Shown: positions 1-64,000, numbered from the stretch's first letter. The stretch is DNA of 64,000 nt from a bacterium (GCA_027483535.1 JAIXUN010000002.1:2294001-2358000); one strand, 5' to 3'. Numbers and translations are program-made. The notes: a model not told the origin generated them from the sequence alone.

Positions 1-334
1 GGTGCTCCAGAGCCATCTCTTCGTTCTCAGGCCACAGCTCGAACTCACCTTCATCGAAGAAACCGTGCGGACCGTAAATTTTTGATCCTCCACTGATGAG
101 CGCACCATCCCACTTGCCTCGATAGATCACGAACAGGCTGGGGTAGCTCTTAGTGATGGCGACCTCGTTCGAGAACTGGTCGTAAGACCCGTCCATCTTA
201 AAAACGCCGCTCGCGTCGGATCCCCCGCCGGAGATTTCTCCCTGAGCAAAGTGAAGCACGCAGGACATCGTCCCCTTGTATGGCGGTTGGAACCACTGTC
301 CCTTCCACTTGCCAGATTTGTCTCTTAGATCCAT
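1..334 (-). CDS. Hypothetical protein, C-terminus cut off by the window edge
   Basis: An open frame runs leftward from ATG at 334 to the window edge (111 codons visible, no stop). A GGGAAG ribosome-binding site lies just upstream of the ATG. The visible part begins MDLRDKSGKWKG and is rich in Gly, Trp and aromatic residues, with several short beta-strand-like stretches (GTMSCVLHF, SLFVIYRGKWDG). There is no signal peptide and no motif I can assign. The composition resembles small proteins that bind or sense a ligand in a beta-barrel, but that is only an impression. The 136 bp between this start and the end of the next gene hold nothing that I recognise. Confidence 0.6.
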   Translation of the reverse strand, partial: MDLRDKSGKWKGQWFQPPYKGTMSCVLHFAQGEISGGGSDASGVFKMDGSYDQFSNEVAITKSYPSLFVIYRGKWDGALISGGSKIYGPHGFFDEGEFELWPENEEMALEH

Positions 335-470
335 CTTCCCGTCACCTTTCCCTTATTCCGAATTCCGTTTGCCATTCGACGGGTTCACTTTCATTAAACG
401 ATATCCGGGAACGAAAACGTCTCCTATCCCGGAAAACTCATGACATGAGCGGCGTAAGAAGTGGATAAAG

Positions 471-1418
471 TTATTCCCCTGCATTGACGCCGCACTGAGC
501 CAAGTAGTCGTTGACTCGCTCAACGGCGTTGGGAAGTTCGCCGCGACAATCGGCCCCGCCTTCATACTCCACGAGGATAGGCGTCAGTTCTAATAGACAA
601 CCCGACTCCTTCAACGCTTCCAAAGCGGGAAGAATAGGAACCCAGCCCGCCCCAACGGGACAGCCGTAGGCATACGATCCATCCGGCCGATCGTAACGAG
701 GTCGGGTGGAGGTCTCCTCGGCCACGAGGATGTCGTACGGGACGGACTCTGACGAGAAGTCTTTCACGTGGATCAACTTCACGTGCGGAGCCAGGAGGCG
801 CGCCGCCTCAACCGGATCATGCCCCGCAAGGGCGAAGTTTCCGATATCGAACGTGACGCCGAGCGCATCCGAACCCGTTTTGCGTTGAACCCGATCTAAG
901 AGTTCCAGAAGGGGCTCGGGCGAGCCGTAACTTCGTCCGTGATTCTCCAGGCCGAGGGAGACCCCTTTGTCCGCGGCGTCTTCGACGGCTCGACAAAGCC
1001 CTTCAAACACTCGCTGATCGGCTTTCTCGGGGTTCGCCCAATCGTCGGGGAGGTCGCCTGCAAAGATGCGAACCACCGAACCTCCAAACTCCGAGGCTAG
1101 CCGGGTGCCTAAGTCGATCTTTGAAACCTCCACCTCCCAACGCATGGGATCGTTGAAGACGAAGTTGTTGGTCACCGCGACGGCGTCAATCGTGACCTTG
1201 GCGCGCAACAGAGATTCGGCGGCACCGGAAAGAGCGGTGTCCAGTTCGTCCTCCGTTGGAAGACGGTCGCGCACCGTTCCTACCGGATAAAGAAAGGCAT
1301 CGAGGATATCGATCGAAGAGGCACCCGCGTAACCCGCAAAGGTCGCAAAGCGGGAAAAGGGCATGTCACCCTGGCGCCAAAGGGGTAAGACGCTGTACCA
1401 GCAGATTCCTACCCCCAT
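471..1418 (-). CDS. Sugar phosphate isomerase/epimerase family protein (xylose isomerase-like TIM barrel)
   Basis: This 315-residue protein has the landmarks of the AP-endonuclease-2/xylose-isomerase-like TIM barrel: an SLGLENHG strand with the metal-ligand Glu (about residue 158), VTFDIGN with Asp and Asn, and LIHVKDF with the His of the next strand. Family members isomerise or epimerise sugars or inositol derivatives with a divalent metal. The substrate cannot be told from sequence. It starts at ATG 1418, only 10 bp after the stop of nuoN and on the same strand, so it is probably the last gene of the nuo transcript. I see no functional link to respiration, and the co-transcription may be incidental. 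There is no signal peptide, so it should be cytoplasmic. Confidence 0.8.
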   Translation of the reverse strand: MGVGICWYSVLPLWRQGDMPFSRFATFAGYAGASSIDILDAFLYPVGTVRDRLPTEDELDTALSGAAESLLRAKVTIDAVAVTNNFVFNDPMRWEVEVSKIDLGTRLASEFGGSVVRIFAGDLPDDWANPEKADQRVFEGLCRAVEDAADKGVSLGLENHGRSYGSPEPLLELLDRVQRKTGSDALGVTFDIGNFALAGHDPVEAARLLAPHVKLIHVKDFSSESVPYDILVAEETSTRPRYDRPDGSYAYGCPVGAGWVPILPALEALKESGCLLELTPILVEYEGGADCRGELPNAVERVNDYLAQCGVNAGE

Positions 1419-1428
1419 CGGCGTGCGA

Positions 1429-2895
1429 TTAGCGGACCCCGAGGGCGACCATCAGCGGCGACATCATGAAGGTGATGAGCAATCCACCGACGAGGCACGC
1501 CACAAAGGTTCCTTGAAGCAGGGGCCCAACCTTTGCCAGCTTCGCGCCCGCCACTTCGTCTTGAGCGTCTTGCTTGGCGTACATCGCAGAAAGGATCGGG
1601 AAGTAGTATCCGACGCTGATAACCGAGTTGATCGCGAGCGAAATCGCGAGCCAGGTCTGCTTCGCCGCGAGCGCATCGTTAAAGAGCAGGATCTTTCCGA
1701 AGAAGCCCGGAAGCGGCGGCAATCCGATAAGCGAAAGGATAAAGACCGAAAGGCAGAAAGCGGCGAACGGCTTTTGGCTCGCGAGCCCCAGCAGGTCCTC
1801 GACCGTGCTTCCTTCCTTGCCACCCTTCGCCAAAAGCGACAGGATGCCGAAGATTCCGCCCGTAATGACGGTGTAAGAAAGAACGTAGAAGCCGACCGAT
1901 TGCAAGCCAAGCTCGAAAACCTTGGCGTGGGCGATGATCCCGATCAGCACGTACCCAGCGTTGGCGATCGATGAGAACGCAAACAGTCGTTTCAGGTTCT
2001 TCTCTCGCAGACCCATGAGATTGCCCAAGGTCATGGTGAGAATCGCAATCACGGTGAGAGCCGGAACAAACAGATCGGTGTACGTTTGGTAGCAGGAGAC
2101 AAACCGAAACATCGCCAAGAACGCGGCGGCTTTTGCACCCGTTGCCATGTATGCGGTCACGTTGGTCGGTGCGCCTTGGTAGACGTCAGGGGTCCAGGTG
2201 TGGAACGGAACAAGGCTCGCCTTGAACCCGAGGCCGACCGTGACAAGCGCGAGGCCCGCCACCATGAGCATCTTGGTCTCTTCTTCAGGAGCGGCGGCGA
2301 AGCCGAGGATAACCTTGTACTCCAGCTTGCCCGTGGCTCCGTAGAGCAGCGCGATTCCCATGAGAAGGAAGCAGGTGGCGAACGATCCCAGGAGGAAGTA
2401 TTTCATCGCCGACTCCTCAGAGGTCGCCTCACCTCGGCTCATGCCCGCCATGACGTAGAGGGAGATCGAAAGAATTTCCAGACCGACGAACAGCACGAGC
2501 AGGTTCTCGGTGCTCACCATCATCACGCCGCCCAGGGCCGACCACAGGAGCAACGGATAGAACTCGCCGAACGGAATGCGCTTGTTACGCAGATAGGGTT
2601 CTGAGAAAAGGGTTACCACGAGCGCGCCAAGACAGACTCCCACTGAGCCCACGTGCGCGATGGCATCGAAGATCACGAACTCGCCGGCCGTTGAGCCGGA
2701 ACCGTTGGCGGCGTTGTTAAACACCGCGCCGATAGCCGCGATGAGTCCAAGCACCGTCACGACAACGATCGCGTCGTTCTTCTCATTCGGTCGACCGATA
2801 TCCATGAGCAGTGCAAACATGCCCGAAACGGCGAGGATGATGAGCGGCATCATCCACTGGAATTCGATCAAGGGTAGGTCGATCTTAAATGGCAT
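1429..2895 (-). CDS. nuoN: NADH-quinone oxidoreductase subunit N
   Basis: A 488-residue polytopic membrane protein of the MrpD-like antiporter family, the proximal of the three antiporter-like subunits in the membrane arm of complex I. It has about 14 hydrophobic helices. A Glu in a transmembrane helix (GLEILSISLYVMAG) and the Lys/Pro-rich segment GFKASLVPFHTWTPDVYQGAP are the typical proton-channel signatures. Length is normal for NuoN (about 480-500). Its ATG at 2895 lies inside the 3' end of the URO-D-like gene (11-bp overlap), which suggests translational coupling. It is the last nuo gene of this operon. Confidence 0.97.
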   Translation of the reverse strand: MPFKIDLPLIEFQWMMPLIILAVSGMFALLMDIGRPNEKNDAIVVVTVLGLIAAIGAVFNNAANGSGSTAGEFVIFDAIAHVGSVGVCLGALVVTLFSEPYLRNKRIPFGEFYPLLLWSALGGVMMVSTENLLVLFVGLEILSISLYVMAGMSRGEATSEESAMKYFLLGSFATCFLLMGIALLYGATGKLEYKVILGFAAAPEEETKMLMVAGLALVTVGLGFKASLVPFHTWTPDVYQGAPTNVTAYMATGAKAAAFLAMFRFVSCYQTYTDLFVPALTVIAILTMTLGNLMGLREKNLKRLFAFSSIANAGYVLIGIIAHAKVFELGLQSVGFYVLSYTVITGGIFGILSLLAKGGKEGSTVEDLLGLASQKPFAAFCLSVFILSLIGLPPLPGFFGKILLFNDALAAKQTWLAISLAINSVISVGYYFPILSAMYAKQDAQDEVAGAKLAKVGPLLQGTFVACLVGGLLITFMMSPLMVALGVR

Positions 2896-3553
2896 GAACG
2901 GGTTCCTTTTCCAGTAAAGCGGCTAAGTTTTCGCTGGGCGTCAGCCCGGTAACAAGGCGAACTTCGGACTCCGGATCGGAGCTGAGTTGGGCTCCCGATC
3001 GAAGTGTGCGGACGTAGGCGGCATCAAAGGTGCTCGCTTCAACATCCCAGGCAAAGAGGTGAGCAGGAAGGTCACTGACGAAGTCGATATAGACGTCGTC
3101 GTTACCCGCCACGAAAACGACATTCAGGCGAGCGTCCGACCATGCTTCCAAGATTTCTCGGTCGACTTCCAGATAGTGCCCACCGTACTGCATGGGGGTG
3201 CAGAAGGAGCCCCTTGCGCCGAGCAGAACGTAAAAGATCCCGTCGGCTCCGCGCTCAAGAGCCTGAAGACCCTGGTCGATCACTTCTTGTCGAAGCGATT
3301 GAAGAATGGCATCTCCTTTTGAAGGGTCGGCATCCAACTCGCTGTTGAGGTCGATTCCTTTCGCAAGCGCCTGGCCGAACGGATTCACAACTTGGACGAG
3401 CACCGCCTGATCGCCTGCCGAGAAGTCGGCAAGGTCTTTGAGCACAATCGCATCAGACGCATCCGAAGCAGATGCACCCGGCCATACGATCACCGGCTTT
3501 TGATCGACCTCGCCCCCGCGAGCGGCGGCAACCAGACGCTCTCGCGATGTCAT
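2885..3553 (-). CDS. Short uroporphyrinogen decarboxylase (URO-D)-like protein inside the nuo operon
   Basis: This 222-residue protein starts TSRERLVAAARGG, the usual beginning of URO-D/MtaA-type proteins, and continues with QGLQALERGADGIFYVLLGARG, like the strand that carries substrate residues in the family. Typical members have 330-360 residues, so about a third is missing, mostly from the middle and end of the barrel. It overlaps nuoM by 4 nt (ATGA) and nuoN by 11 nt, so it is translated within the complex I operon. Its role is unknown. It could be a divergent enzyme, a heme-related factor or an assembly factor. The family call is by pattern only; I am fairly sure that the gene is real because the overlaps and the intact frame argue against decay. 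Confidence 0.65.
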   Translation of the reverse strand: MTSRERLVAAARGGEVDQKPVIVWPGASASDASDAIVLKDLADFSAGDQAVLVQVVNPFGQALAKGIDLNSELDADPSKGDAILQSLRQEVIDQGLQALERGADGIFYVLLGARGSFCTPMQYGGHYLEVDREILEAWSDARLNVVFVAGNDDVYIDFVSDLPAHLFAWDVEASTFDAAYVRTLRSGAQLSSDPESEVRLVTGLTPSENLAALLEKEPVHAI

Positions 3554-5328
3554 TGAGTGGAATCGGCTCCTTCGGAGGTGGCTTGTAACTCGTTCTGTTC
3601 GACGGCTCTTTCGAGGTCTTTTTGGGTTGGGTGCAACTTAGGAGCGCTGATCAGCGATCCATCGACCTGGCGCGCTCCGACGGTCGCAATCGCTCGGTCC
3701 TCTAGAATAACCAGCGATCCCGGTGCGAGGGCATTCTCGCCCGAAGTGATCTCGTGGTCTAGTTCCGCCCAAATCGGTCGCTCGTTCACCGCGTTGATCG
3801 CCATCAATCGAGTCGCCTGAAGGCTAACGTCCATGTCTCGCTGAACGCGACCCGGGGCAATTCCAAAGACGATCAGCAAACCAACGAGGATGCCGCCTGT
3901 TACCAACTCGCCCGCTGTCAGGTCCTTGATCGGCTCGCTCCCCTCCTCTGCCTTCCCGTAGAAGAGCTTTTGGAACATGTAGAGCATGTAAACCGCGCTG
4001 AGAACCACACCGAATCCGGCAATCGCGGCGACTCCAACTTGCAGCCCGTTGATTCCCTCAACCGAGGCTTGGAAAGCTCCCATCAGCGCGAGGAACTCGC
4101 CCACAAATCCGCTCGTTCCGGGCAAGCCCACGTTGGCGAGCATCACCAGCAGGAAGAGCGTCGCGAAGTAGGGCATTTGTCGCTTGAGCGCACCGAACGA
4201 ACTGAGGTCTTGGGTTCCCTTTCGCTGATACAGGAACGAGAGCAACACGAACGTTGCCGCACCCACCAGTCCAAGGTTGAACTGTTGGAAAGCCGCACCT
4301 GCAACTCCGTTGGAGGTGAGAGAGAAGAGCCCGACCACCACAAAGCCAACGTGGCTGACCGTTGCGAACGCCATGAGCTTGTTGGCGCCCTGCTGACCCG
4401 CCGCGACGATTCCACCGTAAATGATGCCAACGGCTCCGATGAGCATCAGGGTCGGAACCGCCGTGCCGATGACGTCTGGGAAGAGAGGTAGGCAGAAGCG
4501 GAAGAGACCGTAAGTTCCGAGCTTGATGACCACGCCGCCTACGAGCGCCGCGATCGGCGCGTGTCGATAGGTCGAGGTCAACCAGCTATGGAACGGCACG
4601 CCCGGCGACTTCACGAGGAAGGCCAGCGCGAAGGCCCAGAAGATCGGTGCTTGAAGACCCATCGCCTTCGCCCACAGGGTGCCGTTTGCGACCGAAGCTT
4701 GGATATCCAGCAGGTGGAAGGAAAGCTTGCCCGATGCCTGTAACTGGAGTTGGCTCAGCAGGACGATGCCCACGAGCATCAGAATCGAACCCGCGAACAA
4801 CGCGGCGAAGTAGCGAATCGATGCCTTCTTTCGAGCCTCAACTTCGCTTCCCTGACTTCCCCATCCAAGGATGAGCAGGGCGACCGGAGCCAGCGAGAGT
4901 TCGAAGAACGTGTAGAACAGAACGAGATCGAGCGCTGCAAAAACGCCGAGCATCGTCGTTTCCAGCGCGAGAATCAGTGCAAAGAACGACGCCGGGCGTT
5001 CTACCTTCGAATCACCCACCAGCACGGCAAAGACGCCCAGCAAAGCGGTGAGTGCGAACATCCAAAGCGACATTCCATCCAATCCAACGCTGTAGGAAAT
5101 GCCCAGAGCGGGCATCCAATCGAAGCGCTCGCCGAATTGGAAGTGGAAGGTTCCAGCCTTAAAGGTCTGAACCAACTGGAATGCGCCGAGCAAGGTGACC
5201 AGGGAAACTCCCAGCGCCATCGGCTTCGCAAACTTCGCCACCGTTTTCGGCAGCAACATCAGGATGAGCGCGCCAATGAACGGGAACCAGATAATGGCGC
5301 TTAAGATTTTTGATCCAGACTCGATCAC
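3550..5328 (-). CDS. nuoM: NADH-quinone oxidoreductase subunit M with a C-terminal extension
   Basis: A 592-residue antiporter-like subunit of complex I. About 14 transmembrane helices cover residues 1-510. Signatures include YTFFELSLAPVALLILGWG (channel Glu) and AFALAFLVKSPGVPFHSWLTSTYRHAP (channel Lys and loop). It starts at GTG 5328, overlapping the nuoL stop (GTGA). NuoM is usually about 500 residues. Here roughly 80 extra hydrophilic residues follow the last helix, including a small stretch like a beta-hairpin (GSLVILEDRAIATVGARQVDG), probably on one face of the membrane arm. The extension has no recognised motif. Confidence 0.97.
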   Translation of the reverse strand: MIESGSKILSAIIWFPFIGALILMLLPKTVAKFAKPMALGVSLVTLLGAFQLVQTFKAGTFHFQFGERFDWMPALGISYSVGLDGMSLWMFALTALLGVFAVLVGDSKVERPASFFALILALETTMLGVFAALDLVLFYTFFELSLAPVALLILGWGSQGSEVEARKKASIRYFAALFAGSILMLVGIVLLSQLQLQASGKLSFHLLDIQASVANGTLWAKAMGLQAPIFWAFALAFLVKSPGVPFHSWLTSTYRHAPIAALVGGVVIKLGTYGLFRFCLPLFPDVIGTAVPTLMLIGAVGIIYGGIVAAGQQGANKLMAFATVSHVGFVVVGLFSLTSNGVAGAAFQQFNLGLVGAATFVLLSFLYQRKGTQDLSSFGALKRQMPYFATLFLLVMLANVGLPGTSGFVGEFLALMGAFQASVEGINGLQVGVAAIAGFGVVLSAVYMLYMFQKLFYGKAEEGSEPIKDLTAGELVTGGILVGLLIVFGIAPGRVQRDMDVSLQATRLMAINAVNERPIWAELDHEITSGENALAPGSLVILEDRAIATVGARQVDGSLISAPKLHPTQKDLERAVEQNELQATSEGADSTQ

Positions 5329-7430
5329 GATTTGCCTCCGTTAAGGGTGCCCCAGATGAGATAGGCGCTGAGTGCCAGAGTTCCGACCACCATGACGAGG
5401 GCATAGAACCGAACGTAGCCCGTTTGGACCTTTCTTATTCCCTCTCCCATGCCATCGGCAACCGAGGTGACGACCGATCCGGCCCCTTCCACCAGTCCTC
5501 GCTCCAGGCTGGAAGCCACTCCGCGAGCAAACTCTCCGCCGCCGTCAACCGCTGCGGTGACGACACCACCGTCAAAACCAAACTGCTTGGCTGCGGCGAG
5601 TCGGAACTTGCTCCACTTGGATTCGTCCCATCCTTCCTTTGCAGGGAGGCCCTTCAGGTAGATCGCAAGCCCGGCGCCGATTCCCAACACCGTCGCGGTA
5701 ATCGAAAGTGCCATCAGGTTGAGACCGAACGGTAAGTGATGGGGGTGGACCTCAACCTTGCCAAGAATGGGTAGGTCGTTCGGATAGAGCCACTTGTAGA
5801 AGACATCGTGGTGGTGCATCAGGTAGCCGCCACCTGCCGATAAGATCGCCAGAACCACGAGCGGGAACCACATGCTGAACGGAACCTCTCGAGGCTTATG
5901 GTCACCCGTGAGTCCGTGATGATGGTCATCATCCGAATGCTCGTCGTGACCATGCTCGTCGCCATCATGATGCGCATGATGAGCAACCGGTAGATCTGTC
6001 CACCGAGGCTTGCCCATGAAGGTCATGAGCGTCATTCGCGTCATGTAGAACGCGGTGAGCAGCGCAGTGAAGAGACCGATCCAGCCCGCAAGAACGCTCA
6101 CGTTGTAACCGGAGAGGAGCGCATGCTTATTCTCAAGGGCCGCACCTAGAATCGCTTCTTTACTGAAAAAGCCGCTGAGCCCCGGCACACCAGAGATCGC
6201 AAGCCAACCAATGAACATGGTTCCAAAGGTGATCGGCAGGTACTTATAGAGACCCCCGTAGTGGCGCATGTCCTGCTCATGGGACATCGCGTGGATCACT
6301 GCACCCGCGCCAAGGAACAAGAGAGCCTTGAAGAACGCGTGAGTGGTGACGTGGAACATGCCCGCCCAGTAAGCACCCGCTCCGCAAGCAATGAACATGA
6401 ATCCAAGCTGCGAAACCGTGGAGTACGCCAGAACCTTCTTGATGTCGGTCTGACCAAACGCGATCAACGCCGCAAAGACGGCCGTAAAGGCGCCTACGAT
6501 CACAATGATTCCGCTCGCGATAGGCGACATCTCGAACACGACGTGCATTCGGTTGAGAAGCACCACGCCGGAGGTGACCATCGTGGCCGCGTGAATGAGC
6601 GCCGAGACCGGAGTTGGACCCGCCATAGCATCGGGGAGCCAAAGGTAGAGAGGAAACTGAGCCGACTTTCCGCAGGCTCCCACGAACAAGAGCAGGCCGA
6701 TTGCAGTTGCCAATCCAGGGTTGTTCTTCAGAACAATCTCCAACATCGGCAGGATGTTGTCGTAGCTGAGCAGCCGACCGTCGACGATGTTCTTTCCGAA
6801 GTCGGTGGTCATGGTGGCGACCACGATCAAGAACATTCCGAGCGTAAGGCCCCAGTCACCGATTCGGTTAACGATGAACGCTTTGTTCGCCGCCTTCGCG
6901 TTTTCCAGATCGTGGTACCAGAAGCCGATCAGGAGGTAGCTGCAAAGTCCAACGCCTTCCCAACCCACGAACAGCAGGGGCAAGTTGTTCCCAAGAACAA
7001 GGACCAGCATCGCCACCACAAAGAGGTTGAGGTAGCTGAAGAATCGAGGGTAGTCCTTGTCTTCCGCCATGTAGCCCGTGGCGTAAAGGTGAATCAACGC
7101 GCCGATGCCCGTGATGATGAGCACCATCGTCATCGAGAGCGGATCGAGGAGGAACTCGAACGGCACCTTGATGCCGAGAGTGTCGATCCAAGTCGGTCCG
7201 GTCACTACCACCGATCGCTGCGGAGCGGGTGTGTTGACCATCGCTTGCATGGCCATGACGCCCGCAACGAAGGAGAGCACAATCGGACCAACGGCAAAGA
7301 TTCCCAGAACGCGCTTGCCCGCTTTATCGCCGAGCCGTCGAAGGATCGATCCACCGAAGAAGCTCTGGAAAAGGAATCCGAGAATGGGCAGACCAAGGAT
7401 CGCCCACACCAATAGTTCTAAATTCTCCAT
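5325..7430 (-). CDS. nuoL: NADH-quinone oxidoreductase subunit L with a histidine-rich loop
   Basis: A 701-residue distal antiporter-like subunit of complex I with the amphipathic lateral-helix C-terminus expected of NuoL. Signatures include VGWEGVGLCSYLLIGFW with the channel Glu and SAQFPLYLWLPDAMAGPTPVSALIHAATMV. A strong GAGGAG ribosome-binding site precedes ATG 7430. Around residues 483-507 (about bases 5912-5985) a hydrophilic loop is extremely rich in His, Asp and Glu (HHAHHDGDEHGHDEHS and following residues). It lies between helices near the C-terminal part and could bind metal ions, but this is a guess from composition. The lateral helix and anchoring helix follow (from about residue 620 to the end). 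Confidence 0.97.
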   Translation of the reverse strand: MENLELLVWAILGLPILGFLFQSFFGGSILRRLGDKAGKRVLGIFAVGPIVLSFVAGVMAMQAMVNTPAPQRSVVVTGPTWIDTLGIKVPFEFLLDPLSMTMVLIITGIGALIHLYATGYMAEDKDYPRFFSYLNLFVVAMLVLVLGNNLPLLFVGWEGVGLCSYLLIGFWYHDLENAKAANKAFIVNRIGDWGLTLGMFLIVVATMTTDFGKNIVDGRLLSYDNILPMLEIVLKNNPGLATAIGLLLFVGACGKSAQFPLYLWLPDAMAGPTPVSALIHAATMVTSGVVLLNRMHVVFEMSPIASGIIVIVGAFTAVFAALIAFGQTDIKKVLAYSTVSQLGFMFIACGAGAYWAGMFHVTTHAFFKALLFLGAGAVIHAMSHEQDMRHYGGLYKYLPITFGTMFIGWLAISGVPGLSGFFSKEAILGAALENKHALLSGYNVSVLAGWIGLFTALLTAFYMTRMTLMTFMGKPRWTDLPVAHHAHHDGDEHGHDEHSDDDHHHGLTGDHKPREVPFSMWFPLVVLAILSAGGGYLMHHHDVFYKWLYPNDLPILGKVEVHPHHLPFGLNLMALSITATVLGIGAGLAIYLKGLPAKEGWDESKWSKFRLAAAKQFGFDGGVVTAAVDGGGEFARGVASSLERGLVEGAGSVVTSVADGMGEGIRKVQTGYVRFYALVMVVGTLALSAYLIWGTLNGGKS

Positions 7431-7440
7431 TCTTCTCCTC

Positions 7441-7809
7441 TTAGCTCTTCAGCAGGTTGAGTTCGTCGACGTCGATGTTGTCTCGAAGTCGGTAGATGGC
7501 CATGATGATGCCGAGCCCGACGGCGACTTCAGCAGCGGCGACGGCCATGATGAAGACGACCATCATTTGTCCGCCAATGGCTCGATCCGCAGCGGCGAGG
7601 GCTTGTCGACTTCCCTCTTGAACCGACGGATCCACCATCGCAAACTTGTATCGAGCGAACGATAGGAACGTAAGGTTCACCGCGTTCAGCATCAGCTCGA
7701 TGCACATGAAGATGACAATCGGGTTTCGCCGAATGATGACGCCCGCTGCCCCCGTGCAGAACATGAAAACGGCGAGTGCCAAATAGGCGCCTAAGGGAAC
7801 TCCAACCAT
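7441..7809 (-). CDS. nuoK: NADH-quinone oxidoreductase subunit K
   Basis: A 122-residue protein with three transmembrane helices, the usual NuoK topology. The conserved membrane Glu residues are visible in [16 protein letters not shown] and in [13 protein letters not shown]. These carry protons in the E-channel of the membrane arm. Normal NuoK is about 100 residues; the extra length is a 20-residue hydrophilic insert between helices 2 and 3 ([20 protein letters not shown]). The ATG overlaps the nuoJ stop by one base (TAATG), so translation is coupled. Confidence 0.97.
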
Positions 7810-8324
7810 TACGAGATCCTCCGCTTTGCAAGCAAGATAGAACCGACGACTCCAACCAACAGCAAAATTGCAACGCCTTCAAAAGGCACCGTGTACTGCG
7901 TGAACAAGAAGCTACCAACCGCCTGAGGCGATCCGTAATTCGGCAGCACCTTCTTAGCGTCATCCACCTTCATAAAGTTGGGCACGACGACCGCCGCGAG
8001 CATTCCCGCCAGCGAGACGCCCAACGCAATTCCGATCGGCTGCTTGATGTCTTTCTTCTCATCGAACAACTGCAGCGAACCGAGGTTCAGCAGCATGATC
8101 ACGAAGAGGAACAGCACCATGATCGCACCCGCGTAAACCACGATCTGCGTGATGCCGAGCATCTCTGCCTGAAGCGTGAAGTAAAGGAAAGCGAGCAGAA
8201 AGAAGTTAACGACCAAACACAGCGCGCTGCGCACCGCGTTTTTGGAAGCAACAACTCCAATCGCCGCGAGTGCGGCCGGACCCGCCAGGGCACCGAAAAC
8301 CAACAGATTCGGCGTGATGCTCAT
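7809..8324 (-). CDS. nuoJ: NADH-quinone oxidoreductase subunit J
   Basis: A 171-residue protein with five hydrophobic helices. The motif [26 protein letters not shown] is the conserved TM3 signature of NuoJ, whose pi-bulge helix links the quinone site to the proton channels. The ATG overlaps the nuoH stop (ATGA, 8321-8324). In most bacteria nuoI lies between nuoH and nuoJ. Here the two genes touch, so there is no room for it. Confidence 0.96.
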
Positions 8325-9661
8325 TCACCACCTCCCGGTGCCGGCGCAGGAGCAGCAGGCTTTCGACGCGTACCCACCACGATCGTCGGGGTATCGGTGT
8401 CGGAAACCATCGTCGCCGTTCGCGATTCCATCTTTTCCACCTCAGACTTCTTCGAGCGATTCGCCAACCAGATTGCGATCAACAAGATGTAACCAACCGC
8501 GGCAACACCTGCACCTGCCAGATTCCCGTAAGCCTTTTGGGCGAAGAGGAAGGAGGCGATGATCATCAGGTTGCCCGTAGCAAGCGGAAGCAAGAACTTC
8601 CAACCAAGGTTCATCAACTGGTCGTATCGAAGCCGTGGGAAGGTTGCTCGTAGCCAGATGTAAAGGCTAAGGCCAAAAGCACCCTTCCCAAGCATTGTCA
8701 GCGGCGCAAGGTATCCCTCGATAGCCTTGAACGACGGGTTGTCGATTCGGATCGGCAACAGGTATCCGCCAAAGAACACCGTGAAGAAGATCATGCTGAA
8801 GGTGAACATGGCGATGTACTCCGCCATCATGAACAGACCCCAGCGCTTCGTGCTGTATTCGGTGTGATATCCCGCAACCAGTTCGTTTTCCGCTTCCGGA
8901 AGGTCGAACGGCGGTCGGTTGGACTCCGCGATCATGCAGACGAAGAAGACGATCGTGGCGATGAATCCCCACGGCGTGAAGACGTTCCAGTTATAGAGGA
9001 AAGGAACGACGCCCCACAGCGGTTGGCTCTGCTGAGCAACCATGTCGGTCATCTTCAGCGATCCGGTGACAAGGACCATGCATCCAAGGGCGACGCCCAT
9101 CGCAAGTTCGTAGGAGATCAACTGGGCCGAAGCACGCAGACCACCCATCAGCGAATATTTGTTATTCGATGCATAACCCGCGAGGACCGATCCGTACGCT
9201 CCAAGCGACGAGATGGCCATCACGTACAGAAGACCGATGTTGACGTCGGCGACAGGCGTCAACTTCGGGAAAGGCCCCCACGGAAGGGTGCCCGCAAGAG
9301 AAAGCGAAACGAACAGGCTGATGGACGGCGCGATCAAGAAAAGGAACCGGTCGATATGACCCGGCAAAATATCCTCTTTCGTGAACAGCTTCACGCCGTC
9401 TGCAATCGATTGCAGCAAACCGAAGAGCTTGAATTTCTTGCCCTTCAAAAAGCCGGGAACGAGTTTGCTCTTCCGAGAAAACGTGATGTTTCCGGTTCGG
9501 TTCGGCCCAACTCGGTCTTGCATCCAACTCAGAAGGCGTCGTTCATACCAAATCATGAACGGCACCAACATAAAGATGGGCAGTATGACAAGCAGGGCTC
9601 GTCCGAAAGCGGACAGAACATCCTGAACAGTAGGGTCAAGTCCCTGCAACCACGACATCAT
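8321..9661 (-). CDS. nuoH: NADH-quinone oxidoreductase subunit H
   Basis: This is the quinone-binding membrane subunit of complex I. The signature MIWYERRLLSWMQDRVGPNRTG lies near the N-terminus, followed by LQSIADGVKLFTKED and the Glu-rich loop AESNRPPFDLPEAENELVAGYHTEYS. All are diagnostic for NuoH. ATG codons at 9661 and 9658 are both possible; an in-frame TTG at 9667 is less likely. The protein is about 446 residues, against 320-350 usually. The extra part is a C-terminal helix and a hydrophilic Pro/Ala tail ([13 protein letters not shown]). It is the first gene of the leftward operon, so its promoter should lie in the 134 bp shared with the divergent ygiB-like gene. Confidence 0.96.
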   Translation of the reverse strand: MMSWLQGLDPTVQDVLSAFGRALLVILPIFMLVPFMIWYERRLLSWMQDRVGPNRTGNITFSRKSKLVPGFLKGKKFKLFGLLQSIADGVKLFTKEDILPGHIDRFLFLIAPSISLFVSLSLAGTLPWGPFPKLTPVADVNIGLLYVMAISSLGAYGSVLAGYASNNKYSLMGGLRASAQLISYELAMGVALGCMVLVTGSLKMTDMVAQQSQPLWGVVPFLYNWNVFTPWGFIATIVFFVCMIAESNRPPFDLPEAENELVAGYHTEYSTKRWGLFMMAEYIAMFTFSMIFFTVFFGGYLLPIRIDNPSFKAIEGYLAPLTMLGKGAFGLSLYIWLRATFPRLRYDQLMNLGWKFLLPLATGNLMIIASFLFAQKAYGNLAGAGVAAVGYILLIAIWLANRSKKSEVEKMESRTATMVSDTDTPTIVVGTRRKPAAPAPAPGGGE

Positions 9662-9795
9662 CGCCAAGGGTGAATGTACCCGTTCGGCGATTCTGCCGGT
9701 TTCCTTGAGAGCTCGGTTCTAGCGTTAAATCTTGATAAGCGGTGAACGATTCTATCGAAACCAAAAACGTTCAATCGCTGTATCATTCCATTGTT

Positions 9796-10137
9796 GTGAA
9801 AAAGTCTAAGGCAGTGCCCGCTACTTTTGTCGCCGCCATGGCCGTTGTGATGCTTGCCGGTTGTCAGACCGAACGGCAGGTTCGCCGTTGCATCGACGAA
9901 AAAACGGGGCAAGTCCTTCCAGATTCGTATTGTTCGCCGGGCTATCGGTCATACGGATCTTCGTATCGACCTCTTTGGGGATACGGTGGCGCTTACGATG
10001 GTCGAAGAGTCAGCAACTTTGCGCGAACGCCTTCCGCTTCGGCAGATATCGTTTCGTCGAATGGTTCGGTGATCCAACGAGCCACGCGCGGTGGATTCGG
10101 CGGTTCGGGCCGATCATTCGGTAGCTCGTTCAGTTAA
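9796..10137 (+). CDS. YgiB-like (DUF1190) lipoprotein
   Basis: From GTG 9796 the protein has a clear lipoprotein signal: KKSK, a hydrophobic stretch, then lipobox LAGC with Cys at residue 23. An upstream in-frame GTG at 9742 would add 18 hydrophilic residues in front of the signal, so I prefer 9796. The mature part contains two further Cys and ends in a Gly/Ser-rich RATRGGFGGSGRSFGSS. That tail is like the RGGFG tail of E. coli YgiB. The next gene, 9 bp downstream, is ygiC-like, the same partner as in enterobacteria, which supports the call. Function is unknown. It should be anchored in the inner or outer membrane. Confidence 0.75.
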   Translation: MKKSKAVPATFVAAMAVVMLAGCQTERQVRRCIDEKTGQVLPDSYCSPGYRSYGSSYRPLWGYGGAYDGRRVSNFARTPSASADIVSSNGSVIQRATRGGFGGSGRSFGSSFS

Positions 10138-10146
10138 TCCCACTCC

Positions 10147-11283
10147 ATGCGTCGCCACAAGATTGAGCCTCGTGCCAATTGGAAACAAGAGGTTGAGCGC
10201 TGGGGGCTGCTTTTTCACACCGAAGAAGAAGGCGTCTACTGGGACGAATCCGCCTATTACGAGTTCACCGCCGAAGAGATCAATCGCATTGAGCGAGCGA
10301 CCAACGAACTCCATCCAATGTGCCTTCAAGCGGCGCAGCACGTGATCGATCGGCAACAGTACGCCCGATTCGGGATTCCGGACTACGCCATCCCGATGAT
10401 TGAATGGGCATGGGAGGCTGAGCCCCCTACGCTTTACGGTCGTTTTGATCTCGCGTTCGACGGGACCGAGATCAAGATGCTCGAGTACAACGCCGACACC
10501 CCCACCTCTCTCCTTGAGGCGGCGGTGGTGCAGTGGCAGTGGCTGGAGCAGCGTTTCCCAGATTCCGATCAGTTCAATTCGCTTTACGAAGCGTTGGTTG
10601 CCGCCTGGAAACGGCTAAAGGACGAGCGCGCGCTCAAAGGAATGGCGATCCACTTTGCCTCTGCGGAGACGGTGGAGGACGAAATGACCATCGCCCTCTT
10701 GCGAGATACGGCTCACGAGGCGGGACTCCAAACCGAGGGTTTGCTGGTTGAAGATATTGGGTGGCATGCCCAAAAGCGCTTCTTTGTCGATCTGCAAGAT
10801 GCTCGGATGTGGACCATTTTCAAGCTCTACCCCTGGGAGTGGATGCTTCAAGAGGAGTTTGGACAGTTCGCCGTCGAAACGTACCGAGACACGCAATGGA
10901 TCGAGCCGATTTGGAAGTTGCTTCTTTCAAATAAGGCGTTGCTCGCGGTGATGTGGGAGATGTTCCCCGGCCACCCCTACTTGCTCCCGGCGTATCAAGA
11001 TGGCCCGCGCGAGATGTCCAAGTATGTGAAGAAGGCGCTCTTGGGTCGAGAAGGATCGAACGTGCAAATCTTCGACGGCTCGGAGGTCGAATCGGTGGAT
11101 GGTCCCTACGGTTCGGAAGGATACATTTACCAAGGCATCGCACCGCTGCCACTGCTAGACGGAAATCGACCTGTCATCGGCAGTTGGATCATCGACGAGG
11201 TCGCCCACGGCATCGGCATCCGCGAAACCAAGGGCTGGATCACCAACAACACCTCCAGGTTCGTGCCTCACCTCTTCAACTAG
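10147..11283 (+). CDS. Glutathionylspermidine synthase-like ATP-grasp protein (YgiC family)
   Basis: A 378-residue protein matching the C-terminal synthetase domain of glutathionylspermidine synthase/amidase without the amidase half, as in YgiC (about 386 residues). Visible signatures are YGRFDLAFDGTEIKMLEYNADTPTSLLEAAVVQW near residues 97-130 and the C-terminal GIAPLPLLDGNRPVIGSWIIDEVAHGIGIRE. YgiC-type enzymes have the ATP-grasp fold and are thought to form a peptide or amide bond, but E. coli YgiC does not make glutathionylspermidine in reported work, so the true substrate is open. It forms a two-gene operon with the preceding lipoprotein and ends 9 bp before the convergent ndh stop. Confidence 0.85.
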   Translation: MRRHKIEPRANWKQEVERWGLLFHTEEEGVYWDESAYYEFTAEEINRIERATNELHPMCLQAAQHVIDRQQYARFGIPDYAIPMIEWAWEAEPPTLYGRFDLAFDGTEIKMLEYNADTPTSLLEAAVVQWQWLEQRFPDSDQFNSLYEALVAAWKRLKDERALKGMAIHFASAETVEDEMTIALLRDTAHEAGLQTEGLLVEDIGWHAQKRFFVDLQDARMWTIFKLYPWEWMLQEEFGQFAVETYRDTQWIEPIWKLLLSNKALLAVMWEMFPGHPYLLPAYQDGPREMSKYVKKALLGREGSNVQIFDGSEVESVDGPYGSEGYIYQGIAPLPLLDGNRPVIGSWIIDEVAHGIGIRETKGWITNNTSRFVPHLFN

Positions 11284-11292
11284 GGAGAGATC

Positions 11293-12522
11293 TTAGGTGA
11301 TCAGCCGGGCCCGGCGACGGTGCGTGAAGTAGGCCCACGCCCATTGCAACAGCACAATGAGTTTGCGGTCGAAATCAATGAGATACCAAACGTGGACAAA
11401 CAGCCACGCCACCCAGGCGATGAACCCGGTGAGTCGGATATTCCCAACCTGAGCAACCGCTCGCTTGCGACCGATGGTCGCCATGCTCCCTTTGTCCCAA
11501 TAGGCAAACGGAGTGCGCTCGATTTTCCCGGCAAGTTCTGCCTTGATCAATCCCGCCACGTACTTGCCCTGTTGCATCGCGACCGGAGACACGCCCGGGA
11601 GCGGCTTTCCGTCTGGTCCTGCAAGGTGCATCGCGTCGCCGACGACGAAAACGTTAGAGTGCCCCGGAATCGAACAGTCGGGTTGAACCATGGCTCTTCC
11701 CGCCCGGTCGACCTCGGTACCCAGGCTCGCCACGAGCGGATTCGCTCGCACGCCCGCCGCCCACACGATATTAGAAGTGTGTAAGATTTGACCGTTTACC
11801 TTTACAAATCCTTCGCCGATTTCCTCGACCGCGTGCCCAAGTTGAACTTCAACGCCCATCTCTTCCAGCGACCTTTTCGCATAGTCGCTGAGGCTTGGGT
11901 CGAATGCACCCAGCAACCTTGGACCCGCTTCAATCAGGACTACCTTGAGCGCCTCCGGTCGAATGCGTTGAAAGTCGCCTTTAAGAGCCAGCCGTCCGAG
12001 TTCGGCGATGGCTCCGGCCATCTCGACGCCAGTGGGTCCGCCGCCGATCACGACGAACGTGAGCAGCGGTCCGGTATCTCCATCCCCTCTCTCCGCCGCT
12101 TCAAAAGAGCCGAGGACTCGCGAGCGAATGGAAGTTGCATCCGCAAGCGATTTCAGCCCCGGCGCGTGCTTTTCCCAATCGTCTTTGCCGAAGTAGCTGT
12201 GAGTCGCACCGGTGGCGACCACGAGAAAATCAAAATTCAGTTCTCCTGAATCGTGAACGACCTTCTTGCTCTCCAAGTCGATCGAATTCACTTCCGCCAT
12301 GAGAACGGTTGTGTTCTTCTGCCTTCCGACGATCGCCCGAATCGGTGCGGCGATATCGGACGGACTCAGACCGGCTGTCGCGACCTGGTAGAGCAGCGGC
12401 TGAAAGAGGTGGTGATTGGTCCGATCGATCAGAACAACGTCTACATCGATTTTATCAAGCTCTTTTGCCACTCGAAGTCCGCCGAAACCTCCCCCGACAA
12501 TCACCACTCTAGAGCGCGCCAT
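11293..12522 (-). CDS. ndh: Type II NADH dehydrogenase (NDH-2)-like flavoprotein
   Basis: This 409-residue protein has an N-terminal FAD-binding motif (VVIVGGGFGGLRVAKEL), the LFQPLLYQVATAGLSP segment typical of NDH-2, a second dinucleotide site (FVVIGGGPTGVEMAGAIAELG, NADH) and the quinone-side motif GVSPVAMQQGKYVAGLI. The C-terminus has an amphipathic or membrane-spanning segment (GFIAWVAWLFVHVWYLIDF) and a basic tail, as expected for a monotopic inner-membrane enzyme. NDH-2 passes electrons from NADH to quinone without pumping protons. Its location 2 kb from the proton-pumping complex I genes gives the cell two NADH entry points. Start at ATG 12522. Confidence 0.9.
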   Translation of the reverse strand: MARSRVVIVGGGFGGLRVAKELDKIDVDVVLIDRTNHHLFQPLLYQVATAGLSPSDIAAPIRAIVGRQKNTTVLMAEVNSIDLESKKVVHDSGELNFDFLVVATGATHSYFGKDDWEKHAPGLKSLADATSIRSRVLGSFEAAERGDGDTGPLLTFVVIGGGPTGVEMAGAIAELGRLALKGDFQRIRPEALKVVLIEAGPRLLGAFDPSLSDYAKRSLEEMGVEVQLGHAVEEIGEGFVKVNGQILHTSNIVWAAGVRANPLVASLGTEVDRAGRAMVQPDCSIPGHSNVFVVGDAMHLAGPDGKPLPGVSPVAMQQGKYVAGLIKAELAGKIERTPFAYWDKGSMATIGRKRAVAQVGNIRLTGFIAWVAWLFVHVWYLIDFDRKLIVLLQWAWAYFTHRRRARLIT

Positions 12523-12589
12523 AGACTCAAGGGTACCGACAAAAGACCCATTTGAATTTGTTCAAAAGATTTTTGAGCATATTGAATCT

Positions 12590-12800
12590 TTTGGAACCAT
12601 TCAATGCGTCAATGTGTTACAACCTCTAAGACGCAAGAAAGCGTCGAGAGGCGAGAGTCACGAACCGGCAACAGACCGACTTCGGGCATCTCACAAAACG
12701 AGAAGCCAACTAAAGGCACTCGAGTTCATAGGAAAACCCCAGAAGAACAAACCCCAAATCTTGGTGGTTCGGCTAGCCCCCGAACCACCTTTTTTCTTTG
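12590..12800 (+). ncRNA. Candidate structured RNA or leader ending in an intrinsic terminator
   Basis: This is most of the 393-bp intergenic region between ndh and the next rightward gene, and no credible protein is encoded. A good hairpin with two helices lies at 12623-12651: CCTCT/AGAGG outside and GACGC/GCGTC inside, loop AAGAAA. At the 3' end is a strong terminator (listed separately). A plausible promoter precedes it: TTGTTC at 12558-12563, 16-bp spacer, TATTGA at 12580-12585, so a transcript of about 200 nt is likely. It could be a stand-alone small RNA or an attenuator leader for the gene at 12916. CGAACC at 12661-12666 could pair with the terminator's GGTTCG as an antiterminator. I do not recognise a known family. 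Confidence 0.5.
12763..12799 (+). terminator. Strong intrinsic terminator in an intergenic region
   Basis: Perfect 10-bp stem GGTGGTTCGG (12763-12772) with CCGAACCACC (12780-12789), 7-nt loop, followed by seven T and then CTTT. It acts on the + strand. No rightward protein gene ends within 1.4 kb upstream, so it must end an RNA made in this intergenic region or attenuate the downstream gene. Confidence 0.85.
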
Positions 12801-12915
12801 GTCGAGACGGCCTTTATCGTCCGAGTCGTGCCCTTATCTCAGCCCAACGATCTCAGCGCAAGATTGTTCAGAGATTTAACAATTCAATCGTGTAAAAGGG
12901 AGGCAGGCACGAACA

Positions 12916-15459
12916 ATGACTGGGATTTTTTTAGCCGCAACCTTAGGTCTGGGTCTGCTCCACGAAGAGGGAGAGATGCTTATAACGGGCAAACGCATCA
13001 CGCCAATTGGCAAGCACGTGGAAGTTGGGAGCTACCCCATCAACATGGTGGCAACCCCCGAGGGGAAACATGTGGTGATCTCCAACATGGGCTACCGCCA
13101 GTTTCTCTCCGTGATCGATCTCGAATCGGGAGAGGTCAAGCAACAACTGCCCTTCAACAAGGGTGAGCGCAAGTCCGATATTGGACTCTACTACGGTCTT
13201 GCCTTCCAGCCCAAGTCAACGGCGGGCACTCTCTGGGTATCGCGCGGCGCGGAGGATCGAATTGTCAAGCACACCTTCAACCCTGCCGGTGCCGAACCGC
13301 TTGCCAAAGAAGAGAAAGGCGTTGAAGATGAGGCTCCTAACGAACGAAAGATGCCATTCCACCCGGCGGGAATCGCATTCACTTCCGATGGCAAAACCTT
13401 GGTAGCCGCCCACAACCAAACCACGCACACCAGCGATTTCAAGGGCTCGGTAGCGGTTTACGATGCAACCACGGGAGCCGTGAAGCACCGTGTTCCCGTA
13501 GCAGGGTTCCCGTTCGGCTGCACAGTTTTAACCGCCGGACCACGGAAAGACCAAGTCGCCTATGTCGGCAGCGAGCGTGATGGCACGGTAGAAGTCGTCG
13601 ACGTCAAAAACGGAAAGTTGCTGAGTTCCATTAAGACCGGACAAGCTCCGGTAGGCCTCACGTTCAGCGCGGATCAGAAGCGACTCTATGTTGCCAACAG
13701 CGCGAGCGACACGGTGAGCGTGGTCGACACCGCCACCGATAAAGTTTTGGACACCATCCTGGTTCGCCCCGCCGCGATGAGAGGGCTTCCCGGTGCCACC
13801 CCGACCTCGATCGCGGTCTCCGAAAATGGGAAACGCCTCTTCGTGACCTTGGCCGACATGAACGCGATCGCGGTCATCGATCTCGGCAAGAAATCGACTG
13901 TCGGTTACATCCCCACGGGTTGGTTGCCGACCTCGGTCTTGGTTCACAAAGGCAAACTGTTTGTGAGTTCGGCAAAGGGAGTCAAAGCCCAGAACCCGAA
14001 TAACAAGCCCGTTAACAATTCGACGTACATTCAGAACGTCATCAACGGAACGGTATCGCACTTCCCGATTCCTTCAGACAAGGATCTGGAAGACCTTACC
14101 GAGCACGTTCTTGAGAACAATCGCATCGACCCGCGAATGGTCGGCGCGAGCTACCCCGGATTCCGCAACCCGGGCATCAAGTACGTCATTTACATTGTCA
14201 AAGAGAACCGCACCTACGATAACGTTCTCAGCGATATCCCTTACGGCAATGGCGACCCTTCGCTCTGTCTTTTCCCGCGAGAGGTCACGCCCAACCAACA
14301 CGCCATCGCTGAGCGGTTCGTGCTGCTAGACAACTTCCACGTCTGCGCGGAAGTGTCTCAAGACGGATGGGTTTGGTCGACCGCAGGCATGGTGAACGCC
14401 TACGCTTCGCGAAACACGCCTTACAACTACTCCGGCCGAGGTCGAGTCTACGATACGGAAGGCTCCAACAACGGAGTCCCGATCGACCTGTTGGACATTC
14501 CGGATGTCACTCGCCCTGCCGGAGGCTACATCTGGGAACTGTGCGAAAAGAGCAAGGTTTCGTTCCGAAACTACGGCTTCTTCACTCAGTTCACCGACGC
14601 GCTCGACAAGCGTTACGACGTTCTTTCCGAGGCGGTAGACAATCGCCCAACCAAGAAGGCACTTGAGAAGGTGACAAACACCTCCTTCCGTCGCTATGAC
14701 CTGAACTACGCGGACAGCCCCATCTACGATGAGTACGACTTCTCATGGAACGGGCGACTCGCAACCTTCGGCGCGTACAAGTCCACCAACCGATTCTCGG
14801 AATGGAATCGCGAGTTCCAAGAGTTCGTAAAGAAGGGCGAGATGCCCAAGTTCCAGATGGTGCGGCTCGGCCAAGACCATACTTCGGGAACACGAGCCGG
14901 CGCACCCACCGCCAAGTCGATGGTCGCCGACAACGACTACGCGGTCGGTAAGGTCGTCGAGGCGGTCTCCAACTCGCCATTCTGGAAAGAAACCGTCATT
15001 TGCGTGTTGGAAGACGATGCTCAGAACGGGCTCGACCACGTGGACGCTCACCGCTCCACCGCCTACGTCATCTCGCCGTACATCAAGACCAAGACTCACG
15101 ATTCTCGGTTCTACAACACGGACTCCATGCTTCGAACCATGGAGTTGATGCTCGGAATGCCGCCTATGAATCAGTACGACGCGGTTGCGTCGCCGATCAT
15201 GGTGTTCAGTTCCGACCTCGTGAACCCGGCGCCGTTTAAGGCGATTCCGCCGAGCAAGGCGATTGTTTGTGCGACCAATCAGCGCAACGCTTACCGAGCC
15301 AAGGACAGCCTCAAGATTCCTCGATATGTCGAAGAGAGCGCCATCGACGAGGAATTGAACGACATCCTTTGGCGATCCATCAAGGGCGTCAAGAGCCAAA
15401 CACCCACCCTTCGCCGAGGACTCAAAACTCGGTTTGAAGAGGAAGAAGAAGAAGACTAA
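12916..15459 (+). CDS. Beta-propeller (YncE/YVTN type) fused to a phosphoesterase domain
   Basis: An 847-residue protein with two parts. Residues about 30-370 form a beta-propeller with YVTN-like blades (RLYVANSASDTVSVVDTATDKV, RLFVTLADMNAIAVIDLGKK). Residues about 415-790 are a phosphoesterase of the acid phosphatase/phospholipase C family (IKYVIYIVKENRTYDNVLSD, then QDHTSGTRAGAPTAKSMVADNDYAVG and VICVLEDDAQNGLDHVDAHRS), which holds the metal ligands. Such two-domain proteins are usually secreted and cleave phosphoesters. The N-terminus MTGIFLAATLGLGLL is hydrophobic but lacks positive charges, so export is likely but not certain. The C-terminus ends in a run of Glu. It follows the candidate leader RNA and may be controlled by it. 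Confidence 0.88.
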   Translation: MTGIFLAATLGLGLLHEEGEMLITGKRITPIGKHVEVGSYPINMVATPEGKHVVISNMGYRQFLSVIDLESGEVKQQLPFNKGERKSDIGLYYGLAFQPKSTAGTLWVSRGAEDRIVKHTFNPAGAEPLAKEEKGVEDEAPNERKMPFHPAGIAFTSDGKTLVAAHNQTTHTSDFKGSVAVYDATTGAVKHRVPVAGFPFGCTVLTAGPRKDQVAYVGSERDGTVEVVDVKNGKLLSSIKTGQAPVGLTFSADQKRLYVANSASDTVSVVDTATDKVLDTILVRPAAMRGLPGATPTSIAVSENGKRLFVTLADMNAIAVIDLGKKSTVGYIPTGWLPTSVLVHKGKLFVSSAKGVKAQNPNNKPVNNSTYIQNVINGTVSHFPIPSDKDLEDLTEHVLENNRIDPRMVGASYPGFRNPGIKYVIYIVKENRTYDNVLSDIPYGNGDPSLCLFPREVTPNQHAIAERFVLLDNFHVCAEVSQDGWVWSTAGMVNAYASRNTPYNYSGRGRVYDTEGSNNGVPIDLLDIPDVTRPAGGYIWELCEKSKVSFRNYGFFTQFTDALDKRYDVLSEAVDNRPTKKALEKVTNTSFRRYDLNYADSPIYDEYDFSWNGRLATFGAYKSTNRFSEWNREFQEFVKKGEMPKFQMVRLGQDHTSGTRAGAPTAKSMVADNDYAVGKVVEAVSNSPFWKETVICVLEDDAQNGLDHVDAHRSTAYVISPYIKTKTHDSRFYNTDSMLRTMELMLGMPPMNQYDAVASPIMVFSSDLVNPAPFKAIPPSKAIVCATNQRNAYRAKDSLKIPRYVEESAIDEELNDILWRSIKGVKSQTPTLRRGLKTRFEEEEEED

Positions 15460-15481
15460 TCGGCTAAAGCCGAGCAATATT

Positions 15482-15525
15482 CTCAAAGCATTGGGGAGAT
15501 CATCCTTCCCAATGCTTTCCTTGAG
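15482..15525 (+). terminator. Hairpin between the phosphoesterase gene and hypD
   Basis: Stem AAAGCATTGGG (15485-15495) with CCCAATGCTTT (15508-15518), extended by CTCAA/TTGAG after a 2-nt bulge. The T tract is weak (TTTCCTT), so it may be a partial terminator or an mRNA-stabilising 3' hairpin. It separates the phosphoesterase from the hydroxyproline genes. Confidence 0.5.
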
Positions 15526-15540
15526 TATCGTTATGGCGTC

Positions 15541-16440
15541 ATGGCGTATCCCGTGCCCACCGGCGTCTATCCCGCGGTTACCACTCAGTTCAAGCAAGAC
15601 CTCTCGCTGGACCTCGACCTCACCGCGAAGCACCTTGAGACTCTCATTGAGTCCGGCGTTCATGGGCTTGTCATGCTCGGCTCCCTCGGCGAGAACGTCG
15701 CCCTTTCTCCGGAAGAGAAGAAAGAGGTCATTCGCCTCGCCGTTTCGGTGAGCAACGGTCGGCTGCCCGTTTACAGCGGTGTTGCCGAATACACCACCCC
15801 CGCCGCCATCGCGTACGGTAACGAAGTGAAAAAGTTGGGAGGAGCGGGCATCATGCTCATGCCGACCATGGTCTACAAGACCGATCGCCGCGAGACGCTC
15901 GCCCATTATCGAGGCGTCGCCCAAGCCGTCGATCTGCCCATGATCGCCTACAACAACCCGATCGGCTACCAGGTCGACGTGACTCCGGATATGTTCGAGG
16001 ACCTCGCTTCCGAGCCGAACATCGTTGCGATCAAGGAGTCTTCTGGAGACGTTCGCCGCATCACCGATCTGTTCAACCACGTTGGCAATCGTTATGCCAT
16101 CATGGCGGGCGTAGACGACCTTGCTCTAGAGTGCGTGATGCTCGGCGCGACGGGCTGGATCGCGGGCATCGGTCTTGCCTTCCCCGCCGAGAACGCTCGC
16201 CTGTGGGATTTGATGATGGCGGGCAAGTGGGAAGAAGCTCGAACCCTTTATCGCTGGTACACCCCGCTGCTACACCTCGACGTTGGCACCAAGTTTGTTC
16301 AGAACATCAAGCTAGCTATTCAAGAGGTCGGCTTGGGCACGGAATGGGTGCGGTCGCCGCGACTTCCGCTGGTCGGCGAAGAGCGCGAGCGAGTCCTGAA
16401 GGTGATTCACACCGGCCTTGAGAACCGACCTCAACTCTAA
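15541..16440 (+). CDS. hypD: DapA-family aldolase/deaminase, probably pyrroline-4-hydroxy-2-carboxylate deaminase
   Basis: A 299-residue class I aldolase of the dihydrodipicolinate synthase family. VMLGSLGENVALSPEEKKEV matches the substrate-binding loop, MIAYNNPIGY carries the catalytic Tyr and NIVAIKESSGD the Schiff-base Lys (about residue 165). The next two genes encode a hydroxyproline epimerase and a D-amino acid oxidase, with spacing of a few bases. Context therefore points to the deaminase that turns delta1-pyrroline-4-hydroxy-2-carboxylate into alpha-ketoglutarate semialdehyde. Sequence alone would also allow other DapA-family reactions. Cytoplasmic, likely a tetramer as usual in the family. 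Confidence 0.82.
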   Translation: MAYPVPTGVYPAVTTQFKQDLSLDLDLTAKHLETLIESGVHGLVMLGSLGENVALSPEEKKEVIRLAVSVSNGRLPVYSGVAEYTTPAAIAYGNEVKKLGGAGIMLMPTMVYKTDRRETLAHYRGVAQAVDLPMIAYNNPIGYQVDVTPDMFEDLASEPNIVAIKESSGDVRRITDLFNHVGNRYAIMAGVDDLALECVMLGATGWIAGIGLAFPAENARLWDLMMAGKWEEARTLYRWYTPLLHLDVGTKFVQNIKLAIQEVGLGTEWVRSPRLPLVGEERERVLKVIHTGLENRPQL

Positions 16441-16446
16441 TCTTTG

Positions 16447-17388
16447 ATGAGCGGATCAACCCGAATTCAGGTGGTGGATTCCCACACGGGCGGCGAGCCG
16501 ACTCGTGTGGTCGTCGCCGGGTTTCCGGACCTAGAGGGCGACACGATGGCGGAAAAGCGCGCCGACTTTTCGGCGCGTTATGACCACCTGCGTCGGGGTC
16601 TCATTCTGGAGCCCCGTGGGTCCGATATCTGGGTGGGGGCTCTTTTGCTCACCACCGAAACTGGGTTTGGGACAGTCTTTTTCAACGACGTTGGGATGCT
16701 CGGGATGTGCGGACACGGCACCATCGGATTGGTCGAGACCCTGCACCACCTGGGCCGACTCTCGGAACCCGTCATTCACCTGGAGACTCCCGTTGGGACG
16801 GTTCGAGCCGAGCGTCACGAGAACGGCGAGGTCACATTGCAGAACGTAGCCGCCAAGGCGGAGGTTTTGGATCTCGCGATCGAGGTGCCAGGAATCGGCC
16901 GAGTGGTTGGCGACGTCGCCTACGGCGGCAACTACTTCTTCCTCGTTCGCTCTGGACTAGAAGATTTAGAAGTCACCTTTGCGAATCGAGCCAAGCTGCT
17001 GCAGGTCACTACCGACATCCGGCAGGCGCTCATCGACCAAGGGTATCGCGGCGAGAACGGTCAGATCATCGACCACGTGGAGGTCTTTGGCGCTCCTACC
17101 CAGCCCGGCGCGAAGAGCAAGAACTTCGTTCTATGTCCTGGCACCGCGTTCGACCGTTCTCCTTGCGGCACCGGAACCAGCTCGAAGGTCGCCACGATGG
17201 TGGCGCGGGGCGAATTGAAAGAGGGCGAAGAGTTCGGTCAGGAGAGCATTACCGGCTCGATCTTTTATGCAAGTTTTCAGTCAAAAGATGGACAAATCCT
17301 TCCATCCATCCGAGGCCGTGCCTACATAACCGCTCAGTCCACTCTGATCTTTGACGAAAATGACCCGCTGCGCTGGGGGATTGTATGA
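16447..17388 (+). CDS. 4-hydroxyproline 2-epimerase (proline racemase family)
   Basis: A proline racemase family enzyme of 313 residues from ATG 16447; the TTG just before it is less likely. Both catalytic Cys are present: GMCGHGTIG (Cys88) and DRSPCGTGTSS (Cys240). This pair supports racemase or epimerase activity and argues against the trans-3-hydroxyproline dehydratases, in which one Cys is replaced by Thr or Ser. The N-terminal DSHTGGEPTRVV is also diagnostic. It should convert trans-4-hydroxy-L-proline to cis-4-hydroxy-D-proline. The stop overlaps the start of the oxidase gene (ATGA). Confidence 0.88.
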   Translation: MSGSTRIQVVDSHTGGEPTRVVVAGFPDLEGDTMAEKRADFSARYDHLRRGLILEPRGSDIWVGALLLTTETGFGTVFFNDVGMLGMCGHGTIGLVETLHHLGRLSEPVIHLETPVGTVRAERHENGEVTLQNVAAKAEVLDLAIEVPGIGRVVGDVAYGGNYFFLVRSGLEDLEVTFANRAKLLQVTTDIRQALIDQGYRGENGQIIDHVEVFGAPTQPGAKSKNFVLCPGTAFDRSPCGTGTSSKVATMVARGELKEGEEFGQESITGSIFYASFQSKDGQILPSIRGRAYITAQSTLIFDENDPLRWGIV

Positions 17389-18659
17389 GCGATCGAAAGA
17401 GGGTCGTTATCGTCGGTGGTGGAATCATCGGCACCTGCTCCGGGCTAGAACTCGCCGAGCGGGGTCATGAGGTGATCCTCATCGATGCCGAACCGGATGC
17501 TTCGTCTTCCACCCACGGCTGCTCGTATGGCAACGCGGGGATGATCGTCCCGAGCCACTTCGTGCCTCTGGCGGCACCCGGAATGCCGATGATGGGCATT
17601 CGGATGCTCCCGAACCCGGAGAGTCCATTTGGTTTCGCTCTCTCACCCTCGCCGCGCATCCTCACCTGGGCGCTCAAGTTTCTCACCTTCTGCACCGACA
17701 AGCACGTGAGCTCTTCGGCCGAAGTTCTGCGAGACCTCAACCTACGCAGTCGAGCCAAGTATCTCGAGTATGCCAAGGGTTGGGATACCGGGTCGAGCTT
17801 TGGACTTGAACCGAAGGGCCTTCTGATGATCTGCGGCGATAACCACAGCTTCGACCACGAAGCGTCGATGGCCCTGAAAGCTCGCGAGCTAGGTCTCAAG
17901 GCCGAGGTGCTCGACCCCAAAGCTCTTCAGGCCCTAGAACCCGAGATCGAAATCATTTCCGCCGGAGGCGTTCACTTCCAAGACGACGCCCACCTCACGC
18001 CCGCTCGATTCATGCACGCCGCCAAGGAACGGATTAAGGCTCTCGGTGGAAGCATCATCAAGGGCAAGTCGGTCGGTTTTGACGGCACAAACGGAAAGCT
18101 TCAAAGCGTCCGGCTGGAAGACGGAACCGCCGTTCAAGGAGACGAGTTTGTTCTGGCTACCGGAAGTTGGTCGCAAGACGTCGGAGACACGCTGGGTCTC
18201 AAAATGCCGATGCTGGCGGGCAAGGGCTACGGATTCACCGTTCCAAACCCGGTTCAAACCCCACGCTACTGCTCGATCTTGGTCGAGGCTCGTGTCGCAG
18301 TGACGCCCATGCTCGACGGTGTCCGGTTTGGCGGCACCATGGAACTCGGCTTACCGAACAGCAAAATCAATCCAAAGCGGATCGCAGGCATTCGAAAGTC
18401 GATCCCGCAGTTCTTCCCCAAGTTCAAGGAGCAAGACTTCCAGAACCTCCCCATTTGGCACGGATTGCGGCCGTGTTCCCCGGACGGTCTTCCCTATCTG
18501 GGTCGCACGCAAATGTGGTCCAACCTAGTGGTGGCAACGGGTCACGCGATGATGGGGATGAGCCTCGGGCCTGTTTCCGGTGAGTTGGTGGCACAGGTGG
18601 TCACAGGCGAAAAGCCGACCGTAAGCCTCGACAAGCTGCACCCGGAACGCTTCCAATAA
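17385..18659 (+). CDS. FAD-dependent D-amino acid oxidase/dehydrogenase, probably D-hydroxyproline dehydrogenase
   Basis: A 424-residue DadA-like flavoprotein. The N-terminal Rossmann motif VVIVGGGIIGTCSGLELAERGHEVILID binds FAD, and SYGNAGMIVPSHFVPLAAPG is the typical DadA second motif. The C-terminal part has WHGLRPCSPDGLPYLGRT and GHAMMGMSLGPVSGELVAQ, which close the FAD site. It follows the epimerase with a 4-nt overlap, so the likely substrate is cis-4-hydroxy-D-proline, giving delta1-pyrroline-4-hydroxy-2-carboxylate. Electrons would go to the quinone pool or to oxygen. Activity on other D-amino acids cannot be excluded. Confidence 0.88.
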   Translation: MSDRKRVVIVGGGIIGTCSGLELAERGHEVILIDAEPDASSSTHGCSYGNAGMIVPSHFVPLAAPGMPMMGIRMLPNPESPFGFALSPSPRILTWALKFLTFCTDKHVSSSAEVLRDLNLRSRAKYLEYAKGWDTGSSFGLEPKGLLMICGDNHSFDHEASMALKARELGLKAEVLDPKALQALEPEIEIISAGGVHFQDDAHLTPARFMHAAKERIKALGGSIIKGKSVGFDGTNGKLQSVRLEDGTAVQGDEFVLATGSWSQDVGDTLGLKMPMLAGKGYGFTVPNPVQTPRYCSILVEARVAVTPMLDGVRFGGTMELGLPNSKINPKRIAGIRKSIPQFFPKFKEQDFQNLPIWHGLRPCSPDGLPYLGRTQMWSNLVVATGHAMMGMSLGPVSGELVAQVVTGEKPTVSLDKLHPERFQ

Positions 18660-18716
18660 TTCTTTTCGATCACACGCTAACCGTCGTAAGCTGTACGCGT
18701 CCATTTGGTGCACCCA

Positions 18717-19421
18717 ATGTTCATCGCCGCCCTTTCGATCCTTCCGATTCTTGCGCCACAGGCAAAGCCCGCGAACGCACCGCAGCCCGTAGTCTGGACC
18801 AACGCCAAACCGAAGCAGTGGGAACTCAAGGCTCTTGTCGAGCAAGCAAAGCCAACCGCGCTGGGCACTTTTGCAAACACCTACACCACCCGCAAAGAAA
18901 AAGCTCAATACGATCGATTTGTTCGGATCACGAAGGAAGACTGGGTGGAACTGGAGATGCAGGGGTTCGAGAACATGTACTCCTACGACTCGACTACCAA
19001 GGTCCAAGCCGAAACTCCCAACCTCGTTTCCTTCACCACCGCGTGCTATTCGTACATGGGCGGAGCCCACGGATTGGGAATCACGCGCACCTACAACTTC
19101 GGTTTCCTCAAGGGCAAGCCCGCCCAGTTGACGCTGATGGACTTCACTGGAACCAAGGCGAACCGCGACAAGGTCCTTGCCAGGCTCTTTAACCGAATAC
19201 GAAAGACGGAAGGGACGGATTGGGTGGAAGAGGGTCTCGTAAAGGGCGTGAACTCCACGCAAGCGGAGCGATTCTGGGTAGGCGCCAAAGGGATGACTTG
19301 GGAGTTCGACCCCTACGAGTTAGGAAGCTACGCCTCGGGACCGTTCACTTTTCTGCTTTCCTGGAAGGATCTGAAAGGGCTGGTCCGCTTCGATACGCAT
19401 TTGAAAGGACTTGCCCGCTAA
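18717..19421 (+). CDS. Secreted DUF3298-domain protein
   Basis: From ATG 18717 a short signal peptide (MFIAALSILPILAPQAKPANA) precedes about 210 residues. In-frame TTG 18705 and GTG 18708 are also possible starts. The motif YSYMGGAHGLGITRTYNF and the late segment EFDPYELGSYASGPFTFLLSW are typical of DUF3298/RsiV-like domains, found in anti-sigma factors and in the peptidoglycan deacetylase PdaC. No catalytic domain or transmembrane anchor is attached here. It sits directly after the hydroxyproline genes without an obvious link. Probably extracytoplasmic; function unknown. Confidence 0.75.
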   Translation: MFIAALSILPILAPQAKPANAPQPVVWTNAKPKQWELKALVEQAKPTALGTFANTYTTRKEKAQYDRFVRITKEDWVELEMQGFENMYSYDSTTKVQAETPNLVSFTTACYSYMGGAHGLGITRTYNFGFLKGKPAQLTLMDFTGTKANRDKVLARLFNRIRKTEGTDWVEEGLVKGVNSTQAERFWVGAKGMTWEFDPYELGSYASGPFTFLLSWKDLKGLVRFDTHLKGLAR

Positions 19422-19583
19422 ACCGAGAATTCGACGCGCTTTTGTCCTTGGTTTGCGCCTAAACGTTTCCCCTAGAGAGCCAAAGTCGATAGAATTCGGC
19501 TGTTAGGTGTCACGCGTCCCTGTTGGCGAGCGATCAACGGCGATCCTTGGAACCCGGACCATTCACCTCGATGGAGAGTGTCA

Positions 19584-20672
19584 ATGAGTCAACAAGATAT
19601 CCGAGTCGGTGTCGTAGGCTGTGGAGCCATTTTCAACAACCACGTCACGGGCGTTAAACAAGCAAACGGAGCGGTGCTCGCCGCCATCTGCGACGAAGTT
19701 CCAGCGAGAGCCGAGGCAAAGGGCAACGAGCAAGGCGTTCCTTACTTCACCTCTTTTGAAGAGATGCTTCCCCATGTGGATGCGGTGAACATCTGTGTCC
19801 CCAGCGGACTCCACGCCAAGCTCGGCATCATCGCCGCTCAGGCAGGCAAGCACGTGCTGGTGGAGAAACCCGTGGACATCACTTACAAGGCCGCCAAAGC
19901 GTTGGTGGATGCTTGCGAGAGCGCCGGAGTGAAGCACGCCTGCATCAGCCAGCACCGATTCGCCTCTGCGATTCAAAAAGCAAAAGAGATGGTGGAAACC
20001 GGAGCGCTCGGCACGATGGTCCAAGGCGATGCCTACATCAAATGGTATCGAACCCAAGCCTATTACGATTCGGGCGACTGGCGCGGCACCTGGGAGCTAG
20101 ACGGCGGCGGATGCCTGATGAACCAAGGCGTTCACTACGTGGACATGATCCAGTGGGTGATGGGCGGCGTCAAAGCGGTTCGAGCCATCACACGCACCAT
20201 GGCGCACAACATTGAAGTCGAGGACGTCGCGTGTTCGCTCATCGAATACAACAACGGCGCGATCGGCGTGATCCAGGGTTCGACGAGCGCATTCCCGGGT
20301 CTATCGGAGCGGTTCGACGTTCATGGCAAGCACGGCAGCATTATCATCGAAGGCGACAAGGTCAAGCTCTGGGAGATCGACCCGGAAGCAGCCGACCTTG
20401 GTCCGTACGGTCGAGGCGTTCTCGAGCAGCCAACACCGAGCGTCCATGTGCTCGGAGGCGAGAAAGAAGGCACGGGTGCCGCCGACCCTTCTGCCATCTG
20501 GGGCGAGCAGCACAACATGCAAATCCAAGACTTCGTTTCTGCCATCCACGAAGATCGCGATGCCTTTGTGACCACGCGAACCGCTCTGGAGCCGCTCAAG
20601 GTGATCTTGGCGATCTACGAAAGCTCCCGACGCGGTGGCGAGCGCGTAGAAGTCGCCGAAATGGAAGCCTAA
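19584..20672 (+). CDS. Gfo/Idh/MocA family oxidoreductase
   Basis: A 362-residue NAD(P)-dependent oxidoreductase. The Rossmann motif VGVVGCGAIFNNHVTGV lies at the N-terminus, VEKPVDITYKAA carries the conserved EKP, and GGGCLMNQGVHYVDMIQWVMG contains the active-site His of the C-terminal domain. Members oxidise or reduce sugars, inositols and related molecules. The substrate is not evident. GGAGAG lies 5 bp before ATG 19584, which supports this start over GTG 19578. No signal peptide, so it is cytoplasmic, unlike Tat-exported relatives. Confidence 0.9.
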   Translation: MSQQDIRVGVVGCGAIFNNHVTGVKQANGAVLAAICDEVPARAEAKGNEQGVPYFTSFEEMLPHVDAVNICVPSGLHAKLGIIAAQAGKHVLVEKPVDITYKAAKALVDACESAGVKHACISQHRFASAIQKAKEMVETGALGTMVQGDAYIKWYRTQAYYDSGDWRGTWELDGGGCLMNQGVHYVDMIQWVMGGVKAVRAITRTMAHNIEVEDVACSLIEYNNGAIGVIQGSTSAFPGLSERFDVHGKHGSIIIEGDKVKLWEIDPEAADLGPYGRGVLEQPTPSVHVLGGEKEGTGAADPSAIWGEQHNMQIQDFVSAIHEDRDAFVTTRTALEPLKVILAIYESSRRGGERVEVAEMEA

Positions 20673-20692
20673 GACTTACTTCTTAGGCTTTT
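20665..20692 (+). terminator. Terminator hairpin at a convergent gene end
   Basis: Stem AAGCCTAAGA (20665-20674) with TCTTAGGCTT (20681-20690), 6-nt loop, then a short T run. The left arm contains the TAA of the oxidoreductase gene, and the loop contains the stop of the leftward regulator gene, so one hairpin serves the junction. Confidence 0.6.
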
Positions 20693-21332
20693 CCAGCCTT
20701 GCCCGACTCTCTACGAGGGTCGGGAAGAAGGCAGAAGATAGATGGACCCGGACGGTCGAAGAGTCAGACCGCTTCTCCGGGTCCTTTTCGTTGAGTTCGT
20801 GCGCCAACGCGTGAAGATCGGCGATCGCCTGCTTCAGAACGCGCGCTTTCTCGGGAGTGAGCCAAACGTTGGACTGGGAGAATCGACCGAAGTCTTTCAG
20901 CACCGGATCAACTTGCACGGCCTTCCAAAAAGCCCGTTGCTCGCGATCGATGAGGCTTAGAACGCTGCGGAACCGAACGTAATACTCTTCGATGGTCTCA
21001 TCGCTCTGCTCGCCGATAGGCAACCGGGTGATGAGCCCTTTTTTGGTGTAAAGCGCTTCGGTTCGAGAACGCCTTTTGCGGGTCGATACTTGAATGACCA
21101 ACCCGGCTTCAACGAGGTTGTTGATATGCGCGCCAACGCTCGCGCTGGATTTGCCGACTTCTTTGCTGATCTCTCGAATGGCGTACGCCTGGTCTTCAGC
21201 AAGGCAGTTGAACACTTCTCCCGCAGCCGCCGAGGATAAGACTTTGAGCTGCTCCAAATTGAGCAAAACAAGCTCGACCTGACCCTCAAAGTGGGTCTTG
21301 CCGCGTCCGTGGGGATTTGTCACCTCAGTCAT
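20676..21332 (-). CDS. Winged-helix transcriptional regulator
   Basis: About 218 residues from ATG 21332; GTG 21344 would add four residues. Residues about 30-105 form a winged helix: LSSAAAGEVFNCLAEDQAYAIREISKEVG, SSASVGAHINNLVEAGLVIQVS as the recognition helix region, and a wing with Arg/Lys (TRKRRSRTEALYTKKG). This pattern is ArsR-like. The C-terminal half is helical (EEYYVRFRSVLSLIDREQRAFWKAV) and could dimerise or bind a ligand. No Cys metal site is seen. Targets are unknown; candidates are the divergent or nearby sugar-metabolism genes. Confidence 0.8.
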   Translation of the reverse strand: MTEVTNPHGRGKTHFEGQVELVLLNLEQLKVLSSAAAGEVFNCLAEDQAYAIREISKEVGKSSASVGAHINNLVEAGLVIQVSTRKRRSRTEALYTKKGLITRLPIGEQSDETIEEYYVRFRSVLSLIDREQRAFWKAVQVDPVLKDFGRFSQSNVWLTPEKARVLKQAIADLHALAHELNEKDPEKRSDSSTVRVHLSSAFFPTLVESRARLEKPKK

Positions 21333-21380
21333 TTGTTGCTGCACCGTTGCATAAGGCGCCAGAAAAGGACGCGCCCTTCG

Positions 21381-22328
21381 TTATGGCATAGGGTGACCCT
21401 GTGCCGCAATCAGCAATCGGTACCAGTCCTCTCGGTCCAGATCCATCGAATCTGCCTTCACCGCATCCTCGATGTTGTGGGGCTTCGTGCTTCCCACGAT
21501 CGGGACAATCTTGGACGGGTGTTTGAGCAACCATGCAAGAGCTACGACGGTTCGGGAGACACCATGTTTCTGGGCAACTTCATCAACCGCCTTTTGAATC
21601 GCCAACAACCGATCGGCGTTGGCTCGATCAAGTTTCACCTCGGCGCCTTCCCCAAGGAATCCACCGCCGAGAGGACTCCACGCCAACGGAAGAACGTTTT
21701 CCTCAATGCACTGGTCCAGCGTGCCATCGTACAGGCAATCGATGTGCCCTAAGCTGATCTCCACCTGGTTCACCACCAAGAAGTGATCCTCTAACACGCT
21801 TTGGAGCATGGAAAGGGTCGAGGGTTTGAAGTTGGAGACTCCGAAATAGCGAACTCGACCGGATGTGTGAAGGATATCGAACGCTTCTGCCACCTCGTGC
21901 GGATCCATCAATAGATCCGGTCGGTGCAGTTGGTAGATGTCGATGGTCTCGATGCCCAGGCGCTTCAACGATCGATCACAACATTCAAGGATGTACTCCT
22001 TGCGAAAGTCGTATCGACCAGGCGAGGTGGGGCTGGGATCGCCGCCGAATCGGATGCCGCATTTGGTGGCGATCACGATCTCCTTCCGCATGGAAGGAAC
22101 GTCTTTGAAAAGTTCTCCGTGGATGGATTCGCACGTTCCCTGACCGTAAATGTCGGCATGATCGAACAGGGTGTAGCCCGCCTCCCAGGCACTCAGCAGG
22201 GATTGCTTCCCTGCCTCAATGTGGCTCTGGGTGAGATCGGCAGGATTCCACACGCCAGATATCCTCATGCACCCATAGGCGAGGCGCGATGAAACGAGGT
22301 CGGTGTGCGGAATCGGAACGGTGGTCAC
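21381..22328 (-). CDS. Aldo/keto reductase (YdhF-like)
   Basis: A 315-residue TIM-barrel NADPH-dependent reductase. The catalytic tetrad is visible: Asp and Tyr in TLFDHADIYGQG, Lys in IVIATKCGIRFGG and His in DIYQLHRPDLLMDP. The cofactor segment VPIVGSTKPHNIEDAV lies near the C-terminus. Overall it resembles E. coli YdhF. Physiological substrate unknown. It shares a strand with the DUF3472 gene upstream (9-bp gap), so the two are probably co-transcribed. Confidence 0.92.
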   Translation of the reverse strand: MTTVPIPHTDLVSSRLAYGCMRISGVWNPADLTQSHIEAGKQSLLSAWEAGYTLFDHADIYGQGTCESIHGELFKDVPSMRKEIVIATKCGIRFGGDPSPTSPGRYDFRKEYILECCDRSLKRLGIETIDIYQLHRPDLLMDPHEVAEAFDILHTSGRVRYFGVSNFKPSTLSMLQSVLEDHFLVVNQVEISLGHIDCLYDGTLDQCIEENVLPLAWSPLGGGFLGEGAEVKLDRANADRLLAIQKAVDEVAQKHGVSRTVVALAWLLKHPSKIVPIVGSTKPHNIEDAVKADSMDLDREDWYRLLIAAQGHPMP

Positions 22329-22337
22329 GATCCGGTT

Positions 22338-23582
22338 TTACCGGTTCTGAACACTTCCCGGAACAGGTAGATCCGAAAAGTCGATCTTCGGAGCCTGTTT
22401 CTCCTCTGCTACGGTAACGGTCGAGCGGTACGCCGGACTGGCGCCTTCAAACCCACCGTTCTGGAGGAGCCAGCGATTGCCGATCGCCTTTAAGTCGTAG
22501 TCGATTCGGTCCTTACCGCCCGTCGCGTCGTGAGTAAAGACGCCGTCTTTCAACTGCTTCCAGGAGTCCTTTCCGGACTTCACCCACACGGGTCCAAACT
22601 CGGCGGCGCGCTTGAGGTGTCCGTTGGTGCCCCAGAAATTCTCGTTGAAGCTGTGGAGTCCTCTTAGCAGACCGCCGTCTTTCGGTGCTCGGAAAGAAGC
22701 GATCAGCATCCACTTGTTCAGGTCGGGTCGGAAGTAGTAGCCCGTGTAGATGGTTGCGGTGTCGGCCTTCTGGGCTCGAACTAAGAACCTCTGACGAACC
22801 CCGGTTTCCCACTGAATCTTTAGGTGGCTGTGACCACCCGTGCCTTCATTGCCAAACTCACCCGCGTAAACCCCTTCGCCTTTGCCGAGAAGTTTCACGC
22901 GATTCTCATCGGCCACTTTGTTTCGATCGTCCGCCTCGGTGCCACTGTCCCAAACCGAGAAGATCACACGTCGCTCCGTGCCAGAATTGACCTGCATCCC
23001 GAAGTACCCTCGCGAGAATCCGCACGCCATGTAGAAGGAGTGCTGCGGGTCGGTAACCGCCTGAACCTCGTTGTAGAACCACTCGACGCCTTCATCCTTG
23101 CGGTCGGACGCGCCCGGGTTGGGGTAGCCGATGTGCACCGAAGCGGCGTTTCGACGAGGCTTCATGTTGAAGAACAAGTTCTCCTTCCTGGTTGAGACTA
23201 GCTTTACGGTCTGGAGTTGCCCATCCGAAAATCCCGAGACTTCAAACGTAAACCAACCTTTAGAAGGAAGCGATGCGGGATCAAAATAGATCCCATCTTC
23301 GTGGAATCGACCTCGAGCAACTTTGGCATAGCCCGATGCCGGTTGCTTGATCGTTACCAGTGGCAGGCCGGTCAGTCCACGCCCAGTGAGGACTATCCCA
23401 AAACCCGCGAGGTCCCGGGCGTATCCACCAAAACTGAGTCGGGTTTCCTTATCAAAACTGACCCACTTTCCCTCCTCCAACGCAGACTCGTGACCGCCAA
23501 CCACGTACCCGGTGTACGCGGGAACCTCCACGTCTTGAAGATAGGACTGCGAAGATAAAAGTACCAGGAGCGACGTGACCAC
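22338..23582 (-). CDS. Secreted DUF3472-domain protein
   Basis: The open frame extends to 23648 and would then overlap the divergent dehydrogenase gene. A start at GTG 23582 gives a normal signal peptide (VVTSLLVLLSSQSYLQ) and 414 residues, so I prefer it. The N-terminal half has a DUF5077-like beta-sandwich region, and the C-terminal part has TGGHSHLKIQWETGVRQRFLVRAQ and YYFRPDLNKWMLIASFRAP, typical of DUF3472. Such proteins are secreted and often found near carbohydrate-active enzymes, probably in glycan binding. It is likely co-transcribed with the aldo/keto reductase. Confidence 0.8.
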   Translation of the reverse strand: MVTSLLVLLSSQSYLQDVEVPAYTGYVVGGHESALEEGKWVSFDKETRLSFGGYARDLAGFGIVLTGRGLTGLPLVTIKQPASGYAKVARGRFHEDGIYFDPASLPSKGWFTFEVSGFSDGQLQTVKLVSTRKENLFFNMKPRRNAASVHIGYPNPGASDRKDEGVEWFYNEVQAVTDPQHSFYMACGFSRGYFGMQVNSGTERRVIFSVWDSGTEADDRNKVADENRVKLLGKGEGVYAGEFGNEGTGGHSHLKIQWETGVRQRFLVRAQKADTATIYTGYYFRPDLNKWMLIASFRAPKDGGLLRGLHSFNENFWGTNGHLKRAAEFGPVWVKSGKDSWKQLKDGVFTHDATGGKDRIDYDLKAIGNRWLLQNGGFEGASPAYRSTVTVAEEKQAPKIDFSDLPVPGSVQNR

Positions 23583-23635
23583 GCTTTTATCATAACCTGA
23601 AATTGGCGTCTTGCAACGGATAACATGAAGGCTGT

Positions 23636-25189
23636 ATGGAATGGGCAACGATCTCCGGCAAAAACCGCATCGGCGGGCGCGAATCCAGCCTTGGGCCGGG
23701 CGGCCACATGGCTTTCAACCCGATCGAACACGAGGCGATGGAACCCGTTTTTACGGTGGCCACCTCTGCCGAGATCGAGAAAGCCTGCTCGCTTGCCTGG
23801 GACGTGTTCTACTCCGACGTTTTTGGCTGGGCCGAACGGGCGAACCTTCTGGACAAAATCGCCGAAAACATCGAGGCGATCGGTGACCCGCTACTGGAGC
23901 GCGCCCATGCCGAGACCGCTCTTCCGCTGGCTCGTCTGACCGGCGAACGGGGTCGAACCTGCGCCCAGCTGCGCATGTTCGCAACCGCGATTCGAAACGG
24001 CGAAGTAGGTCAAGAAACCCACATCACCGCAGATCCGGATCGGCAGCCGATGCCTCGCCCCGAGCTTCGTCGCCGACTTTATCCGATCGGGCCCGTTGCC
24101 GTTTTTGGTGCTTCCAACTTCCCTCTCGCATTCTCGGTAGCAGGCGGAGATACCGCATCGGCTTTCGCAGCGGGCTGCCCCGTGGTGGTGAAGGCTCACC
24201 CGGCTCACCCCGGCACTAGCGAGTTGGTCGCCCGAGCCATCGATGAGGCGATCAAAGCCCTCGGTCTGCCCCCCGGGCTGTTCAGCATCGTTTTTGGAGG
24301 CGCAGAGGTTGCCGCTGAGCTCGTCCAGCACCGATTCATCAAAGCGGTTGGCTTCACGGGTTCAAAGGGTGCCGGACGAGCATTGTTCGACCTCGCTTCC
24401 CGACGTCCCAATCCCATTCCGGTCTTTGCCGAGATGGGTAGCGTGAACCCGATCTTCGTCTTACCAGGGGCTTTGCAAGAACGAGAAGAAGCCCTGGCGG
24501 CGGGTTACGTCCAGTCGCTCACCATGGGCGTCGGACAGTTTTGCACGAACCCCGGAGTGCTTATCGTGCCGGATGACGCCGCAGGCGATCAATTGGTCGA
24601 GCACATCGAGCAGGCTCTGATGAACATCGAACCCAGTCCGATGCTCACCTCGGAGATGGCGATGCGCTACGAGGAGGGCGTCTCTAAGCTGAGACACAAT
24701 CTTGCCATTCAGCCCCGCTTTGCTCCGGACGGATCCAGCGATGGACTCGTACGGCCCGCGCTCTTCCAAGCCGCTCTTTCCGACGCCATCGAGTCTTTGG
24801 AAGCCGCTCTGAACGCCAAAGCAGACGCGATTCATTCCGACTTCTTGGAAGAGATCTTCGGCCCGGCAGGCTTGGTTCTTCGAGCCTCCTCGGTGGAGCA
24901 AATGCTCAAGTTTGCGAAGTTACTTCCCGGACAACTCACCGCGACGGTTCAATCTGCGAAAGACGGAGAAAACGGGCTCGAGTCTCTGGTTTCGACTCTC
25001 AGCCGAGCGGTCGGTCGCATCGTACTCAACGGTTTCCCGACAGGCGTGGAGGTCAATGCGGCCATGCACCACGGCGGTCCCTACCCAGCCAGTACAGACG
25101 CTCGATTCACCTCGGTCGGCACGGCGGCCATCGATCGATTCCTGCGGCCGGTAGCCTTCCAAAGCATTCCCGATTCAATGATTCCTTAA
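23636..25189 (+). CDS. Alpha-ketoglutarate semialdehyde dehydrogenase (2,5-dioxovalerate dehydrogenase)
   Basis: A 517-residue aldehyde dehydrogenase. GPVAVFGASNFPLAFSVAGGD is the cofactor loop, VFAEMGSVNPIFVLPGAL carries the general-base Glu and GVGQFCTNPGVLIV the catalytic Cys. These variants match the KGSADH subfamily used for hydroxyproline and sugar-acid degradation. It completes the hydroxyproline route encoded at 15.5-18.7 kb by making 2-oxoglutarate. A GAAGG ribosome-binding site lies 4 bp before ATG 23636. Its TAA overlaps the stop of the convergent lipoprotein gene (TTAA). Confidence 0.9.
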   Translation: MEWATISGKNRIGGRESSLGPGGHMAFNPIEHEAMEPVFTVATSAEIEKACSLAWDVFYSDVFGWAERANLLDKIAENIEAIGDPLLERAHAETALPLARLTGERGRTCAQLRMFATAIRNGEVGQETHITADPDRQPMPRPELRRRLYPIGPVAVFGASNFPLAFSVAGGDTASAFAAGCPVVVKAHPAHPGTSELVARAIDEAIKALGLPPGLFSIVFGGAEVAAELVQHRFIKAVGFTGSKGAGRALFDLASRRPNPIPVFAEMGSVNPIFVLPGALQEREEALAAGYVQSLTMGVGQFCTNPGVLIVPDDAAGDQLVEHIEQALMNIEPSPMLTSEMAMRYEEGVSKLRHNLAIQPRFAPDGSSDGLVRPALFQAALSDAIESLEAALNAKADAIHSDFLEEIFGPAGLVLRASSVEQMLKFAKLLPGQLTATVQSAKDGENGLESLVSTLSRAVGRIVLNGFPTGVEVNAAMHHGGPYPASTDARFTSVGTAAIDRFLRPVAFQSIPDSMIP

Positions 25190-26406
25190 CGACCGCCGCC
25201 GCGACCCGGTATGGGCACGATGGAGTCGGTGGGAGGACGGAATTGATTTCTCTGCCTCTCCCTAAATCGCTTCATAAAATTGGGGATTTCGATCGCTTTG
25301 CCAAAAAGGTCGGCTCGTGTCCCCGTATCGACAGATTGGGTGAGCGCATTTGGGGCGATGACGATGACCGTCCCGTAGCTTGCCGCCGATGAACGTCGGA
25401 CGGTTGGTGCCTCTCGCAAAACCTCGAGTCCCGATCGTTTGTCGAAGGGAGGTAACTGAGCTTTTACGGCGATGAACTCCTTGGATTTGAACTCGAAGCG
25501 AAGACCCTGCGGGTCTGTGACGCCCGGCACCTCCTCAACAGAGTCCAAAATCACAGGGGAAAAGGGCCCCACCACGTTCGGATAACAAGCGGTCAGTTCT
25601 TGAAGGTGGCCGAGAAGGTTTTCCGCCGTGTGTGCTCCGTTGGGCACAAAAACCACATCGCTTCGTACCTGCATCTTCAGTCCTCGCCAACTCGGTGGGA
25701 GCACTGCAAATTTAGCTACAGGTGGTCGATCGTCGGCTACTTGAACAATTGCTTCGGCCATTTGGACACTACGGTCCTGCTCCAGTGTGCCGAACTGAAC
25801 CGTCAGTCGGATGCGTTTTTCTGGATGGGTCCAAGAGCGGATCACGTACTGCGTGATGTTGGCTACTCTCTGACTCCAAGAAATCTTCGTCCGCCCCGTG
25901 CTGTCTAGCGTGGAGAAAATGCGGCAAATTGGCCTTCCTTTGCTATCCACCACACGATGATCGATCACTTCGGGATGGATGATGGGTGCCTCCCCTTCGA
26001 AGAGCAATTCCACCTTCTGAAACTCCTTCCGGAAGGAATCCAGGAGCTGAGACCCAGCTCGGTCGGAGTGATTCTCAGACAGGATTTTGAGAACACGTCT
26101 CTCGGTGGTTTCCCGTTCTTCGGATCGGCTCAGGCGTAATCCCGTTGGGAATCGGAGGACCCACGTCTGGAGTCGCTTTCCCTTTAACCGGAGCTTTAGA
26201 GCTTCTTCGCCACGGTAAATATTCGGCAAGAAACCCTGAATGGAACTTGGCGGCTTGTACCCCACGAGTTGGGTTTCCGGAGCCGGAGCGGCGGGCTCGT
26301 CAAGACAACCTCCCAGGAACAAAACCGACCCAAGGGCTGCAAAGACGAAGCAGAACCCCTTTCTAATAGATCTTGTTCGAGAAACTTGGGTAGTCGATCG
26401 TCTCAT
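25186..26406 (-). CDS. Hypothetical lipoprotein
   Basis: A 406-residue protein with a basic N-terminus (RKGF), hydrophobic core and lipobox FLGGC, so it is an exported lipoprotein. The mature part, about 370 residues, contains beta-rich segments such as RTKISWSQRVANITQYVIRSW and KAEFVIEV-like strands, loosely like outer-membrane lipoprotein-sorting (LolA-type) folds, but I cannot assign a family. GGAG lies 6 bp before ATG 26406, and the start overlaps the prpB-like gene by 44 bp, so it is probably translated from the same message. The C-terminus ends RGGGR. Confidence 0.7.
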   Translation of the reverse strand: MRRSTTQVSRTRSIRKGFCFVFAALGSVLFLGGCLDEPAAPAPETQLVGYKPPSSIQGFLPNIYRGEEALKLRLKGKRLQTWVLRFPTGLRLSRSEERETTERRVLKILSENHSDRAGSQLLDSFRKEFQKVELLFEGEAPIIHPEVIDHRVVDSKGRPICRIFSTLDSTGRTKISWSQRVANITQYVIRSWTHPEKRIRLTVQFGTLEQDRSVQMAEAIVQVADDRPPVAKFAVLPPSWRGLKMQVRSDVVFVPNGAHTAENLLGHLQELTACYPNVVGPFSPVILDSVEEVPGVTDPQGLRFEFKSKEFIAVKAQLPPFDKRSGLEVLREAPTVRRSSAASYGTVIVIAPNALTQSVDTGTRADLFGKAIEIPNFMKRFRERQRNQFRPPTDSIVPIPGRGGGR

Positions 26407-27229
26407 ACAACTCCGCGCGGGTACGCATTCGATCCATCCATCCCGCTTGCGTTCCGGTCTCGAGCAGTTCTTCGTAGAACTCCTCGATCGCTTTCAGCAT
26501 GACGCGAAGGGCGGTGACCGGGAAGATCACCATTTGGTAGCCAAGATCGTTGAACCGGCTCGCCGAGATGAGGGGTGTCTTTCCAAACTCGGTCATGTTG
26601 GCCAAGAGAGGTGCAGAAACTGCCTTTCGAAAAGCCTCGAACTCTTCCTCGGATACCAACCCCTCGGGGAAGATCGCATCCGCGCCCGCGTCGACGTACG
26701 CCTTCGCCCTATCGATAGCGGCATCGAGCCCTTCCACACCACGCGAATCCGTACGCGCGATGATCACAAAGTCTGGGTCTCGCTTGGCTTCTGCTGCGGC
26801 TCGAATCTTCGAACTCATCGCTTCGGTGGAAATCACATCCTTCCCATCCAAATGACCGCACCGCTTTGGCATCACCTGGTCTTCCAAGTGGATCCCGGCG
26901 AGCCCGGCTCGCTCCATCTCGATCACCGTTCGAACAACGTTCCAAGCCTCGCCGAAACCGGTATCGGCGTCGCAGATCATGGGGACAGGCGCGACCTGGG
27001 TGGCCTGAGCCGCAACCCCCGACATCTCATTGAGGGTTACCAGGGCGATATCGGGCACGCCGAGCAAGTTGTTCGTGATCGCTCCGCCGCTTAAATAAAC
27101 CGCCTTCGCCCCCTTTTTGTACGCCGCCAACGCACTGAGGGCGCTGAACGCTCCGGGCATCATGACAATGCCCGATTCCCATTGGGAACGAAGCACCTTT
27201 CCCGGCGACGCTAGCGGAGGCTGAATCAT
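26363..27229 (-). CDS. prpB: Isocitrate lyase/PEP mutase family lyase, methylisocitrate lyase-like
   Basis: A 288-residue TIM-barrel protein. The family signature PKRCGHLDGK (K/R-R-C-G-H) with the catalytic Cys is present, and the metal site is seen in ICDADTGFGEAWNV and HLEDQVMPK. Length and motifs fit PrpB, which splits 2-methylisocitrate into pyruvate and succinate in the methylcitrate cycle. No prpC or prpD is in view, so a related reaction (for example oxaloacetate hydrolysis or dimethylmalate lyase) is possible. It starts at ATG 27229, divergent from the Nudix gene. Confidence 0.8.
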   Translation of the reverse strand: MIQPPLASPGKVLRSQWESGIVMMPGAFSALSALAAYKKGAKAVYLSGGAITNNLLGVPDIALVTLNEMSGVAAQATQVAPVPMICDADTGFGEAWNVVRTVIEMERAGLAGIHLEDQVMPKRCGHLDGKDVISTEAMSSKIRAAAEAKRDPDFVIIARTDSRGVEGLDAAIDRAKAYVDAGADAIFPEGLVSEEEFEAFRKAVSAPLLANMTEFGKTPLISASRFNDLGYQMVIFPVTALRVMLKAIEEFYEELLETGTQAGWMDRMRTRAELYETIDYPSFSNKIY

Positions 27230-27303
27230 AGCCGGATCATACCGCCCCGCCTCCTGATGGGCATAAAATAGTGCCGGGCAACACCATGAAAGACGGAAGC
27301 GCG

Positions 27304-27888
27304 ATGGGAACAGACGGCTACGAAGTGATCAAGGTAGAGCGTGTTTACAGCGGCTTCTATGCCCTCGACAACGCGACCGTACGATACGTGCTTCCGAACG
27401 GTGAATGGTCCGGTCCAGAGCCGAGGTTGACGGTGGAACGCGGCGACGCCGCTTGCGTGCTTGTCTACAATCGCGACATCGATCGTCTCGTCCTGGTTAA
27501 GCAGTTTCGGTATCCGATGGTGCGACACGGAGATGGTTGGTTTTTGGAGATCGCCGCCGGGAAAGTGGATGAAGGCGAGTCTCCGGAGGAGGCGGCTCGT
27601 CGGGAGTTGCGGGAAGAACTCGGGTACGAGGCAGCCGAGTTGATCCCGGTCGCTTCGTTCAGTAGCTCGTGCGGAGGTTCTTCGGAAATGAACTTTGTGT
27701 ACTTTGCCGAGGTGGGTCACGCGAACCGAGTGGAGGAAGGCGGCGGGATTGAAGAAGAAGGAATCTTTCGCGTAGAGCTATCGCCAAGTGAGGCCATCGC
27801 CATGCTCGATCGCGGTGAAATCAAAGACGGCAAGGCGGTCGTTGCCCTGCAATGGCTTGCCCGCTTTCGACCCAATTTGGTGAAGTAG
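27304..27888 (+). CDS. Nudix hydrolase (ADP-ribose pyrophosphatase-like)
   Basis: About 195 residues. The complete Nudix box is visible: [23 protein letters not shown], shown here as its G-x5-E-x7-REL-x-EE-x-G pattern. Residues before it ([25 protein letters not shown]) are typical of ADP-ribose pyrophosphatases that cleave nucleoside diphosphate sugars. GGAAG lies 4-5 bp before ATG 27304, which I take as the start; ATG 27286 and GTG 27271 are alternatives. Cytoplasmic housekeeping role expected. Confidence 0.88.
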
Positions 27889-27931
27889 GAAACCCTTTTT
27901 CCAAACCTTCGTAAGACCTACTGGTTACGCA

Positions 27932-28498
27932 ATGGACAGTCTCCACAACGATCCGCCTCAATCCCAGAATCCCGCAAAGGACTCCAGCCAGTTGCGACAA
28001 GTGTTCGAAGGGTTCACCCCGCCGAACTACAAAGAACACTTACCTCTAGACCCGCTTCCCGAAGATTCAAGCATCCCCTACTCGGCCAACGAGCGGCTCG
28101 CGGGGGCTGCCGTCAACCTCGCTTCGATTCCCTTCCCGTGGACCGCTCCGTTGGTGGGATTGGCCGTTTCAGGTCGGTCTCAGTTTGTGAGGTTCCAAGC
28201 AATCCGATCACTCATTGAGCAGCTCGCCTCGATTATCCTCATCGGAACGGTCACGGTTTGCTCGGTGGTCTACTCGGTTGTCGACTTTGCGAACAAGAAT
28301 TTTGATTTCTCTCAGATCGACTGGAAGGCGGTGATTCTGAAGAGCGTCGCGATATGGATCGGTCTAGGTCTCTTTGCCGTTTGGAACTTTGTGAACGCCT
28401 TAAGAGATGCCTGGCAGGCTTGGAATGGCGAGATGCCCAAGCGGCTCAAGTGGTCGGAGCGTCTTGCCGCTAAGTGGTCCGGGCTTCGTCCTAGCTAG
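27932..28498 (+). CDS. Membrane protein resembling DUF4870/Tic20-like
   Basis: A 188-residue protein with a long hydrophilic, Pro-rich N-terminus (about 60 residues), then ANERLAGAAVNLASIPFPWTAPLVGLAVSG, the segment SQFVRFQAIRSLIEQL and two or three hydrophobic helices (ASIILIGTVTVCSVVYSVV, SVAIWIGLGLFAVWNFV). The motif FVRFxAIxSL is typical of DUF4870/Tic20-like membrane proteins. Function unknown. It is followed after 59 bp by the kdsD-like gene. Confidence 0.65.
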   Translation: MDSLHNDPPQSQNPAKDSSQLRQVFEGFTPPNYKEHLPLDPLPEDSSIPYSANERLAGAAVNLASIPFPWTAPLVGLAVSGRSQFVRFQAIRSLIEQLASIILIGTVTVCSVVYSVVDFANKNFDFSQIDWKAVILKSVAIWIGLGLFAVWNFVNALRDAWQAWNGEMPKRLKWSERLAAKWSGLRPS

Positions 28499-28557
28499 TT
28501 CGCCCGTGTAAAGAACTCTTAACTCGCAAGTTTTTGGCGTCGGTAAACTTACGAGGC

Positions 28558-29568
28558 ATGAGCGAAACCGGCCCTGTCCTTTCCCCCGAACTGAACACCG
28601 ATGGCGAGGCCGCCCTACGGTGTGCTCAGGAAGCCCTGCACCAGGAGGCGGCGGCCGTGATCGCGTGCGCGGAATCTCTTGGTCAGTCATTCGTGACGGC
28701 GGTCGATTGGATTTTGAATGGCGAGGGGCGAGTGGTTTGTTGCGGCGTCGGCAAATCAGGACATATCGCTCGCAAGAGCGCGGCGACCCTTGCCTCCACC
28801 GGAACGCCCAGCTTCTTTCTTCACGCCGCAGAGGCCGTCCACGGCGACCTTGGCATGGTCACCGACCGGGACATCGCTCTGCTTTACACTCACAGCGGCG
28901 AAACGGACGAGATCGTGCGGCTCTATCCGAACCTGAAGAACATTGGGGCGCGGACAATCTTGATCACGGGCCGAGCCAAGTCTTCTGCCGCCCGTCTCAG
29001 CGACCTGGTGCTGAACACGGGGGTGGTGAACGAAGCCTGCCCAAACAATCTTGCGCCCACCACAAGCACCACGGTGATGCTCGCCCTCTCCGATGCGCTT
29101 GCGATTTCGGTAATGGAGCAAAGAGGGTTCAACAAAGAGGATTTCGCCCGATTCCACCCCAGCGGATCGCTTGGCAAGCGACTTCTCCTTCGCGTCTCAG
29201 ACGTGATGCGACAGGGAGAAGACCTACCGACCATCTCGAAAGACTCCCTTGCCCTGGAAGCGATGAAAACCATCGGCAAGGCGGGCGCAGGCGCGGCTTG
29301 TGTGGTCGATGAAGGCATGCGACTGGAAGGATTTATCACCGAAGGCGATATCCGTCGCCACTTGCTGAACGATGGCTCGTTAAATGCCAAAGTCGAATCG
29401 TTCATGACGGTTGGGGCATCCGTCGTCGAATCGAATCTGCTTGCGATGGAAGCGCTTGAAATCTTCCAGAACCACCCCAAGAAGATTGGTGAAGCACCCG
29501 TGGTGAAAGACGGCAAGGTCGTTGGGTTGTTGATGCTCAAAGACCTCCTTCGATCCGGAATTGTCTAG
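28558..29568 (+). CDS. kdsD: KpsF/GutQ family sugar-phosphate isomerase (arabinose 5-phosphate isomerase)
   Basis: 336 residues from ATG 28558; an upstream TTG is less likely. The SIS domain has VCCGVGKSGHIARKSAATLASTGTPSFFLHAAEAVHGDLGMV, the exact KdsD-type motif with the catalytic-site Lys, Glu and His. FARFHPSGSLGKRLLLRVSDVM links to two CBS domains (about residues 205-335). The enzyme converts ribulose 5-phosphate to arabinose 5-phosphate, the first step to KDO of lipopolysaccharide. That would agree with a diderm envelope. Its TAG overlaps the stop of the convergent glycerate kinase gene (CTAG). Confidence 0.9.
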   Translation: MSETGPVLSPELNTDGEAALRCAQEALHQEAAAVIACAESLGQSFVTAVDWILNGEGRVVCCGVGKSGHIARKSAATLASTGTPSFFLHAAEAVHGDLGMVTDRDIALLYTHSGETDEIVRLYPNLKNIGARTILITGRAKSSAARLSDLVLNTGVVNEACPNNLAPTTSTTVMLALSDALAISVMEQRGFNKEDFARFHPSGSLGKRLLLRVSDVMRQGEDLPTISKDSLALEAMKTIGKAGAGAACVVDEGMRLEGFITEGDIRRHLLNDGSLNAKVESFMTVGASVVESNLLAMEALEIFQNHPKKIGEAPVVKDGKVVGLLMLKDLLRSGIV

Positions 29569-30686
29569 TCTCGCCAAAGCAGATAGAGGTCGTTGATGTT
29601 GGTTCCGGTGGGACCGGTTTCCAGGATCAGATTGTTCTGGAGCAACCACCTCGCCGAGTCAAACCGTTCGTCTGCGTCTTTCCAGCCCGCACGATCAAGG
29701 GAAATGCTTTTGGCATCAACGAATCCTCCTGCGTACGGGGTTGGACCATCGGTTCCGTCAGTGGCAAAGGCTAAAAACTGGACACCTTCTCTTCCCTCTA
29801 TTATCGGCGCCATTTGGTGGGCGAGATAGGTACATCGTCCACCCAAACCCTGTCCTTGTACCGTTATCGGGCACTCGCCCATGCCGATAATTGCCTGGCC
29901 CGGTTGCAGCTGTGAGACGGATCCCTTGAAAGTCTCCAGAAGTGGACCAACACGGTCCTGCAGGGGCAACGCTTCCACTTGGTAGCCTTCTTGCTCCACT
30001 ATCGCGGCGAGCCTTGGCAATTCGATCCTAGCGCTTGAAACAATGCGATGCCGTTCTGCGGTTTCCGGAAGAAAGCACAATCCCGAAGCGATGGTGTTGA
30101 GGTCGTCGTCCAGAACATCGCTGACCAACCAGACGGAGTCGAGCCGGTCGCCTAAAAGAGCGCCTAGCTTTCCGCCCTTGAGCGCCGAAACACTCCTTCG
30201 ATAGGCATTGAGCTCGTGAATGGATGCCCCCGAAAGGAGCAGCCCCTGGACCTCCCGTTGATAGGTCTCAAAATCGACTCCTTCTTGCAGGCTTTCCACG
30301 ACAGAAGACGCACCGCCGCTGAGTAAGACCAGCACCTTCTCGTTCCGGGTGTGGATCCATTCGAGGAGTTGCTCCCCGGCTCTAAGAGAAGCCAGGTCGG
30401 GCATAGGATGCTCCCCTTCCACCCATTCGACTGGAATCGTTTCTAGGGCGGCGGTTGTTTGCGGAGCGTGCCCAATTTTGGTGATCCCAAGCGCCGCGGA
30501 AACGGTGACGCCTTGCTCGTGCAAGGCAACAAGCGCACCCGCCACCATGGCAGGTGCCGCCTTTCCGACACCAAGAACCGCCATCTTCGACGCACAAAAG
30601 CTGTGTGAGCGAACGGCGTCCGTAATCCGGTCCTGACAATCGATCGCCCTCAAAATCTTAGGCAGAAGAGTCGGCAAGTGGATCAT
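29565..30686 (-). CDS. Glycerate 2-kinase (MOFRL/DUF4147 family)
   Basis: A 373-residue protein. KMAVLGVGKAAPAMVAGAL and VLVLLSGGASSVVESLQEGV are the two N-terminal signatures of the family; the C-terminal MOFRL domain is seen in FLAFATDGTDGPTPYAGGFVDA and GPTGTNINDLYLLW. It phosphorylates glycerate with ATP to 2-phosphoglycerate, feeding glycolysis. It is slightly short for the family (about 410-440). Start at ATG 30686. Stop overlaps the convergent isomerase gene. Confidence 0.9.
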   Translation of the reverse strand: MIHLPTLLPKILRAIDCQDRITDAVRSHSFCASKMAVLGVGKAAPAMVAGALVALHEQGVTVSAALGITKIGHAPQTTAALETIPVEWVEGEHPMPDLASLRAGEQLLEWIHTRNEKVLVLLSGGASSVVESLQEGVDFETYQREVQGLLLSGASIHELNAYRRSVSALKGGKLGALLGDRLDSVWLVSDVLDDDLNTIASGLCFLPETAERHRIVSSARIELPRLAAIVEQEGYQVEALPLQDRVGPLLETFKGSVSQLQPGQAIIGMGECPITVQGQGLGGRCTYLAHQMAPIIEGREGVQFLAFATDGTDGPTPYAGGFVDAKSISLDRAGWKDADERFDSARWLLQNNLILETGPTGTNINDLYLLWRD

Positions 30687-30797
30687 TGCTGGTGGAATTG
30701 CAAGGAATTGGTCTTCGCGTTAAGGGTATTGACCGGTTGGGGAAAATTTTCCGCGAAAACCGTAGTCTTCTGCCTCACAAATGGTGGAAAACAATAA

Positions 30798-31334
30798 ATG
30801 GAATCGGGATCAACGGCAAAGGAGCCGCCTGATGACGTTGAAATGATTGTGAGCGCGTTACGGATCAAAGACGTTCCGGAATTCTCCGAGCGAAGCATCT
30901 CATCGTTAGTCGAGATTGTCAATCTCCTAGCGGCCGACGAGAGTCGTACCAAACCCTTGAACATGATGCACGAAGCGGCGGTGGCCCTTCGATTCGTGTT
31001 TGAGAGTATCGCCTGGGTGGATGGTCAGTTAGACCGCCACGAAATGGAGATGCTGGACAACTATCTTCGACAGGAAGAGAGCCTTGCCGATGCTTTCCTC
31101 TTTGTGATGGAAGACCCCGAGTTTGGCGTCTTGGACGGCATTCCGACGATCTTACGCGAAGCCGTACGGTACGACCGTCGCGAGGGCACCAGCATCAGTC
31201 ACGTGCTTGTAAACACACTCGAGATGGTTGCCTACGGGTTTGCGATGAAAGATGGCGAGACGGAGACCCAGAACTTCGACTCGTTCCGTAGCGTGATCAA
31301 GTCGCTCCGCGACTTCGTTTTTGCGTCTGCTTAA
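30798..31334 (+). CDS. Hypothetical helical protein, possibly TerB-like
   Basis: A 178-residue, acidic, all-helical protein without signal peptide. The segment FVFESIAWVDGQLDRHEMEMLDNYLRQEE resembles the A-x-x-DG-x-x-x-x-x-E-x-x-x-L pattern of TerB-like domains, which can bind metal and are linked to stress responses, but the match is weak. A clear intrinsic terminator follows at 31347, so it is probably monocistronic. Function unknown. Confidence 0.6.
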   Translation: MESGSTAKEPPDDVEMIVSALRIKDVPEFSERSISSLVEIVNLLAADESRTKPLNMMHEAAVALRFVFESIAWVDGQLDRHEMEMLDNYLRQEESLADAFLFVMEDPEFGVLDGIPTILREAVRYDRREGTSISHVLVNTLEMVAYGFAMKDGETETQNFDSFRSVIKSLRDFVFASA

Positions 31335-31346
31335 AGCAACTTAAAT

Positions 31347-31381
31347 AGCCCCTCTCCGGTTTTGCGGAGAGGGGCTTTTTT
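31347..31381 (+). terminator. Intrinsic terminator of the TerB-like gene
   Basis: Perfect 12-bp stem AGCCCCTCTCCG (31347-31358) with CGGAGAGGGGCT (31365-31376), 6-nt loop, followed by T6. Confidence 0.95.
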
Positions 31382-31393
31382 GCGTCTTGGCTC

Positions 31394-31819
31394 TTAAAGT
31401 TTGACGTCGACGATCCCGGTGACTCCCACTTGATCGATCGGCGTGGGCGTACCGCTGAACGAATCCTTTTCGGTGGGGATCAAGGCTCGAATCTTGACTC
31501 CGAGAACGTTCTCTTCGATCTGGGCGACAGACTTGACCTTTGCGACCGCTGCCTTGGGTCCTGAGACCTGAACCATGCCAATGGCGTTTCGCTTATTCGT
31601 CAATCCAGCCGTGATGATGGGAACGACCTTGGTGGTGTTGGTGGCACTCTCGGATCGCTTGACGAGCTTATTAAAGCCCTTGTCAATATCTGGTCCGAAT
31701 CGCTTGACGATCTCCCAGATGCCAACGATCTTGATGAGTTGCTTGATCTGAGCCCCAGCGACACCGGTGAGCACGAGACCACAGATTCCGAAAGTGAGAA
31801 CGCGAGTGGATTTTCGCAT
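31394..31819 (-). CDS. Hypothetical secreted protein
   Basis: A 141-residue protein with a clean signal peptide (MRKSTRVLTFGICGLVLTGVAGAQ). The mature part is small, basic and beta-rich near the end (VQVSGPKAAVAKVKSVAQIEE, VGVTGIVDVKL). No known motif. It lies downstream of the SLH porin on the same strand but is separated from it by a strong terminator, so it has its own promoter or depends on read-through. An envelope role is possible from location only. Confidence 0.65.
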   Translation of the reverse strand: MRKSTRVLTFGICGLVLTGVAGAQIKQLIKIVGIWEIVKRFGPDIDKGFNKLVKRSESATNTTKVVPIITAGLTNKRNAIGMVQVSGPKAAVAKVKSVAQIEENVLGVKIRALIPTEKDSFSGTPTPIDQVGVTGIVDVKL

Positions 31820-31863
31820 AACTTAAGGATGTACCGGTTGCGGTTAAGGATTCCTCAAGCATG

Positions 31864-31893
31864 AAAAAAGGCTCCCCGGAAAACCGGGGAGCC
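31864..31893 (-). terminator. Intrinsic terminator of the SLH porin gene
   Basis: On the minus strand: perfect 10-bp stem GGCTCCCCGG/CCGGGGAGCC (31884-31893 and 31870-31879), loop TTTT, then T6. It lies 24 bp after the porin stop. Confidence 0.95.
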
Positions 31894-31916
31894 TCTTCAC
31901 TTAGCAATCGCTTGGA

Positions 31917-33908
31917 TTAGAAGCGAACGCTGAGTTGGGTTCCAAGGTAGAGACCCTTGGTGTTAGCAACGCCACCGCCGAGGTTGAACGGGTGACCTTC
32001 GATGTCAGCGTACTGAGCCGTAAGCAGGAACTTCGTCGCAGCGGAGAAGTTGTAGCCGAGGCTGACAGTCGTGAACTTGTAGGTCGGGTTAACAACCGCG
32101 TAGTCGGTGAGCTCGGTTTGCTCGTAGGAGAGACCGAGGTCGATTCCGTTGGAGAACGCGTACTTCAGACCACCGGAGTAGGACTGAACTTCGCCGTTAC
32201 CGCCTTGCAGTTGCTCGGCGATGAGGACGTTACCCATTACGGACAGGCTGTCATTGACCTTGAAGTCGACGGCGCCCGTGAAGCCCTTAACGTTGACCGG
32301 GTTTCGGAAGATACCAACTCGACCCCAGTTACCCGGAGCGAGGTAGTTGCTCTCAACCTCGAGGTAGCCCGCGTTGACGTTGAGCTTGCCGGCAGAGTAG
32401 CCGAGTCCAACGTTCCATCGGGTGTTGTCATCGTCGAGAACGCTGTTGTCCTTGTTCTTGAAGTTGGTTTGACCGTAACCACCGGAAACGGTGAAGTTCT
32501 TCAGAACCTTGAACGAAGCGTCTGCGCCGAGGAGCTCGGTTCGGTTGACTGCTTGGTTGCCAGGGGCAGCGCTGGAGTCGACCGAGGTGTTGCTGTCGAG
32601 CAACATGTAGGTTGCGTTGAGCGAGCCGTCCTTACCAAGGCCCGTGCTGAGGGTTGCACCGAAGATTCGGTCGACCGTAAGCGCGCCTTGAAGTCCGCCG
32701 CCTGCACCAAGAACGGTTGCACCGGATGCTGCGGAGAGACCTGCGAGAAGTTGCTCACCACCAACCACGATCGGTTGGAGAACGCCGCCACCGGAGGTAG
32801 CAGAGTTGCTTGCTCGACCGAGCACGAGGTTAAGCTTGGTGCTGCCACCGAACTTGTAACCGATCGTTGCGCCGTCGATGAGGAACTCGCCGTTGTCCCA
32901 TCGCTCGTTGGAGAAGAACGAGGTGTTGTCCACGCGCTCGAAGAGCCATGGGGAAACCTTGAGTCCTTGTCGTCCAACCTTAGCGGTGAATCCGAGACCT
33001 GCGAGGGATTGGCTGCCGAGATCGACAACTGCCTCTTGGATCACGAACGTGGTGTTGCCCTCTCGGTAAGCTTGACCGAATTGAGCAGCGACCGATGCTT
33101 GGTCGCCGAAGCCTTGGCCGAGACCGCCGAGGGTGTTACCCGTCAGAACGGTTGCGTGCCAGGTCGGGCCCGTCTCGTTGGTGCTGGAGAGCTTAAGAGC
33201 GACTTCGTGCAGAACAGCGAGGTCGTCGAACAGACCGGAGTTGTTCGAACCACCGATACCGTAGCCGAAGGAGCGACCGTCTTGGTTGATACCAATCTTC
33301 TCGCCTGCGACGTCGGTGCTACCTGCGATACCCGTGGAGACATAGAAGTTGATGTCGCCAGAGATGCTGACGGACGGCTTCTTGTCTTCGAGTGCCTTAA
33401 CTCGCTTGGAAAGGTCGATGAGGTCTTTCTTCATCGCCTCAACGTCAACACCCATGGAGGTGAGTTCCTTCTCGAACTTGCCAACTCGATCAGCGAGGGC
33501 CTTGATGTCCTTCTCCTTGATCGAAGCAACTTCGGTTCGAAGGCCCGCGATGGTGTCGCGAACGTCGCCCATGTTGTTGTCGCCGCCGGTGTTTCGACCG
33601 GTGTTTTGACCCATGCCGTTAACCTTTTGCTCGAGAGCAGCAAGCTTGGCATCGTAGTCCTTGAATACGTTTGCGTAGGAAGCGTAGATCTGGTAGATCG
33701 CCGATGCGAGTTCGTATCGGGTTACAAGCTTCTTACCGTAGAAGTTTCCGTCCGGATAGCCGACGAGGATGCCCTTCTCGCGCAGGATGCGAAGTGCATC
33801 GTATGCCCAGTGGCTGTCCTTGACGTCCGGATAGTCTTGAGCCATGGCCGGAACTGCAAGAGCAGCACCGAGAACGGCTGTAAGCGCGTACTTGAACGTT
33901 TTGTTCAT
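31917..33908 (-). CDS. SLH-domain porin (OmpM/SlpA-like outer membrane tether)
   Basis: 663 residues from ATG 33908 with an AAGGA site upstream; the GTG at 33926 is less likely. Order of parts: signal peptide (ALTAVLGAALAVPAMA), one SLH domain (YPDVKDSHWAYDALRILREKGI...VTRYELASAIYQIY, about residues 26-85), a coiled coil (about 100-185, heptads in ADRVGKFEKELTSMGV and AMKKDLIDLSKRVKALE), then a beta-barrel to the C-terminal Phe (LGTQLSVRF). In Negativicutes OmpM and Deinococcus SlpA the SLH domain holds the cell wall and the barrel sits in the outer membrane. The same tethering role is inferred. It is probably abundant, with its own terminator. Confidence 0.92.
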   Translation of the reverse strand: MNKTFKYALTAVLGAALAVPAMAQDYPDVKDSHWAYDALRILREKGILVGYPDGNFYGKKLVTRYELASAIYQIYASYANVFKDYDAKLAALEQKVNGMGQNTGRNTGGDNNMGDVRDTIAGLRTEVASIKEKDIKALADRVGKFEKELTSMGVDVEAMKKDLIDLSKRVKALEDKKPSVSISGDINFYVSTGIAGSTDVAGEKIGINQDGRSFGYGIGGSNNSGLFDDLAVLHEVALKLSSTNETGPTWHATVLTGNTLGGLGQGFGDQASVAAQFGQAYREGNTTFVIQEAVVDLGSQSLAGLGFTAKVGRQGLKVSPWLFERVDNTSFFSNERWDNGEFLIDGATIGYKFGGSTKLNLVLGRASNSATSGGGVLQPIVVGGEQLLAGLSAASGATVLGAGGGLQGALTVDRIFGATLSTGLGKDGSLNATYMLLDSNTSVDSSAAPGNQAVNRTELLGADASFKVLKNFTVSGGYGQTNFKNKDNSVLDDDNTRWNVGLGYSAGKLNVNAGYLEVESNYLAPGNWGRVGIFRNPVNVKGFTGAVDFKVNDSLSVMGNVLIAEQLQGGNGEVQSYSGGLKYAFSNGIDLGLSYEQTELTDYAVVNPTYKFTTVSLGYNFSAATKFLLTAQYADIEGHPFNLGGGVANTKGLYLGTQLSVRF

Positions 33909-34069
33909 TGTTTTTCCTTTGCTCACTCTAGAGAGTGTTTCTCATTGCAAAGAAGGATTCCGTCGGCATGGATCGCCTGACTCTTTCCTCACTGTTCCCT
34001 GTGTTTCCTTATGAGGTCCGAATCGCTTGCGAGGCCTTGCGTTCGTTATGCTTCCTGCACTGACATACA

Positions 34070-34083
34070 CTCACACGTGTGAG
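34070..34083. promoter_or_regulatory. 14-bp perfect palindrome between the porin and serS genes
   Basis: CTCACACGTGTGAG is a perfect palindrome in the 407-bp region between the divergent porin and serS genes. It could be an operator for either. Further on, AGGTTCAA (34141-34148) and TTGAACCT (34181-34188) form a possible stem around a short GGGC/GCCC hairpin, perhaps a serS leader structure. The rest of the region shows no credible gene. Confidence 0.4.
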
Positions 34084-34315
34084 CAATTACAAGGTTATCC
34101 TCTAAATGCCTGGCATGTCAACGGGGATCCCCCTATGCTCAGGTTCAACGCTCTCAAAAAATGGGGGCCGACGCCCAAATTTGAACCTAAACGACTCTTT
34201 CATCGAAAATTTGATTCGTCCCAGATTTTTAGGACATTTCCAGCAATTTGAACGGTTGTAACTCTCCGATCATGGGCATAAGGACCCGTCCTGCCGGGTT
34301 AAATGAAGCCCTGCC

Positions 34316-35593
34316 ATGCTTGATCGAGACCTTATTCGCCATAACTCCGACCTTGTCCGCGAAGGGATTCGACGAAAACACCTTGAAGAAGGCGTGGTGG
34401 ACCGATTCTTAGCCCTCGATGAGGAGTTCCGTCGCATCACTCGGGAAACCAACGATCTCCAAGCCGAAATGAACAAGATCGCCAAGTCCATTGGCGCGCT
34501 GATGGGGCAAGGCAAGAAAGAAGAGGCCAACGAGGCGAAGACCCAAGCGGCTCATCTAAAGGATCGCGTCAAAACGCTCGAAGACCTTTTGCGAGACGTG
34601 GCAAGCCGGCTACGAGACATCGAACTTCAATTTCCTAATCTCCCCCACGCCTCTGCACCAGATGGCAAAGACGAATCGGAGAACGTTGTCATTCGGACAT
34701 GGGGCGAACCGATGGCCGCAGAATCGGTTCCGGCTCACTGGGAGATCGCCGAAAAGCTGAAACTCTTGGACCTTCCTCGTGGAGCGAAGATTTCAGGGTC
34801 GGGTTTTGCCCTTTACACGGGCTGGGGCGCACGTCTGCAACGATCCCTTTTCAGCTACATGGTCGATCATCAGACCACCAACAACGGCTATCAAGAGGTC
34901 TACCCGCCGTTCCTGGTCAACCGGGCCTCGCTCATTGGCACCGGCAACCTTCCTAAGTTTGAAGAGGACCTCTATAAAACCAACGACGATCTTTATCTGA
35001 TCCCAACGGCAGAGGTGCCCGTCACCAACATCTTCCGCGACGAGATTCTTGAAGCATCGGATCTCCCCACCCGATACGCGGCGTATTCGGGCTGTTTCCG
35101 AAGAGAAGCGGGAGCGGCGGGCAAAGACACTCGTGGCCTGCTCCGCATTCACCAGTTCGATAAGGTCGAATTGGTGAAGTTTGTGAAACCCGAAGATTCG
35201 TATGCGGAGCTGGAATCGCTTGTCGCCGACGCGGAGTCGGTTCTGCAAGCGCTGGGGCTTCATTACCGGGTGATTGAACTCTGCACGGGAGATTTAGGCG
35301 CTAAAGGATGTAAGTGCTATGACGTCGAAGTGTGGTCGCCGGGCGTGGGTCGATACCTTGAGATCAGCTCCTGCACCAACTTTGAGGCTTACCAATCGCG
35401 ACGGGCGAATATTCGATTCCGCCGAGAGTCCGAATCGGCTCCTGAGTTTGTTCACATTCTCAACGGCTCCGGATTGGCCACACCCCGATTGTTTGCCGCT
35501 CTCGTGGAGACCTACTACCAGCCCGATGGATCGGTTCTTATTCCAGAGCCGCTTCGGCACTACATGGGCACCGATCGAATCCCCGCAATCTAA
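34316..35593 (+). CDS. serS: Seryl-tRNA synthetase
   Basis: A 425-residue class II synthetase of normal length. The N-terminal long antiparallel coiled coil (about residues 30-100, [19 protein letters not shown]...[20 protein letters not shown]) binds the tRNA-Ser variable arm. Motif 2 is [29 protein letters not shown], motif 3 is [37 protein letters not shown]. It charges tRNA-Ser. The start at ATG 34316 gives the usual [10 protein letters not shown] beginning. Confidence 0.98.
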
Positions 35594-35602
35594 CTGCTTC
35601 CA

Positions 35603-35722
35603 CCCCTCGAAAAAGCCGCTCAAAGCCCATTCCGGTGGATATACGAGGGGAACCGGCACACCCATGTGGATTGATTTCCCCAAGTGCGGGGAGTTCGTGT
35701 AACTCCTCCAACTTGGGGGAAG
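35603..35722 (+). promoter_or_regulatory. Structured leader of rpoN that covers its ribosome-binding site
   Basis: CCCCTCG (35603-35609) can pair with CGAGGGG (35644-35650). Closer to the gene, CCCCAAGT (35678-35685) pairs with ACTTGGGG (35711-35718), enclosing a second stem GGAGTT/AACTCC (35690-35695, 35701-35706) with loop CGTGT. The 3' arm overlaps the GGGGGAAG ribosome-binding site (35715-35722) of the GTG start at 35730, so folding would hide it. Confidence 0.5.
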
Positions 35723-35729
35723 TGCATCG

Positions 35730-37109
35730 GTGAACAACGGCGTAAGAACATCTCAACGGCTCGACACAGGATTAAGGGTCGATCCGCGTGTGCTTCTGAG
35801 CAGCCAAGTCCTGCAAATGTCTCAGCAGGAACTTGAGCAGTCCATCGAAGCGGAGCTCAACGAGAACCCTGCCCTTGAGCGACTGAGTGGTCATGACGAG
35901 GCTCTGACCGAGGAGACGATCCTCCGCTCGATTGCCCCAAGGGAAATCAAGCCGCGCGGAGACGATCGCGAACTATGGCGGAGTCTGCCCACCGATGACG
36001 ACACGCCGTCGTGGATCGACTTGGCGTCAAGCTCCACCACGCTCAGCGAGCACCTAACCGCACAACTTTTGCCAACGATTCCGGCCCGACTGCGTGGAGT
36101 CGGCGAATACGTTGTTGGGTGCGTCAACGAAAACGGCTACCTTTACGAACCGGTTGAGGACATCGCCAACGCGACCAACTGCTCCCTAGAGGATGCGGAG
36201 CTGGTGATTGGCAATCTCAAGAAGTGCGAGCCACTCGGAGTGGGTGCCTCCGGTATTCAAGAGTGCCTCATCATCCAACTTCGAAGCCTGGACACTGTCG
36301 AGGCCAAAGTCGCCCGGCGAATTGTGAAGGATCATCTGGATGACTTCACGTCCGGCAGGCGCATGAAGCTTGCCCGGCGATTTGGGGTGATGCCTCAGGT
36401 GGTCAACGAGGCGTTTGACTTGATCTTGGGCTGCAGCCCATTCCCCGGCGAGGCCTTCAAAGGCAACTACGAACCTGAAAAGCGACTCCCCGCCGTTCGT
36501 CCCGACCTGGCCCTCCACCGCACCGAACAGGGATGGCTGGTTTCGGTTGAGGGACCCGAAGCGCACGACTTTGCAATCAACAACTTTTACAACAAGAGGT
36601 TAGAAACCCTCAAAGTTCAGGAAGACCGCAAGTCGGTTGACAAAGACGAAAAGCGGCACCTGCAACACTACGTGCAGCGCGCTCAGGACTACATCTCGAG
36701 CATCGAGCAAAGACGCCGAACGCTGCGACGCATTGGGCAGTACTTGGTGCAGCACCAGTCTGGATTCGTGACCACAGGCAGTTACGAGTTCTTGCTTCCG
36801 CTCACCCGGTCGCAACTGGCGTTTGATCTGGGCCTGCACGAGAGCACGATTAGTCGGGCGACCCAGGGCAAGTTTGTTCAACTCGCCAACGGAGAAACGG
36901 TTTCGTTCGAGGTGTTCTTCAAACCCGCTCTGCGCGTTCAAAAGATGATCGAGGACATCTTGGCAACCGAGAATCCGGACAACCCGCTTTCTGATGAGCG
37001 CATCGCATCTTTGCTTGCGGAGAAAGGTGTGCACGTTGCTCGCCGAACGGTGAACAAGTATCGGGATCGTACGAAACTGCTCTCGTCTCGCAAGCGACGG
37101 GTCGGCTAG
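35730..37109 (+). CDS. rpoN: RNA polymerase sigma-54 factor
   Basis: A 459-residue sigma-54. Region I is the Gln/Leu-rich start (SSQVLQMSQQELEQSIEAELNENPALE), needed for activator response. The core-binding domain follows (about residues 95-290), then TRSQLAFDLGLHESTISRATQGKFVQ as the helix-turn-helix for the -12 element. The RpoN box ARRTVNKYRD (about 437-446) reads the -24 element. It starts at GTG 35730 with a strong ribosome-binding site. No enhancer-binding activator is in this window. The leader is structured (see preceding entry). Confidence 0.97.
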   Translation: MNNGVRTSQRLDTGLRVDPRVLLSSQVLQMSQQELEQSIEAELNENPALERLSGHDEALTEETILRSIAPREIKPRGDDRELWRSLPTDDDTPSWIDLASSSTTLSEHLTAQLLPTIPARLRGVGEYVVGCVNENGYLYEPVEDIANATNCSLEDAELVIGNLKKCEPLGVGASGIQECLIIQLRSLDTVEAKVARRIVKDHLDDFTSGRRMKLARRFGVMPQVVNEAFDLILGCSPFPGEAFKGNYEPEKRLPAVRPDLALHRTEQGWLVSVEGPEAHDFAINNFYNKRLETLKVQEDRKSVDKDEKRHLQHYVQRAQDYISSIEQRRRTLRRIGQYLVQHQSGFVTTGSYEFLLPLTRSQLAFDLGLHESTISRATQGKFVQLANGETVSFEVFFKPALRVQKMIEDILATENPDNPLSDERIASLLAEKGVHVARRTVNKYRDRTKLLSSRKRRVG

Positions 37110-37113
37110 ATCG

Positions 37114-38460
37114 TCAAGGCTTGAGCTGAATCGAGAAGCCGGTGTCTTTGGAAAAGCCCCCGTCATCTTTGCCGTCGACCCCGAACGAGTAGATCCTTAG
37201 TTCGTTGCCACTTCTTGTCAGCCGGATTGGGTTATCAAGCGGGTCGATCTGAAGCTCTTTCGGAAGGTCTTGCGAGGATATCTTGGCAAGGTTAAGTTTC
37301 GGATCGCCCTTACGCTCGTAAATCCATAGCGCGACCATGTACATATGGACACCTATTGAGGATCGGTTTAAGCTGCCTAAACTACCTCCACCAGAAACGG
37401 GCAAGATATCTTCGAGATAGCTCGAGAGCGGGGTTTGGTCACTAGGGCCAAAGGAGTCGTCGCATGCATCGAATGCCTTGTCGAGGTCCTTAGATCGAGC
37501 CCATTCTCGATAGAAATCGCCGGCGACTTCGTAACCTCTTGCAGCGATAGCTTCCCTGCCTAAAGAAGACTTGAGTGCATACGCGAAAGCTTTGGACTCA
37601 AGCTCAGCGATGGGGGACGTTGCCGTGCGTGTTGAAATGGCCCCTGGGGTTCTGTAGCTGCTTTCTAGCTCTTCGCCGAGTTCTTGAAGCCGACTGAGCG
37701 AAAATGCTTCGACTTTTGCAACACTTTCTAAGCCAAGGTTCCTTTCAGCGGTTGTTTTCAACGTCTCAAGTATTCGAACCACGGCAGGCTGCCCGGCTGG
37801 AACCTTCGTGAGTGCTCCAACAAGGTTCATGTCAATTTGGGTCCCCTGCAAACGCAATAACTTGATAATGAGGAAAGGCTGATCAACAATCCAGCCATCG
37901 ATGATCGCGATTCGCTTCACGCATTTTTCAGCCTGATCGAACTTTCCGCTTTCAACTGCTTGCACTGCCTGGCTGAAGAGTTCGCGTATTGACCCTCGAA
38001 AGAATTTCCACTCCGGGAACAGAATCGAGTACGGTTTGTTAAAGTCGCGCTTCGGCCGAAAATGAGGCATCGATTGCGCCCGATCGACGTCTGCAATAAA
38101 CTTCGACCACGAAATGGTGTACTTCTCACCTGTCTTTCCCGTGAGGGGTAACTCCAGGTTTTCTTCCATCCCTTCGATCCCTGAGAAGTAGTCAAAAATC
38201 AGCGCCGCGTTTACGTCGTCAGGCACCTGGAATAAGGCTTCCAGTTCCGCCCCACTCTTTGGCGCACCAGAGGATTCGTAAGCGGCTCGGGCGTTTTTCA
38301 GTCGATTCGCCGCAGGCAGAATTCCGGTTGAGTTCAGGTACATCACCCCGCCAAAAGCAACCAGGCACAAACCGGCCCCGGCGATTAGGCCCACCTTGCC
38401 CCAAAACGAAAAACCTTTCGACTTATGTGGCACCCCACTTGTAACTTCTGTGTCCGCCAT
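37114..38460 (-). CDS. Membrane-anchored hypothetical protein, paralog 1 of 3
   Basis: A 448-residue protein: short cytoplasmic start, one transmembrane helix (WGKVGLIAGAGLCLVAFGGVMYL, about residues 20-45), then ILPAANRLKNARAAYESSGAPKS and a large, probably extracytoplasmic domain of helical hairpins. ISWSKFIADVDRAQSMPHFRPKRDF and the C-terminal LRIYSFGVDGKDDGG...FSIQLKP are shared with the next gene. The G-x-DGKDD ending recalls C-terminal tails of secreted proteins in planctomycetes and Armatimonadota. Function unknown. It is the last of three tandem paralogs. Confidence 0.75.
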   Translation of the reverse strand: MADTEVTSGVPHKSKGFSFWGKVGLIAGAGLCLVAFGGVMYLNSTGILPAANRLKNARAAYESSGAPKSGAELEALFQVPDDVNAALIFDYFSGIEGMEENLELPLTGKTGEKYTISWSKFIADVDRAQSMPHFRPKRDFNKPYSILFPEWKFFRGSIRELFSQAVQAVESGKFDQAEKCVKRIAIIDGWIVDQPFLIIKLLRLQGTQIDMNLVGALTKVPAGQPAVVRILETLKTTAERNLGLESVAKVEAFSLSRLQELGEELESSYRTPGAISTRTATSPIAELESKAFAYALKSSLGREAIAARGYEVAGDFYREWARSKDLDKAFDACDDSFGPSDQTPLSSYLEDILPVSGGGSLGSLNRSSIGVHMYMVALWIYERKGDPKLNLAKISSQDLPKELQIDPLDNPIRLTRSGNELRIYSFGVDGKDDGGFSKDTGFSIQLKP

Positions 38461-38500
38461 AGAAACTCTTTCCTCTGCTACCCGGAAGCAAGACGAATCG

Positions 38501-38523
38501 CCTGAACGATCCGTTCAGGTTTT
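38501..38523. repeat. Inverted repeat between paralogs 1 and 2
   Basis: CCTGAACG (38501-38508) and CGTTCAGG (38512-38519) form an 8-bp stem with a 3-nt loop, followed by TTTT on the + strand. Neighbouring genes run leftward, so it is not an obvious terminator for them and could be an operator or a 5' mRNA hairpin for paralog 1. A second hyphenated palindrome GCCGG/CCGGC lies at 38589-38607. Confidence 0.4.
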
Positions 38524-38645
38524 CCGAGTGGGCTTCCAATCGGATGAGTGTTTCCCGTTATCGGGCAGGAGCAGTTCACCGATATCCTGCCGGATTCGAA
38601 CGCCGGCGCGCCTACTCCTCATTGGTTCCCCAGAACACCCATCGA

Positions 38646-40130
38646 CTAAGGCTTAAGTTGGACTGATAAGCCCATGTCTTTGGCACTGCCCATGTCGTCT
38701 TTGCCATCCGGCCCGTACGAGTAGATCCGCAGTTCGCCTCCGCTTGTTACAACCGTGATCGGGTTGTTGAGCCCGTCGAACCGCAATTCGACGGGCAAGT
38801 CCGTTGCTTTCAACTGGGACAAATCCATCCCGGTCAGCTTTCCCTTTCGGAGCCATTGAGCAATCTCGATCATCTGGGCATATATCTCTGGCTTACTTTC
38901 TAACGCCCCTCCAAATCCTGCGGTCACCATCGGCAGGACCGTGCCGATTATCTTTGTGAGATGATTCGGAGTGACTGACGCCATCGCGGCGTTCGAGGCG
39001 CTGAAAGCCCCATCGATGTTCTTAGAACGCTTCCACTCCCGGAAGAAGTCGTTCGCAATTTGAGTCGTCGACGAGATCATCGCCGCTCGCCCCATGGGCG
39101 ATTTGAGAGCAAGACCGAACAGTTCTTGATCCAGTTTCTCGAAAGCAGAGGTACTGGAAGTGGAAGTCCCTCCTACCAGAGACCCGCCCCAAGCCTCGGG
39201 ATCATTGGCAATTTCGCCGAGCCTGCTGAACGAAAACGCCTCAATCGCCGCCGCATCATCGATCCTGAAAGCACGCCGCGCAGTCTGGACCAGGGCGGTG
39301 AGCATCCGGCTGACTTCAGGTCGGTCGGAAGGAAAAGTCGCGAGTTTTCCAACGAGCCTTAAGTTTTCCGGGACGTTACTGATGCGGATGTATCCGGCGA
39401 TCAAAAACGGCTGATCAGATGCCCAAAGGTCTAGCAGGCAAGCCCGCTCCACAAACTTTTCGGCTTCTTTCAGGTCGCCCCGATCCAAGCAGGACTCCGC
39501 ATGGCGCATCGCTTCCACCATTGACCATCGAAACAGGCTGAATTCCGGAAGCAGTATTCCGTAGGGGTTGGAGAAGTTTCTCTTTGGCCGAAAGTGGGGT
39601 CGCGAGGCGGCGCGGTCAACGTCGGCGATGAATTTCTTCCAGCTCACTGAATAACGCTCGCCTCCCTTTTTGCCGGCAAGCGGAAACTCGATGCGGGTCT
39701 TGGTTCCTTGGGGTGCGGCCAAATAGTCGAGAATCAGTGCCGCGTTCTTTTCATCCGGCACGTTGTAGATCTTCTCGACATCGGCAATCGACTGAGGCGC
39801 ACCAGAGGCCGCGTACGCCGTTTGCACAGAAGAAAGCCGATTTGCGGCGGGCAAGATTCCCGTCCAGACCAAGTACATCGCGACACTGAACAGGAAAAGC
39901 GCCATTCCTCCACCCGCAATGATCCCAACCTTGCCCCAGCTTGAAAGTGCTTTGGCTCCCGAAGGTTGTTTTCGACTGCTTAGACTCGCCGATTCTATGC
40001 TTTCTTGCCCCTTAAAATTCACCGAACCGAGGACGTTCGACCGGGTCGGTTTTGTTCGACAAACATGGGTTTTAAATCCAGATTCATAGTCGAAGCCGGA
40101 AACCGTGACCCCTTGCCAAGTTGAATTCAC
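38646..40130 (-). CDS. Membrane-anchored hypothetical protein, paralog 2 of 3
   Basis: Same plan as its neighbours: transmembrane helix (WGKVGIIAGGGMALFLFSVAMYLVW), then GILPAANRLSSVQTAYAASGAPQS, YSVSWKKFIADVDRAASRPHFRPKR and a C-terminal LRIYSYGPDGKDDMG...LSVQLKP. The frame opens at ATG 40130, which overlaps paralog 3 by 47 bp and gives an unusually long hydrophilic N-terminus; GTG 40022 is an alternative that removes the overlap. A 185-bp gap separates it from paralog 1. Function unknown. Confidence 0.75.
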   Translation of the reverse strand: MNSTWQGVTVSGFDYESGFKTHVCRTKPTRSNVLGSVNFKGQESIESASLSSRKQPSGAKALSSWGKVGIIAGGGMALFLFSVAMYLVWTGILPAANRLSSVQTAYAASGAPQSIADVEKIYNVPDEKNAALILDYLAAPQGTKTRIEFPLAGKKGGERYSVSWKKFIADVDRAASRPHFRPKRNFSNPYGILLPEFSLFRWSMVEAMRHAESCLDRGDLKEAEKFVERACLLDLWASDQPFLIAGYIRISNVPENLRLVGKLATFPSDRPEVSRMLTALVQTARRAFRIDDAAAIEAFSFSRLGEIANDPEAWGGSLVGGTSTSSTSAFEKLDQELFGLALKSPMGRAAMISSTTQIANDFFREWKRSKNIDGAFSASNAAMASVTPNHLTKIIGTVLPMVTAGFGGALESKPEIYAQMIEIAQWLRKGKLTGMDLSQLKATDLPVELRFDGLNNPITVVTSGGELRIYSYGPDGKDDMGSAKDMGLSVQLKP

Positions 40131-41457
40131 TCGGCTTCCCGTTGATGACCGCGTAAATGCGGAGTTCGTTGCCGACTACTCGGACCTGAAGGGGTCGGCC
40201 CTGAATGTCTGTTCGTAGTTCTTCGGGAAGATCGGAGAGTTTGAAGTTCCGCCGGCTTGATCGCTCCACCTTTCCAACGATTGAAGCGATTTTTAGAAGC
40301 CGCTTGGTAAGGGCGCTTCGTTCGTACAGTGCTTTGTTGAGTCCGGGAGCATCTGTCGTCCCCAGTCCCAGTCCCATGTACTCGTAAAGCCTTTGAAACT
40401 CTGTCTTTGCCTTTGTCTTCTCTACGGCATTAGCATCGATATGGGCCTTTTCAATGTCCTTTGTCTTCGTCCACGTCCGGTGAAGCTCAGCTCCCGTCTC
40501 AAGACTTTGCGCGTAAAAAGCCGATTTTCCAAAAGTTGAGGACGCTACTTTGGCAAACAGTTGATCCCCAACATCGGCGGTGCTCTTTCTCCCTTTCCTA
40601 AATTCTAAGACAGCATCTTCAAGCTTATCGTAGCGGTCTAGGTCGGGTCCGAATCTTGCGAATACGAAGCATTCGAGTTTCACCACCTCGTCCAGGCGTA
40701 GCTCTTGTTCTTCGGCCTTCTCCAAGACTTTCAAACTCTGTTCCAGCTTCGGAAACGCTTCTAAGTTCTCTGCTATTTGTCCGAGCAGTTCCCAATAAAC
40801 CTTATGGTTTCGGAGCCGAATGAGTTTGTTAATCAGCGATGGACGATCCATGCCCCAACGCTCGACTATTGTCGCCCGTTCTACATACTGCAGCGTTTCT
40901 TCATAACGCTTCGCACCCAAGCTTTCGAGGGCCGCTTCAAGAAGCGCGCGTTGCAGATTACGAAACTCCATCTGGTAGTTGTATCCACCCATCAGATCAG
41001 GACGGTCTTCGAACTCAGCTCCCTCACTGATGGGGCGATAGTGTGGAAGGTGGCCGTAACGATCGATGGAGTCAACCAGCCGATTCCAGATTTTCTTTCG
41101 CACCTTTGCCCTTTCCTCTTCTGGGGGAGTTGATGGTGGATATCCGGCAAAAGGGTCCGCAGTAGAGAGCTTAGTAACGACCAACGCGGCATTCAGTTCT
41201 TTGGGGACCTGATACACCGCAAGGGCCTCTTTGGTGGTGAACGGTGCGCCCGACTCACGGTAGCGGGCTTTAGCATCCCAGAGTTGGCTCGCTGCAGGAA
41301 GAAAACCGTTGATGGTCAAGTAGGGGATCACCGCCGCAGAGACCAAGAGCGCCCCAGCGCCAAAGACCAATGCAACCTTTGCCCAGCCCGAGATCGCTTT
41401 TCGCCTCTTCGGCGAGTCAGCGTCGGAATTCGCAACATGTTGTTCTCGGGAACGCAC
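40084..41457 (-). CDS. Membrane-anchored hypothetical protein, paralog 3 of 3
   Basis: A 457-residue divergent member of the same family: transmembrane helix (GWAKVALVFGAGALLVSAAVIPYL), GFLPAASQLWDAKARYRESGAPFT, WNRLVDSIDRYGHLPHYRPIS and the C-terminal LRIYAVINGKPSEFNLARGHGFRLRL, where the GKDD part is altered. It is the first of the three in the direction of transcription. Similarity to the other two is clear in the N-terminal 40 residues and in the block before PHxRP, weaker elsewhere. Function unknown. Confidence 0.75.
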   Translation of the reverse strand: MRSREQHVANSDADSPKRRKAISGWAKVALVFGAGALLVSAAVIPYLTINGFLPAASQLWDAKARYRESGAPFTTKEALAVYQVPKELNAALVVTKLSTADPFAGYPPSTPPEEERAKVRKKIWNRLVDSIDRYGHLPHYRPISEGAEFEDRPDLMGGYNYQMEFRNLQRALLEAALESLGAKRYEETLQYVERATIVERWGMDRPSLINKLIRLRNHKVYWELLGQIAENLEAFPKLEQSLKVLEKAEEQELRLDEVVKLECFVFARFGPDLDRYDKLEDAVLEFRKGRKSTADVGDQLFAKVASSTFGKSAFYAQSLETGAELHRTWTKTKDIEKAHIDANAVEKTKAKTEFQRLYEYMGLGLGTTDAPGLNKALYERSALTKRLLKIASIVGKVERSSRRNFKLSDLPEELRTDIQGRPLQVRVVGNELRIYAVINGKPSEFNLARGHGFRLRL

Positions 41458-41477
41458 CCAACATTTTTACTGCGAAA

Positions 41478-41506
41478 AGCAAAAGCCCGAACAGATTGTT
41501 CGGGCT
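41478..41506 (-). terminator. Intrinsic terminator of hisG
   Basis: On the minus strand: perfect 10-bp stem AGCCCGAACA/TGTTCGGGCT, 3-nt loop, then TTTTGCTTTT. It separates hisG from the paralog cluster. Confidence 0.92.
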
Positions 41507-41529
41507 CTTCCGACAAAAAAGTGATTGAA

Positions 41530-42402
41530 CTAGAAGATCACTTTGTTGAGCGGATACTCCACCAGACCCGTCGCCCCAGCCCGCTTAAGGGCAGGGACCA
41601 ACTCGCGAACTTGTTTCTCGGTGAGAATCACCTCGGCCGCGACCCAAGCCTTGTCGCTGAGAGGGCTGATCGTCGGAGTGTTGATCGCAGGAAGGAGTCC
41701 CAGAATCTCTGCCTGCTGATCGACGGGCATGTTCATCTTGAGCCCCACCAAGGAAGCTGCGTTCATGGCGCCCATCAGCAGAATCTTGAGCGATTCAATC
41801 TTGTCCGCTTTCCAAGCATCTTCCATCGCGCCGTCGTTCGCAACAAACCGAGTGGTTGAGGTGAGAAGGGTTTCGATGATCCGCAAGTTGTGCGCGCGCA
41901 AACTGTTGCCCGTCTCGGTGTTCACCACAATGGCATCGACCAAGGTCGGAACCTTGACCTCGCACGCGCCCCAGGAGAAATCGACCGAGGCGTTCACCCC
42001 GTGAGACTCTAGGTATCGCTCCGTAAGGCGAACGTATTCGCTGGCGATTCGCTTCCCTTCCAGATCCTTCACGCTCTGGTACGGCGAATCGTTGTGAACG
42101 GCGAGAACGATCCGGATCGGGTTGTTCGTCACCTTGCTGTAGCGAAGTTCGCAGATCTCGGTCAGTTCGGCACCGGTGTCGGCGATCCAGTCTGCACCCG
42201 TGAGTCCGGCGTCAATGAGCCCCTTCGAGAGGTAGATGGGAATCTCTTGGGGTCGCAGAAGAACGGGTTCGATCTCCTCGTCGTCGATAACGGGCTGGTA
42301 GGAACGAGAAGACACGCGCAGATGGAAGCCCGCACGGTCAAAAAGTTGGAACGTAGCCTCCTGGAGGCTGCCTTTTGGAAGACCGAGTTTGAGCTTGTTC
42401 AT
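41530..42402 (-). CDS. hisG: ATP phosphoribosyltransferase, long form
   Basis: 290 residues from ATG 42402; the TTG two codons earlier is less likely. KLGLPKGSLQEATFQLFDRAG is the usual N-terminus, DAGLTGADWIADTG and ASEYVRLTERYLESHGV belong to the substrate sites, and DAIVVNTETGNSLRAHNLRIIE matches the PRPP loop. The C-terminal about 75 residues are the ACT-like regulatory domain of the long form, so feedback by histidine is expected and HisZ is not needed. It catalyses the first step of histidine synthesis. It stands alone here, between two terminators. Confidence 0.95.
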   Translation of the reverse strand: MNKLKLGLPKGSLQEATFQLFDRAGFHLRVSSRSYQPVIDDEEIEPVLLRPQEIPIYLSKGLIDAGLTGADWIADTGAELTEICELRYSKVTNNPIRIVLAVHNDSPYQSVKDLEGKRIASEYVRLTERYLESHGVNASVDFSWGACEVKVPTLVDAIVVNTETGNSLRAHNLRIIETLLTSTTRFVANDGAMEDAWKADKIESLKILLMGAMNAASLVGLKMNMPVDQQAEILGLLPAINTPTISPLSDKAWVAAEVILTEKQVRELVPALKRAGATGLVEYPLNKVIF

Positions 42403-42406
42403 ACGC

Positions 42407-42432
42407 AAAAAAGGGCCGACCCACGTCGGTCC
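42407..42432 (-). terminator. Terminator-like hairpin directly before the hisG start
   Basis: On the minus strand GGACCGAC (42425-42432) pairs with GTCGGCCC (42413-42420) with one mismatch, loop GTGG, followed by T6 (42407-42412). The T run ends four bases before the hisG ATG. It could end the upstream Fic transcript or act as an attenuator for hisG. Confidence 0.75.
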
Positions 42433-42497
42433 TGAGGCAGAGTTTACCGCCCAGCCTTTCTACGCTCAGGAGCACGCCGGCGTGGCCAGCCAGCCCG

Positions 42498-43334
42498 TTA
42501 CCAAGACCGTTCTCGGAGCCATTGCAGGGCGGTCGATCGGTCCCAGTTCGGGACCACTTGAGAGGAAGAGAGAGCCGTTTCTAACACATCGCGCAAAGAC
42601 CTAGCGACGGCTGCTTGGACGAGGTTCTGAATGTCTGATGGATCGCCGTATGTTTGGGCTTTTTCCAAGCTTGCGATATAGGCGGAGCGGTCGGACAGCC
42701 GGATGATAGCAAGGGGGTACCCCATCCGGATGAGAACGAGATTCATGAGCAATCGCCCAACTCGCCCATTTCCGTCTCTGAAAGGGTGGATTGTGACGAA
42801 CCGAAGATGCGCCTCCAAGGCAATTTGGACCGGATGGAGGTCTCCGGGCGCGTTCAACCACTCCAAGAACTCGGTCATGAGTTCGGGAACCTTCAGGTGA
42901 GAGGGATACACAAACTCCGTGCCAGCCGCCTTCACATCAAGCGTCCGAAAGGCTCCCGAATCGCTCCCGGGTTGGCCGCGAGTGACAAGACCATGAAGTT
43001 CGCGGATAGTTCGAGAATCGAACGGTCGGTCCAGGTCGGCAAGCTCGAAAACAAAGTCGAGCGCTTCTTTATGCCCAATGACCTCTAGATGCTCCAGAAC
43101 CGACTTGCCCCCGATCGTGACGCCCTTTTCTAAGACAATCTGGGTCTCACTCTGCGTGAGAGTGTTTCCTTCAATCGCGGTGGAATGGTGTGTCAGCGCC
43201 ACCTCGAAGCGGTGGCGAAGCTCGGCGGTCACATCGCTGGGAAGCGGCCGAAGGCTTTGCAGCCATGCGTGAGCAGTTGTTAAGTCGTCAATCGATACCT
43301 TCACGCAACCACTCCGGATAACCAGTAAGTCCAT
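42498..43334 (-). CDS. Fic-domain protein
   Basis: A 278-residue Fic protein. The catalytic motif HPFRDGNGRVGR (about residues 178-189) is complete, so AMP transfer from ATP to a protein hydroxyl is expected. The N-terminal STAIEGNT matches the inhibitory motif S/T-x-x-x-E-G/N, which places it in class II, with self-inhibition by the Glu. The target is unknown; no antitoxin gene is adjacent, as fits this class. It precedes hisG on the same strand with a terminator between. Confidence 0.92.
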   Translation of the reverse strand: MDLLVIRSGCVKVSIDDLTTAHAWLQSLRPLPSDVTAELRHRFEVALTHHSTAIEGNTLTQSETQIVLEKGVTIGGKSVLEHLEVIGHKEALDFVFELADLDRPFDSRTIRELHGLVTRGQPGSDSGAFRTLDVKAAGTEFVYPSHLKVPELMTEFLEWLNAPGDLHPVQIALEAHLRFVTIHPFRDGNGRVGRLLMNLVLIRMGYPLAIIRLSDRSAYIASLEKAQTYGDPSDIQNLVQAAVARSLRDVLETALSSSQVVPNWDRSTALQWLRERSW

Positions 43335-43434
43335 TGTAGCTTCCGATCGACTGAAGGGCGAAGCGACTGAGGACCAACCGGATAACGAGGAGCCAACCCA
43401 TCCCTCTCAACCGTGTAGGATATGTCGAGCGTCG

Positions 43435-44901
43435 ATGGCTATAACGATCGTTTGTGGACTTGGTCAGATAGGTTTCCGAACCGCGCTGTTACTGATGCGT
43501 CTCGGGCAGGAAGTTGTTGTAGTCACCCGGGAGGCGAAAGACCACTATCGGTCCACTTTAGAAGCACTTGGCGTTTCCATCCACGTGGGAGACGCCCGCG
43601 TTACCCAACTTCTCGAAGTTGCGGGCCTAGCCGATGCCCACGCGCTGGTGATTTGCACGGGCGATGATCTGGTCAACATTGAGATCGCTCTCGACGCCCG
43701 GAACGCTAAACCGGACATCCGCCTGGTTTTGAGACTTACCGATAACAACCTGGCCGAAGTGCTTCAAACCGGCTTCGACTTCGCTTCTGTCATCCCGGTC
43801 AGCGAACTCACTGCTCCGGCCTACGCCATGGCCGCTCTCGACGCAAAGGCGGCTTCAACACGAGCCGGTTCAGGTGCGATAGAGCGGATCATTGGAACGC
43901 CAAGCTGGGAAGGTCGCCGATGGGTGCTTGCCGAAGTCGAAGCCAACGATTCGCGCATCTATCAAAAGGTCGCCGACGATACGGACAACCTGGTCGACGC
44001 CCTCATCCCTTGGGAGAGTTGGGTCGATAAGTCGCGTGTGGCGTGGACCAAGAGCAAGGCTCGCAAGCGCACTCCTTGGGAAGTTTGGCAAGACGTCAAG
44101 ATCGGCTATCGGTACGCCTTTCTCGGGGTCGCTTTGCTGGCGACATTTAGCACCATGTACTTTGCCAGAGCCCTCCAACTCAGGCCCAGCGAGGCGTTCT
44201 ACTTCGTGGTCACTACGCTGACGACCACCGGTTACGGCGACATCACTCCCAAGGGCAAAGGGCTTTCGGTTCTTCTCTACACCTGCTTCATGATGATGAG
44301 CGGCTCGGTTGGCGTCGCCGTGATGTACTCGGCCATTACCGACCAGGTGGTTCGAACAAGATTGGACTCGGCGAGAGGTCGCCGTAAGGTTCGATCCAGC
44401 GGGCACATCGTGGTCGTTGGTCTTGGCGAGGTGGGTGCCGAAACCGTGCGCGAATTGGAGCGTCTCGGCGCTTCTCCGGTGGTGATCGACGATCAAACGG
44501 AGAATCCGAACCGCGATGCTCTCACGAGGAAGTCGGTTGTGATTCGCGGCGATGCTCGAACGCGGCGTACCTTGGAACGGGCGAACGTCGCTGAAGCCGA
44601 CACCCTTCTGGTGCTTACGGGTAACGACGCGGTCAACCTTTCGGTGGCGCTCGCGGCAAAACAGATGAATCCCAAACTGAAGACGGTGATCCGAGTCTTC
44701 GATCACGCCTTCGCCGGAAAGGTCGAAAAAGGATTCGGTGTCACCGACGCCATCAGCGTTGCCGATATCGCCGCTCCCCATTTTGCAGGAGCGGCTCTAT
44801 TCCCCAATGCCGTCGCGTCTTTTGCCTTCCAAGATCGGCTACTCGTGTTGCAAGATCTGCCCGGAGAGGCGTTGGGGCTGGTTGCGATGTCGCTGAAATA
44901 G
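43435..44901 (+). CDS. Potassium channel with RCK domains on both sides of the pore
   Basis: A 488-residue protein with order RCK-pore-RCK. The N-terminal TrkA-N domain (about residues 1-190) starts ITIVCGLGQIGFRTALLL, a Rossmann nucleotide site. Two transmembrane helices (about 226-248 and 280-305) flank the filter TTTGYGD, which selects K+. A second TrkA-N domain follows (HIVVVGLGEVGAETVRELERLG, about 323-488). Most bacterial RCK channels have only the C-terminal domain. Nucleotide or ion binding should gate the pore. TAGGAT at 43416 may be the -10 element. Confidence 0.9.
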   Translation: MAITIVCGLGQIGFRTALLLMRLGQEVVVVTREAKDHYRSTLEALGVSIHVGDARVTQLLEVAGLADAHALVICTGDDLVNIEIALDARNAKPDIRLVLRLTDNNLAEVLQTGFDFASVIPVSELTAPAYAMAALDAKAASTRAGSGAIERIIGTPSWEGRRWVLAEVEANDSRIYQKVADDTDNLVDALIPWESWVDKSRVAWTKSKARKRTPWEVWQDVKIGYRYAFLGVALLATFSTMYFARALQLRPSEAFYFVVTTLTTTGYGDITPKGKGLSVLLYTCFMMMSGSVGVAVMYSAITDQVVRTRLDSARGRRKVRSSGHIVVVGLGEVGAETVRELERLGASPVVIDDQTENPNRDALTRKSVVIRGDARTRRTLERANVAEADTLLVLTGNDAVNLSVALAAKQMNPKLKTVIRVFDHAFAGKVEKGFGVTDAISVADIAAPHFAGAALFPNAVASFAFQDRLLVLQDLPGEALGLVAMSLK

Positions 44902-44912
44902 CGCGGGCTAGC

Positions 44913-44932
44913 TAGGATTTTTATCGTAGAAT
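44913..44932 (+). promoter_or_regulatory. BlaI-type operator and -10 element of the blaI-blaR1 operon
   Basis: TAGGAT (44913-44918), TTTT, ATCGTA (44923-44928) matches the TACGAT-N4-ATCGTA sites at 47.7 kb with one mismatch. TAGAAT (44927-44932) is a good -10 element that overlaps it and lies 6 bp before ATG 44939, so the message may be leaderless. Autorepression by BlaI is the natural reading. Confidence 0.7.
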
Positions 44933-44938
44933 AGGCTC

Positions 44939-45355
44939 ATGGGTCGAAAACCGGGAAAGTCGTTAGTCACCCCGGCAGAGGCCCGAATCCTGGAAATTCT
45001 TTGGGAACACCCGGATCAATCCGTACGAGAGATTTGGGAGAAACACTTTGAAGCTTCAGGGGTTGCGTACACCACGGTTCTTAAGACTCTGCAGAACATG
45101 CATGAGAAGAGCCTCGTGGTTCGAGAGGACGATTCTCGATCACACCGATATCGCGCTTCAGCTCCCGAAGAGGAGACCAAGCGCAAGTTCGCCACTGACT
45201 TCCTAACGCGTGTCTTTGGAGGATCGCCGTCCGAATTCCTTCGACATGCGATCGACCCTACCGAGGTCACCCAGGAAGACATCAAGGCGCTTGAAACTGT
45301 GCTCACCGAGTTGAAGAAAACTCATGCAGCCGACCCTCCAGATAACCCCCGCTAA
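44939..45355 (+). CDS. blaI: BlaI/MecI/CopY family transcriptional repressor
   Basis: A 138-residue repressor of normal length. TPAEARILEILWEHPDQSVREIWEKH and SGVAYTTVLKTLQNMHEKSLVVREDD form the winged helix typical of BlaI/MecI, with the tip SHRYRASAPEEETKRKF and a C-terminal helix for dimerisation. Repressors of this family dimerise on palindromes and are released when the BlaR1-type protease cleaves them; CopY members respond to copper directly through a CxC-type Cys motif that is absent here. It overlaps the protease gene by 32 bp. Operator copies near it and at 47.7 kb indicate its targets. Confidence 0.93.
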   Translation: MGRKPGKSLVTPAEARILEILWEHPDQSVREIWEKHFEASGVAYTTVLKTLQNMHEKSLVVREDDSRSHRYRASAPEEETKRKFATDFLTRVFGGSPSEFLRHAIDPTEVTQEDIKALETVLTELKKTHAADPPDNPR

Positions 45356-46388
45356 CCTGTTCGACCTCCTTGGTCGAGTTGCCCCCGCGATTGCGCTCCT
45401 CTCCTTGGCGCCGTCTCTTTTGGTGGTTCTTCTCCGCCGAGGTCGCTGTACTCCTGTTCGCTCGGCACTCGCTCTGGAAGGGATCATCGTTCTATTCATC
45501 TTGTGTAGCGTTGCCCTGTGGATGAACGCTCCGAGATGGACCATTCATTCGCCGATAGGATCCCTCGAGCGTCTGTTCGGCGCGATCTGGGTGGCCGGTG
45601 CAGCCGTGTCTATTGCCCTGCGAGTTGTTGAGATTTTGCGCCTAGGGAGAACTCTTCAAAAGGCGGAGCTTCTCCCTCACCCATCAAGCCGTGTTTATGC
45701 TTTGCCTCACTCGCTGGCATCGCACGGAGCGCTGGTTTTTCAAAACAGGATCTATCTGGATCGGGAGATTTGGGGAGCCGCCGATGCCGAAATTCTCCGG
45801 TCGATACTGGCTCACGAGAACGCCCACCTCAAGCACCACCACTGGACTCGTTCGATAGTCAATAGTTTTGTCGGGGCGATTTTTTGGTGGGTCCTCCCGT
45901 TACGCTGGACCCTATCCGGACTGAGGGGCGAGTACGAGTCGACCGCCGACGCCATCGCCGGGGTCTCGAACCTTGCCGGCTACATCGAATCCTTACTCTG
46001 GCTGGCTCGCCGTTTGCGGGGTGCGAGTCGTGTGCCGGAAGTTGCTCTGGGAATTGCCGGGCAACCTAACCATCGTTGGGTCAACCACCGCTGGGGCAAT
46101 CATCGCTGGGATCGCCTTCAGCGACTGGTCCGACCAGAAGAGAAACAGGCGATGAGTTGGCTTTCAGGCGCAACCCTCGGCATGGCAACGTTGACGGTCG
46201 TCACTACGAGCTTGTTGGTTAGCCACTTGCGGACACCGAAAACGATTTCGATTACCGGTGCACCCTCTCCATCGATTCAGCTTTCAATCGAAGACGAGGA
46301 AGCCCCTTCTCTCACCAGTGAGACGAAGAGGCCCAGGGAGACGAGCGGGCTCAGCGCGCCAAAGTTTCGAGTTATCTACCGAAACTGA
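45324..46388 (+). CDS. BlaR1-type M56 membrane metallopeptidase without a penicillin-binding sensor domain
   Basis: A 354-residue protein with N-terminal transmembrane helices (IALLSLAPSLLVVLL, IIVLFILCSVALWM, LFGAIWVAGAAVSIAL), the zinc site HENAH (residues 164-168) with Glu in RGEYESTADA (about 203-205), another hydrophobic hairpin and a last helix (LGMATLTVVTTSLLVSHL). Only about 55 residues follow outside. BlaR1 of about 600 residues carries a transpeptidase-like sensor there, so beta-lactam sensing is unlikely. Oddly, a triple unit NHRWV-NHRWG-NHRWD lies at residues 249-263. It should cleave the BlaI-like repressor on an envelope signal. Confidence 0.88.
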   Translation: MQPTLQITPANLFDLLGRVAPAIALLSLAPSLLVVLLRRGRCTPVRSALALEGIIVLFILCSVALWMNAPRWTIHSPIGSLERLFGAIWVAGAAVSIALRVVEILRLGRTLQKAELLPHPSSRVYALPHSLASHGALVFQNRIYLDREIWGAADAEILRSILAHENAHLKHHHWTRSIVNSFVGAIFWWVLPLRWTLSGLRGEYESTADAIAGVSNLAGYIESLLWLARRLRGASRVPEVALGIAGQPNHRWVNHRWGNHRWDRLQRLVRPEEKQAMSWLSGATLGMATLTVVTTSLLVSHLRTPKTISITGAPSPSIQLSIEDEEAPSLTSETKRPRETSGLSAPKFRVIYRN

Positions 46389-47058
46389 GTTCGCTTTCTT
46401 TAGCTTTAAAGACCTTCCCCTTCAGCTTTTCCCAGGCGGCCTGCTTGGTTGGGTCAAGCAATTTTCGAACAATCTCTCGATGGCTCTTTTCGAGCTTCTT
46501 CATCCGCTTCACCGCTTCGTCCGTAAACCTTGGGAAGTACTCCATGGCAAGTTCGGTGATCTCCCTATCCGCCTCCTGGAACGCCTTCTTGATCGAGTCG
46601 AGATCGGCTTCGGTCAGCCCAAGCTTTTGGATGACTTCCTTTTCCAGAAAGCAACGTTCGCCGTTGACCTGGAGTTTGATCTCGCCAAGGCGTTCCTTTT
46701 TCTCGGACGGAAGTTTGTCGACGACTTTCTCTTGGATTGCCTTTACAAGAACAGGATGATCCTTTGGGTGGTATTGGGAGGGATCGACCTCGATATTCTC
46801 GCCTTCCACCCGAACTCCAAAGGGATCGCAGATGGCAGCGACCTCTTTGCGAAGAGCTTCCTTTTCGGCGAACGAATATCCAAGATCTTCAAGAACGTCG
46901 GAGCGAATCAACAAAGCGTAGTTGTCTTGATACTGCTTCACGGAGACCGATTGGCTCACCGACTTCGGCCCTGTTGCCGCTGAAATGGAGACGACAACCA
47001 AGTGGGCGAGCAAAGTGAGCAAAAGCCAACCACGAGACATCCCTCTCATTAGGCTCAT
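46372..47058 (-). CDS. Secreted Spy-like helical protein, paralog B
   Basis: A 228-residue protein with a signal peptide (LLLTLLAHLVVVSISA). The mature part is helical and charged; IKLQVNGERCFLEKEVIQKLGLTEADLDSIKKAFQEADRE matches the same block of the upstream gene and resembles Spy/CpxP LTxxQ-type periplasmic proteins. Family assignment is by pattern. Such proteins act as periplasmic chaperones or metal-stress factors. The ATG overlaps the stop of paralog A (ATGA). Its 3' end overlaps blaR1 by 17 bp on the other strand. Controlled with paralog A by the operators at 47.7 kb. Confidence 0.75.
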   Translation of the reverse strand: MSLMRGMSRGWLLLTLLAHLVVVSISAATGPKSVSQSVSVKQYQDNYALLIRSDVLEDLGYSFAEKEALRKEVAAICDPFGVRVEGENIEVDPSQYHPKDHPVLVKAIQEKVVDKLPSEKKERLGEIKLQVNGERCFLEKEVIQKLGLTEADLDSIKKAFQEADREITELAMEYFPRFTDEAVKRMKKLEKSHREIVRKLLDPTKQAAWEKLKGKVFKAKESELSFGR

Positions 47059-47678
47059 CGCGGCAACCTCACGAGTTTCGGTCCCAACATCGCCGCATAC
47101 GCCTTTTCTTGAGTGGCGTCCAAAGTCGCCCTAGCTTGGGAGTTCGCCTTCATGCGAATCTGTTCAAGCTTCTTCGTCACTTCCGGACTCATCTGGAAGG
47201 TGCCGTTGCTGAAGAGAGCCGATGTCTCCGAGTCGGCAGTAGAGAAAATCTGCTTGATTGCTTTGATCTGGGGTTCTCGAAGCTTGAGAGCCGTTTTCAG
47301 ACCTGGCTCTAGCAAACCCCGTTCCCCATGAATCTGGAGTTTTAGCTGCGATATCCGTGCCCTCTGGGCGGGTTTCAAGTGCGGAAAAACTGTTTTCGAG
47401 ACCTCGGCGTCGATCGCAGGGCCCTGCTTGCCAGACCCGCTGGACATGATGGTCATGCCTCCTTGGACCCGCATTCCAAACTTCTTTCGCACCTCGTCGA
47501 GAAGTGGATTGATCTTCTTCAACTGATCGTCCGTGAGGTTCAAATCTTTCTGGCAAGACTTGTTGGAGAGGACGGTGAGAGACGTGGGACTCGGTGAAGC
47601 AAACGAAACAGTTCCCTGACCAAGCGCGTGCCCAAGGGCCGCGCAAATGAGGAGTGTGAGAATTCCATGCAAGCGCAT
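47055..47678 (-). CDS. Secreted Spy-like helical protein, paralog A
   Basis: 207 residues from ATG 47678; the frame opens with a TTG at 47696 inside the operator, which I reject. Signal peptide MRLHGILTLLICAALGHALG. The mature part has DLNLTDDQLKKINPLLDEVRKKF (LTxxQ-like) and LKLQIHGERGLLEPGLKTALKLREPQIKAIKQIFSTADSE, clearly related to paralog B. Two operators and a promoter lie within 70 bp upstream. The likely role is protection of the envelope under the stress sensed by BlaR1. No metal-binding Cys/Met cluster is obvious. Confidence 0.78.
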   Translation of the reverse strand: MRLHGILTLLICAALGHALGQGTVSFASPSPTSLTVLSNKSCQKDLNLTDDQLKKINPLLDEVRKKFGMRVQGGMTIMSSGSGKQGPAIDAEVSKTVFPHLKPAQRARISQLKLQIHGERGLLEPGLKTALKLREPQIKAIKQIFSTADSETSALFSNGTFQMSPEVTKKLEQIRMKANSQARATLDATQEKAYAAMLGPKLVRLPR

Positions 47679-47683
47679 AATCA

Positions 47684-47705
47684 GGCTACGATACAAATCG
47701 TAGCC
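47684..47705. promoter_or_regulatory. BlaI-type operator O2 (22-bp palindrome)
   Basis: GGCTACGAT-acaa-ATCGTAGCC is a perfect interrupted palindrome that lies just downstream of the -10 element of the leftward Spy-like operon, near its transcription start. A bound repressor would block elongation or open complex formation. Confidence 0.85.
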
Positions 47706-47716
47706 TGCGTTTCCAA

Positions 47717-47745
47717 AATTTACGATATTTATCGTAGTTAATCAA
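47717..47745 (-). promoter_or_regulatory. Promoter of the Spy-like operon with BlaI-type operator O1 in its spacer
   Basis: On the minus strand TTGATT (47740-47745), 17-bp spacer, TAAATT (47717-47722). Operator TACGAT-attt-ATCGTA (47721-47736) fills the spacer. O1 and O2 centres are 34 bp apart, about three helical turns, which suits cooperative binding of two dimers on one DNA face. Confidence 0.8.
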
Positions 47746-47959
47746 ATTCCGCGGAATAGCCCTCTCGACTCAGAGCATCAAGAATCCGTTGCGGCGAGAC
47801 GCTCGCCGGCTGGACAGAAGCTTCTCCTCCGTCGAGGCTGACTGCCACGGAGCTCACTTCTTCGATACTCGTCAATGCACGGGTTACATGCGCCACGCAC
47901 TTGTTGCAGTGCATCCCGGTTACTCGAAACTCAAGTCGGTTTTGTTTAGGTTTTTCCAT
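47738..47959 (-). CDS. CopZ-like heavy-metal-associated (HMA) domain protein
   Basis: A 73-residue single HMA domain. GMHCNKCVAHVTRAL holds the metal site (Cys18 and Cys21) and the fold beta-alpha-beta-beta-alpha-beta is complete. Such proteins bind Cu(I) or similar ions and pass them to ATPases or sensors. No P-type ATPase is in this window. It is in line with the barrel and secreted metal-type genes upstream (14-bp gap), so it probably belongs to that operon. Operator O1 begins directly after its stop codon. Confidence 0.92.
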   Translation of the reverse strand: MEKPKQNRLEFRVTGMHCNKCVAHVTRALTSIEEVSSVAVSLDGGEASVQPASVSPQRILDALSREGYSAEFD

Positions 47960-47973
47960 TTTTCTTGTACCTA

Positions 47974-48723
47974 TTAGAGTCCCAGCGTGTAGCCAAGGAC
48001 GAGTCGAAACGCACGGACCGATCCGAAGTCGAGTTCAACTCCAAAATCGACCGTGCCAAGTGAGGAGACTTGTTTGCGGATTCCAAGACCGGCTCCTGGA
48101 ATCCAATCTGATGAGCCGAAACCGGCGGTTCGGCCGGAAAACTCGGCGACGAGCGTGCTCTCCAAATGCCGAGGGGCACCTAAGGGTTCGGAGTAGCCAA
48201 AGTGAATGTCCCAAGCCGTCCCCCTGCTTTGCAGCGAGGTCAAGCCGTCCACGTTCACGTGCAATCGACCGTAATCGCCCGTTTGCTTATCGGCAATGAA
48301 CCGGGTGCGGAGGTAATCCTCGTTCTGCTCCCGAACATATTCCAGCCGATACGCCAAGCCAAAAGAGGCTAAGAAGGTTCCCTCTGGGTTGGATTGTCTT
48401 AGCTGCTCGAAGTAGGCGGCATCGAAGGCAGATTCCGACCTCCGTCCGCTCTGGAACGACGGATCAAACCCAATCTCGAAGTGCCGATTAACGGCGAAGC
48501 CGACCTTGTATTCGCCTCGCAACTCGCCAAGGGGTCGTTGCCCGCGAATGAGTGACGACCTCAGCCCGAACTGCAGTTCCCGCGACCCGTAGGGCAAAGG
48601 AGCCACGTCTTCGAATCGAAGGGGACGGGCATCGTCAAGATTTCCATGATCGCTTGCCAATGCTGGAGTCGCGCAGAGTGCGAGACCCAATGCAGCAGTC
48701 AAGAGTTTGAAAGCTTTGATCAC
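47974..48723 (-). CDS. Outer-membrane beta-barrel protein (transporter-like)
   Basis: A 249-residue protein with signal peptide (LLTAALGLALCATPALA) starting at GTG 48723, which overlaps the upstream stop (GTGA). The mature part has alternating beta-strands (LQFGLRSSLIRG, YKVGFAVNRHFEIGFDPSF, AWDIHFGYSEPLG, VDFGVELDFGSVRAFRLVLGYTLGL), as in small outer-membrane barrels of the phenol/MetA-like transporter group. Its place in a metal-type gene cluster suggests export or sensing of metal or an envelope effect. Specific function unknown. Confidence 0.75.
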   Translation of the reverse strand: MIKAFKLLTAALGLALCATPALASDHGNLDDARPLRFEDVAPLPYGSRELQFGLRSSLIRGQRPLGELRGEYKVGFAVNRHFEIGFDPSFQSGRRSESAFDAAYFEQLRQSNPEGTFLASFGLAYRLEYVREQNEDYLRTRFIADKQTGDYGRLHVNVDGLTSLQSRGTAWDIHFGYSEPLGAPRHLESTLVAEFSGRTAGFGSSDWIPGAGLGIRKQVSSLGTVDFGVELDFGSVRAFRLVLGYTLGL

Positions 48724-50291
48724 CGGCTTCTCACCTCTAAAGAGGGTGATTTTGTGCCCGAAGGATTCAACCGGTCAGGATTCGGGCGGTAAGGATTCGG
48801 GCGGCTGATCTTTCGGTAGGTTTCAGGCTTGCCGTTGTACCGATTCGCCCAATCGGCGAGGACGAGAGGTTGGGCGGATTGGAATCCGGGGTTCGCTTTG
48901 AGGTATCTCTCGAACGCAGCCCGATTGGTGAACGCACGCGACCAAGATTCGCACTCCGGATGCTCGGCGGGTTCGTCCAAGAACACCGCTTCGGGCAGAT
49001 TAGACCGAAATGTTCCTTCCTCGTCCGAGATCAGCACCAGTATCCGGCTGGGATCCTCAGTGGCGGCTCGGAGGATGACGCGCCCGATGGACTCGGATGC
49101 CATGTCTCGAGCGCACAACACGCAACGGACCGACATTGTCCAGCCGTTCGACGATACCGTCGCCCCATACGGTCCGGCAAACCCGGTGGCGGTGAGCTTG
49201 GGACTATCTGGAAAAGACACCGAGCAATGGGCGCATTCCGACATATCCATCCAGCCCATGCCCGTCATGAACATCTCATCGCCGTCGCTTCCCTTCATCC
49301 AACCCATTCCCGGCATCGAGTTCGGGTGTCGATGGTCGTGGATACCTGGTGCGACCGTCTCCACCTCGTCAGCCGCGACGGGCTCACAATTCCGGTGCGT
49401 GGAAGCGAGAACGTTGATGATCGCGGCGTCAACCGCCTGGTCCTTCTGACTCTCGGTGAGGCGGTCGTCGGCCAGAATGTCGTTCACGTTGTCGTGAAGC
49501 ATGTGCAGGTTGTCGAACGCGTTCGCGATTTGCGGAAACCGACGGGCAAACCTTGGACTGATCTCGGCGGTCATCGGCATGAAGTCTCGATCGGTGCGAG
49601 TCAGTTCTTCGGTGCGATACCGATCACCAAGGACCGCGTACTGCTCTCGCTGGGAGGCGAGGGCCGTTCCGTAGAGCATGTCATAGTTCGCGGTCTGCAG
49701 CCAGTGATAGCCCCAAAACAGTGCGTTCGTTTTTGGGTACTTGCTTCGGAAGAGGCCCGACCAAGAAAAGCCGTCTAGCCGATCCATGTTCATCGGAAGT
49801 CCGGTGAGAGCAAAAGGCTGCGCCGAATAGAACTTCCAGAGCCGCTGAATCTCTTCCTCTTTGCGCTGAAAATCCCAGCCAGGATAAGCCAACACGTCGA
49901 TGGTTTGAAAGTGCAGCGTGTGCGCCCACTCGAACACCTTTTCGAGCGATGAAAACCGAGTGGAGAATCGCGGGGAAATCGCGGCTTCATCCACCAAGAA
50001 TCGGGGAGGATTTCGCAGGATGGCCGCAATCTGCGGCTGCACCTGCGATTCCAATCTATCCTTTCGACCCCTTACCAGAGCCTCGTAAGCTAGCGCATGA
50101 CCGACACCCGTCGCGTACATATCGCGAGCAAATTCGGGAATCAGGTCGATGGATCGGTTGTAGGGTCCGCGCAGGTACGAGAGACGATCCTCCGTCCTCC
50201 GGTTCATCCAATCCGGCTTTTCCTGAGCCTGTCCACCGCTTGCCAAGGCGAGTGCAAGCGGCATGAGTGTGGAGAAGAACGCGCTCGTCAC
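48720..50291 (-). CDS. Secreted Met/Cys-rich protein with a CxxC domain
   Basis: 523 residues from GTG 50291, which overlaps the upstream stop (GTGA); this start gives a signal peptide (TSAFFSTLMPLALALASGGQA). Residues about 20-330 form an unknown helical domain with few Cys. Then a Met-rich stretch (MPGMGWMKGSDGDEMFMTGMG and MDM) is followed by CAHC and RCVLC, and by EAVFLDEP...C..WSRAFTNRAAFERYLK and PLVLADWANRY. This C-terminal arrangement parallels the next gene's product and recalls NosL-like copper proteins. Met and Cys clusters suggest copper binding. The assignment of metal is inferred. Confidence 0.7.
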   Translation of the reverse strand: MTSAFFSTLMPLALALASGGQAQEKPDWMNRRTEDRLSYLRGPYNRSIDLIPEFARDMYATGVGHALAYEALVRGRKDRLESQVQPQIAAILRNPPRFLVDEAAISPRFSTRFSSLEKVFEWAHTLHFQTIDVLAYPGWDFQRKEEEIQRLWKFYSAQPFALTGLPMNMDRLDGFSWSGLFRSKYPKTNALFWGYHWLQTANYDMLYGTALASQREQYAVLGDRYRTEELTRTDRDFMPMTAEISPRFARRFPQIANAFDNLHMLHDNVNDILADDRLTESQKDQAVDAAIINVLASTHRNCEPVAADEVETVAPGIHDHRHPNSMPGMGWMKGSDGDEMFMTGMGWMDMSECAHCSVSFPDSPKLTATGFAGPYGATVSSNGWTMSVRCVLCARDMASESIGRVILRAATEDPSRILVLISDEEGTFRSNLPEAVFLDEPAEHPECESWSRAFTNRAAFERYLKANPGFQSAQPLVLADWANRYNGKPETYRKISRPNPYRPNPDRLNPSGTKSPSLEVRSR

Positions 50292-50800
50292 TTTGGGCTC
50301 ACCGCCTGCGAGCAGCATGTCCCGCCGCTCGGCTCAAACTTGTGCTTCTTAACCGCTTCGATAAACTCCGTGAGCGTAAGCGGCTTACTCTCGCCCAACT
50401 CCAGTTTCAGGCGAACCGACTCCAACCCTTCCAACGAGCTAAAGGCACGACTTTGTTGAGCGCAAAGGCTCATCTTCGACGTTCCCATCGTGAACACCGC
50501 CTTCTCCGGAGCGGTCCACTTCCCTTGAACCCGCTTGAGCACAACCGGCTCTCCGATCTTCTCGCTCGGCGAGTACACCGTGAGGTCGACCTTGTAGCGA
50601 TCCTGGTCCTTGAGGACGCAGTAGATCGATCGATATTCGATGCGCTTGTTGCCGTACCGAACCACCACTTCATTGTCGAAGTTGTCGTTGTTTTGAACAA
50701 GCGGAAGTTTGCAATTGGGACAGTCTGCCTCGTGAAGAAGGGCTCCAGAACTGTATGCCACCATCGCCCCGAATGCCATCATCCTAACCGCGGCGATCAT
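50288..50800 (-). CDS. Secreted protein with a CxxC motif, possibly NosL-like
   Basis: A 170-residue protein with a short hydrophobic N-terminus (AAVRMMAFGAMVAYSSGALL). CPNCKLPLVQ (Cys27 and Cys30) is followed by VVVRYGNKRIEYRSIYCVLKD, VYSPSEKIGEPVVLKR, AVFTMG, C..QSRAFSSLEGLE and PLTLTEFIEAV. The Cys, SRAF and PLxL elements occur in the same order in the C-terminal part of the next gene downstream. The C-terminus ends GGTCC plus a few residues, another possible metal site. ATG overlaps the upstream stop (ATGA). Role probably metal handling in the periplasm; inferred. Confidence 0.7.
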   Translation of the reverse strand: MIAAVRMMAFGAMVAYSSGALLHEADCPNCKLPLVQNNDNFDNEVVVRYGNKRIEYRSIYCVLKDQDRYKVDLTVYSPSEKIGEPVVLKRVQGKWTAPEKAVFTMGTSKMSLCAQQSRAFSSLEGLESVRLKLELGESKPLTLTEFIEAVKKHKFEPSGGTCCSQAVSPK

Positions 50801-52053
50801 TCTTTCACCTCTACCGTGAAACCGAGGGTGCGAATTCCCCCTCGCCAGTCGAACTGCGCGTACGCTCGATAGAGGCCGGGCTTCGGGAATCTGCCCGAGA
50901 ACCGAACGATGCCTTTTTTCACGAGCGCGCTGTTCTCCTCATCCTCTTTTGGGTGGCTGTGCACCACGGTTTGACCGTCTTTGTGAAAGATCATCAGGTG
51001 CCCCGCCGCACCAAGCCACGGGACGGTATCGGTGGCAGGCATTCCCGTTTTGGAGTCGAACAGCTTCACCTGCATCGTGGTCGTCTTGCCCATCGGGATC
51101 GCTCCTCCTTGGTTGGAAATGACGCCCGTCAAGCCAGAATCGACGGATTTAGAAGAGGGTTTCCACGGAGCTTTCCAAGTCGGTTGTCCACCTTTGATGT
51201 CGACTTGTCCGATGAGGACTCGGCTACCCTTGCCCTTCGGAGCCACGTCCCCGTACACCCAGTACGACCCACCCGCCGGGAATTTGATCGGAACCGACCA
51301 AGTGCCGTCTGGCTGCATCTTTGGGTGCTCATGCAAGAACCAGTACATGTCCTTGCTGGCAAGCAGCAAATGGAATTCCATTTCGTGCGCAACATCAAAC
51401 GCGGTTTGAACCTTGCCTGTCTTGGTTTCGACCACTTGCATTTTGAGCTCGCCAACCCTCCCGGCTTGTAAGGAATTCTTCGGGGTCAGGACCTTGAGCG
51501 AAAAGGGCGGCTTTGCGCTGCTGACGGGTCGCTCGTCGGCAACGTCGATGACGAACGCGATCCTCTCTTTGCCGTGGCCGGGAATGTCGAGATCGAGCGA
51601 GATTCGATACTCGCCACCGTGGGGGAAGTAGCAGACGACTCCGTAGTCGCCCGGAATCCCTTCGCGGTGAACTTCAGGAATCGCATCGGGCATTCCTGGC
51701 ATCGAGGGCATGGAGATCACTCCGGTCGCTTTGATGCCGCCAACGCCCTTATAGCCTTCTTCGACCGGATCCTTTTGGCGGGTATCGACCACACGAAACT
51801 CAATGTCGATCTCCTCGCCCGCATAGACGCCACCATCCGGGAGACGAAGTTCCGCCACATAGGAGCCGAACTTCACCTTCGTGATTTGTTTGATGGCAAC
51901 GGTCTTCTGACCCTGATTTTTTGTCTTGGGATGGTTGGAGTGCTGGGCGGCTGTTAGGACGAACGGAGCAGTATGGACAAGCGTCGAAGCCGGGGCAGCG
52001 ACGGGTAGTTGAGGCGAGCTTAAGCTCGCAATTGCGAGGAAGGTGTTGATCAT
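50797..52053 (-). CDS. Secreted FixH/YtkA-like protein with HxHP motifs
   Basis: A 418-residue exported protein with two or more immunoglobulin-like beta domains. VAHEMEFHLLLASKDMYWFLHEHPKMQPDGTWSVPIKFPAGGSYWVY and the second copy LGAAGHLMIFHKDGQTVVHSHPKE...GLYRAYAQFDW are typical of FixH/YtkA-like domains that accompany copper efflux and cytochrome oxidase genes. Another Met-rich, Pro-rich patch (ISMPSMPGMPDAIPEVH) lies near residue 115. His and Met are suited to bind copper. It is the second gene of the leftward operon. The YtkA-like call is fairly safe, metal specificity is not shown. Confidence 0.75.
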   Translation of the reverse strand: MINTFLAIASLSSPQLPVAAPASTLVHTAPFVLTAAQHSNHPKTKNQGQKTVAIKQITKVKFGSYVAELRLPDGGVYAGEEIDIEFRVVDTRQKDPVEEGYKGVGGIKATGVISMPSMPGMPDAIPEVHREGIPGDYGVVCYFPHGGEYRISLDLDIPGHGKERIAFVIDVADERPVSSAKPPFSLKVLTPKNSLQAGRVGELKMQVVETKTGKVQTAFDVAHEMEFHLLLASKDMYWFLHEHPKMQPDGTWSVPIKFPAGGSYWVYGDVAPKGKGSRVLIGQVDIKGGQPTWKAPWKPSSKSVDSGLTGVISNQGGAIPMGKTTTMQVKLFDSKTGMPATDTVPWLGAAGHLMIFHKDGQTVVHSHPKEDEENSALVKKGIVRFSGRFPKPGLYRAYAQFDWRGGIRTLGFTVEVKE

Positions 52054-52121
52054 GTTTCTGAGAATGCGTCCGGTAACGAGGGGCTACAGGCGACGAGGCG
52101 CGGCAATATGCCGCGATATTC

Positions 52122-52703
52122 TCAGATTGCAGGTGGCGCGCGATCAGGGGGGCCGAGTCGACAAACGGTCGGCGGAGGTCCACGGGTGACCCGCGCAAAC
52201 ACTGCTGTTTCACCGGGCTCCGAAGAGTCATCGGGAAGCGAAATCTCGGGAGCGGGTGCGAGAGATTCGAACGCAAAGCCCGAGGCTAGCTGAACCTTTG
52301 AAATGGGACGAGTCTCTGCGGGAGCCATCTCGCATTTGCAAGCGGCGGCAGAACTCGCAATCTCCTTGGCTCGCGGCTTGGAGTCGGTGAAGTGAGATTG
52401 CTTTTTAGAAGTCTTCTGGGGATGACAGCAAGACTCCCCAACTTTCTGAACCGACGCTTCCTTTGTATCAGAAACCGAACGAGAACCTGTGTTCTCATTG
52501 GGTTTCCCAGAAACGTTCGGCGAGCCCTTTGTTGCGGCGCAGTGCGCACAATCGTGCTCGGTCGCCCGTTTCGATTTCACGCAGATCAGGGGTCCGGTCT
52601 GCTGTGCCGACCCGATCATCGGGAGGATCAGGGTAAAGAGGAGAATGAGCAACGTTCCGATAGATCGGATCGTGAGCTTCGATTTTTGTTGACGCCTCTT
52701 CAT
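52122..52703 (-). CDS. Cys-rich exported small protein, first gene of the metal-type operon
   Basis: A 193-residue protein with a signal or anchor (SIGTLLILLFTLILPMIGSA). The mature part is hydrophilic and carries DCAHC, SCCHP and CKCEM, a possible multi-Cys metal site, then a Pro-rich C-terminus. AAGGAGG lies 5-6 bp before ATG 52703, one of the best ribosome-binding sites in this window, so strong translation is likely. No BlaI-type operator is seen upstream. It is separated by 68 bp from the FixH/YtkA-like gene. I do not recognise its family. Confidence 0.68.
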   Translation of the reverse strand: MKRRQQKSKLTIRSIGTLLILLFTLILPMIGSAQQTGPLICVKSKRATEHDCAHCAATKGSPNVSGKPNENTGSRSVSDTKEASVQKVGESCCHPQKTSKKQSHFTDSKPRAKEIASSAAACKCEMAPAETRPISKVQLASGFAFESLAPAPEISLPDDSSEPGETAVFARVTRGPPPTVCRLGPPDRAPPAI

Positions 52704-52786
52704 TTCTTCCTCCTTCTTTAGTTTACGTTCTTAGGACGCACAATGAATCCTCCCTAGTTCCACAGCCGTAATAGCTTGAAAATCCC

Positions 52787-53680
52787 ATGAGTTCCTCGCC
52801 CCCACCGCCGAACGGTCCCCTTAATGGCATCGCCCAGTCAATTGCCGACGCCTTTGCGGGCAAGCAGGACGACCAACTAAGGCCGTCCGCGCTTGATCTC
52901 TTTATCTGGCAACGCGGTGGCAAGATCCACGGCGGCGGAATTCGGGGAATGAAGCTCGGGTTCGGTATCGCGGGTGGAGTCAATCTTGGCTTCGGAGTTC
53001 TCTTTCTTGCGCTAACTGCCAAGCAGCCAGGATTCATCGTTCCTGCGAGCATCATGGGCTTCATCGGGCTTGGATTCCTGATCGCCACCGCTTTCCTTTT
53101 TGCCAAGTATCGGAATCGAGATAATGAGGTCCGCCTCACCAAAGAGGGCAGCCAACTGCTCTATCGGTTAGTGAATCACGTTGGCTACATGAACCCGCAT
53201 CAGTATTCGGGGGCAAGATACGGATCGCCGTGGCATCGTTTCTGGGGCATCAAAACGGCTTCAAACATGCTCTCCAAGCAGGGTTTTGATATCTTGGAAT
53301 CCGCAGCTGGCCAGTTTGTGCGAATCAACGCTCAGGTTGAATTGGATGCCAACGGGCTCAAGAGACTGTCTCGAAACTCCGGCGCCGTTCGTCTCGCGGC
53401 TGAGGAGACGATGATCACGCTCATCAATCAAGTGGCTCTCTTGGAACAACACCCGGAATCGTTGGGAGCGATTGCGGATATTGCGAAGAAGGAGATCGCC
53501 AAGATGGTGGAACTCGGCGACCGCATCGAGCAATCAATTACGGGCGAGGACTCCCTACTCGGGATGCACCGAGGCGGCTCCGCCATCGACGGTGTGCTCG
53601 AGAACCTCCGCATGGAACAAGACGCGCTGGACGAAATTCGCTACTCGCAACGCGAAAATCGGCAGGAAGAACGCTCTTAG
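52787..53680 (+). CDS. Hypothetical membrane protein
   Basis: A 297-residue protein. Two transmembrane helices (about residues 57-110: LGFGIAGGVNLGFGVLFLAL and ASIMGFIGLGFLIATAFLFA) follow a Pro-rich cytoplasmic start. The C-terminal 180 residues are helical and charged (LAAEETMITLINQVALLEQHPESLG, IAKKEIAKMVELGDRIEQSI). It resembles no family that I know. It is divergent from the metal-type operon and convergent with the caspase-like gene, whose stop overlaps its own by 4 bp. Confidence 0.65.
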   Translation: MSSSPPPPNGPLNGIAQSIADAFAGKQDDQLRPSALDLFIWQRGGKIHGGGIRGMKLGFGIAGGVNLGFGVLFLALTAKQPGFIVPASIMGFIGLGFLIATAFLFAKYRNRDNEVRLTKEGSQLLYRLVNHVGYMNPHQYSGARYGSPWHRFWGIKTASNMLSKQGFDILESAAGQFVRINAQVELDANGLKRLSRNSGAVRLAAEETMITLINQVALLEQHPESLGAIADIAKKEIAKMVELGDRIEQSITGEDSLLGMHRGGSAIDGVLENLRMEQDALDEIRYSQRENRQEERS

Positions 53681-56600
53681 CCCTGTTCGAAGAAGATTCG
53701 CCAGTCGGTGCGAAGTCCTTTCGCATCGTAAGTGAAGATCGTCCACTTGGTGGTCTTCATCGCCGGATCTTTCGCGAGTCGCCAGGGTGGCAGCTTGGCA
53801 AACAGAGTCGAAACTCCAGTCTCCGACTTCGATTGAGCGCGGAGATTGCCGAGTTTGTCCACTGATCCCGTGAATGTTTCGGTGACCCCGTTTCTAGTGA
53901 GCTGAAGAGTTGCGGCTCCTTTTGAATCGATCTCGATAGTGGCGGTGGCTTTTCCGGCTTCTCCGGCCATGATCACCCCGTCCACCCCAGCCACACCTTC
54001 CCTCGGTGGGTTATCCGTCATGTAATCCCCTTTGCCGCTCGCCCTGCCTTCGTAATCCTTTAGCGATGGGGTTGGCGAGAAGCCCAAATGCAGATAGTGC
54101 GGGGTTTCCATGAGCGTTGTTGTTAGGCCCAGAAGGTAGGAATCCGCCGCCTTGGTTTCGCCCTCTTGCCAGAGGCGATTGATCAGCAACGTCGCACCGA
54201 CCACTTGAATGCCCAGGAGTCGATAATCTTGGTACAAAGCCGACTCTTGCAAGGCCTCGGCTGCCACTTGCCAACGATTCATTCTTGCAAGAACCAGCCC
54301 GAGCACGGCACGCTGGAGGAAGTCGCGCTTAGCTACGGTTTTCGCAAGGGCGTTCTCTAATTCAATCGCACGCTTGTTCTCCGTTTCCTTGGTCCCTTCG
54401 ATGTTCGCCAAGACGAGACGCAACACCCTTGCCTGATCCGCGTAGGCGGGTACAGGCTCGCCTAGATCTTTGGCAAAAGCCTTCGCCTCTGTAATTCGAT
54501 TCCAAGCAATGAGGTGCGCGACCCAGTTCCACTGCAAGATCGTTTTGTCGGGATCCAGAAGGTTCGGCGAATGAATGATTCGCTCCGCCTCTTTTCGGTC
54601 GTCCATGCCGATTGCCGTTTGGTAAAGCACGGTAAGGAGATCCGCACCGGATGGATTTCTATCCGCAACGTCTTTCCAGAGCTGACTGACTTGAAGCTGA
54701 CGTTGGGCGGTGATGCCGAAACTCAAAACGTCAAACCAGGCGCTCGGCGCCAGGGTCCGCTCACGCAAGTACGGCAACAGGGAGCGCCAGTTGCTCAGAG
54801 CTTGCTGCGCGTACGTCTCCAGCGGAATAAGACCCCGACCGACATACTCGCTGACCACGTGATGGGTCGCCATCAGGCCCGCGAAAGTGGATTCGAAGAC
54901 GTCGTCGGTCCCCTTCTCTGCGGCTTGCAAGTACTCCAGAGCCGCGGGATCGGCGTTCAGTGCCGGATCTCCGGACAACACCATCGCAAGCCCTGCGGCA
55001 AGTTGTGCTCGCCAGTCATACGGACGAGCCTTGGCAAGCCTGCGAAACTCGGGAGCCATCTCTTTCAGGCGAGTGGGTGCGGCTTCGATCAGACGCAGGA
55101 TCGAGTAACCCGCCAAATCGGGTTCTTTGGAGAGGGCGAGAGCTAGCTTCTCGGCGGGTTCGGGCCCCACAAAACTTCGGTACCAAACGGCGCGCATGCT
55201 CTGCCAAGTCCCCCAACCTTCTCCCTCTCCCTGCTCGCGCAAAATCTTCGCGACCCGATCGAGGGCCTCGTCGCGAGGAGCATCCACTAGAGATCGGACG
55301 ATGCATTCGAACGAACGCAATGCGACCCAAGACGTCTCGATGACGTCGTCTTTTCCCTCCATCGCGCGCTCGTAAGCGGGTCGTGCTTCGTCAAACTTGC
55401 CTTCCGCCATCAGCGTTTCGGCATGAAGGAAAGCTTGCATCTTCGGACGATCGTTCAGCCCCGCCCCTACTTTCTGCCAGAGCTTGACCAAGTCTTTTTC
55501 GTCGCCCCAACTGCTAATCGTGAACCACGCTAGAAACGCCCCATCGGCCCGATCTGCCCCTTCTTCGAAGAGGTCTATCAATCGGAACGAAGCCTTGATC
55601 CGCTCTTGAACATCCACGTTCGGGAGCGGGTCGAGCATGAGAGCCATGATCCGATCCAACTCCGGTGCGTCCGAGTTCACGATTGCGCGAAGGGTCCGGC
55701 TCGCTTCGGTGGATCGACCGAGAGCGATCGCCACTCCGGCTAAAAGAAACCGATCTGCGGTATCGGCCAGCCCCGAACCTTCTAGCGACTTGAGAAGCTC
55801 TAAACACTCTTGGTTCCGACCTTGAGACTCCAGGGTCGCGGCGAATTCTTTCACCGTGGCGTGATAACTCTCCGGTTGCAGACTCTTTCCCGCCTCGTCG
55901 AGCACCTTGGAGAGATCGGAGCGGTCTTTAGGCGGAAACGCGCCGATGAGGACGTCGCGGGTGGGGTCGGTCCAAGCTGTTGGCACTTGAGGATCGCTCG
56001 GATAGTCGCGTTCGGTGAACGCCTTGGCGCGACGCGAGGTCTGGTCGGCAACGGCCGAAGCCCACAGCGCTCCGAAGTCGGTGCGGACCTTTTCGTCCTG
56101 GATGCTGCGCAGGAAACTCCAAGTGAACACCCCTCCGCCCACGCGTTCATTCTCGTAAGACCGTCCCCCAGGTTTGCAGCCCAGCAGAACACCGATATTG
56201 GCTTTTCGACTCAGGGCTAAGAGCTCTTCCCCGAAAGGGTTTTCGGTGCCCGACCTGCACGCATCGGCGATGATGAGCACATTCTTGAGCCCCGCCTGCA
56301 CGAATCTCTCAACGACTTTCCTTACCGGGATACCGACCTTCTCAACGTTTTCCAGCTTCGCATCGCTCGGGCAAAGGTAGTCGCCCGAGGGCAGGCCAAT
56401 TCCGTGCCCGGAGAAGTAGAGGAGGAAGAGGTCGCCTTTTTGTAGCAAGGGGTCTTTCAGCAGATTGTCGAGGGCTTCCTGGACATTGGCAATGGTCGGG
56501 GCTTCGCTTTGCGCCCCGGCTTCGTCCGAAAGGAACTTTAGATTCTCCGGGGTGAACCGAAACCGTTCCAGGAGTGCTTCACGCACTTTGCGGGCATCGG

Positions 56601-56805
56601 AGGCGGCATATCCCAGTTTGCCGAGCGACGCGTAATTGCTCACCCCGATGACAAGGGCTCTTCGCTTCGGAGGGACGATCGGGAGCGGGTCGCCCGTGGA
56701 TCCGATCGCCAGGTTCCCGAGAACCACGAGCAAAACGGTTACGAGTAACCGACACAGAATTCGAGTGTTAAGACTTTTGCTCATGCCCTCGCGCAAATGT
56801 ATCAT
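53677..56805 (-). CDS. Caspase-like (peptidase C14) protein with long helical repeat region
   Basis: 1042 residues. After a membrane anchor or signal (RLLVTVLLVVLGNLAIG), a caspase domain covers about residues 47-290: RALVIGVSNYASLGKLGYAASDA, LFLLYFSGHG with catalytic His134 and VLIIADACRSG with catalytic Cys183. The rest is helical hairpins of TPR type (SAQLAAGLAMVLSG-like, LALSKEPDLAGYSILRLIEAAP), then a small beta-rich end. Caspase-like proteins of bacteria cut after Arg/Lys or Asp and are linked to signalling or cell death. The export signal would place this one outside the cytoplasm. ATG 56784 is a second possible start. Confidence 0.88.
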   Translation of the reverse strand: MIHLREGMSKSLNTRILCRLLVTVLLVVLGNLAIGSTGDPLPIVPPKRRALVIGVSNYASLGKLGYAASDARKVREALLERFRFTPENLKFLSDEAGAQSEAPTIANVQEALDNLLKDPLLQKGDLFLLYFSGHGIGLPSGDYLCPSDAKLENVEKVGIPVRKVVERFVQAGLKNVLIIADACRSGTENPFGEELLALSRKANIGVLLGCKPGGRSYENERVGGGVFTWSFLRSIQDEKVRTDFGALWASAVADQTSRRAKAFTERDYPSDPQVPTAWTDPTRDVLIGAFPPKDRSDLSKVLDEAGKSLQPESYHATVKEFAATLESQGRNQECLELLKSLEGSGLADTADRFLLAGVAIALGRSTEASRTLRAIVNSDAPELDRIMALMLDPLPNVDVQERIKASFRLIDLFEEGADRADGAFLAWFTISSWGDEKDLVKLWQKVGAGLNDRPKMQAFLHAETLMAEGKFDEARPAYERAMEGKDDVIETSWVALRSFECIVRSLVDAPRDEALDRVAKILREQGEGEGWGTWQSMRAVWYRSFVGPEPAEKLALALSKEPDLAGYSILRLIEAAPTRLKEMAPEFRRLAKARPYDWRAQLAAGLAMVLSGDPALNADPAALEYLQAAEKGTDDVFESTFAGLMATHHVVSEYVGRGLIPLETYAQQALSNWRSLLPYLRERTLAPSAWFDVLSFGITAQRQLQVSQLWKDVADRNPSGADLLTVLYQTAIGMDDRKEAERIIHSPNLLDPDKTILQWNWVAHLIAWNRITEAKAFAKDLGEPVPAYADQARVLRLVLANIEGTKETENKRAIELENALAKTVAKRDFLQRAVLGLVLARMNRWQVAAEALQESALYQDYRLLGIQVVGATLLINRLWQEGETKAADSYLLGLTTTLMETPHYLHLGFSPTPSLKDYEGRASGKGDYMTDNPPREGVAGVDGVIMAGEAGKATATIEIDSKGAATLQLTRNGVTETFTGSVDKLGNLRAQSKSETGVSTLFAKLPPWRLAKDPAMKTTKWTIFTYDAKGLRTDWRIFFEQG

Positions 56806-56876
56806 GGTTTTCGTGTCCGGATTCCCGTGAAAATCTTATTGCACAAGATTCGTCTCTAGGTGGGAGCGTTCTGTTT

Positions 56877-58874
56877 ATGGTTTCAAGGTTAGTTTCTAGC
56901 GCGTTTTTGATTCCCGTGTTCTGCCTGGCCATGGGTCAACGAACAGAGGGTCCGGCAACTTCTCGCGGCGGAGTTCTTTCCTTTGTCTCCTCTTCCGCCA
57001 TTCAGACAGGCAGTCCCACCGTTCGAAAAATTCACTGGCGCGGCTCTGATCAATCCCTTGAAGTAAAACTCACACCGTTCGAGGGTAACTCGAAGGACCC
57101 GATCTATCTTTCGGTGTGGACACTTGGGCGACCCAACGCCGCCATCAATGGACGTCCGGTTCCGGCGGATCAGGTCGGCCGAATTGCATTTGTTGAACGA
57201 CTCGAGCCTGGCGCACGAGACCTGACGACCAAGATCGACTTCTCCAGTTTTGCCCCTCCCGTGCCGGGCAAAAAGAAGTCGCCCTATTCCGGGTTCGTGA
57301 TTGAAGGGTCTGGGGCACCGGGTGGACTCGCATCGGTCTCGAAAACAATGGCGGCGATGGTTCGCGAGGCAACCCTGGCTCGACTCTCTCGGGACGGTAC
57401 GACTCAGTACACCCTTGTTGCCACTCAGGGCAAGGTGAGTTCGAATCTGCTCACGGTGGAGTACGGCGAGTTGATGGGTTCGAGCACAAAGGCCGAATCC
57501 TTTGCCCAAACCCAGTACGCCACCGCCGAGTTTCCGGACGAGAAGTTTGGTCCAGCGGGAACCCTTTTGCCGTCACGCGGGAGCATGGGACTCCGATACC
57601 GGATTCCTCAGGGCACCAAAAAGGCGATCTTTCAAATCTGCCCGAACTGGGAGCACCCCGGTTACGCACTTTGGACCACCGTCAAGCCGACTCTCCAAAC
57701 CGAACTTCCGCTCGACAAGAAGGATTCCAAAGATTCCAGCTTCCTCAGAACGTCTATTCCGACCACCAAATTCGCTGGAGACCTGGATCAAACGCGCTAC
57801 TGGGGCAGGGTGGTTCCGCTCGATTCTCAGGGCAATCTCGCTGGAAAGCCGTCAGACCCCATCTCGTTGGTGGTTTCCAATCCACCCGCTCCAGTCAAAG
57901 CGGAATCAAAACCGAAGTTGACCTTCACATACGAATTGGTGGGATGGCGTCCGGGATACGAAGCGCATCCGATGGATCAATACCGGTTTGTCATCTCGAG
58001 CAAAAATGCGCCGTTTGGAGCCCTGAACAAGATCGCCGGGAAGCAGTTGAAACAAGGGGACAAGGTCTACCTTCCTCCCTCTCCGCCACCTGACGAAAAG
58101 GCTTGGTACGAGAAGGTCGTGGATTTCATCGCCGAAGCAATCGCTTTCTTTGACAGCTATTTCACTTTTCTAGCTTCTGCGATCGGGACGACACTGGGCG
58201 TTATCAAGCAGATGCCCTTTTCAATTGCAGAGGAAATCGGTTTGCCTAAGAGTGCTTCGGCATCGATTCTAAAAGCGATCAATGCCCCTTTAAAGCTTGA
58301 AAATGCCGCGTTCAACGCCGCCGGTCGAGTGACGTCCGCACCCTCTTATCTCACCGAACGAATGCTCGATGAGCTAGGAGTTGAAAGCGCCACGAAACGA
58401 GCCGCTGTCTACGGGAACTATCGAGGCGCCCTAGCAAATTGGGCGCGAAAGAAAGTTTGGGAGAATCAGGAGATCACAGGCATGGGTCTCACTCCTGACC
58501 CAGATTTCGAGCAGCGCACCGGAGTGGCCTACGTTCGCGTCACCGCAGGCGTAAACCCTTCTCTGCCGCAAGGCTACCGGGAGAGTTTCTATCCGGTAAC
58601 CATGGAAGTTCACTCCATTGCAAAGGACGCTTCTTCTCTAGGAATCCCCGCGCAATCCTTCCAACTGTATCAAGCGACGGGGCTTCCATGCTCTCTGGCA
58701 CCTGGTCAATCGGTGCTGGTGCCGATCGTCATGGATTATCACTGGACCTACGACTCGCGCAAGGCAGATTGGCTGTTCGGCTGGACGAAGATGGAAACCA
58801 CGCGTTTTGTTGTGAACGGAAAGTCGCTCACCAACAAGAACCTCCACAAACAGTGGGGCACAGTTTCTGAGTAA
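56877..58874 (+). CDS. Large secreted protein of unknown function
   Basis: A 665-residue protein with signal peptide (SSAFLIPVFCLAMGQ). Residues about 25-350 are beta-rich with a repeated strand style (KVYLPP, FVISSKNAPFG). Near residues 415-450 is a hydrophobic, helical stretch (VVDFIAEAIAFFDSYFTFLASAIGTTLG) in the middle of an otherwise soluble protein. No recognised domain. It is divergent from the caspase-like gene with about 70 bp between the starts, so both may share control. A link between them is possible, not shown. Confidence 0.68.
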   Translation: MVSRLVSSAFLIPVFCLAMGQRTEGPATSRGGVLSFVSSSAIQTGSPTVRKIHWRGSDQSLEVKLTPFEGNSKDPIYLSVWTLGRPNAAINGRPVPADQVGRIAFVERLEPGARDLTTKIDFSSFAPPVPGKKKSPYSGFVIEGSGAPGGLASVSKTMAAMVREATLARLSRDGTTQYTLVATQGKVSSNLLTVEYGELMGSSTKAESFAQTQYATAEFPDEKFGPAGTLLPSRGSMGLRYRIPQGTKKAIFQICPNWEHPGYALWTTVKPTLQTELPLDKKDSKDSSFLRTSIPTTKFAGDLDQTRYWGRVVPLDSQGNLAGKPSDPISLVVSNPPAPVKAESKPKLTFTYELVGWRPGYEAHPMDQYRFVISSKNAPFGALNKIAGKQLKQGDKVYLPPSPPPDEKAWYEKVVDFIAEAIAFFDSYFTFLASAIGTTLGVIKQMPFSIAEEIGLPKSASASILKAINAPLKLENAAFNAAGRVTSAPSYLTERMLDELGVESATKRAAVYGNYRGALANWARKKVWENQEITGMGLTPDPDFEQRTGVAYVRVTAGVNPSLPQGYRESFYPVTMEVHSIAKDASSLGIPAQSFQLYQATGLPCSLAPGQSVLVPIVMDYHWTYDSRKADWLFGWTKMETTRFVVNGKSLTNKNLHKQWGTVSE

Positions 58875-58877
58875 TTC

Positions 58878-59351
58878 CTAGCTCGCCTTTTCCAGCAGGC
58901 TCTTTGTTTTCTTGTGTCGGAAAGCAAAGAGCTTGTCGAGGTCTCGTTGAACGAGCAGGAAGTTCGCCACTGCGCCGAGGGGACCGAAGGGCAGACTGTA
59001 TTCGAGATTATCGATTAAGAGCGCCCCTTCGGGATGCGGCTCGAAACGGTGCTCATGGCGCCAAGTTTTGAACGGACTCTTGAGCGCGGTATCGACGAAC
59101 GAGGCATGGGTGGTGAGAGGCGATGGTGGAGTGACCTCTTCAATGAGCGCGTGCCACTCCATCGCAATGCCGTATTGCTTCACGCGGACCTTATGAACCG
59201 CGCCCTCCCTCACCTCAAGATCGTCGCCGACGATTTGCGCCTGCTTCTCCGGAGGGGTAAGGGCGTTGAGCGCCTCCACCGAAGCGTGGAATTCCCAGAG
59301 CTTTTCCACGCTGGTTTTGATGAGGGTCTCGTAACGCCGCTTAAAGAGCAT
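58878..59351 (-). CDS. SRPBCC family protein (START-like ligand-binding fold)
   Basis: 157 residues from ATG 59351. The sequence KTSVEKLWEFHASVEALNALTPP, VREGAVHKVRVKQYG, WHALIEEVTPPSPLTTHASFVDTALKSPFKTWRHEHRFEP and LIDNLEYSLPFGPLGAVANFLLVQRDLDKLFAFRHKK is typical of the SRPBCC (polyketide cyclase/ligand-binding) group, often annotated as CoxG-like or cell-division inhibitor relatives. Its ligand is unknown. Cytoplasmic. It is 52 bp upstream-linked with the next gene on the same strand. Confidence 0.85.
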   Translation of the reverse strand: MLFKRRYETLIKTSVEKLWEFHASVEALNALTPPEKQAQIVGDDLEVREGAVHKVRVKQYGIAMEWHALIEEVTPPSPLTTHASFVDTALKSPFKTWRHEHRFEPHPEGALLIDNLEYSLPFGPLGAVANFLLVQRDLDKLFAFRHKKTKSLLEKAS

Positions 59352-59403
59352 CACCCGTTCCTACGTGTGCTGCGAGGAACCTCTCCGCTTTACCGATAGA
59401 CCC

Positions 59404-59778
59404 TTATCGACAGAGGACCGAATAGACCTTGAAGTCGCTCTTCATGGGGGCGGGCTTCCCTTGCGCCTTGTACTCCGCCATATCGGCAAAGGCTCGCTTA
59501 TGACCCTCGTGAAACTCTGGCGAACCTACCCATGCGTCGAAAGCCTCCTTGCTCTGCCATCGGCTCACAACAAGATATTGAGTTTGATCTTCCGGCTTCA
59601 GAACCGACATTTCGATGAATCCGGCCACTCGGTCGATCGCCCGAGCCCGAGTTGAGAACAGATACTCGAATCGGTCGACGTAGTCTGGGTCGCAATCAAT
59701 GAAGTTGATCGCCACGAATTCCTTTTCCGCTGTTCCTTGACTCTCCACCTGAGCCGCCGATGCTTGTGACTCCACCAT
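59404..59778 (-). CDS. Antibiotic biosynthesis monooxygenase (ABM)-domain protein, HmoA-like
   Basis: 124 residues from ATG 59778. The frame stays open to 59829 but that part runs through an inverted repeat and is probably not translated. EFVAINFIDCDPDYVDRFEYLFSTRARAIDRVAGFIEMSVLKPEDQTQYLVVSRWQSKEAFDAWVGSPEFHEGHKRAFADM is a typical ABM domain, as in heme-degrading HmoA/IsdG or small quinol monooxygenases. The Trp in SRWQSKEAF and His in EGHKRA fit the heme-type subgroup. The substrate is unproven. A strong inverted repeat lies 8 bp upstream. Confidence 0.85.
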   Translation of the reverse strand: MVESQASAAQVESQGTAEKEFVAINFIDCDPDYVDRFEYLFSTRARAIDRVAGFIEMSVLKPEDQTQYLVVSRWQSKEAFDAWVGSPEFHEGHKRAFADMAEYKAQGKPAPMKSDFKVYSVLCR

Positions 59779-59785
59779 GCCTATG

Positions 59786-59832
59786 ATCTTGACGAATCTA
59801 TACTTTACTGTCAAGTATAGATTCGTCAAGAT
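59786..59832. repeat. Perfect inverted repeat with 20-bp arms upstream of the ABM gene
   Basis: Left arm ATCTTGACGAATCTATACTT (59786-59805) and its exact complement at 59813-59832, with a 7-nt centre TACTGTC. It is AT-rich, followed by TTTTCG on the + strand. It lies between tRNA-Trp and the ABM gene. The symmetry suits an operator for a dimeric or tetrameric repressor, or a terminator; no gene it would end lies to its left on the + strand. Confidence 0.9.
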
Positions 59833-59884
59833 TTTCGAAACAGCTAAATGTTTGAACGGTGATGTTCGAAAGTTGCGAAAGAAG

Positions 59885-59960
59885 TGGCAGGGGCGACAGG
59901 ATTCGAACCCGCGGCCTGCGGTTTTGGAGACCGCTGCTCTACCAGCTGAGCTACACCCCT
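59885..59960 (-). tRNA. trnW: tRNA-Trp (CCA anticodon)
   Basis: A complete cloverleaf on the minus strand: acceptor AGGGGTG with CGCCCCT, D-arm with AGCTCAGCTGGTAGAGC, anticodon loop CTCCAAA (59923-59929) with CCA at 59925-59927, T-arm with GGTTCGAATCC. The 3' CCA is encoded (59885-59887). Discriminator base G. Confidence 0.97.
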
Positions 59961-60027
59961 GCGAGGAAGATCACTATTATACTCGGCTCCCGCAAATTCC
60001 TTCCCTGCCCCTCAATGTCTCGCAAAG

Positions 60028-60060
60028 AAAAAAAGCCCGATCCAGGTAACTGAATCGGGC
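60028..60060 (-). terminator. Intrinsic terminator of the GH13 gene
   Basis: On the minus strand GCCCGAT...ATCGGGC (60054-60060 and 60035-60041), extended inside by CAG/CTG after a mismatch, loop of 4 nt, then T7. It lies 38 bp after the GH13 stop. Confidence 0.9.
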
Positions 60061-60097
60061 AAATGGCATGTCGTTTTGCTTGAGGTTTCTTGAAAGT

Positions 60098-63000
60098 TTA
60101 GAGAATTCCTCTTCCTGCTCTGGGCGTGAAGACCGGAGAGAGTTGGCTGATTTGCGATCCCTGATACTCAACGGTCACCTGACTCGACTGCCCGACTCCT
60201 AGGTTCGCAGATTGGACCAAGAAGTAGTAAGTGTTCTGCGTCACCCGACTAGTAGCGCGGGCATTGGTGATCAAGTTCGAGAACGAGTTTCCAAGATTGA
60301 CCGTCAACCAGATGGGGCCGTTGATCGTATTCCCGGTGTTGTTCGTGAGCGTCACCGTTTGGCTGGCTCGCGACGAACTTGTCGGCACAATCGCGCCCGG
60401 CGTGACCGTCACTGGAGCCGCTTGGGCGAAGCTAAGGTTGTAGGTCAGGAACGAAGTCGCCGAAGCCGGGGACGTGCCCGGATTACCGACCACCGACTGT
60501 TGCGGGGGAAGGAACTGGTTGGTCAACCAGGAAATCGCTTGAGGTCTCCCGCCGAGCGAACCTCGCAACGGATCCGTGCTCAGAAGGGTGTTCCCCGCCT
60601 CTCCGGTTGTTCCGAGGAAGGCCAGAAGCCCAAGCTGAATCCCTGGATTCAAGCGAGCTTGATACACGTCGCTCAAAGGGATGGCGATCTCGTACCCAGT
60701 GAGCGGAGAGGTGATCGACGGTCGTGGCTGAACCGCAATCGCCGACCGAAGCACTTGGAGCACCCGAGGGTTCGTACCTGCGAATCGGAATGCCCCAGCT
60801 TCTGCGCCCACAGGCATGGGGAGCACGGGCGATCCCGTTGCCGTCATCTCGGGACTGCTGCTGAGTCCTCGGTTGCGGAACGATGCGATTCCCAGCTTCG
60901 GCGAAAAGCCGGTTGGCAGGGTCACTCGCGTGTTCGTGAGCAATCGAGTCGCCGGACCGGAGTCGTCTTTCGCCGAGCTAAACCCAACTTGGGCATTCGT
61001 ACCAAGTTGCGTATCGACGAGGAGCGAGACACCGTTGGTGAATCCTTCCCCGCCGTCAACTCGACCCGCTAAGCCGAAATAGAGGTACTGATCATCGTTG
61101 GCGACGAACAGCCCATCCAGGCGGTTCGCGCTTGACGATGCAGACCGGGTTTGCCAGACGTTCGCGTTGGAGCCGAACTCTTGCAGGTTGCCATCCACAA
61201 CCCAGCCCGTGCCAAGGCCGCGATTGAGATAGAACCAGTAGTAGAAGTCTTGCCACAAGCGAGGTCCGGTACCCGTGTTGTTCAACACCCGCACCTTGAG
61301 CATGTGCAATCCGTCCGACAACCACCCGATGTTGAGGTTGTTGAGGAAGAATCGCCCATTTGATGTCTTCGACATGGGGACGAACCCATCGGTGACACCC
61401 TCGGGCGTGTTTCGCAAGGTTTGGAAGTTCGGATTCCATCGACCTGAATCGAGTTGAAGGAAAGCCTCGTTTCCGACCGAAGTCGTGTTCACCTGAATGT
61501 TGAGGCGAGACGCATTGAGCGTCGCCGCTTTCCAGGTGGTCGAGGTCGCAAACCTTCCCGCAGGGGAAGCGACCGTCTGAGGCACGAACTCGGAGCCCGA
61601 GACGCTATCGAAGACGCGTACGGCGGTTCCGTCTGGCTTCGCCGTTACCGGAACATAGACCACGTACCCGCGACCGTTGTTGTTGTTCGAGCTACCGTTG
61701 GCGGGAACGTCGATGCGGACGCGTCGATCGTTCTGAACCGTCACATTCGGCATTTGACCCGTCAGGTCTTCTAGAACCGTTCCCGGATCAAACGCGCTAT
61801 CGACCCATTGGCCAAGGCCGGTGTCCGTTCGATCGTTGAGACCCACGATCATCGTTGCCTTGCCTCCGGTGTGACGCTCGTAAATGTAGAGGTCGCCAGA
61901 GACATGCCGATTGAACATGGCACCGCGACCAAAGCGATATTTGGCGTCGGTGAGCCGAATGGTGCCGTCGCTTCCGTTGCCAAGCGATTCAAATCGACCC
62001 GGCCTCGGGAACTGGCTGTAGTCGAACCCATCGAGGTTGTTGCCGTCGTAATAAACGATGGACTGACCGGGCCTCGTGAGCATGAACGCGTGGGCGAGGT
62101 TGTTGGCGGTAGGCGGTCCTTCGTCGTGACTGTGTACGAACGCGACCGAGATCGCCGGATCCAGTCCTCCAAACGCATAGCCCAAGCCCAGGTTGGTGTC
62201 GTAGCCAAGCCCGTTGCTCAACTCAGACAGATCTCCGAATCCGTTCGAGTTGAAGAGCGAGGCCATCTTCTGCTTGAGAGGGAAATCGAGAACGTTCATT
62301 CCCGTTTTGGCGAACTCTCGAAGCTCCCAAGCGTCGGAAGTGAAGTCTTCAGCGAAGATGTTCGCGTTCGGATTCAACCGATACATCTCCCGCATCCATT
62401 CGCCGTTGTTCACCGGATAACCGGCCTGACCCTGCGTGTTCAAAAAGAACGTGGGAGTCATGTGCTTCACGGCATCCAAACGGAAACCATCAAAACCGAT
62501 AACGGTGGTGAGGTACCAACCCCAGCGTCGCAGTAGTTCTCGAGAATCCTCGGGGACCATTCGGCCGCTGGGATAGTAGTGTGGGTTCAGCGGATGCCGG
62601 ACGTACCACGGCTTGCCCCACATGTTGAAATCGGCATAACCGGGGATGTTGAACGCACCCGTTCGGATAAGGTTGCCGTTTTCATGAGCAATGTCAACCA
62701 AGCCGAGAAGCTCGTGGTTGATCATTGCGAAGCTGAGCGGGCCAGCGTTGTTGAAATCGATCTCGTTGTTTCCGGTATCGGCCGAGGATCGAATGTGGAA
62801 ATCCTCCGGGATCATGTCCGGATAACGGTTGATCGCGTTGTTCGCCCGGTTGTCGTTGTGGTTAAGAACGAGGTCTGCGTACACCTCGAGACCAAACCGC
62901 TTGGCGGTTTGAACGAGCTGAATGAGTTCTTGCGTGGTTCCGTAACGGGTAGCGACGGTGCCCATTTGGAGTCGATCGCCTAGGTCGAACCGATCGAATG

Positions 63001-63580
63001 GGTTGTAGCCCACGCTGAAACCACCACCACCGCTCTTGGTGGGAGGCGGCAAGTAAAGCGCGCTGTAACCGGCCTGAACGATTTCTGGCAACCGCGCCAT
63101 CATCGTTCGATAGTCGGTGGCGAACCACTGGAGAATCGCCCCGCGACGCTCCGCGGGCGTGAATCGCCACGTGAACGTGTAGTTGTTGAAAGAGTTGTTG
63201 TCGAACCGGGTGGTCCCATCGGTGTGATTGGCGCGCAGATAGAACTGCACGTTGGTTCCCTGTGGGAACGGACCGAGGATCGTGTACCACTGAGTGTTGT
63301 TGCCAACGTTGCGATCGAACTGAAGTTGCTGTTCGCGCTGGGTTCGCCAGTTATCGGTGGTGAAGACGGCGGTCACCGATTGGTTCGGCGAGATCGGCCA
63401 AGTTTGCGAAGTGACCGTTAGGGATTGCCAAGGGAGTAAATAGGCTCCCTGCGTGGGAACCGAAGTTCCACTGTTGAGGACGCGAGTGTCTCCGAGCCAC
63501 CCGAGTTGAGCAATTGCAGAAGCGGTAAGTAAAGATAAAAGAATTCCGGCGCTTGCGCGCCGGAAAGCGAGATTAATCAC
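60098..63580 (-). CDS. Secreted GH13 alpha-amylase family glycoside hydrolase, 1160 residues
   Basis: Signal peptide (AGILLSLLTASAIA), an N-terminal beta-sandwich (about residues 27-140), then the GH13 barrel (about 145-620). Conserved regions are DLVLNHN (236-242), GFDGFRLDAVKH with nucleophile Asp369, IFAEDF with acid/base Glu411 and FVHSHDEG with Asp486. All catalytic residues are present, so it should cleave alpha-glucans outside the cell. After about residue 640 come beta-rich modules: a region with WVVDGNLQEFG (about 810) and a sandwich similar to the PEP-CTERM protein upstream (GYEIAIPLSDVY...LLAFLGTTGEAGNTLLS), and an end suited for surface attachment. Confidence 0.93.
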   Translation of the reverse strand: MINLAFRRASAGILLSLLTASAIAQLGWLGDTRVLNSGTSVPTQGAYLLPWQSLTVTSQTWPISPNQSVTAVFTTDNWRTQREQQLQFDRNVGNNTQWYTILGPFPQGTNVQFYLRANHTDGTTRFDNNSFNNYTFTWRFTPAERRGAILQWFATDYRTMMARLPEIVQAGYSALYLPPPTKSGGGGFSVGYNPFDRFDLGDRLQMGTVATRYGTTQELIQLVQTAKRFGLEVYADLVLNHNDNRANNAINRYPDMIPEDFHIRSSADTGNNEIDFNNAGPLSFAMINHELLGLVDIAHENGNLIRTGAFNIPGYADFNMWGKPWYVRHPLNPHYYPSGRMVPEDSRELLRRWGWYLTTVIGFDGFRLDAVKHMTPTFFLNTQGQAGYPVNNGEWMREMYRLNPNANIFAEDFTSDAWELREFAKTGMNVLDFPLKQKMASLFNSNGFGDLSELSNGLGYDTNLGLGYAFGGLDPAISVAFVHSHDEGPPTANNLAHAFMLTRPGQSIVYYDGNNLDGFDYSQFPRPGRFESLGNGSDGTIRLTDAKYRFGRGAMFNRHVSGDLYIYERHTGGKATMIVGLNDRTDTGLGQWVDSAFDPGTVLEDLTGQMPNVTVQNDRRVRIDVPANGSSNNNNGRGYVVYVPVTAKPDGTAVRVFDSVSGSEFVPQTVASPAGRFATSTTWKAATLNASRLNIQVNTTSVGNEAFLQLDSGRWNPNFQTLRNTPEGVTDGFVPMSKTSNGRFFLNNLNIGWLSDGLHMLKVRVLNNTGTGPRLWQDFYYWFYLNRGLGTGWVVDGNLQEFGSNANVWQTRSASSSANRLDGLFVANDDQYLYFGLAGRVDGGEGFTNGVSLLVDTQLGTNAQVGFSSAKDDSGPATRLLTNTRVTLPTGFSPKLGIASFRNRGLSSSPEMTATGSPVLPMPVGAEAGAFRFAGTNPRVLQVLRSAIAVQPRPSITSPLTGYEIAIPLSDVYQARLNPGIQLGLLAFLGTTGEAGNTLLSTDPLRGSLGGRPQAISWLTNQFLPPQQSVVGNPGTSPASATSFLTYNLSFAQAAPVTVTPGAIVPTSSSRASQTVTLTNNTGNTINGPIWLTVNLGNSFSNLITNARATSRVTQNTYYFLVQSANLGVGQSSQVTVEYQGSQISQLSPVFTPRAGRGIL
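63544..63565 (-). terminator. Terminator-like hairpin inside the signal-peptide codons of the GH13 gene
   Basis: On the minus strand TTCCGGCGC-gcaa-GCGCCGGAA, perfect 9-bp stem, followed by TTCTTTTATCTTT. It covers codons 6-13 of the GH13 gene and lies 70 bp after the PEP-CTERM gene stop. It may end transcripts of that gene or attenuate read-through into the GH13 gene. Confidence 0.55.
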
Positions 63581-63634
63581 TCGATAGAACTCCTTTGTGT
63601 CGAAAGGGATTAAACGTCGATATGTGGTCGCGAC

Positions 63635-64000
63635 TTACTTGCGTCGCTTTCGAGCTACGAGACCTGCCAGACCGAGGCTGAGCATCACCATGGATGCGGG
63701 CTCTGGTACGGCGAAGTACTGGTTGCCTGCATACTGGTTGAAGTTCAGGTTTCGCGGTTCGCCGAGGTTGCCCGTGCCGGACGGAAGTCCACCGAGAACT
63801 TGGTTGGAAACGAAGTCGTGTCCGCCGCCGTTCACGAAAGCTGCAACCTTGAATCCGTTGCTGAACCAGTTCGAATCATTCAGACCGAGCAGAGAAAGCG
63901 GAATCGCCACCTCGATACCCGTGGTGATCGCATCGACCGCTGCGCCCGATGCCACGCCCGAACCGTCTGCGCCCGCCGTGTTGGAGTTGTTCACGTTGAA
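63635..64000 (-). CDS. PEP-CTERM sorting-domain protein, N-terminus beyond the window
   Basis: The frame is open to the window edge (122 codons); the first in-frame GTG at 63994 is not a trustworthy start. The C-terminus is a full PEP-CTERM signal: VPEPASMVMLSLGLAGLVARKRRK with PEP, hydrophobic helix and basic tail split over it, used by exosortase to anchor proteins outside. Upstream, TTGIEVAIPLSLLGLNDSNWF and AFVNGGGHDFVSNQVLGGLPSGTGNLGEPR resemble the C-terminal module of the GH13 enzyme 54 bp downstream, so both may bind the same glucan. They are in line on the same strand. Confidence 0.88.
   Translation of the reverse strand, partial: FNVNNSNTAGADGSGVASGAAVDAITTGIEVAIPLSLLGLNDSNWFSNGFKVAAFVNGGGHDFVSNQVLGGLPSGTGNLGEPRNLNFNQYAGNQYFAVPEPASMVMLSLGLAGLVARKRRK

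Follow-up and report, generated by a model that had tools for sequence, protein, structure and literature searches.

The window, a 64,000-nt stretch of bacterial DNA in which all positions below are counted, contains ten genes between 44939 and 52703, with a rightward blaI-blaR pair facing a leftward series of eight genes. An ORF check found all ten open where the first-pass annotation had placed them. The genes and associated features are as follows.

44913..44928, unstranded: one-mismatch copy of the BlaI-type operator, 10 bp ahead of blaI
44939..45355, + strand: blaI, BlaI/CopY-family repressor (PF03965, E 9.7e-26)
45324..46388, + strand: blaR, BlaR1/M56-like membrane peptidase with HExxH, 354 aa (M56/M48 peptidase region)
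46372..47058, - strand: spy2, Spy-like exported protein 2, assigned to the BlaI unit, 24% identity to spy1
47055..47696, - strand: spy1, Spy-like exported protein 1, probably starting with the ATG at 47678, assigned to the BlaI unit
47687..47702, unstranded: BlaI-type operator, exact palindrome TACGATACAAATCGTA, ahead of spy1
47721..47736, unstranded: BlaI-type operator, exact palindrome TACGATATTTATCGTA, between copZ and spy1
47738..47959, - strand: copZ, CopZ-like HMA metallochaperone, last gene of the proposed copper operon (PF00403, E 5e-13; NF047957)
47974..48723, - strand: omp, outer-membrane barrel protein (Omp), partner gene of the His-bundle protein, adjacent to it in nearly all loci
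48720..50318, - strand: large protein, 532 aa, with a His-rich helical repeat N-domain and a MerB/NosL-fold C-domain
48828..49265, - strand: MerB/NosL-fold C-domain of the large protein, carrying the two CxxC motifs CAHC and CVLC, from VIA-align on the AF2 model
49290..50222, - strand: His-rich repeat N-domain of the large protein, residues 33-343, matching no known family or fold
50288..50800, - strand: small exported Cys protein with a MerB/NosL-like domain (hhalign 99.3% against the C-domain of the large protein)
50797..52053, - strand: ytkA, YtkA-like exported protein (PF13115, 31.7 bits, cut-off 25.9)
52057..52065, - strand: predicted masking stem, 3' arm ATTCTCAGA, in the ribosome-binding region of ytkA
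52118..52126, - strand: predicted masking stem, 5' arm TCTGAGAAT, overlapping the leader stop codon
52122..52703, - strand: multi-Cys ORF, candidate copper-sensing arrest leader, 193 aa, with a signal-like N-terminus, Cys motifs and C-terminal RAPP-AI
52131..52142, - strand: RAPP codons of the leader, putative arrest motif (family motif; CruR arrest in PMC12992588)
52332..52340, - strand: leader CKC motif, 63 residues ahead of RAPP, a proposed pair of metal ligands

Neighbouring genes frequently overlap, by 4 nt for ytkA/small, large/omp and spy1/spy2, 31 nt for small/large and 32 nt for blaI/blaR. The chain is, however, interrupted by two gaps: 68 nt with the hairpin separate the multi-Cys ORF from ytkA, and about 41-59 nt with BlaI-type boxes separate copZ from spy1. 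The set is therefore not simply one operon, and the earlier suggestion that the 4-nt overlaps make it so does not hold. No terminator was found between copZ and spy1, so that read-through from the copper genes into spy1-spy2 is possible, while an uninformative sigma-70 scan called no promoter. There is a good probability that the region comprises two neighbouring units, a leftward copper operon (52703-47738) under a translational switch, and a separate unit formed by blaI-blaR and spy1-spy2. Pfam matches are clear for BlaI, HMA/CopZ and YtkA, in agreement with the BlaI-type, CopZ-like HMA and YtkA-like labels of the first-pass annotation (PF03965 at a rounded E of 1e-25, PF00403 at 5e-13, PF13115 at 31.7 bits), weak for BlaR and Spy, and missing for the remaining proteins.

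The blaI product is one of three PF03965-family matches in the host genome. The BlaR1-type label attached to its neighbour stands as regards the M56/M48 peptidase with HExxH, but the protein scores below the PF05569 cut-off (16.2 against 31 bits), the M48/M56 peptidase region alone matches, and a penicillin-binding sensor domain was not found in it. Similarly, the two proteins labelled Spy-like match each other, but spy1 falls below the cut-off for LTXXQ PF07813 (E 0.0065, 17.6 against 24.3 bits) and spy2 gives no match to this family. Of 60 other genomes, 44 encode distant relatives of spy1, dispersed at sites away from the copper loci. The 16-bp palindrome TACGAT-N4-ATCGTA occurs exactly twice in the 3.77-Mb host genome, both times between copZ and spy1, and no BlaI-type box lies ahead of the copper genes. 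This placement of the operators suggests that blaI-blaR-spy1-spy2 form an autoregulated unit of their own. As in the BlaI/BlaR1 and CopY systems, a winged-helix repressor (with an M56-like peptidase) is combined with palindromic operators, one of them before its own gene; the operator sequence, the sensor domain not found and the Spy-like targets set the present unit apart.

A search with the large protein in 60 relatives gave matches in 18 of 61 genomes, the host's own included and weak matches counted. Full-length copies of the large protein are encoded at 16 other loci, and there ytkA, small, large and omp co-occur, in a nearly constant order with the exception of one locus (L041) in which ytkA comes last. 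Relatives of the cassette carry the labels Armatimonadetes, Fimbriimonadaceae and Fimbriimonas, and the host would belong to the Armatimonadota, probably the Fimbriimonadaceae. The co-occurrence proposed earlier as a check holds from the multi-Cys leader through ytkA, small and large to omp but fails for blaI, blaR and spy, none of which turned up at the copper loci of relatives. A wider scan of genome collections yielded 57 cassette loci, whose neighbours include P-type ATPase/HMA (25), MerR of the CueR-like type (16), DUF305 (10), CusB-like (9), CsoR-like (8) and CusA-like (8) genes, and cyanobacterial cassette loci are accompanied by a cupredoxin. The interpretation of the leftward cassette as a copper operon is strongly supported by this genomic context, with the identity of the metal taken from the neighbour genes, and the copper link suggested in the first-pass annotation is strengthened by conserved CopA, CopZ, CueR-like MerR, CsoR, CusAB, DUF305 and cupredoxin neighbours in several phyla. 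Its observation that the window lacks a P-type ATPase was borne out, and one copper-type ATPase is encoded in the host genome about 210 kb from the window. The description of the genes as a periplasmic set rather than an efflux operon is nonetheless misleading, since efflux genes adjoin the cassette in many relatives, frequently including CopZ/P-type ATPase genes directly beside it.

The large protein (AF2 pLDDT 85) is conserved and shares about 50-62% identity with its counterparts at the 16 other loci. Its N-domain, modelled alone at a pLDDT of 92.5, consists of duplicated helical hairpins (repeat 2 against 4, 0/1000 shuffles; repeat 3 against 4, 2/1000), and H133, H136, H205, H272 and H275 are invariant across 43 sequences of this domain, while H74 is present in all 42 sequences having a residue there. 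It matches no Pfam family and no PDB fold at Z >= 5. As the best folds are GPCRs at Z 4.4, a match which is not meaningful for a soluble bundle, no relative is claimed, and the N-domain possibly represents a new protein family. The C-domain superposes in VIA-align on MerB (Z 9.3-11.9, the highest with 3f0o) and on NosL (Z 5.4-6.6, the highest, 6.6, with 7osf), with which it shares Cys pairs; it differs from these proteins in its fusion to the His-bundle, and NosL PF05573 gave no Pfam match in the host genome. The two proteins previously noted for their CxxC motifs carry related domains, the larger with a MerB/NosL fold. The YtkA-like proteins of relatives often bear N-terminal Cys repeats in the alignment, named YHS-like by eye. 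Sequence searches of the PDB with profiles of the large protein, Omp, the small protein and YtkA returned nothing significant.

Genes for the His-bundle and Omp stand together in nearly every locus, including those of Cyanobacteria, Chloroflexi, Gemmatimonadota, Methylobacterium and others. Omp itself has no family match, though the barrel family PF13557 is matched by 11 of 30 homologues, which upholds its designation as an outer-membrane barrel. The tail of the bundle has the NosL fold in Armatimonadota, is His/Met-rich in cyanobacteria and Met-rich in Methylobacterium, and one locus (L044) encodes a fusion of a NosL-fold domain with a long, barrel-like region at the C-terminus. Neither this pairing of a His-rich repeat domain with Omp across phyla nor the leader nature of the multi-Cys ORF featured in the first-pass annotation. 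TGA codons in three homologue matches sit at the match ends only, and selenocysteine was discarded as an explanation for them.

Neighbour clustering placed a multi-Cys ORF upstream of the cassette in 12 loci. Its relatives end in RAPP or RGPP followed by 2-4 residues, and RAPP with 2 or 4 further residues closes 14 of 14 members of the leader family. Among 3984 ORFs of at least 60 aa in the 57 loci, only 27 end in R[AG]PP, 25 of which immediately precede the cassette in the same orientation; another precedes cusBA on the opposite strand (L052). One of the 27 looks accidental. Every leader examined has a Cys pair about 60-68 residues ahead of R[AG]PP, as CxC or, in three loci, CxxxC, and the leaders are otherwise highly divergent in sequence. 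The signal-like N-terminus was judged by eye, and DUF2946 was not matched in Pfam or NCBIfam by the leader in the window or six relatives. No such leader was found before the host genome's own CopA.

Downstream of the leader, a predicted 9-bp stem pairs 52118-52126 with 52057-52065 (MFE -29.8 kcal/mol, z -2.57), joining the end of the leader to the ribosome-binding region of ytkA. The two arms, taken as 24-30 nt beginning at the first Pro codon and the final 24-34 nt ahead of the ytkA start, were compared in 22 loci with spacers of 54-81 nt; six deeper loci with spacers of 140-288 nt lie outside this comparison. Arms from the same locus form duplexes of -18.1 kcal/mol on average, against -11.7 kcal/mol for swapped arms, and the native mean is reached in 0/100,000 permutations; when the arms were shortened and the set reduced to a non-redundant 17, the means were -14.6 and -9.1 kcal/mol (0/100,000). 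Swapped arms also hold Pro codons and a Shine-Dalgarno sequence, and the effect is therefore not just the complementarity of CCTCCT to the Shine-Dalgarno. In the best duplex of each locus, the ribosome-binding region of ytkA pairs within a 16-nt footprint from the first Pro codon in 22 of 22 cases. Since RNAalifold on a MAFFT alignment, a poor one with misaligned arms, produced no consensus pairs, the argument for covariation rests on the alignment-free swap test. Based on these analyses, the multi-Cys ORF probably acts as a ribosome-arrest leader whose stem would mask a Shine-Dalgarno sequence, and it appears to be a copper-sensing one, CutF/CruR-like in working, though without a DUF2946 match.

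The leader would be exported during its synthesis, with the Cys pair already past the Sec channel once the ribosome reaches RAPP. By default, the pull of export would let the ribosome finish, so that the stem between the leader end and ytkA re-forms and the operon is off. A metal, most likely copper, on the Cys pair may instead hold the chain, and the ribosome would then stall at the two prolines, as in other RAPP peptides, with the P-site codon predicted at 52134-52136. The stalled ribosome would cover the 5' arm, in keeping with the computed overlap of stem and footprint, and free the ribosome-binding site for translation of ytkA and the genes coupled to it. As stalling would unmask ytkA, its expected sense is activation, and copper should promote stalling, as in CutF, because most of the neighbours are efflux or detoxification genes. 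YtkA, the two MerB/NosL-fold proteins and the His-bundle may bind periplasmic copper and hand it to or through the Omp barrel, with CopZ acting on the cytosolic side. The second unit, blaI-blaR and spy1-spy2, would provide an autoregulated envelope response with its own operator and without control of the copper operon.

The main rival to this scheme retains the leader but gives it the opposite, CruR-like sense, whereby the ribosome stalls by default at low copper, copper relieves the stall, and an acquisition operon is switched off by the metal. YtkA and NosL-type proteins can serve copper delivery, and the RAPP motif and Cys pair are held in common with CruR, which is relieved by copper (PMC9426467). 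The CruR switch is, however, Rho-based, whereas a stem is predicted to mask the ribosome-binding site in all 22 loci; the neighbours are mainly export, detoxification and copper-stress regulator genes (CopA, CusAB, CsoR, CueR), and a second RAPP leader heads cusBA, leaving this alternative rather unlikely. It is far less probable that the leader is a SecM-like monitor of the Sec pathway in which the cysteines are incidental and the operon answers blocked export. RAPP leaders before sec genes do behave in this way (PMC12992588) and the N-terminus is signal-like, but the operon contains no sec gene, copper genes lie downstream, and the Cys pair and its spacing are kept across very divergent leaders.

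Just as remote is the view of the multi-Cys ORF as a structural, secreted metallothionein-like protein, with RAPP part of its fold and the stem a coincidence, which would account for the Cys-rich sequence and signal-like N-terminus but not for the divergence of everything save the terminal RAPP and Cys pair, nor for the 0/100,000 of the arm-swap test. The single metal/envelope-stress system favoured by the first-pass annotation, with BlaI/BlaR1 controlling the whole set, draws on physical adjacency, on the possible read-through from copZ into spy1 and on the inclusion of CopY-like copper repressors in the BlaI family; given operators at blaI and spy1 only and copper loci without blaI, blaR and spy in relatives, BlaI/BlaR1 control of the copper genes is quite improbable.

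Among known systems, the leader most resembles CutF of Rhodobacter capsulatus cutFOG, which regulates the next gene via a stem over its ribosome-binding site (PMC9973294). Both have an exported Cys-pair leader with a Sec signal-like N-terminus and conserved Cys metal motif, a proline-rich, stall-like end, a short spacer, a stem (predicted here) masking the ribosome-binding site of the following gene, and copper genes downstream. They differ in the operon (YtkA, MerB/NosL-fold proteins, His-bundle and Omp, as opposed to a multicopper oxidase), in the distance from Cys pair to motif (about 60-68 as opposed to 45 residues), and in the true RAPP, the location of the arrest-codon region itself within the masking arm and the missing DUF2946 match in the present leader; its host phylum goes unmentioned in the main text of PMC9973294. 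CruR of Bordetella pertussis, a DUF2946 protein, is likewise a copper-responsive leader with a Cys pair at set spacing, encoded by the first gene of a copper operon, and in vitro work has shown arrest on its two RAPP Pro codons, the motif lying three residues from the C-terminus (PMC9426467, PMC12992588). The RAPP motif near the stop codon is similarly conserved among relatives here, but the CruR switch relies on Rho termination within a 162-bp spacer, relieved by copper, instead of a predicted masking stem, and the interval from Cys to RAPP is again about 45 residues, the spacing of DUF2946-type leaders, which the present leader does not share. In SecM-secA, ApdA and ApdP, arrest at a C-terminal RAPP/RAGP also opens a stem before the next gene, as predicted here; those leaders monitor protein export, while a conserved Cys pair and copper genes distinguish the present one. 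Against the main texts of these papers, the leader is known in kind (CutF/CruR-like) and new in phylum, operon and geometry. No description of the gene combination was found in the open-access literature, consistent with the earlier claim that it was undescribed.

Considered jointly, the chances are even that the His-bundle and Omp form a pair that handles copper in the envelope and has so far gone undescribed, with members in at least six phyla (Armatimonadota, Cyanobacteria, Chloroflexi, Gemmatimonadota, Pseudomonadota and Omnitrophota), with interchangeable metal-binding tails (NosL fold or His/Met-rich). In this pair, the invariant HxxH motifs of the repeats may form an internal metal site, the metal would be stored or exported across the outer membrane with the aid of the barrel, and in Armatimonadota the leader's own arrest-codon region would lock the next gene. 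To our knowledge, the way in which a nascent exported chain senses metal has been elucidated for just a few Pseudomonadota leaders. If the proposal is true, the Armatimonadota leader family, with its invariant motif, near-fixed Cys spacing and swap-tested stem, would show this mechanism to be general and offer numerous natural variants on which to test it. As a conserved two-gene family with no family name, the His-bundle/barrel pair lies beside copper genes in bloom-forming cyanobacteria, and its function would therefore be directly testable in culturable strains.

Two genes flank the copper operon and the BlaI/BlaR unit in the window, both assigned by eye:

53677-56805, minus strand, caspase-type peptidase-like protein of 1042 aa with SGHG and DACRSG motifs, adjoining the copper operon
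43435-44901, plus strand, TrkA-N-type potassium-channel-like protein, immediately 5' of blaI

Among related cassettes, the spacers separating the leader from ytkA at L059, L033, L051 and other loci contain a recurrent stretch, TTCGTCGTT, and a further GC-rich hairpin, both located between the arms of the predicted masking stem. An additional leader with 10 Cys and a RAPP end is encoded at L052:6680-7165 (minus strand), on the strand opposite to the cassette, with cusB/cusA downstream.

The His-bundle/Omp gene pair also occurs on secondary replicons of Methylobacterium and Gemmatirosa (L134:7914-10269, L135:7902-10147 and L136:5016-7137), the annotated neighbours at L134 including no copper genes, and in many Microcystis genomes (L087-L093, ~9480-11880), where it is accompanied by a CueR-like MerR regulator. 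At L044:7980-9698 (minus strand), a single gene encodes a NosL-fold domain and a long barrel-like region, and this fusion joins both functions.
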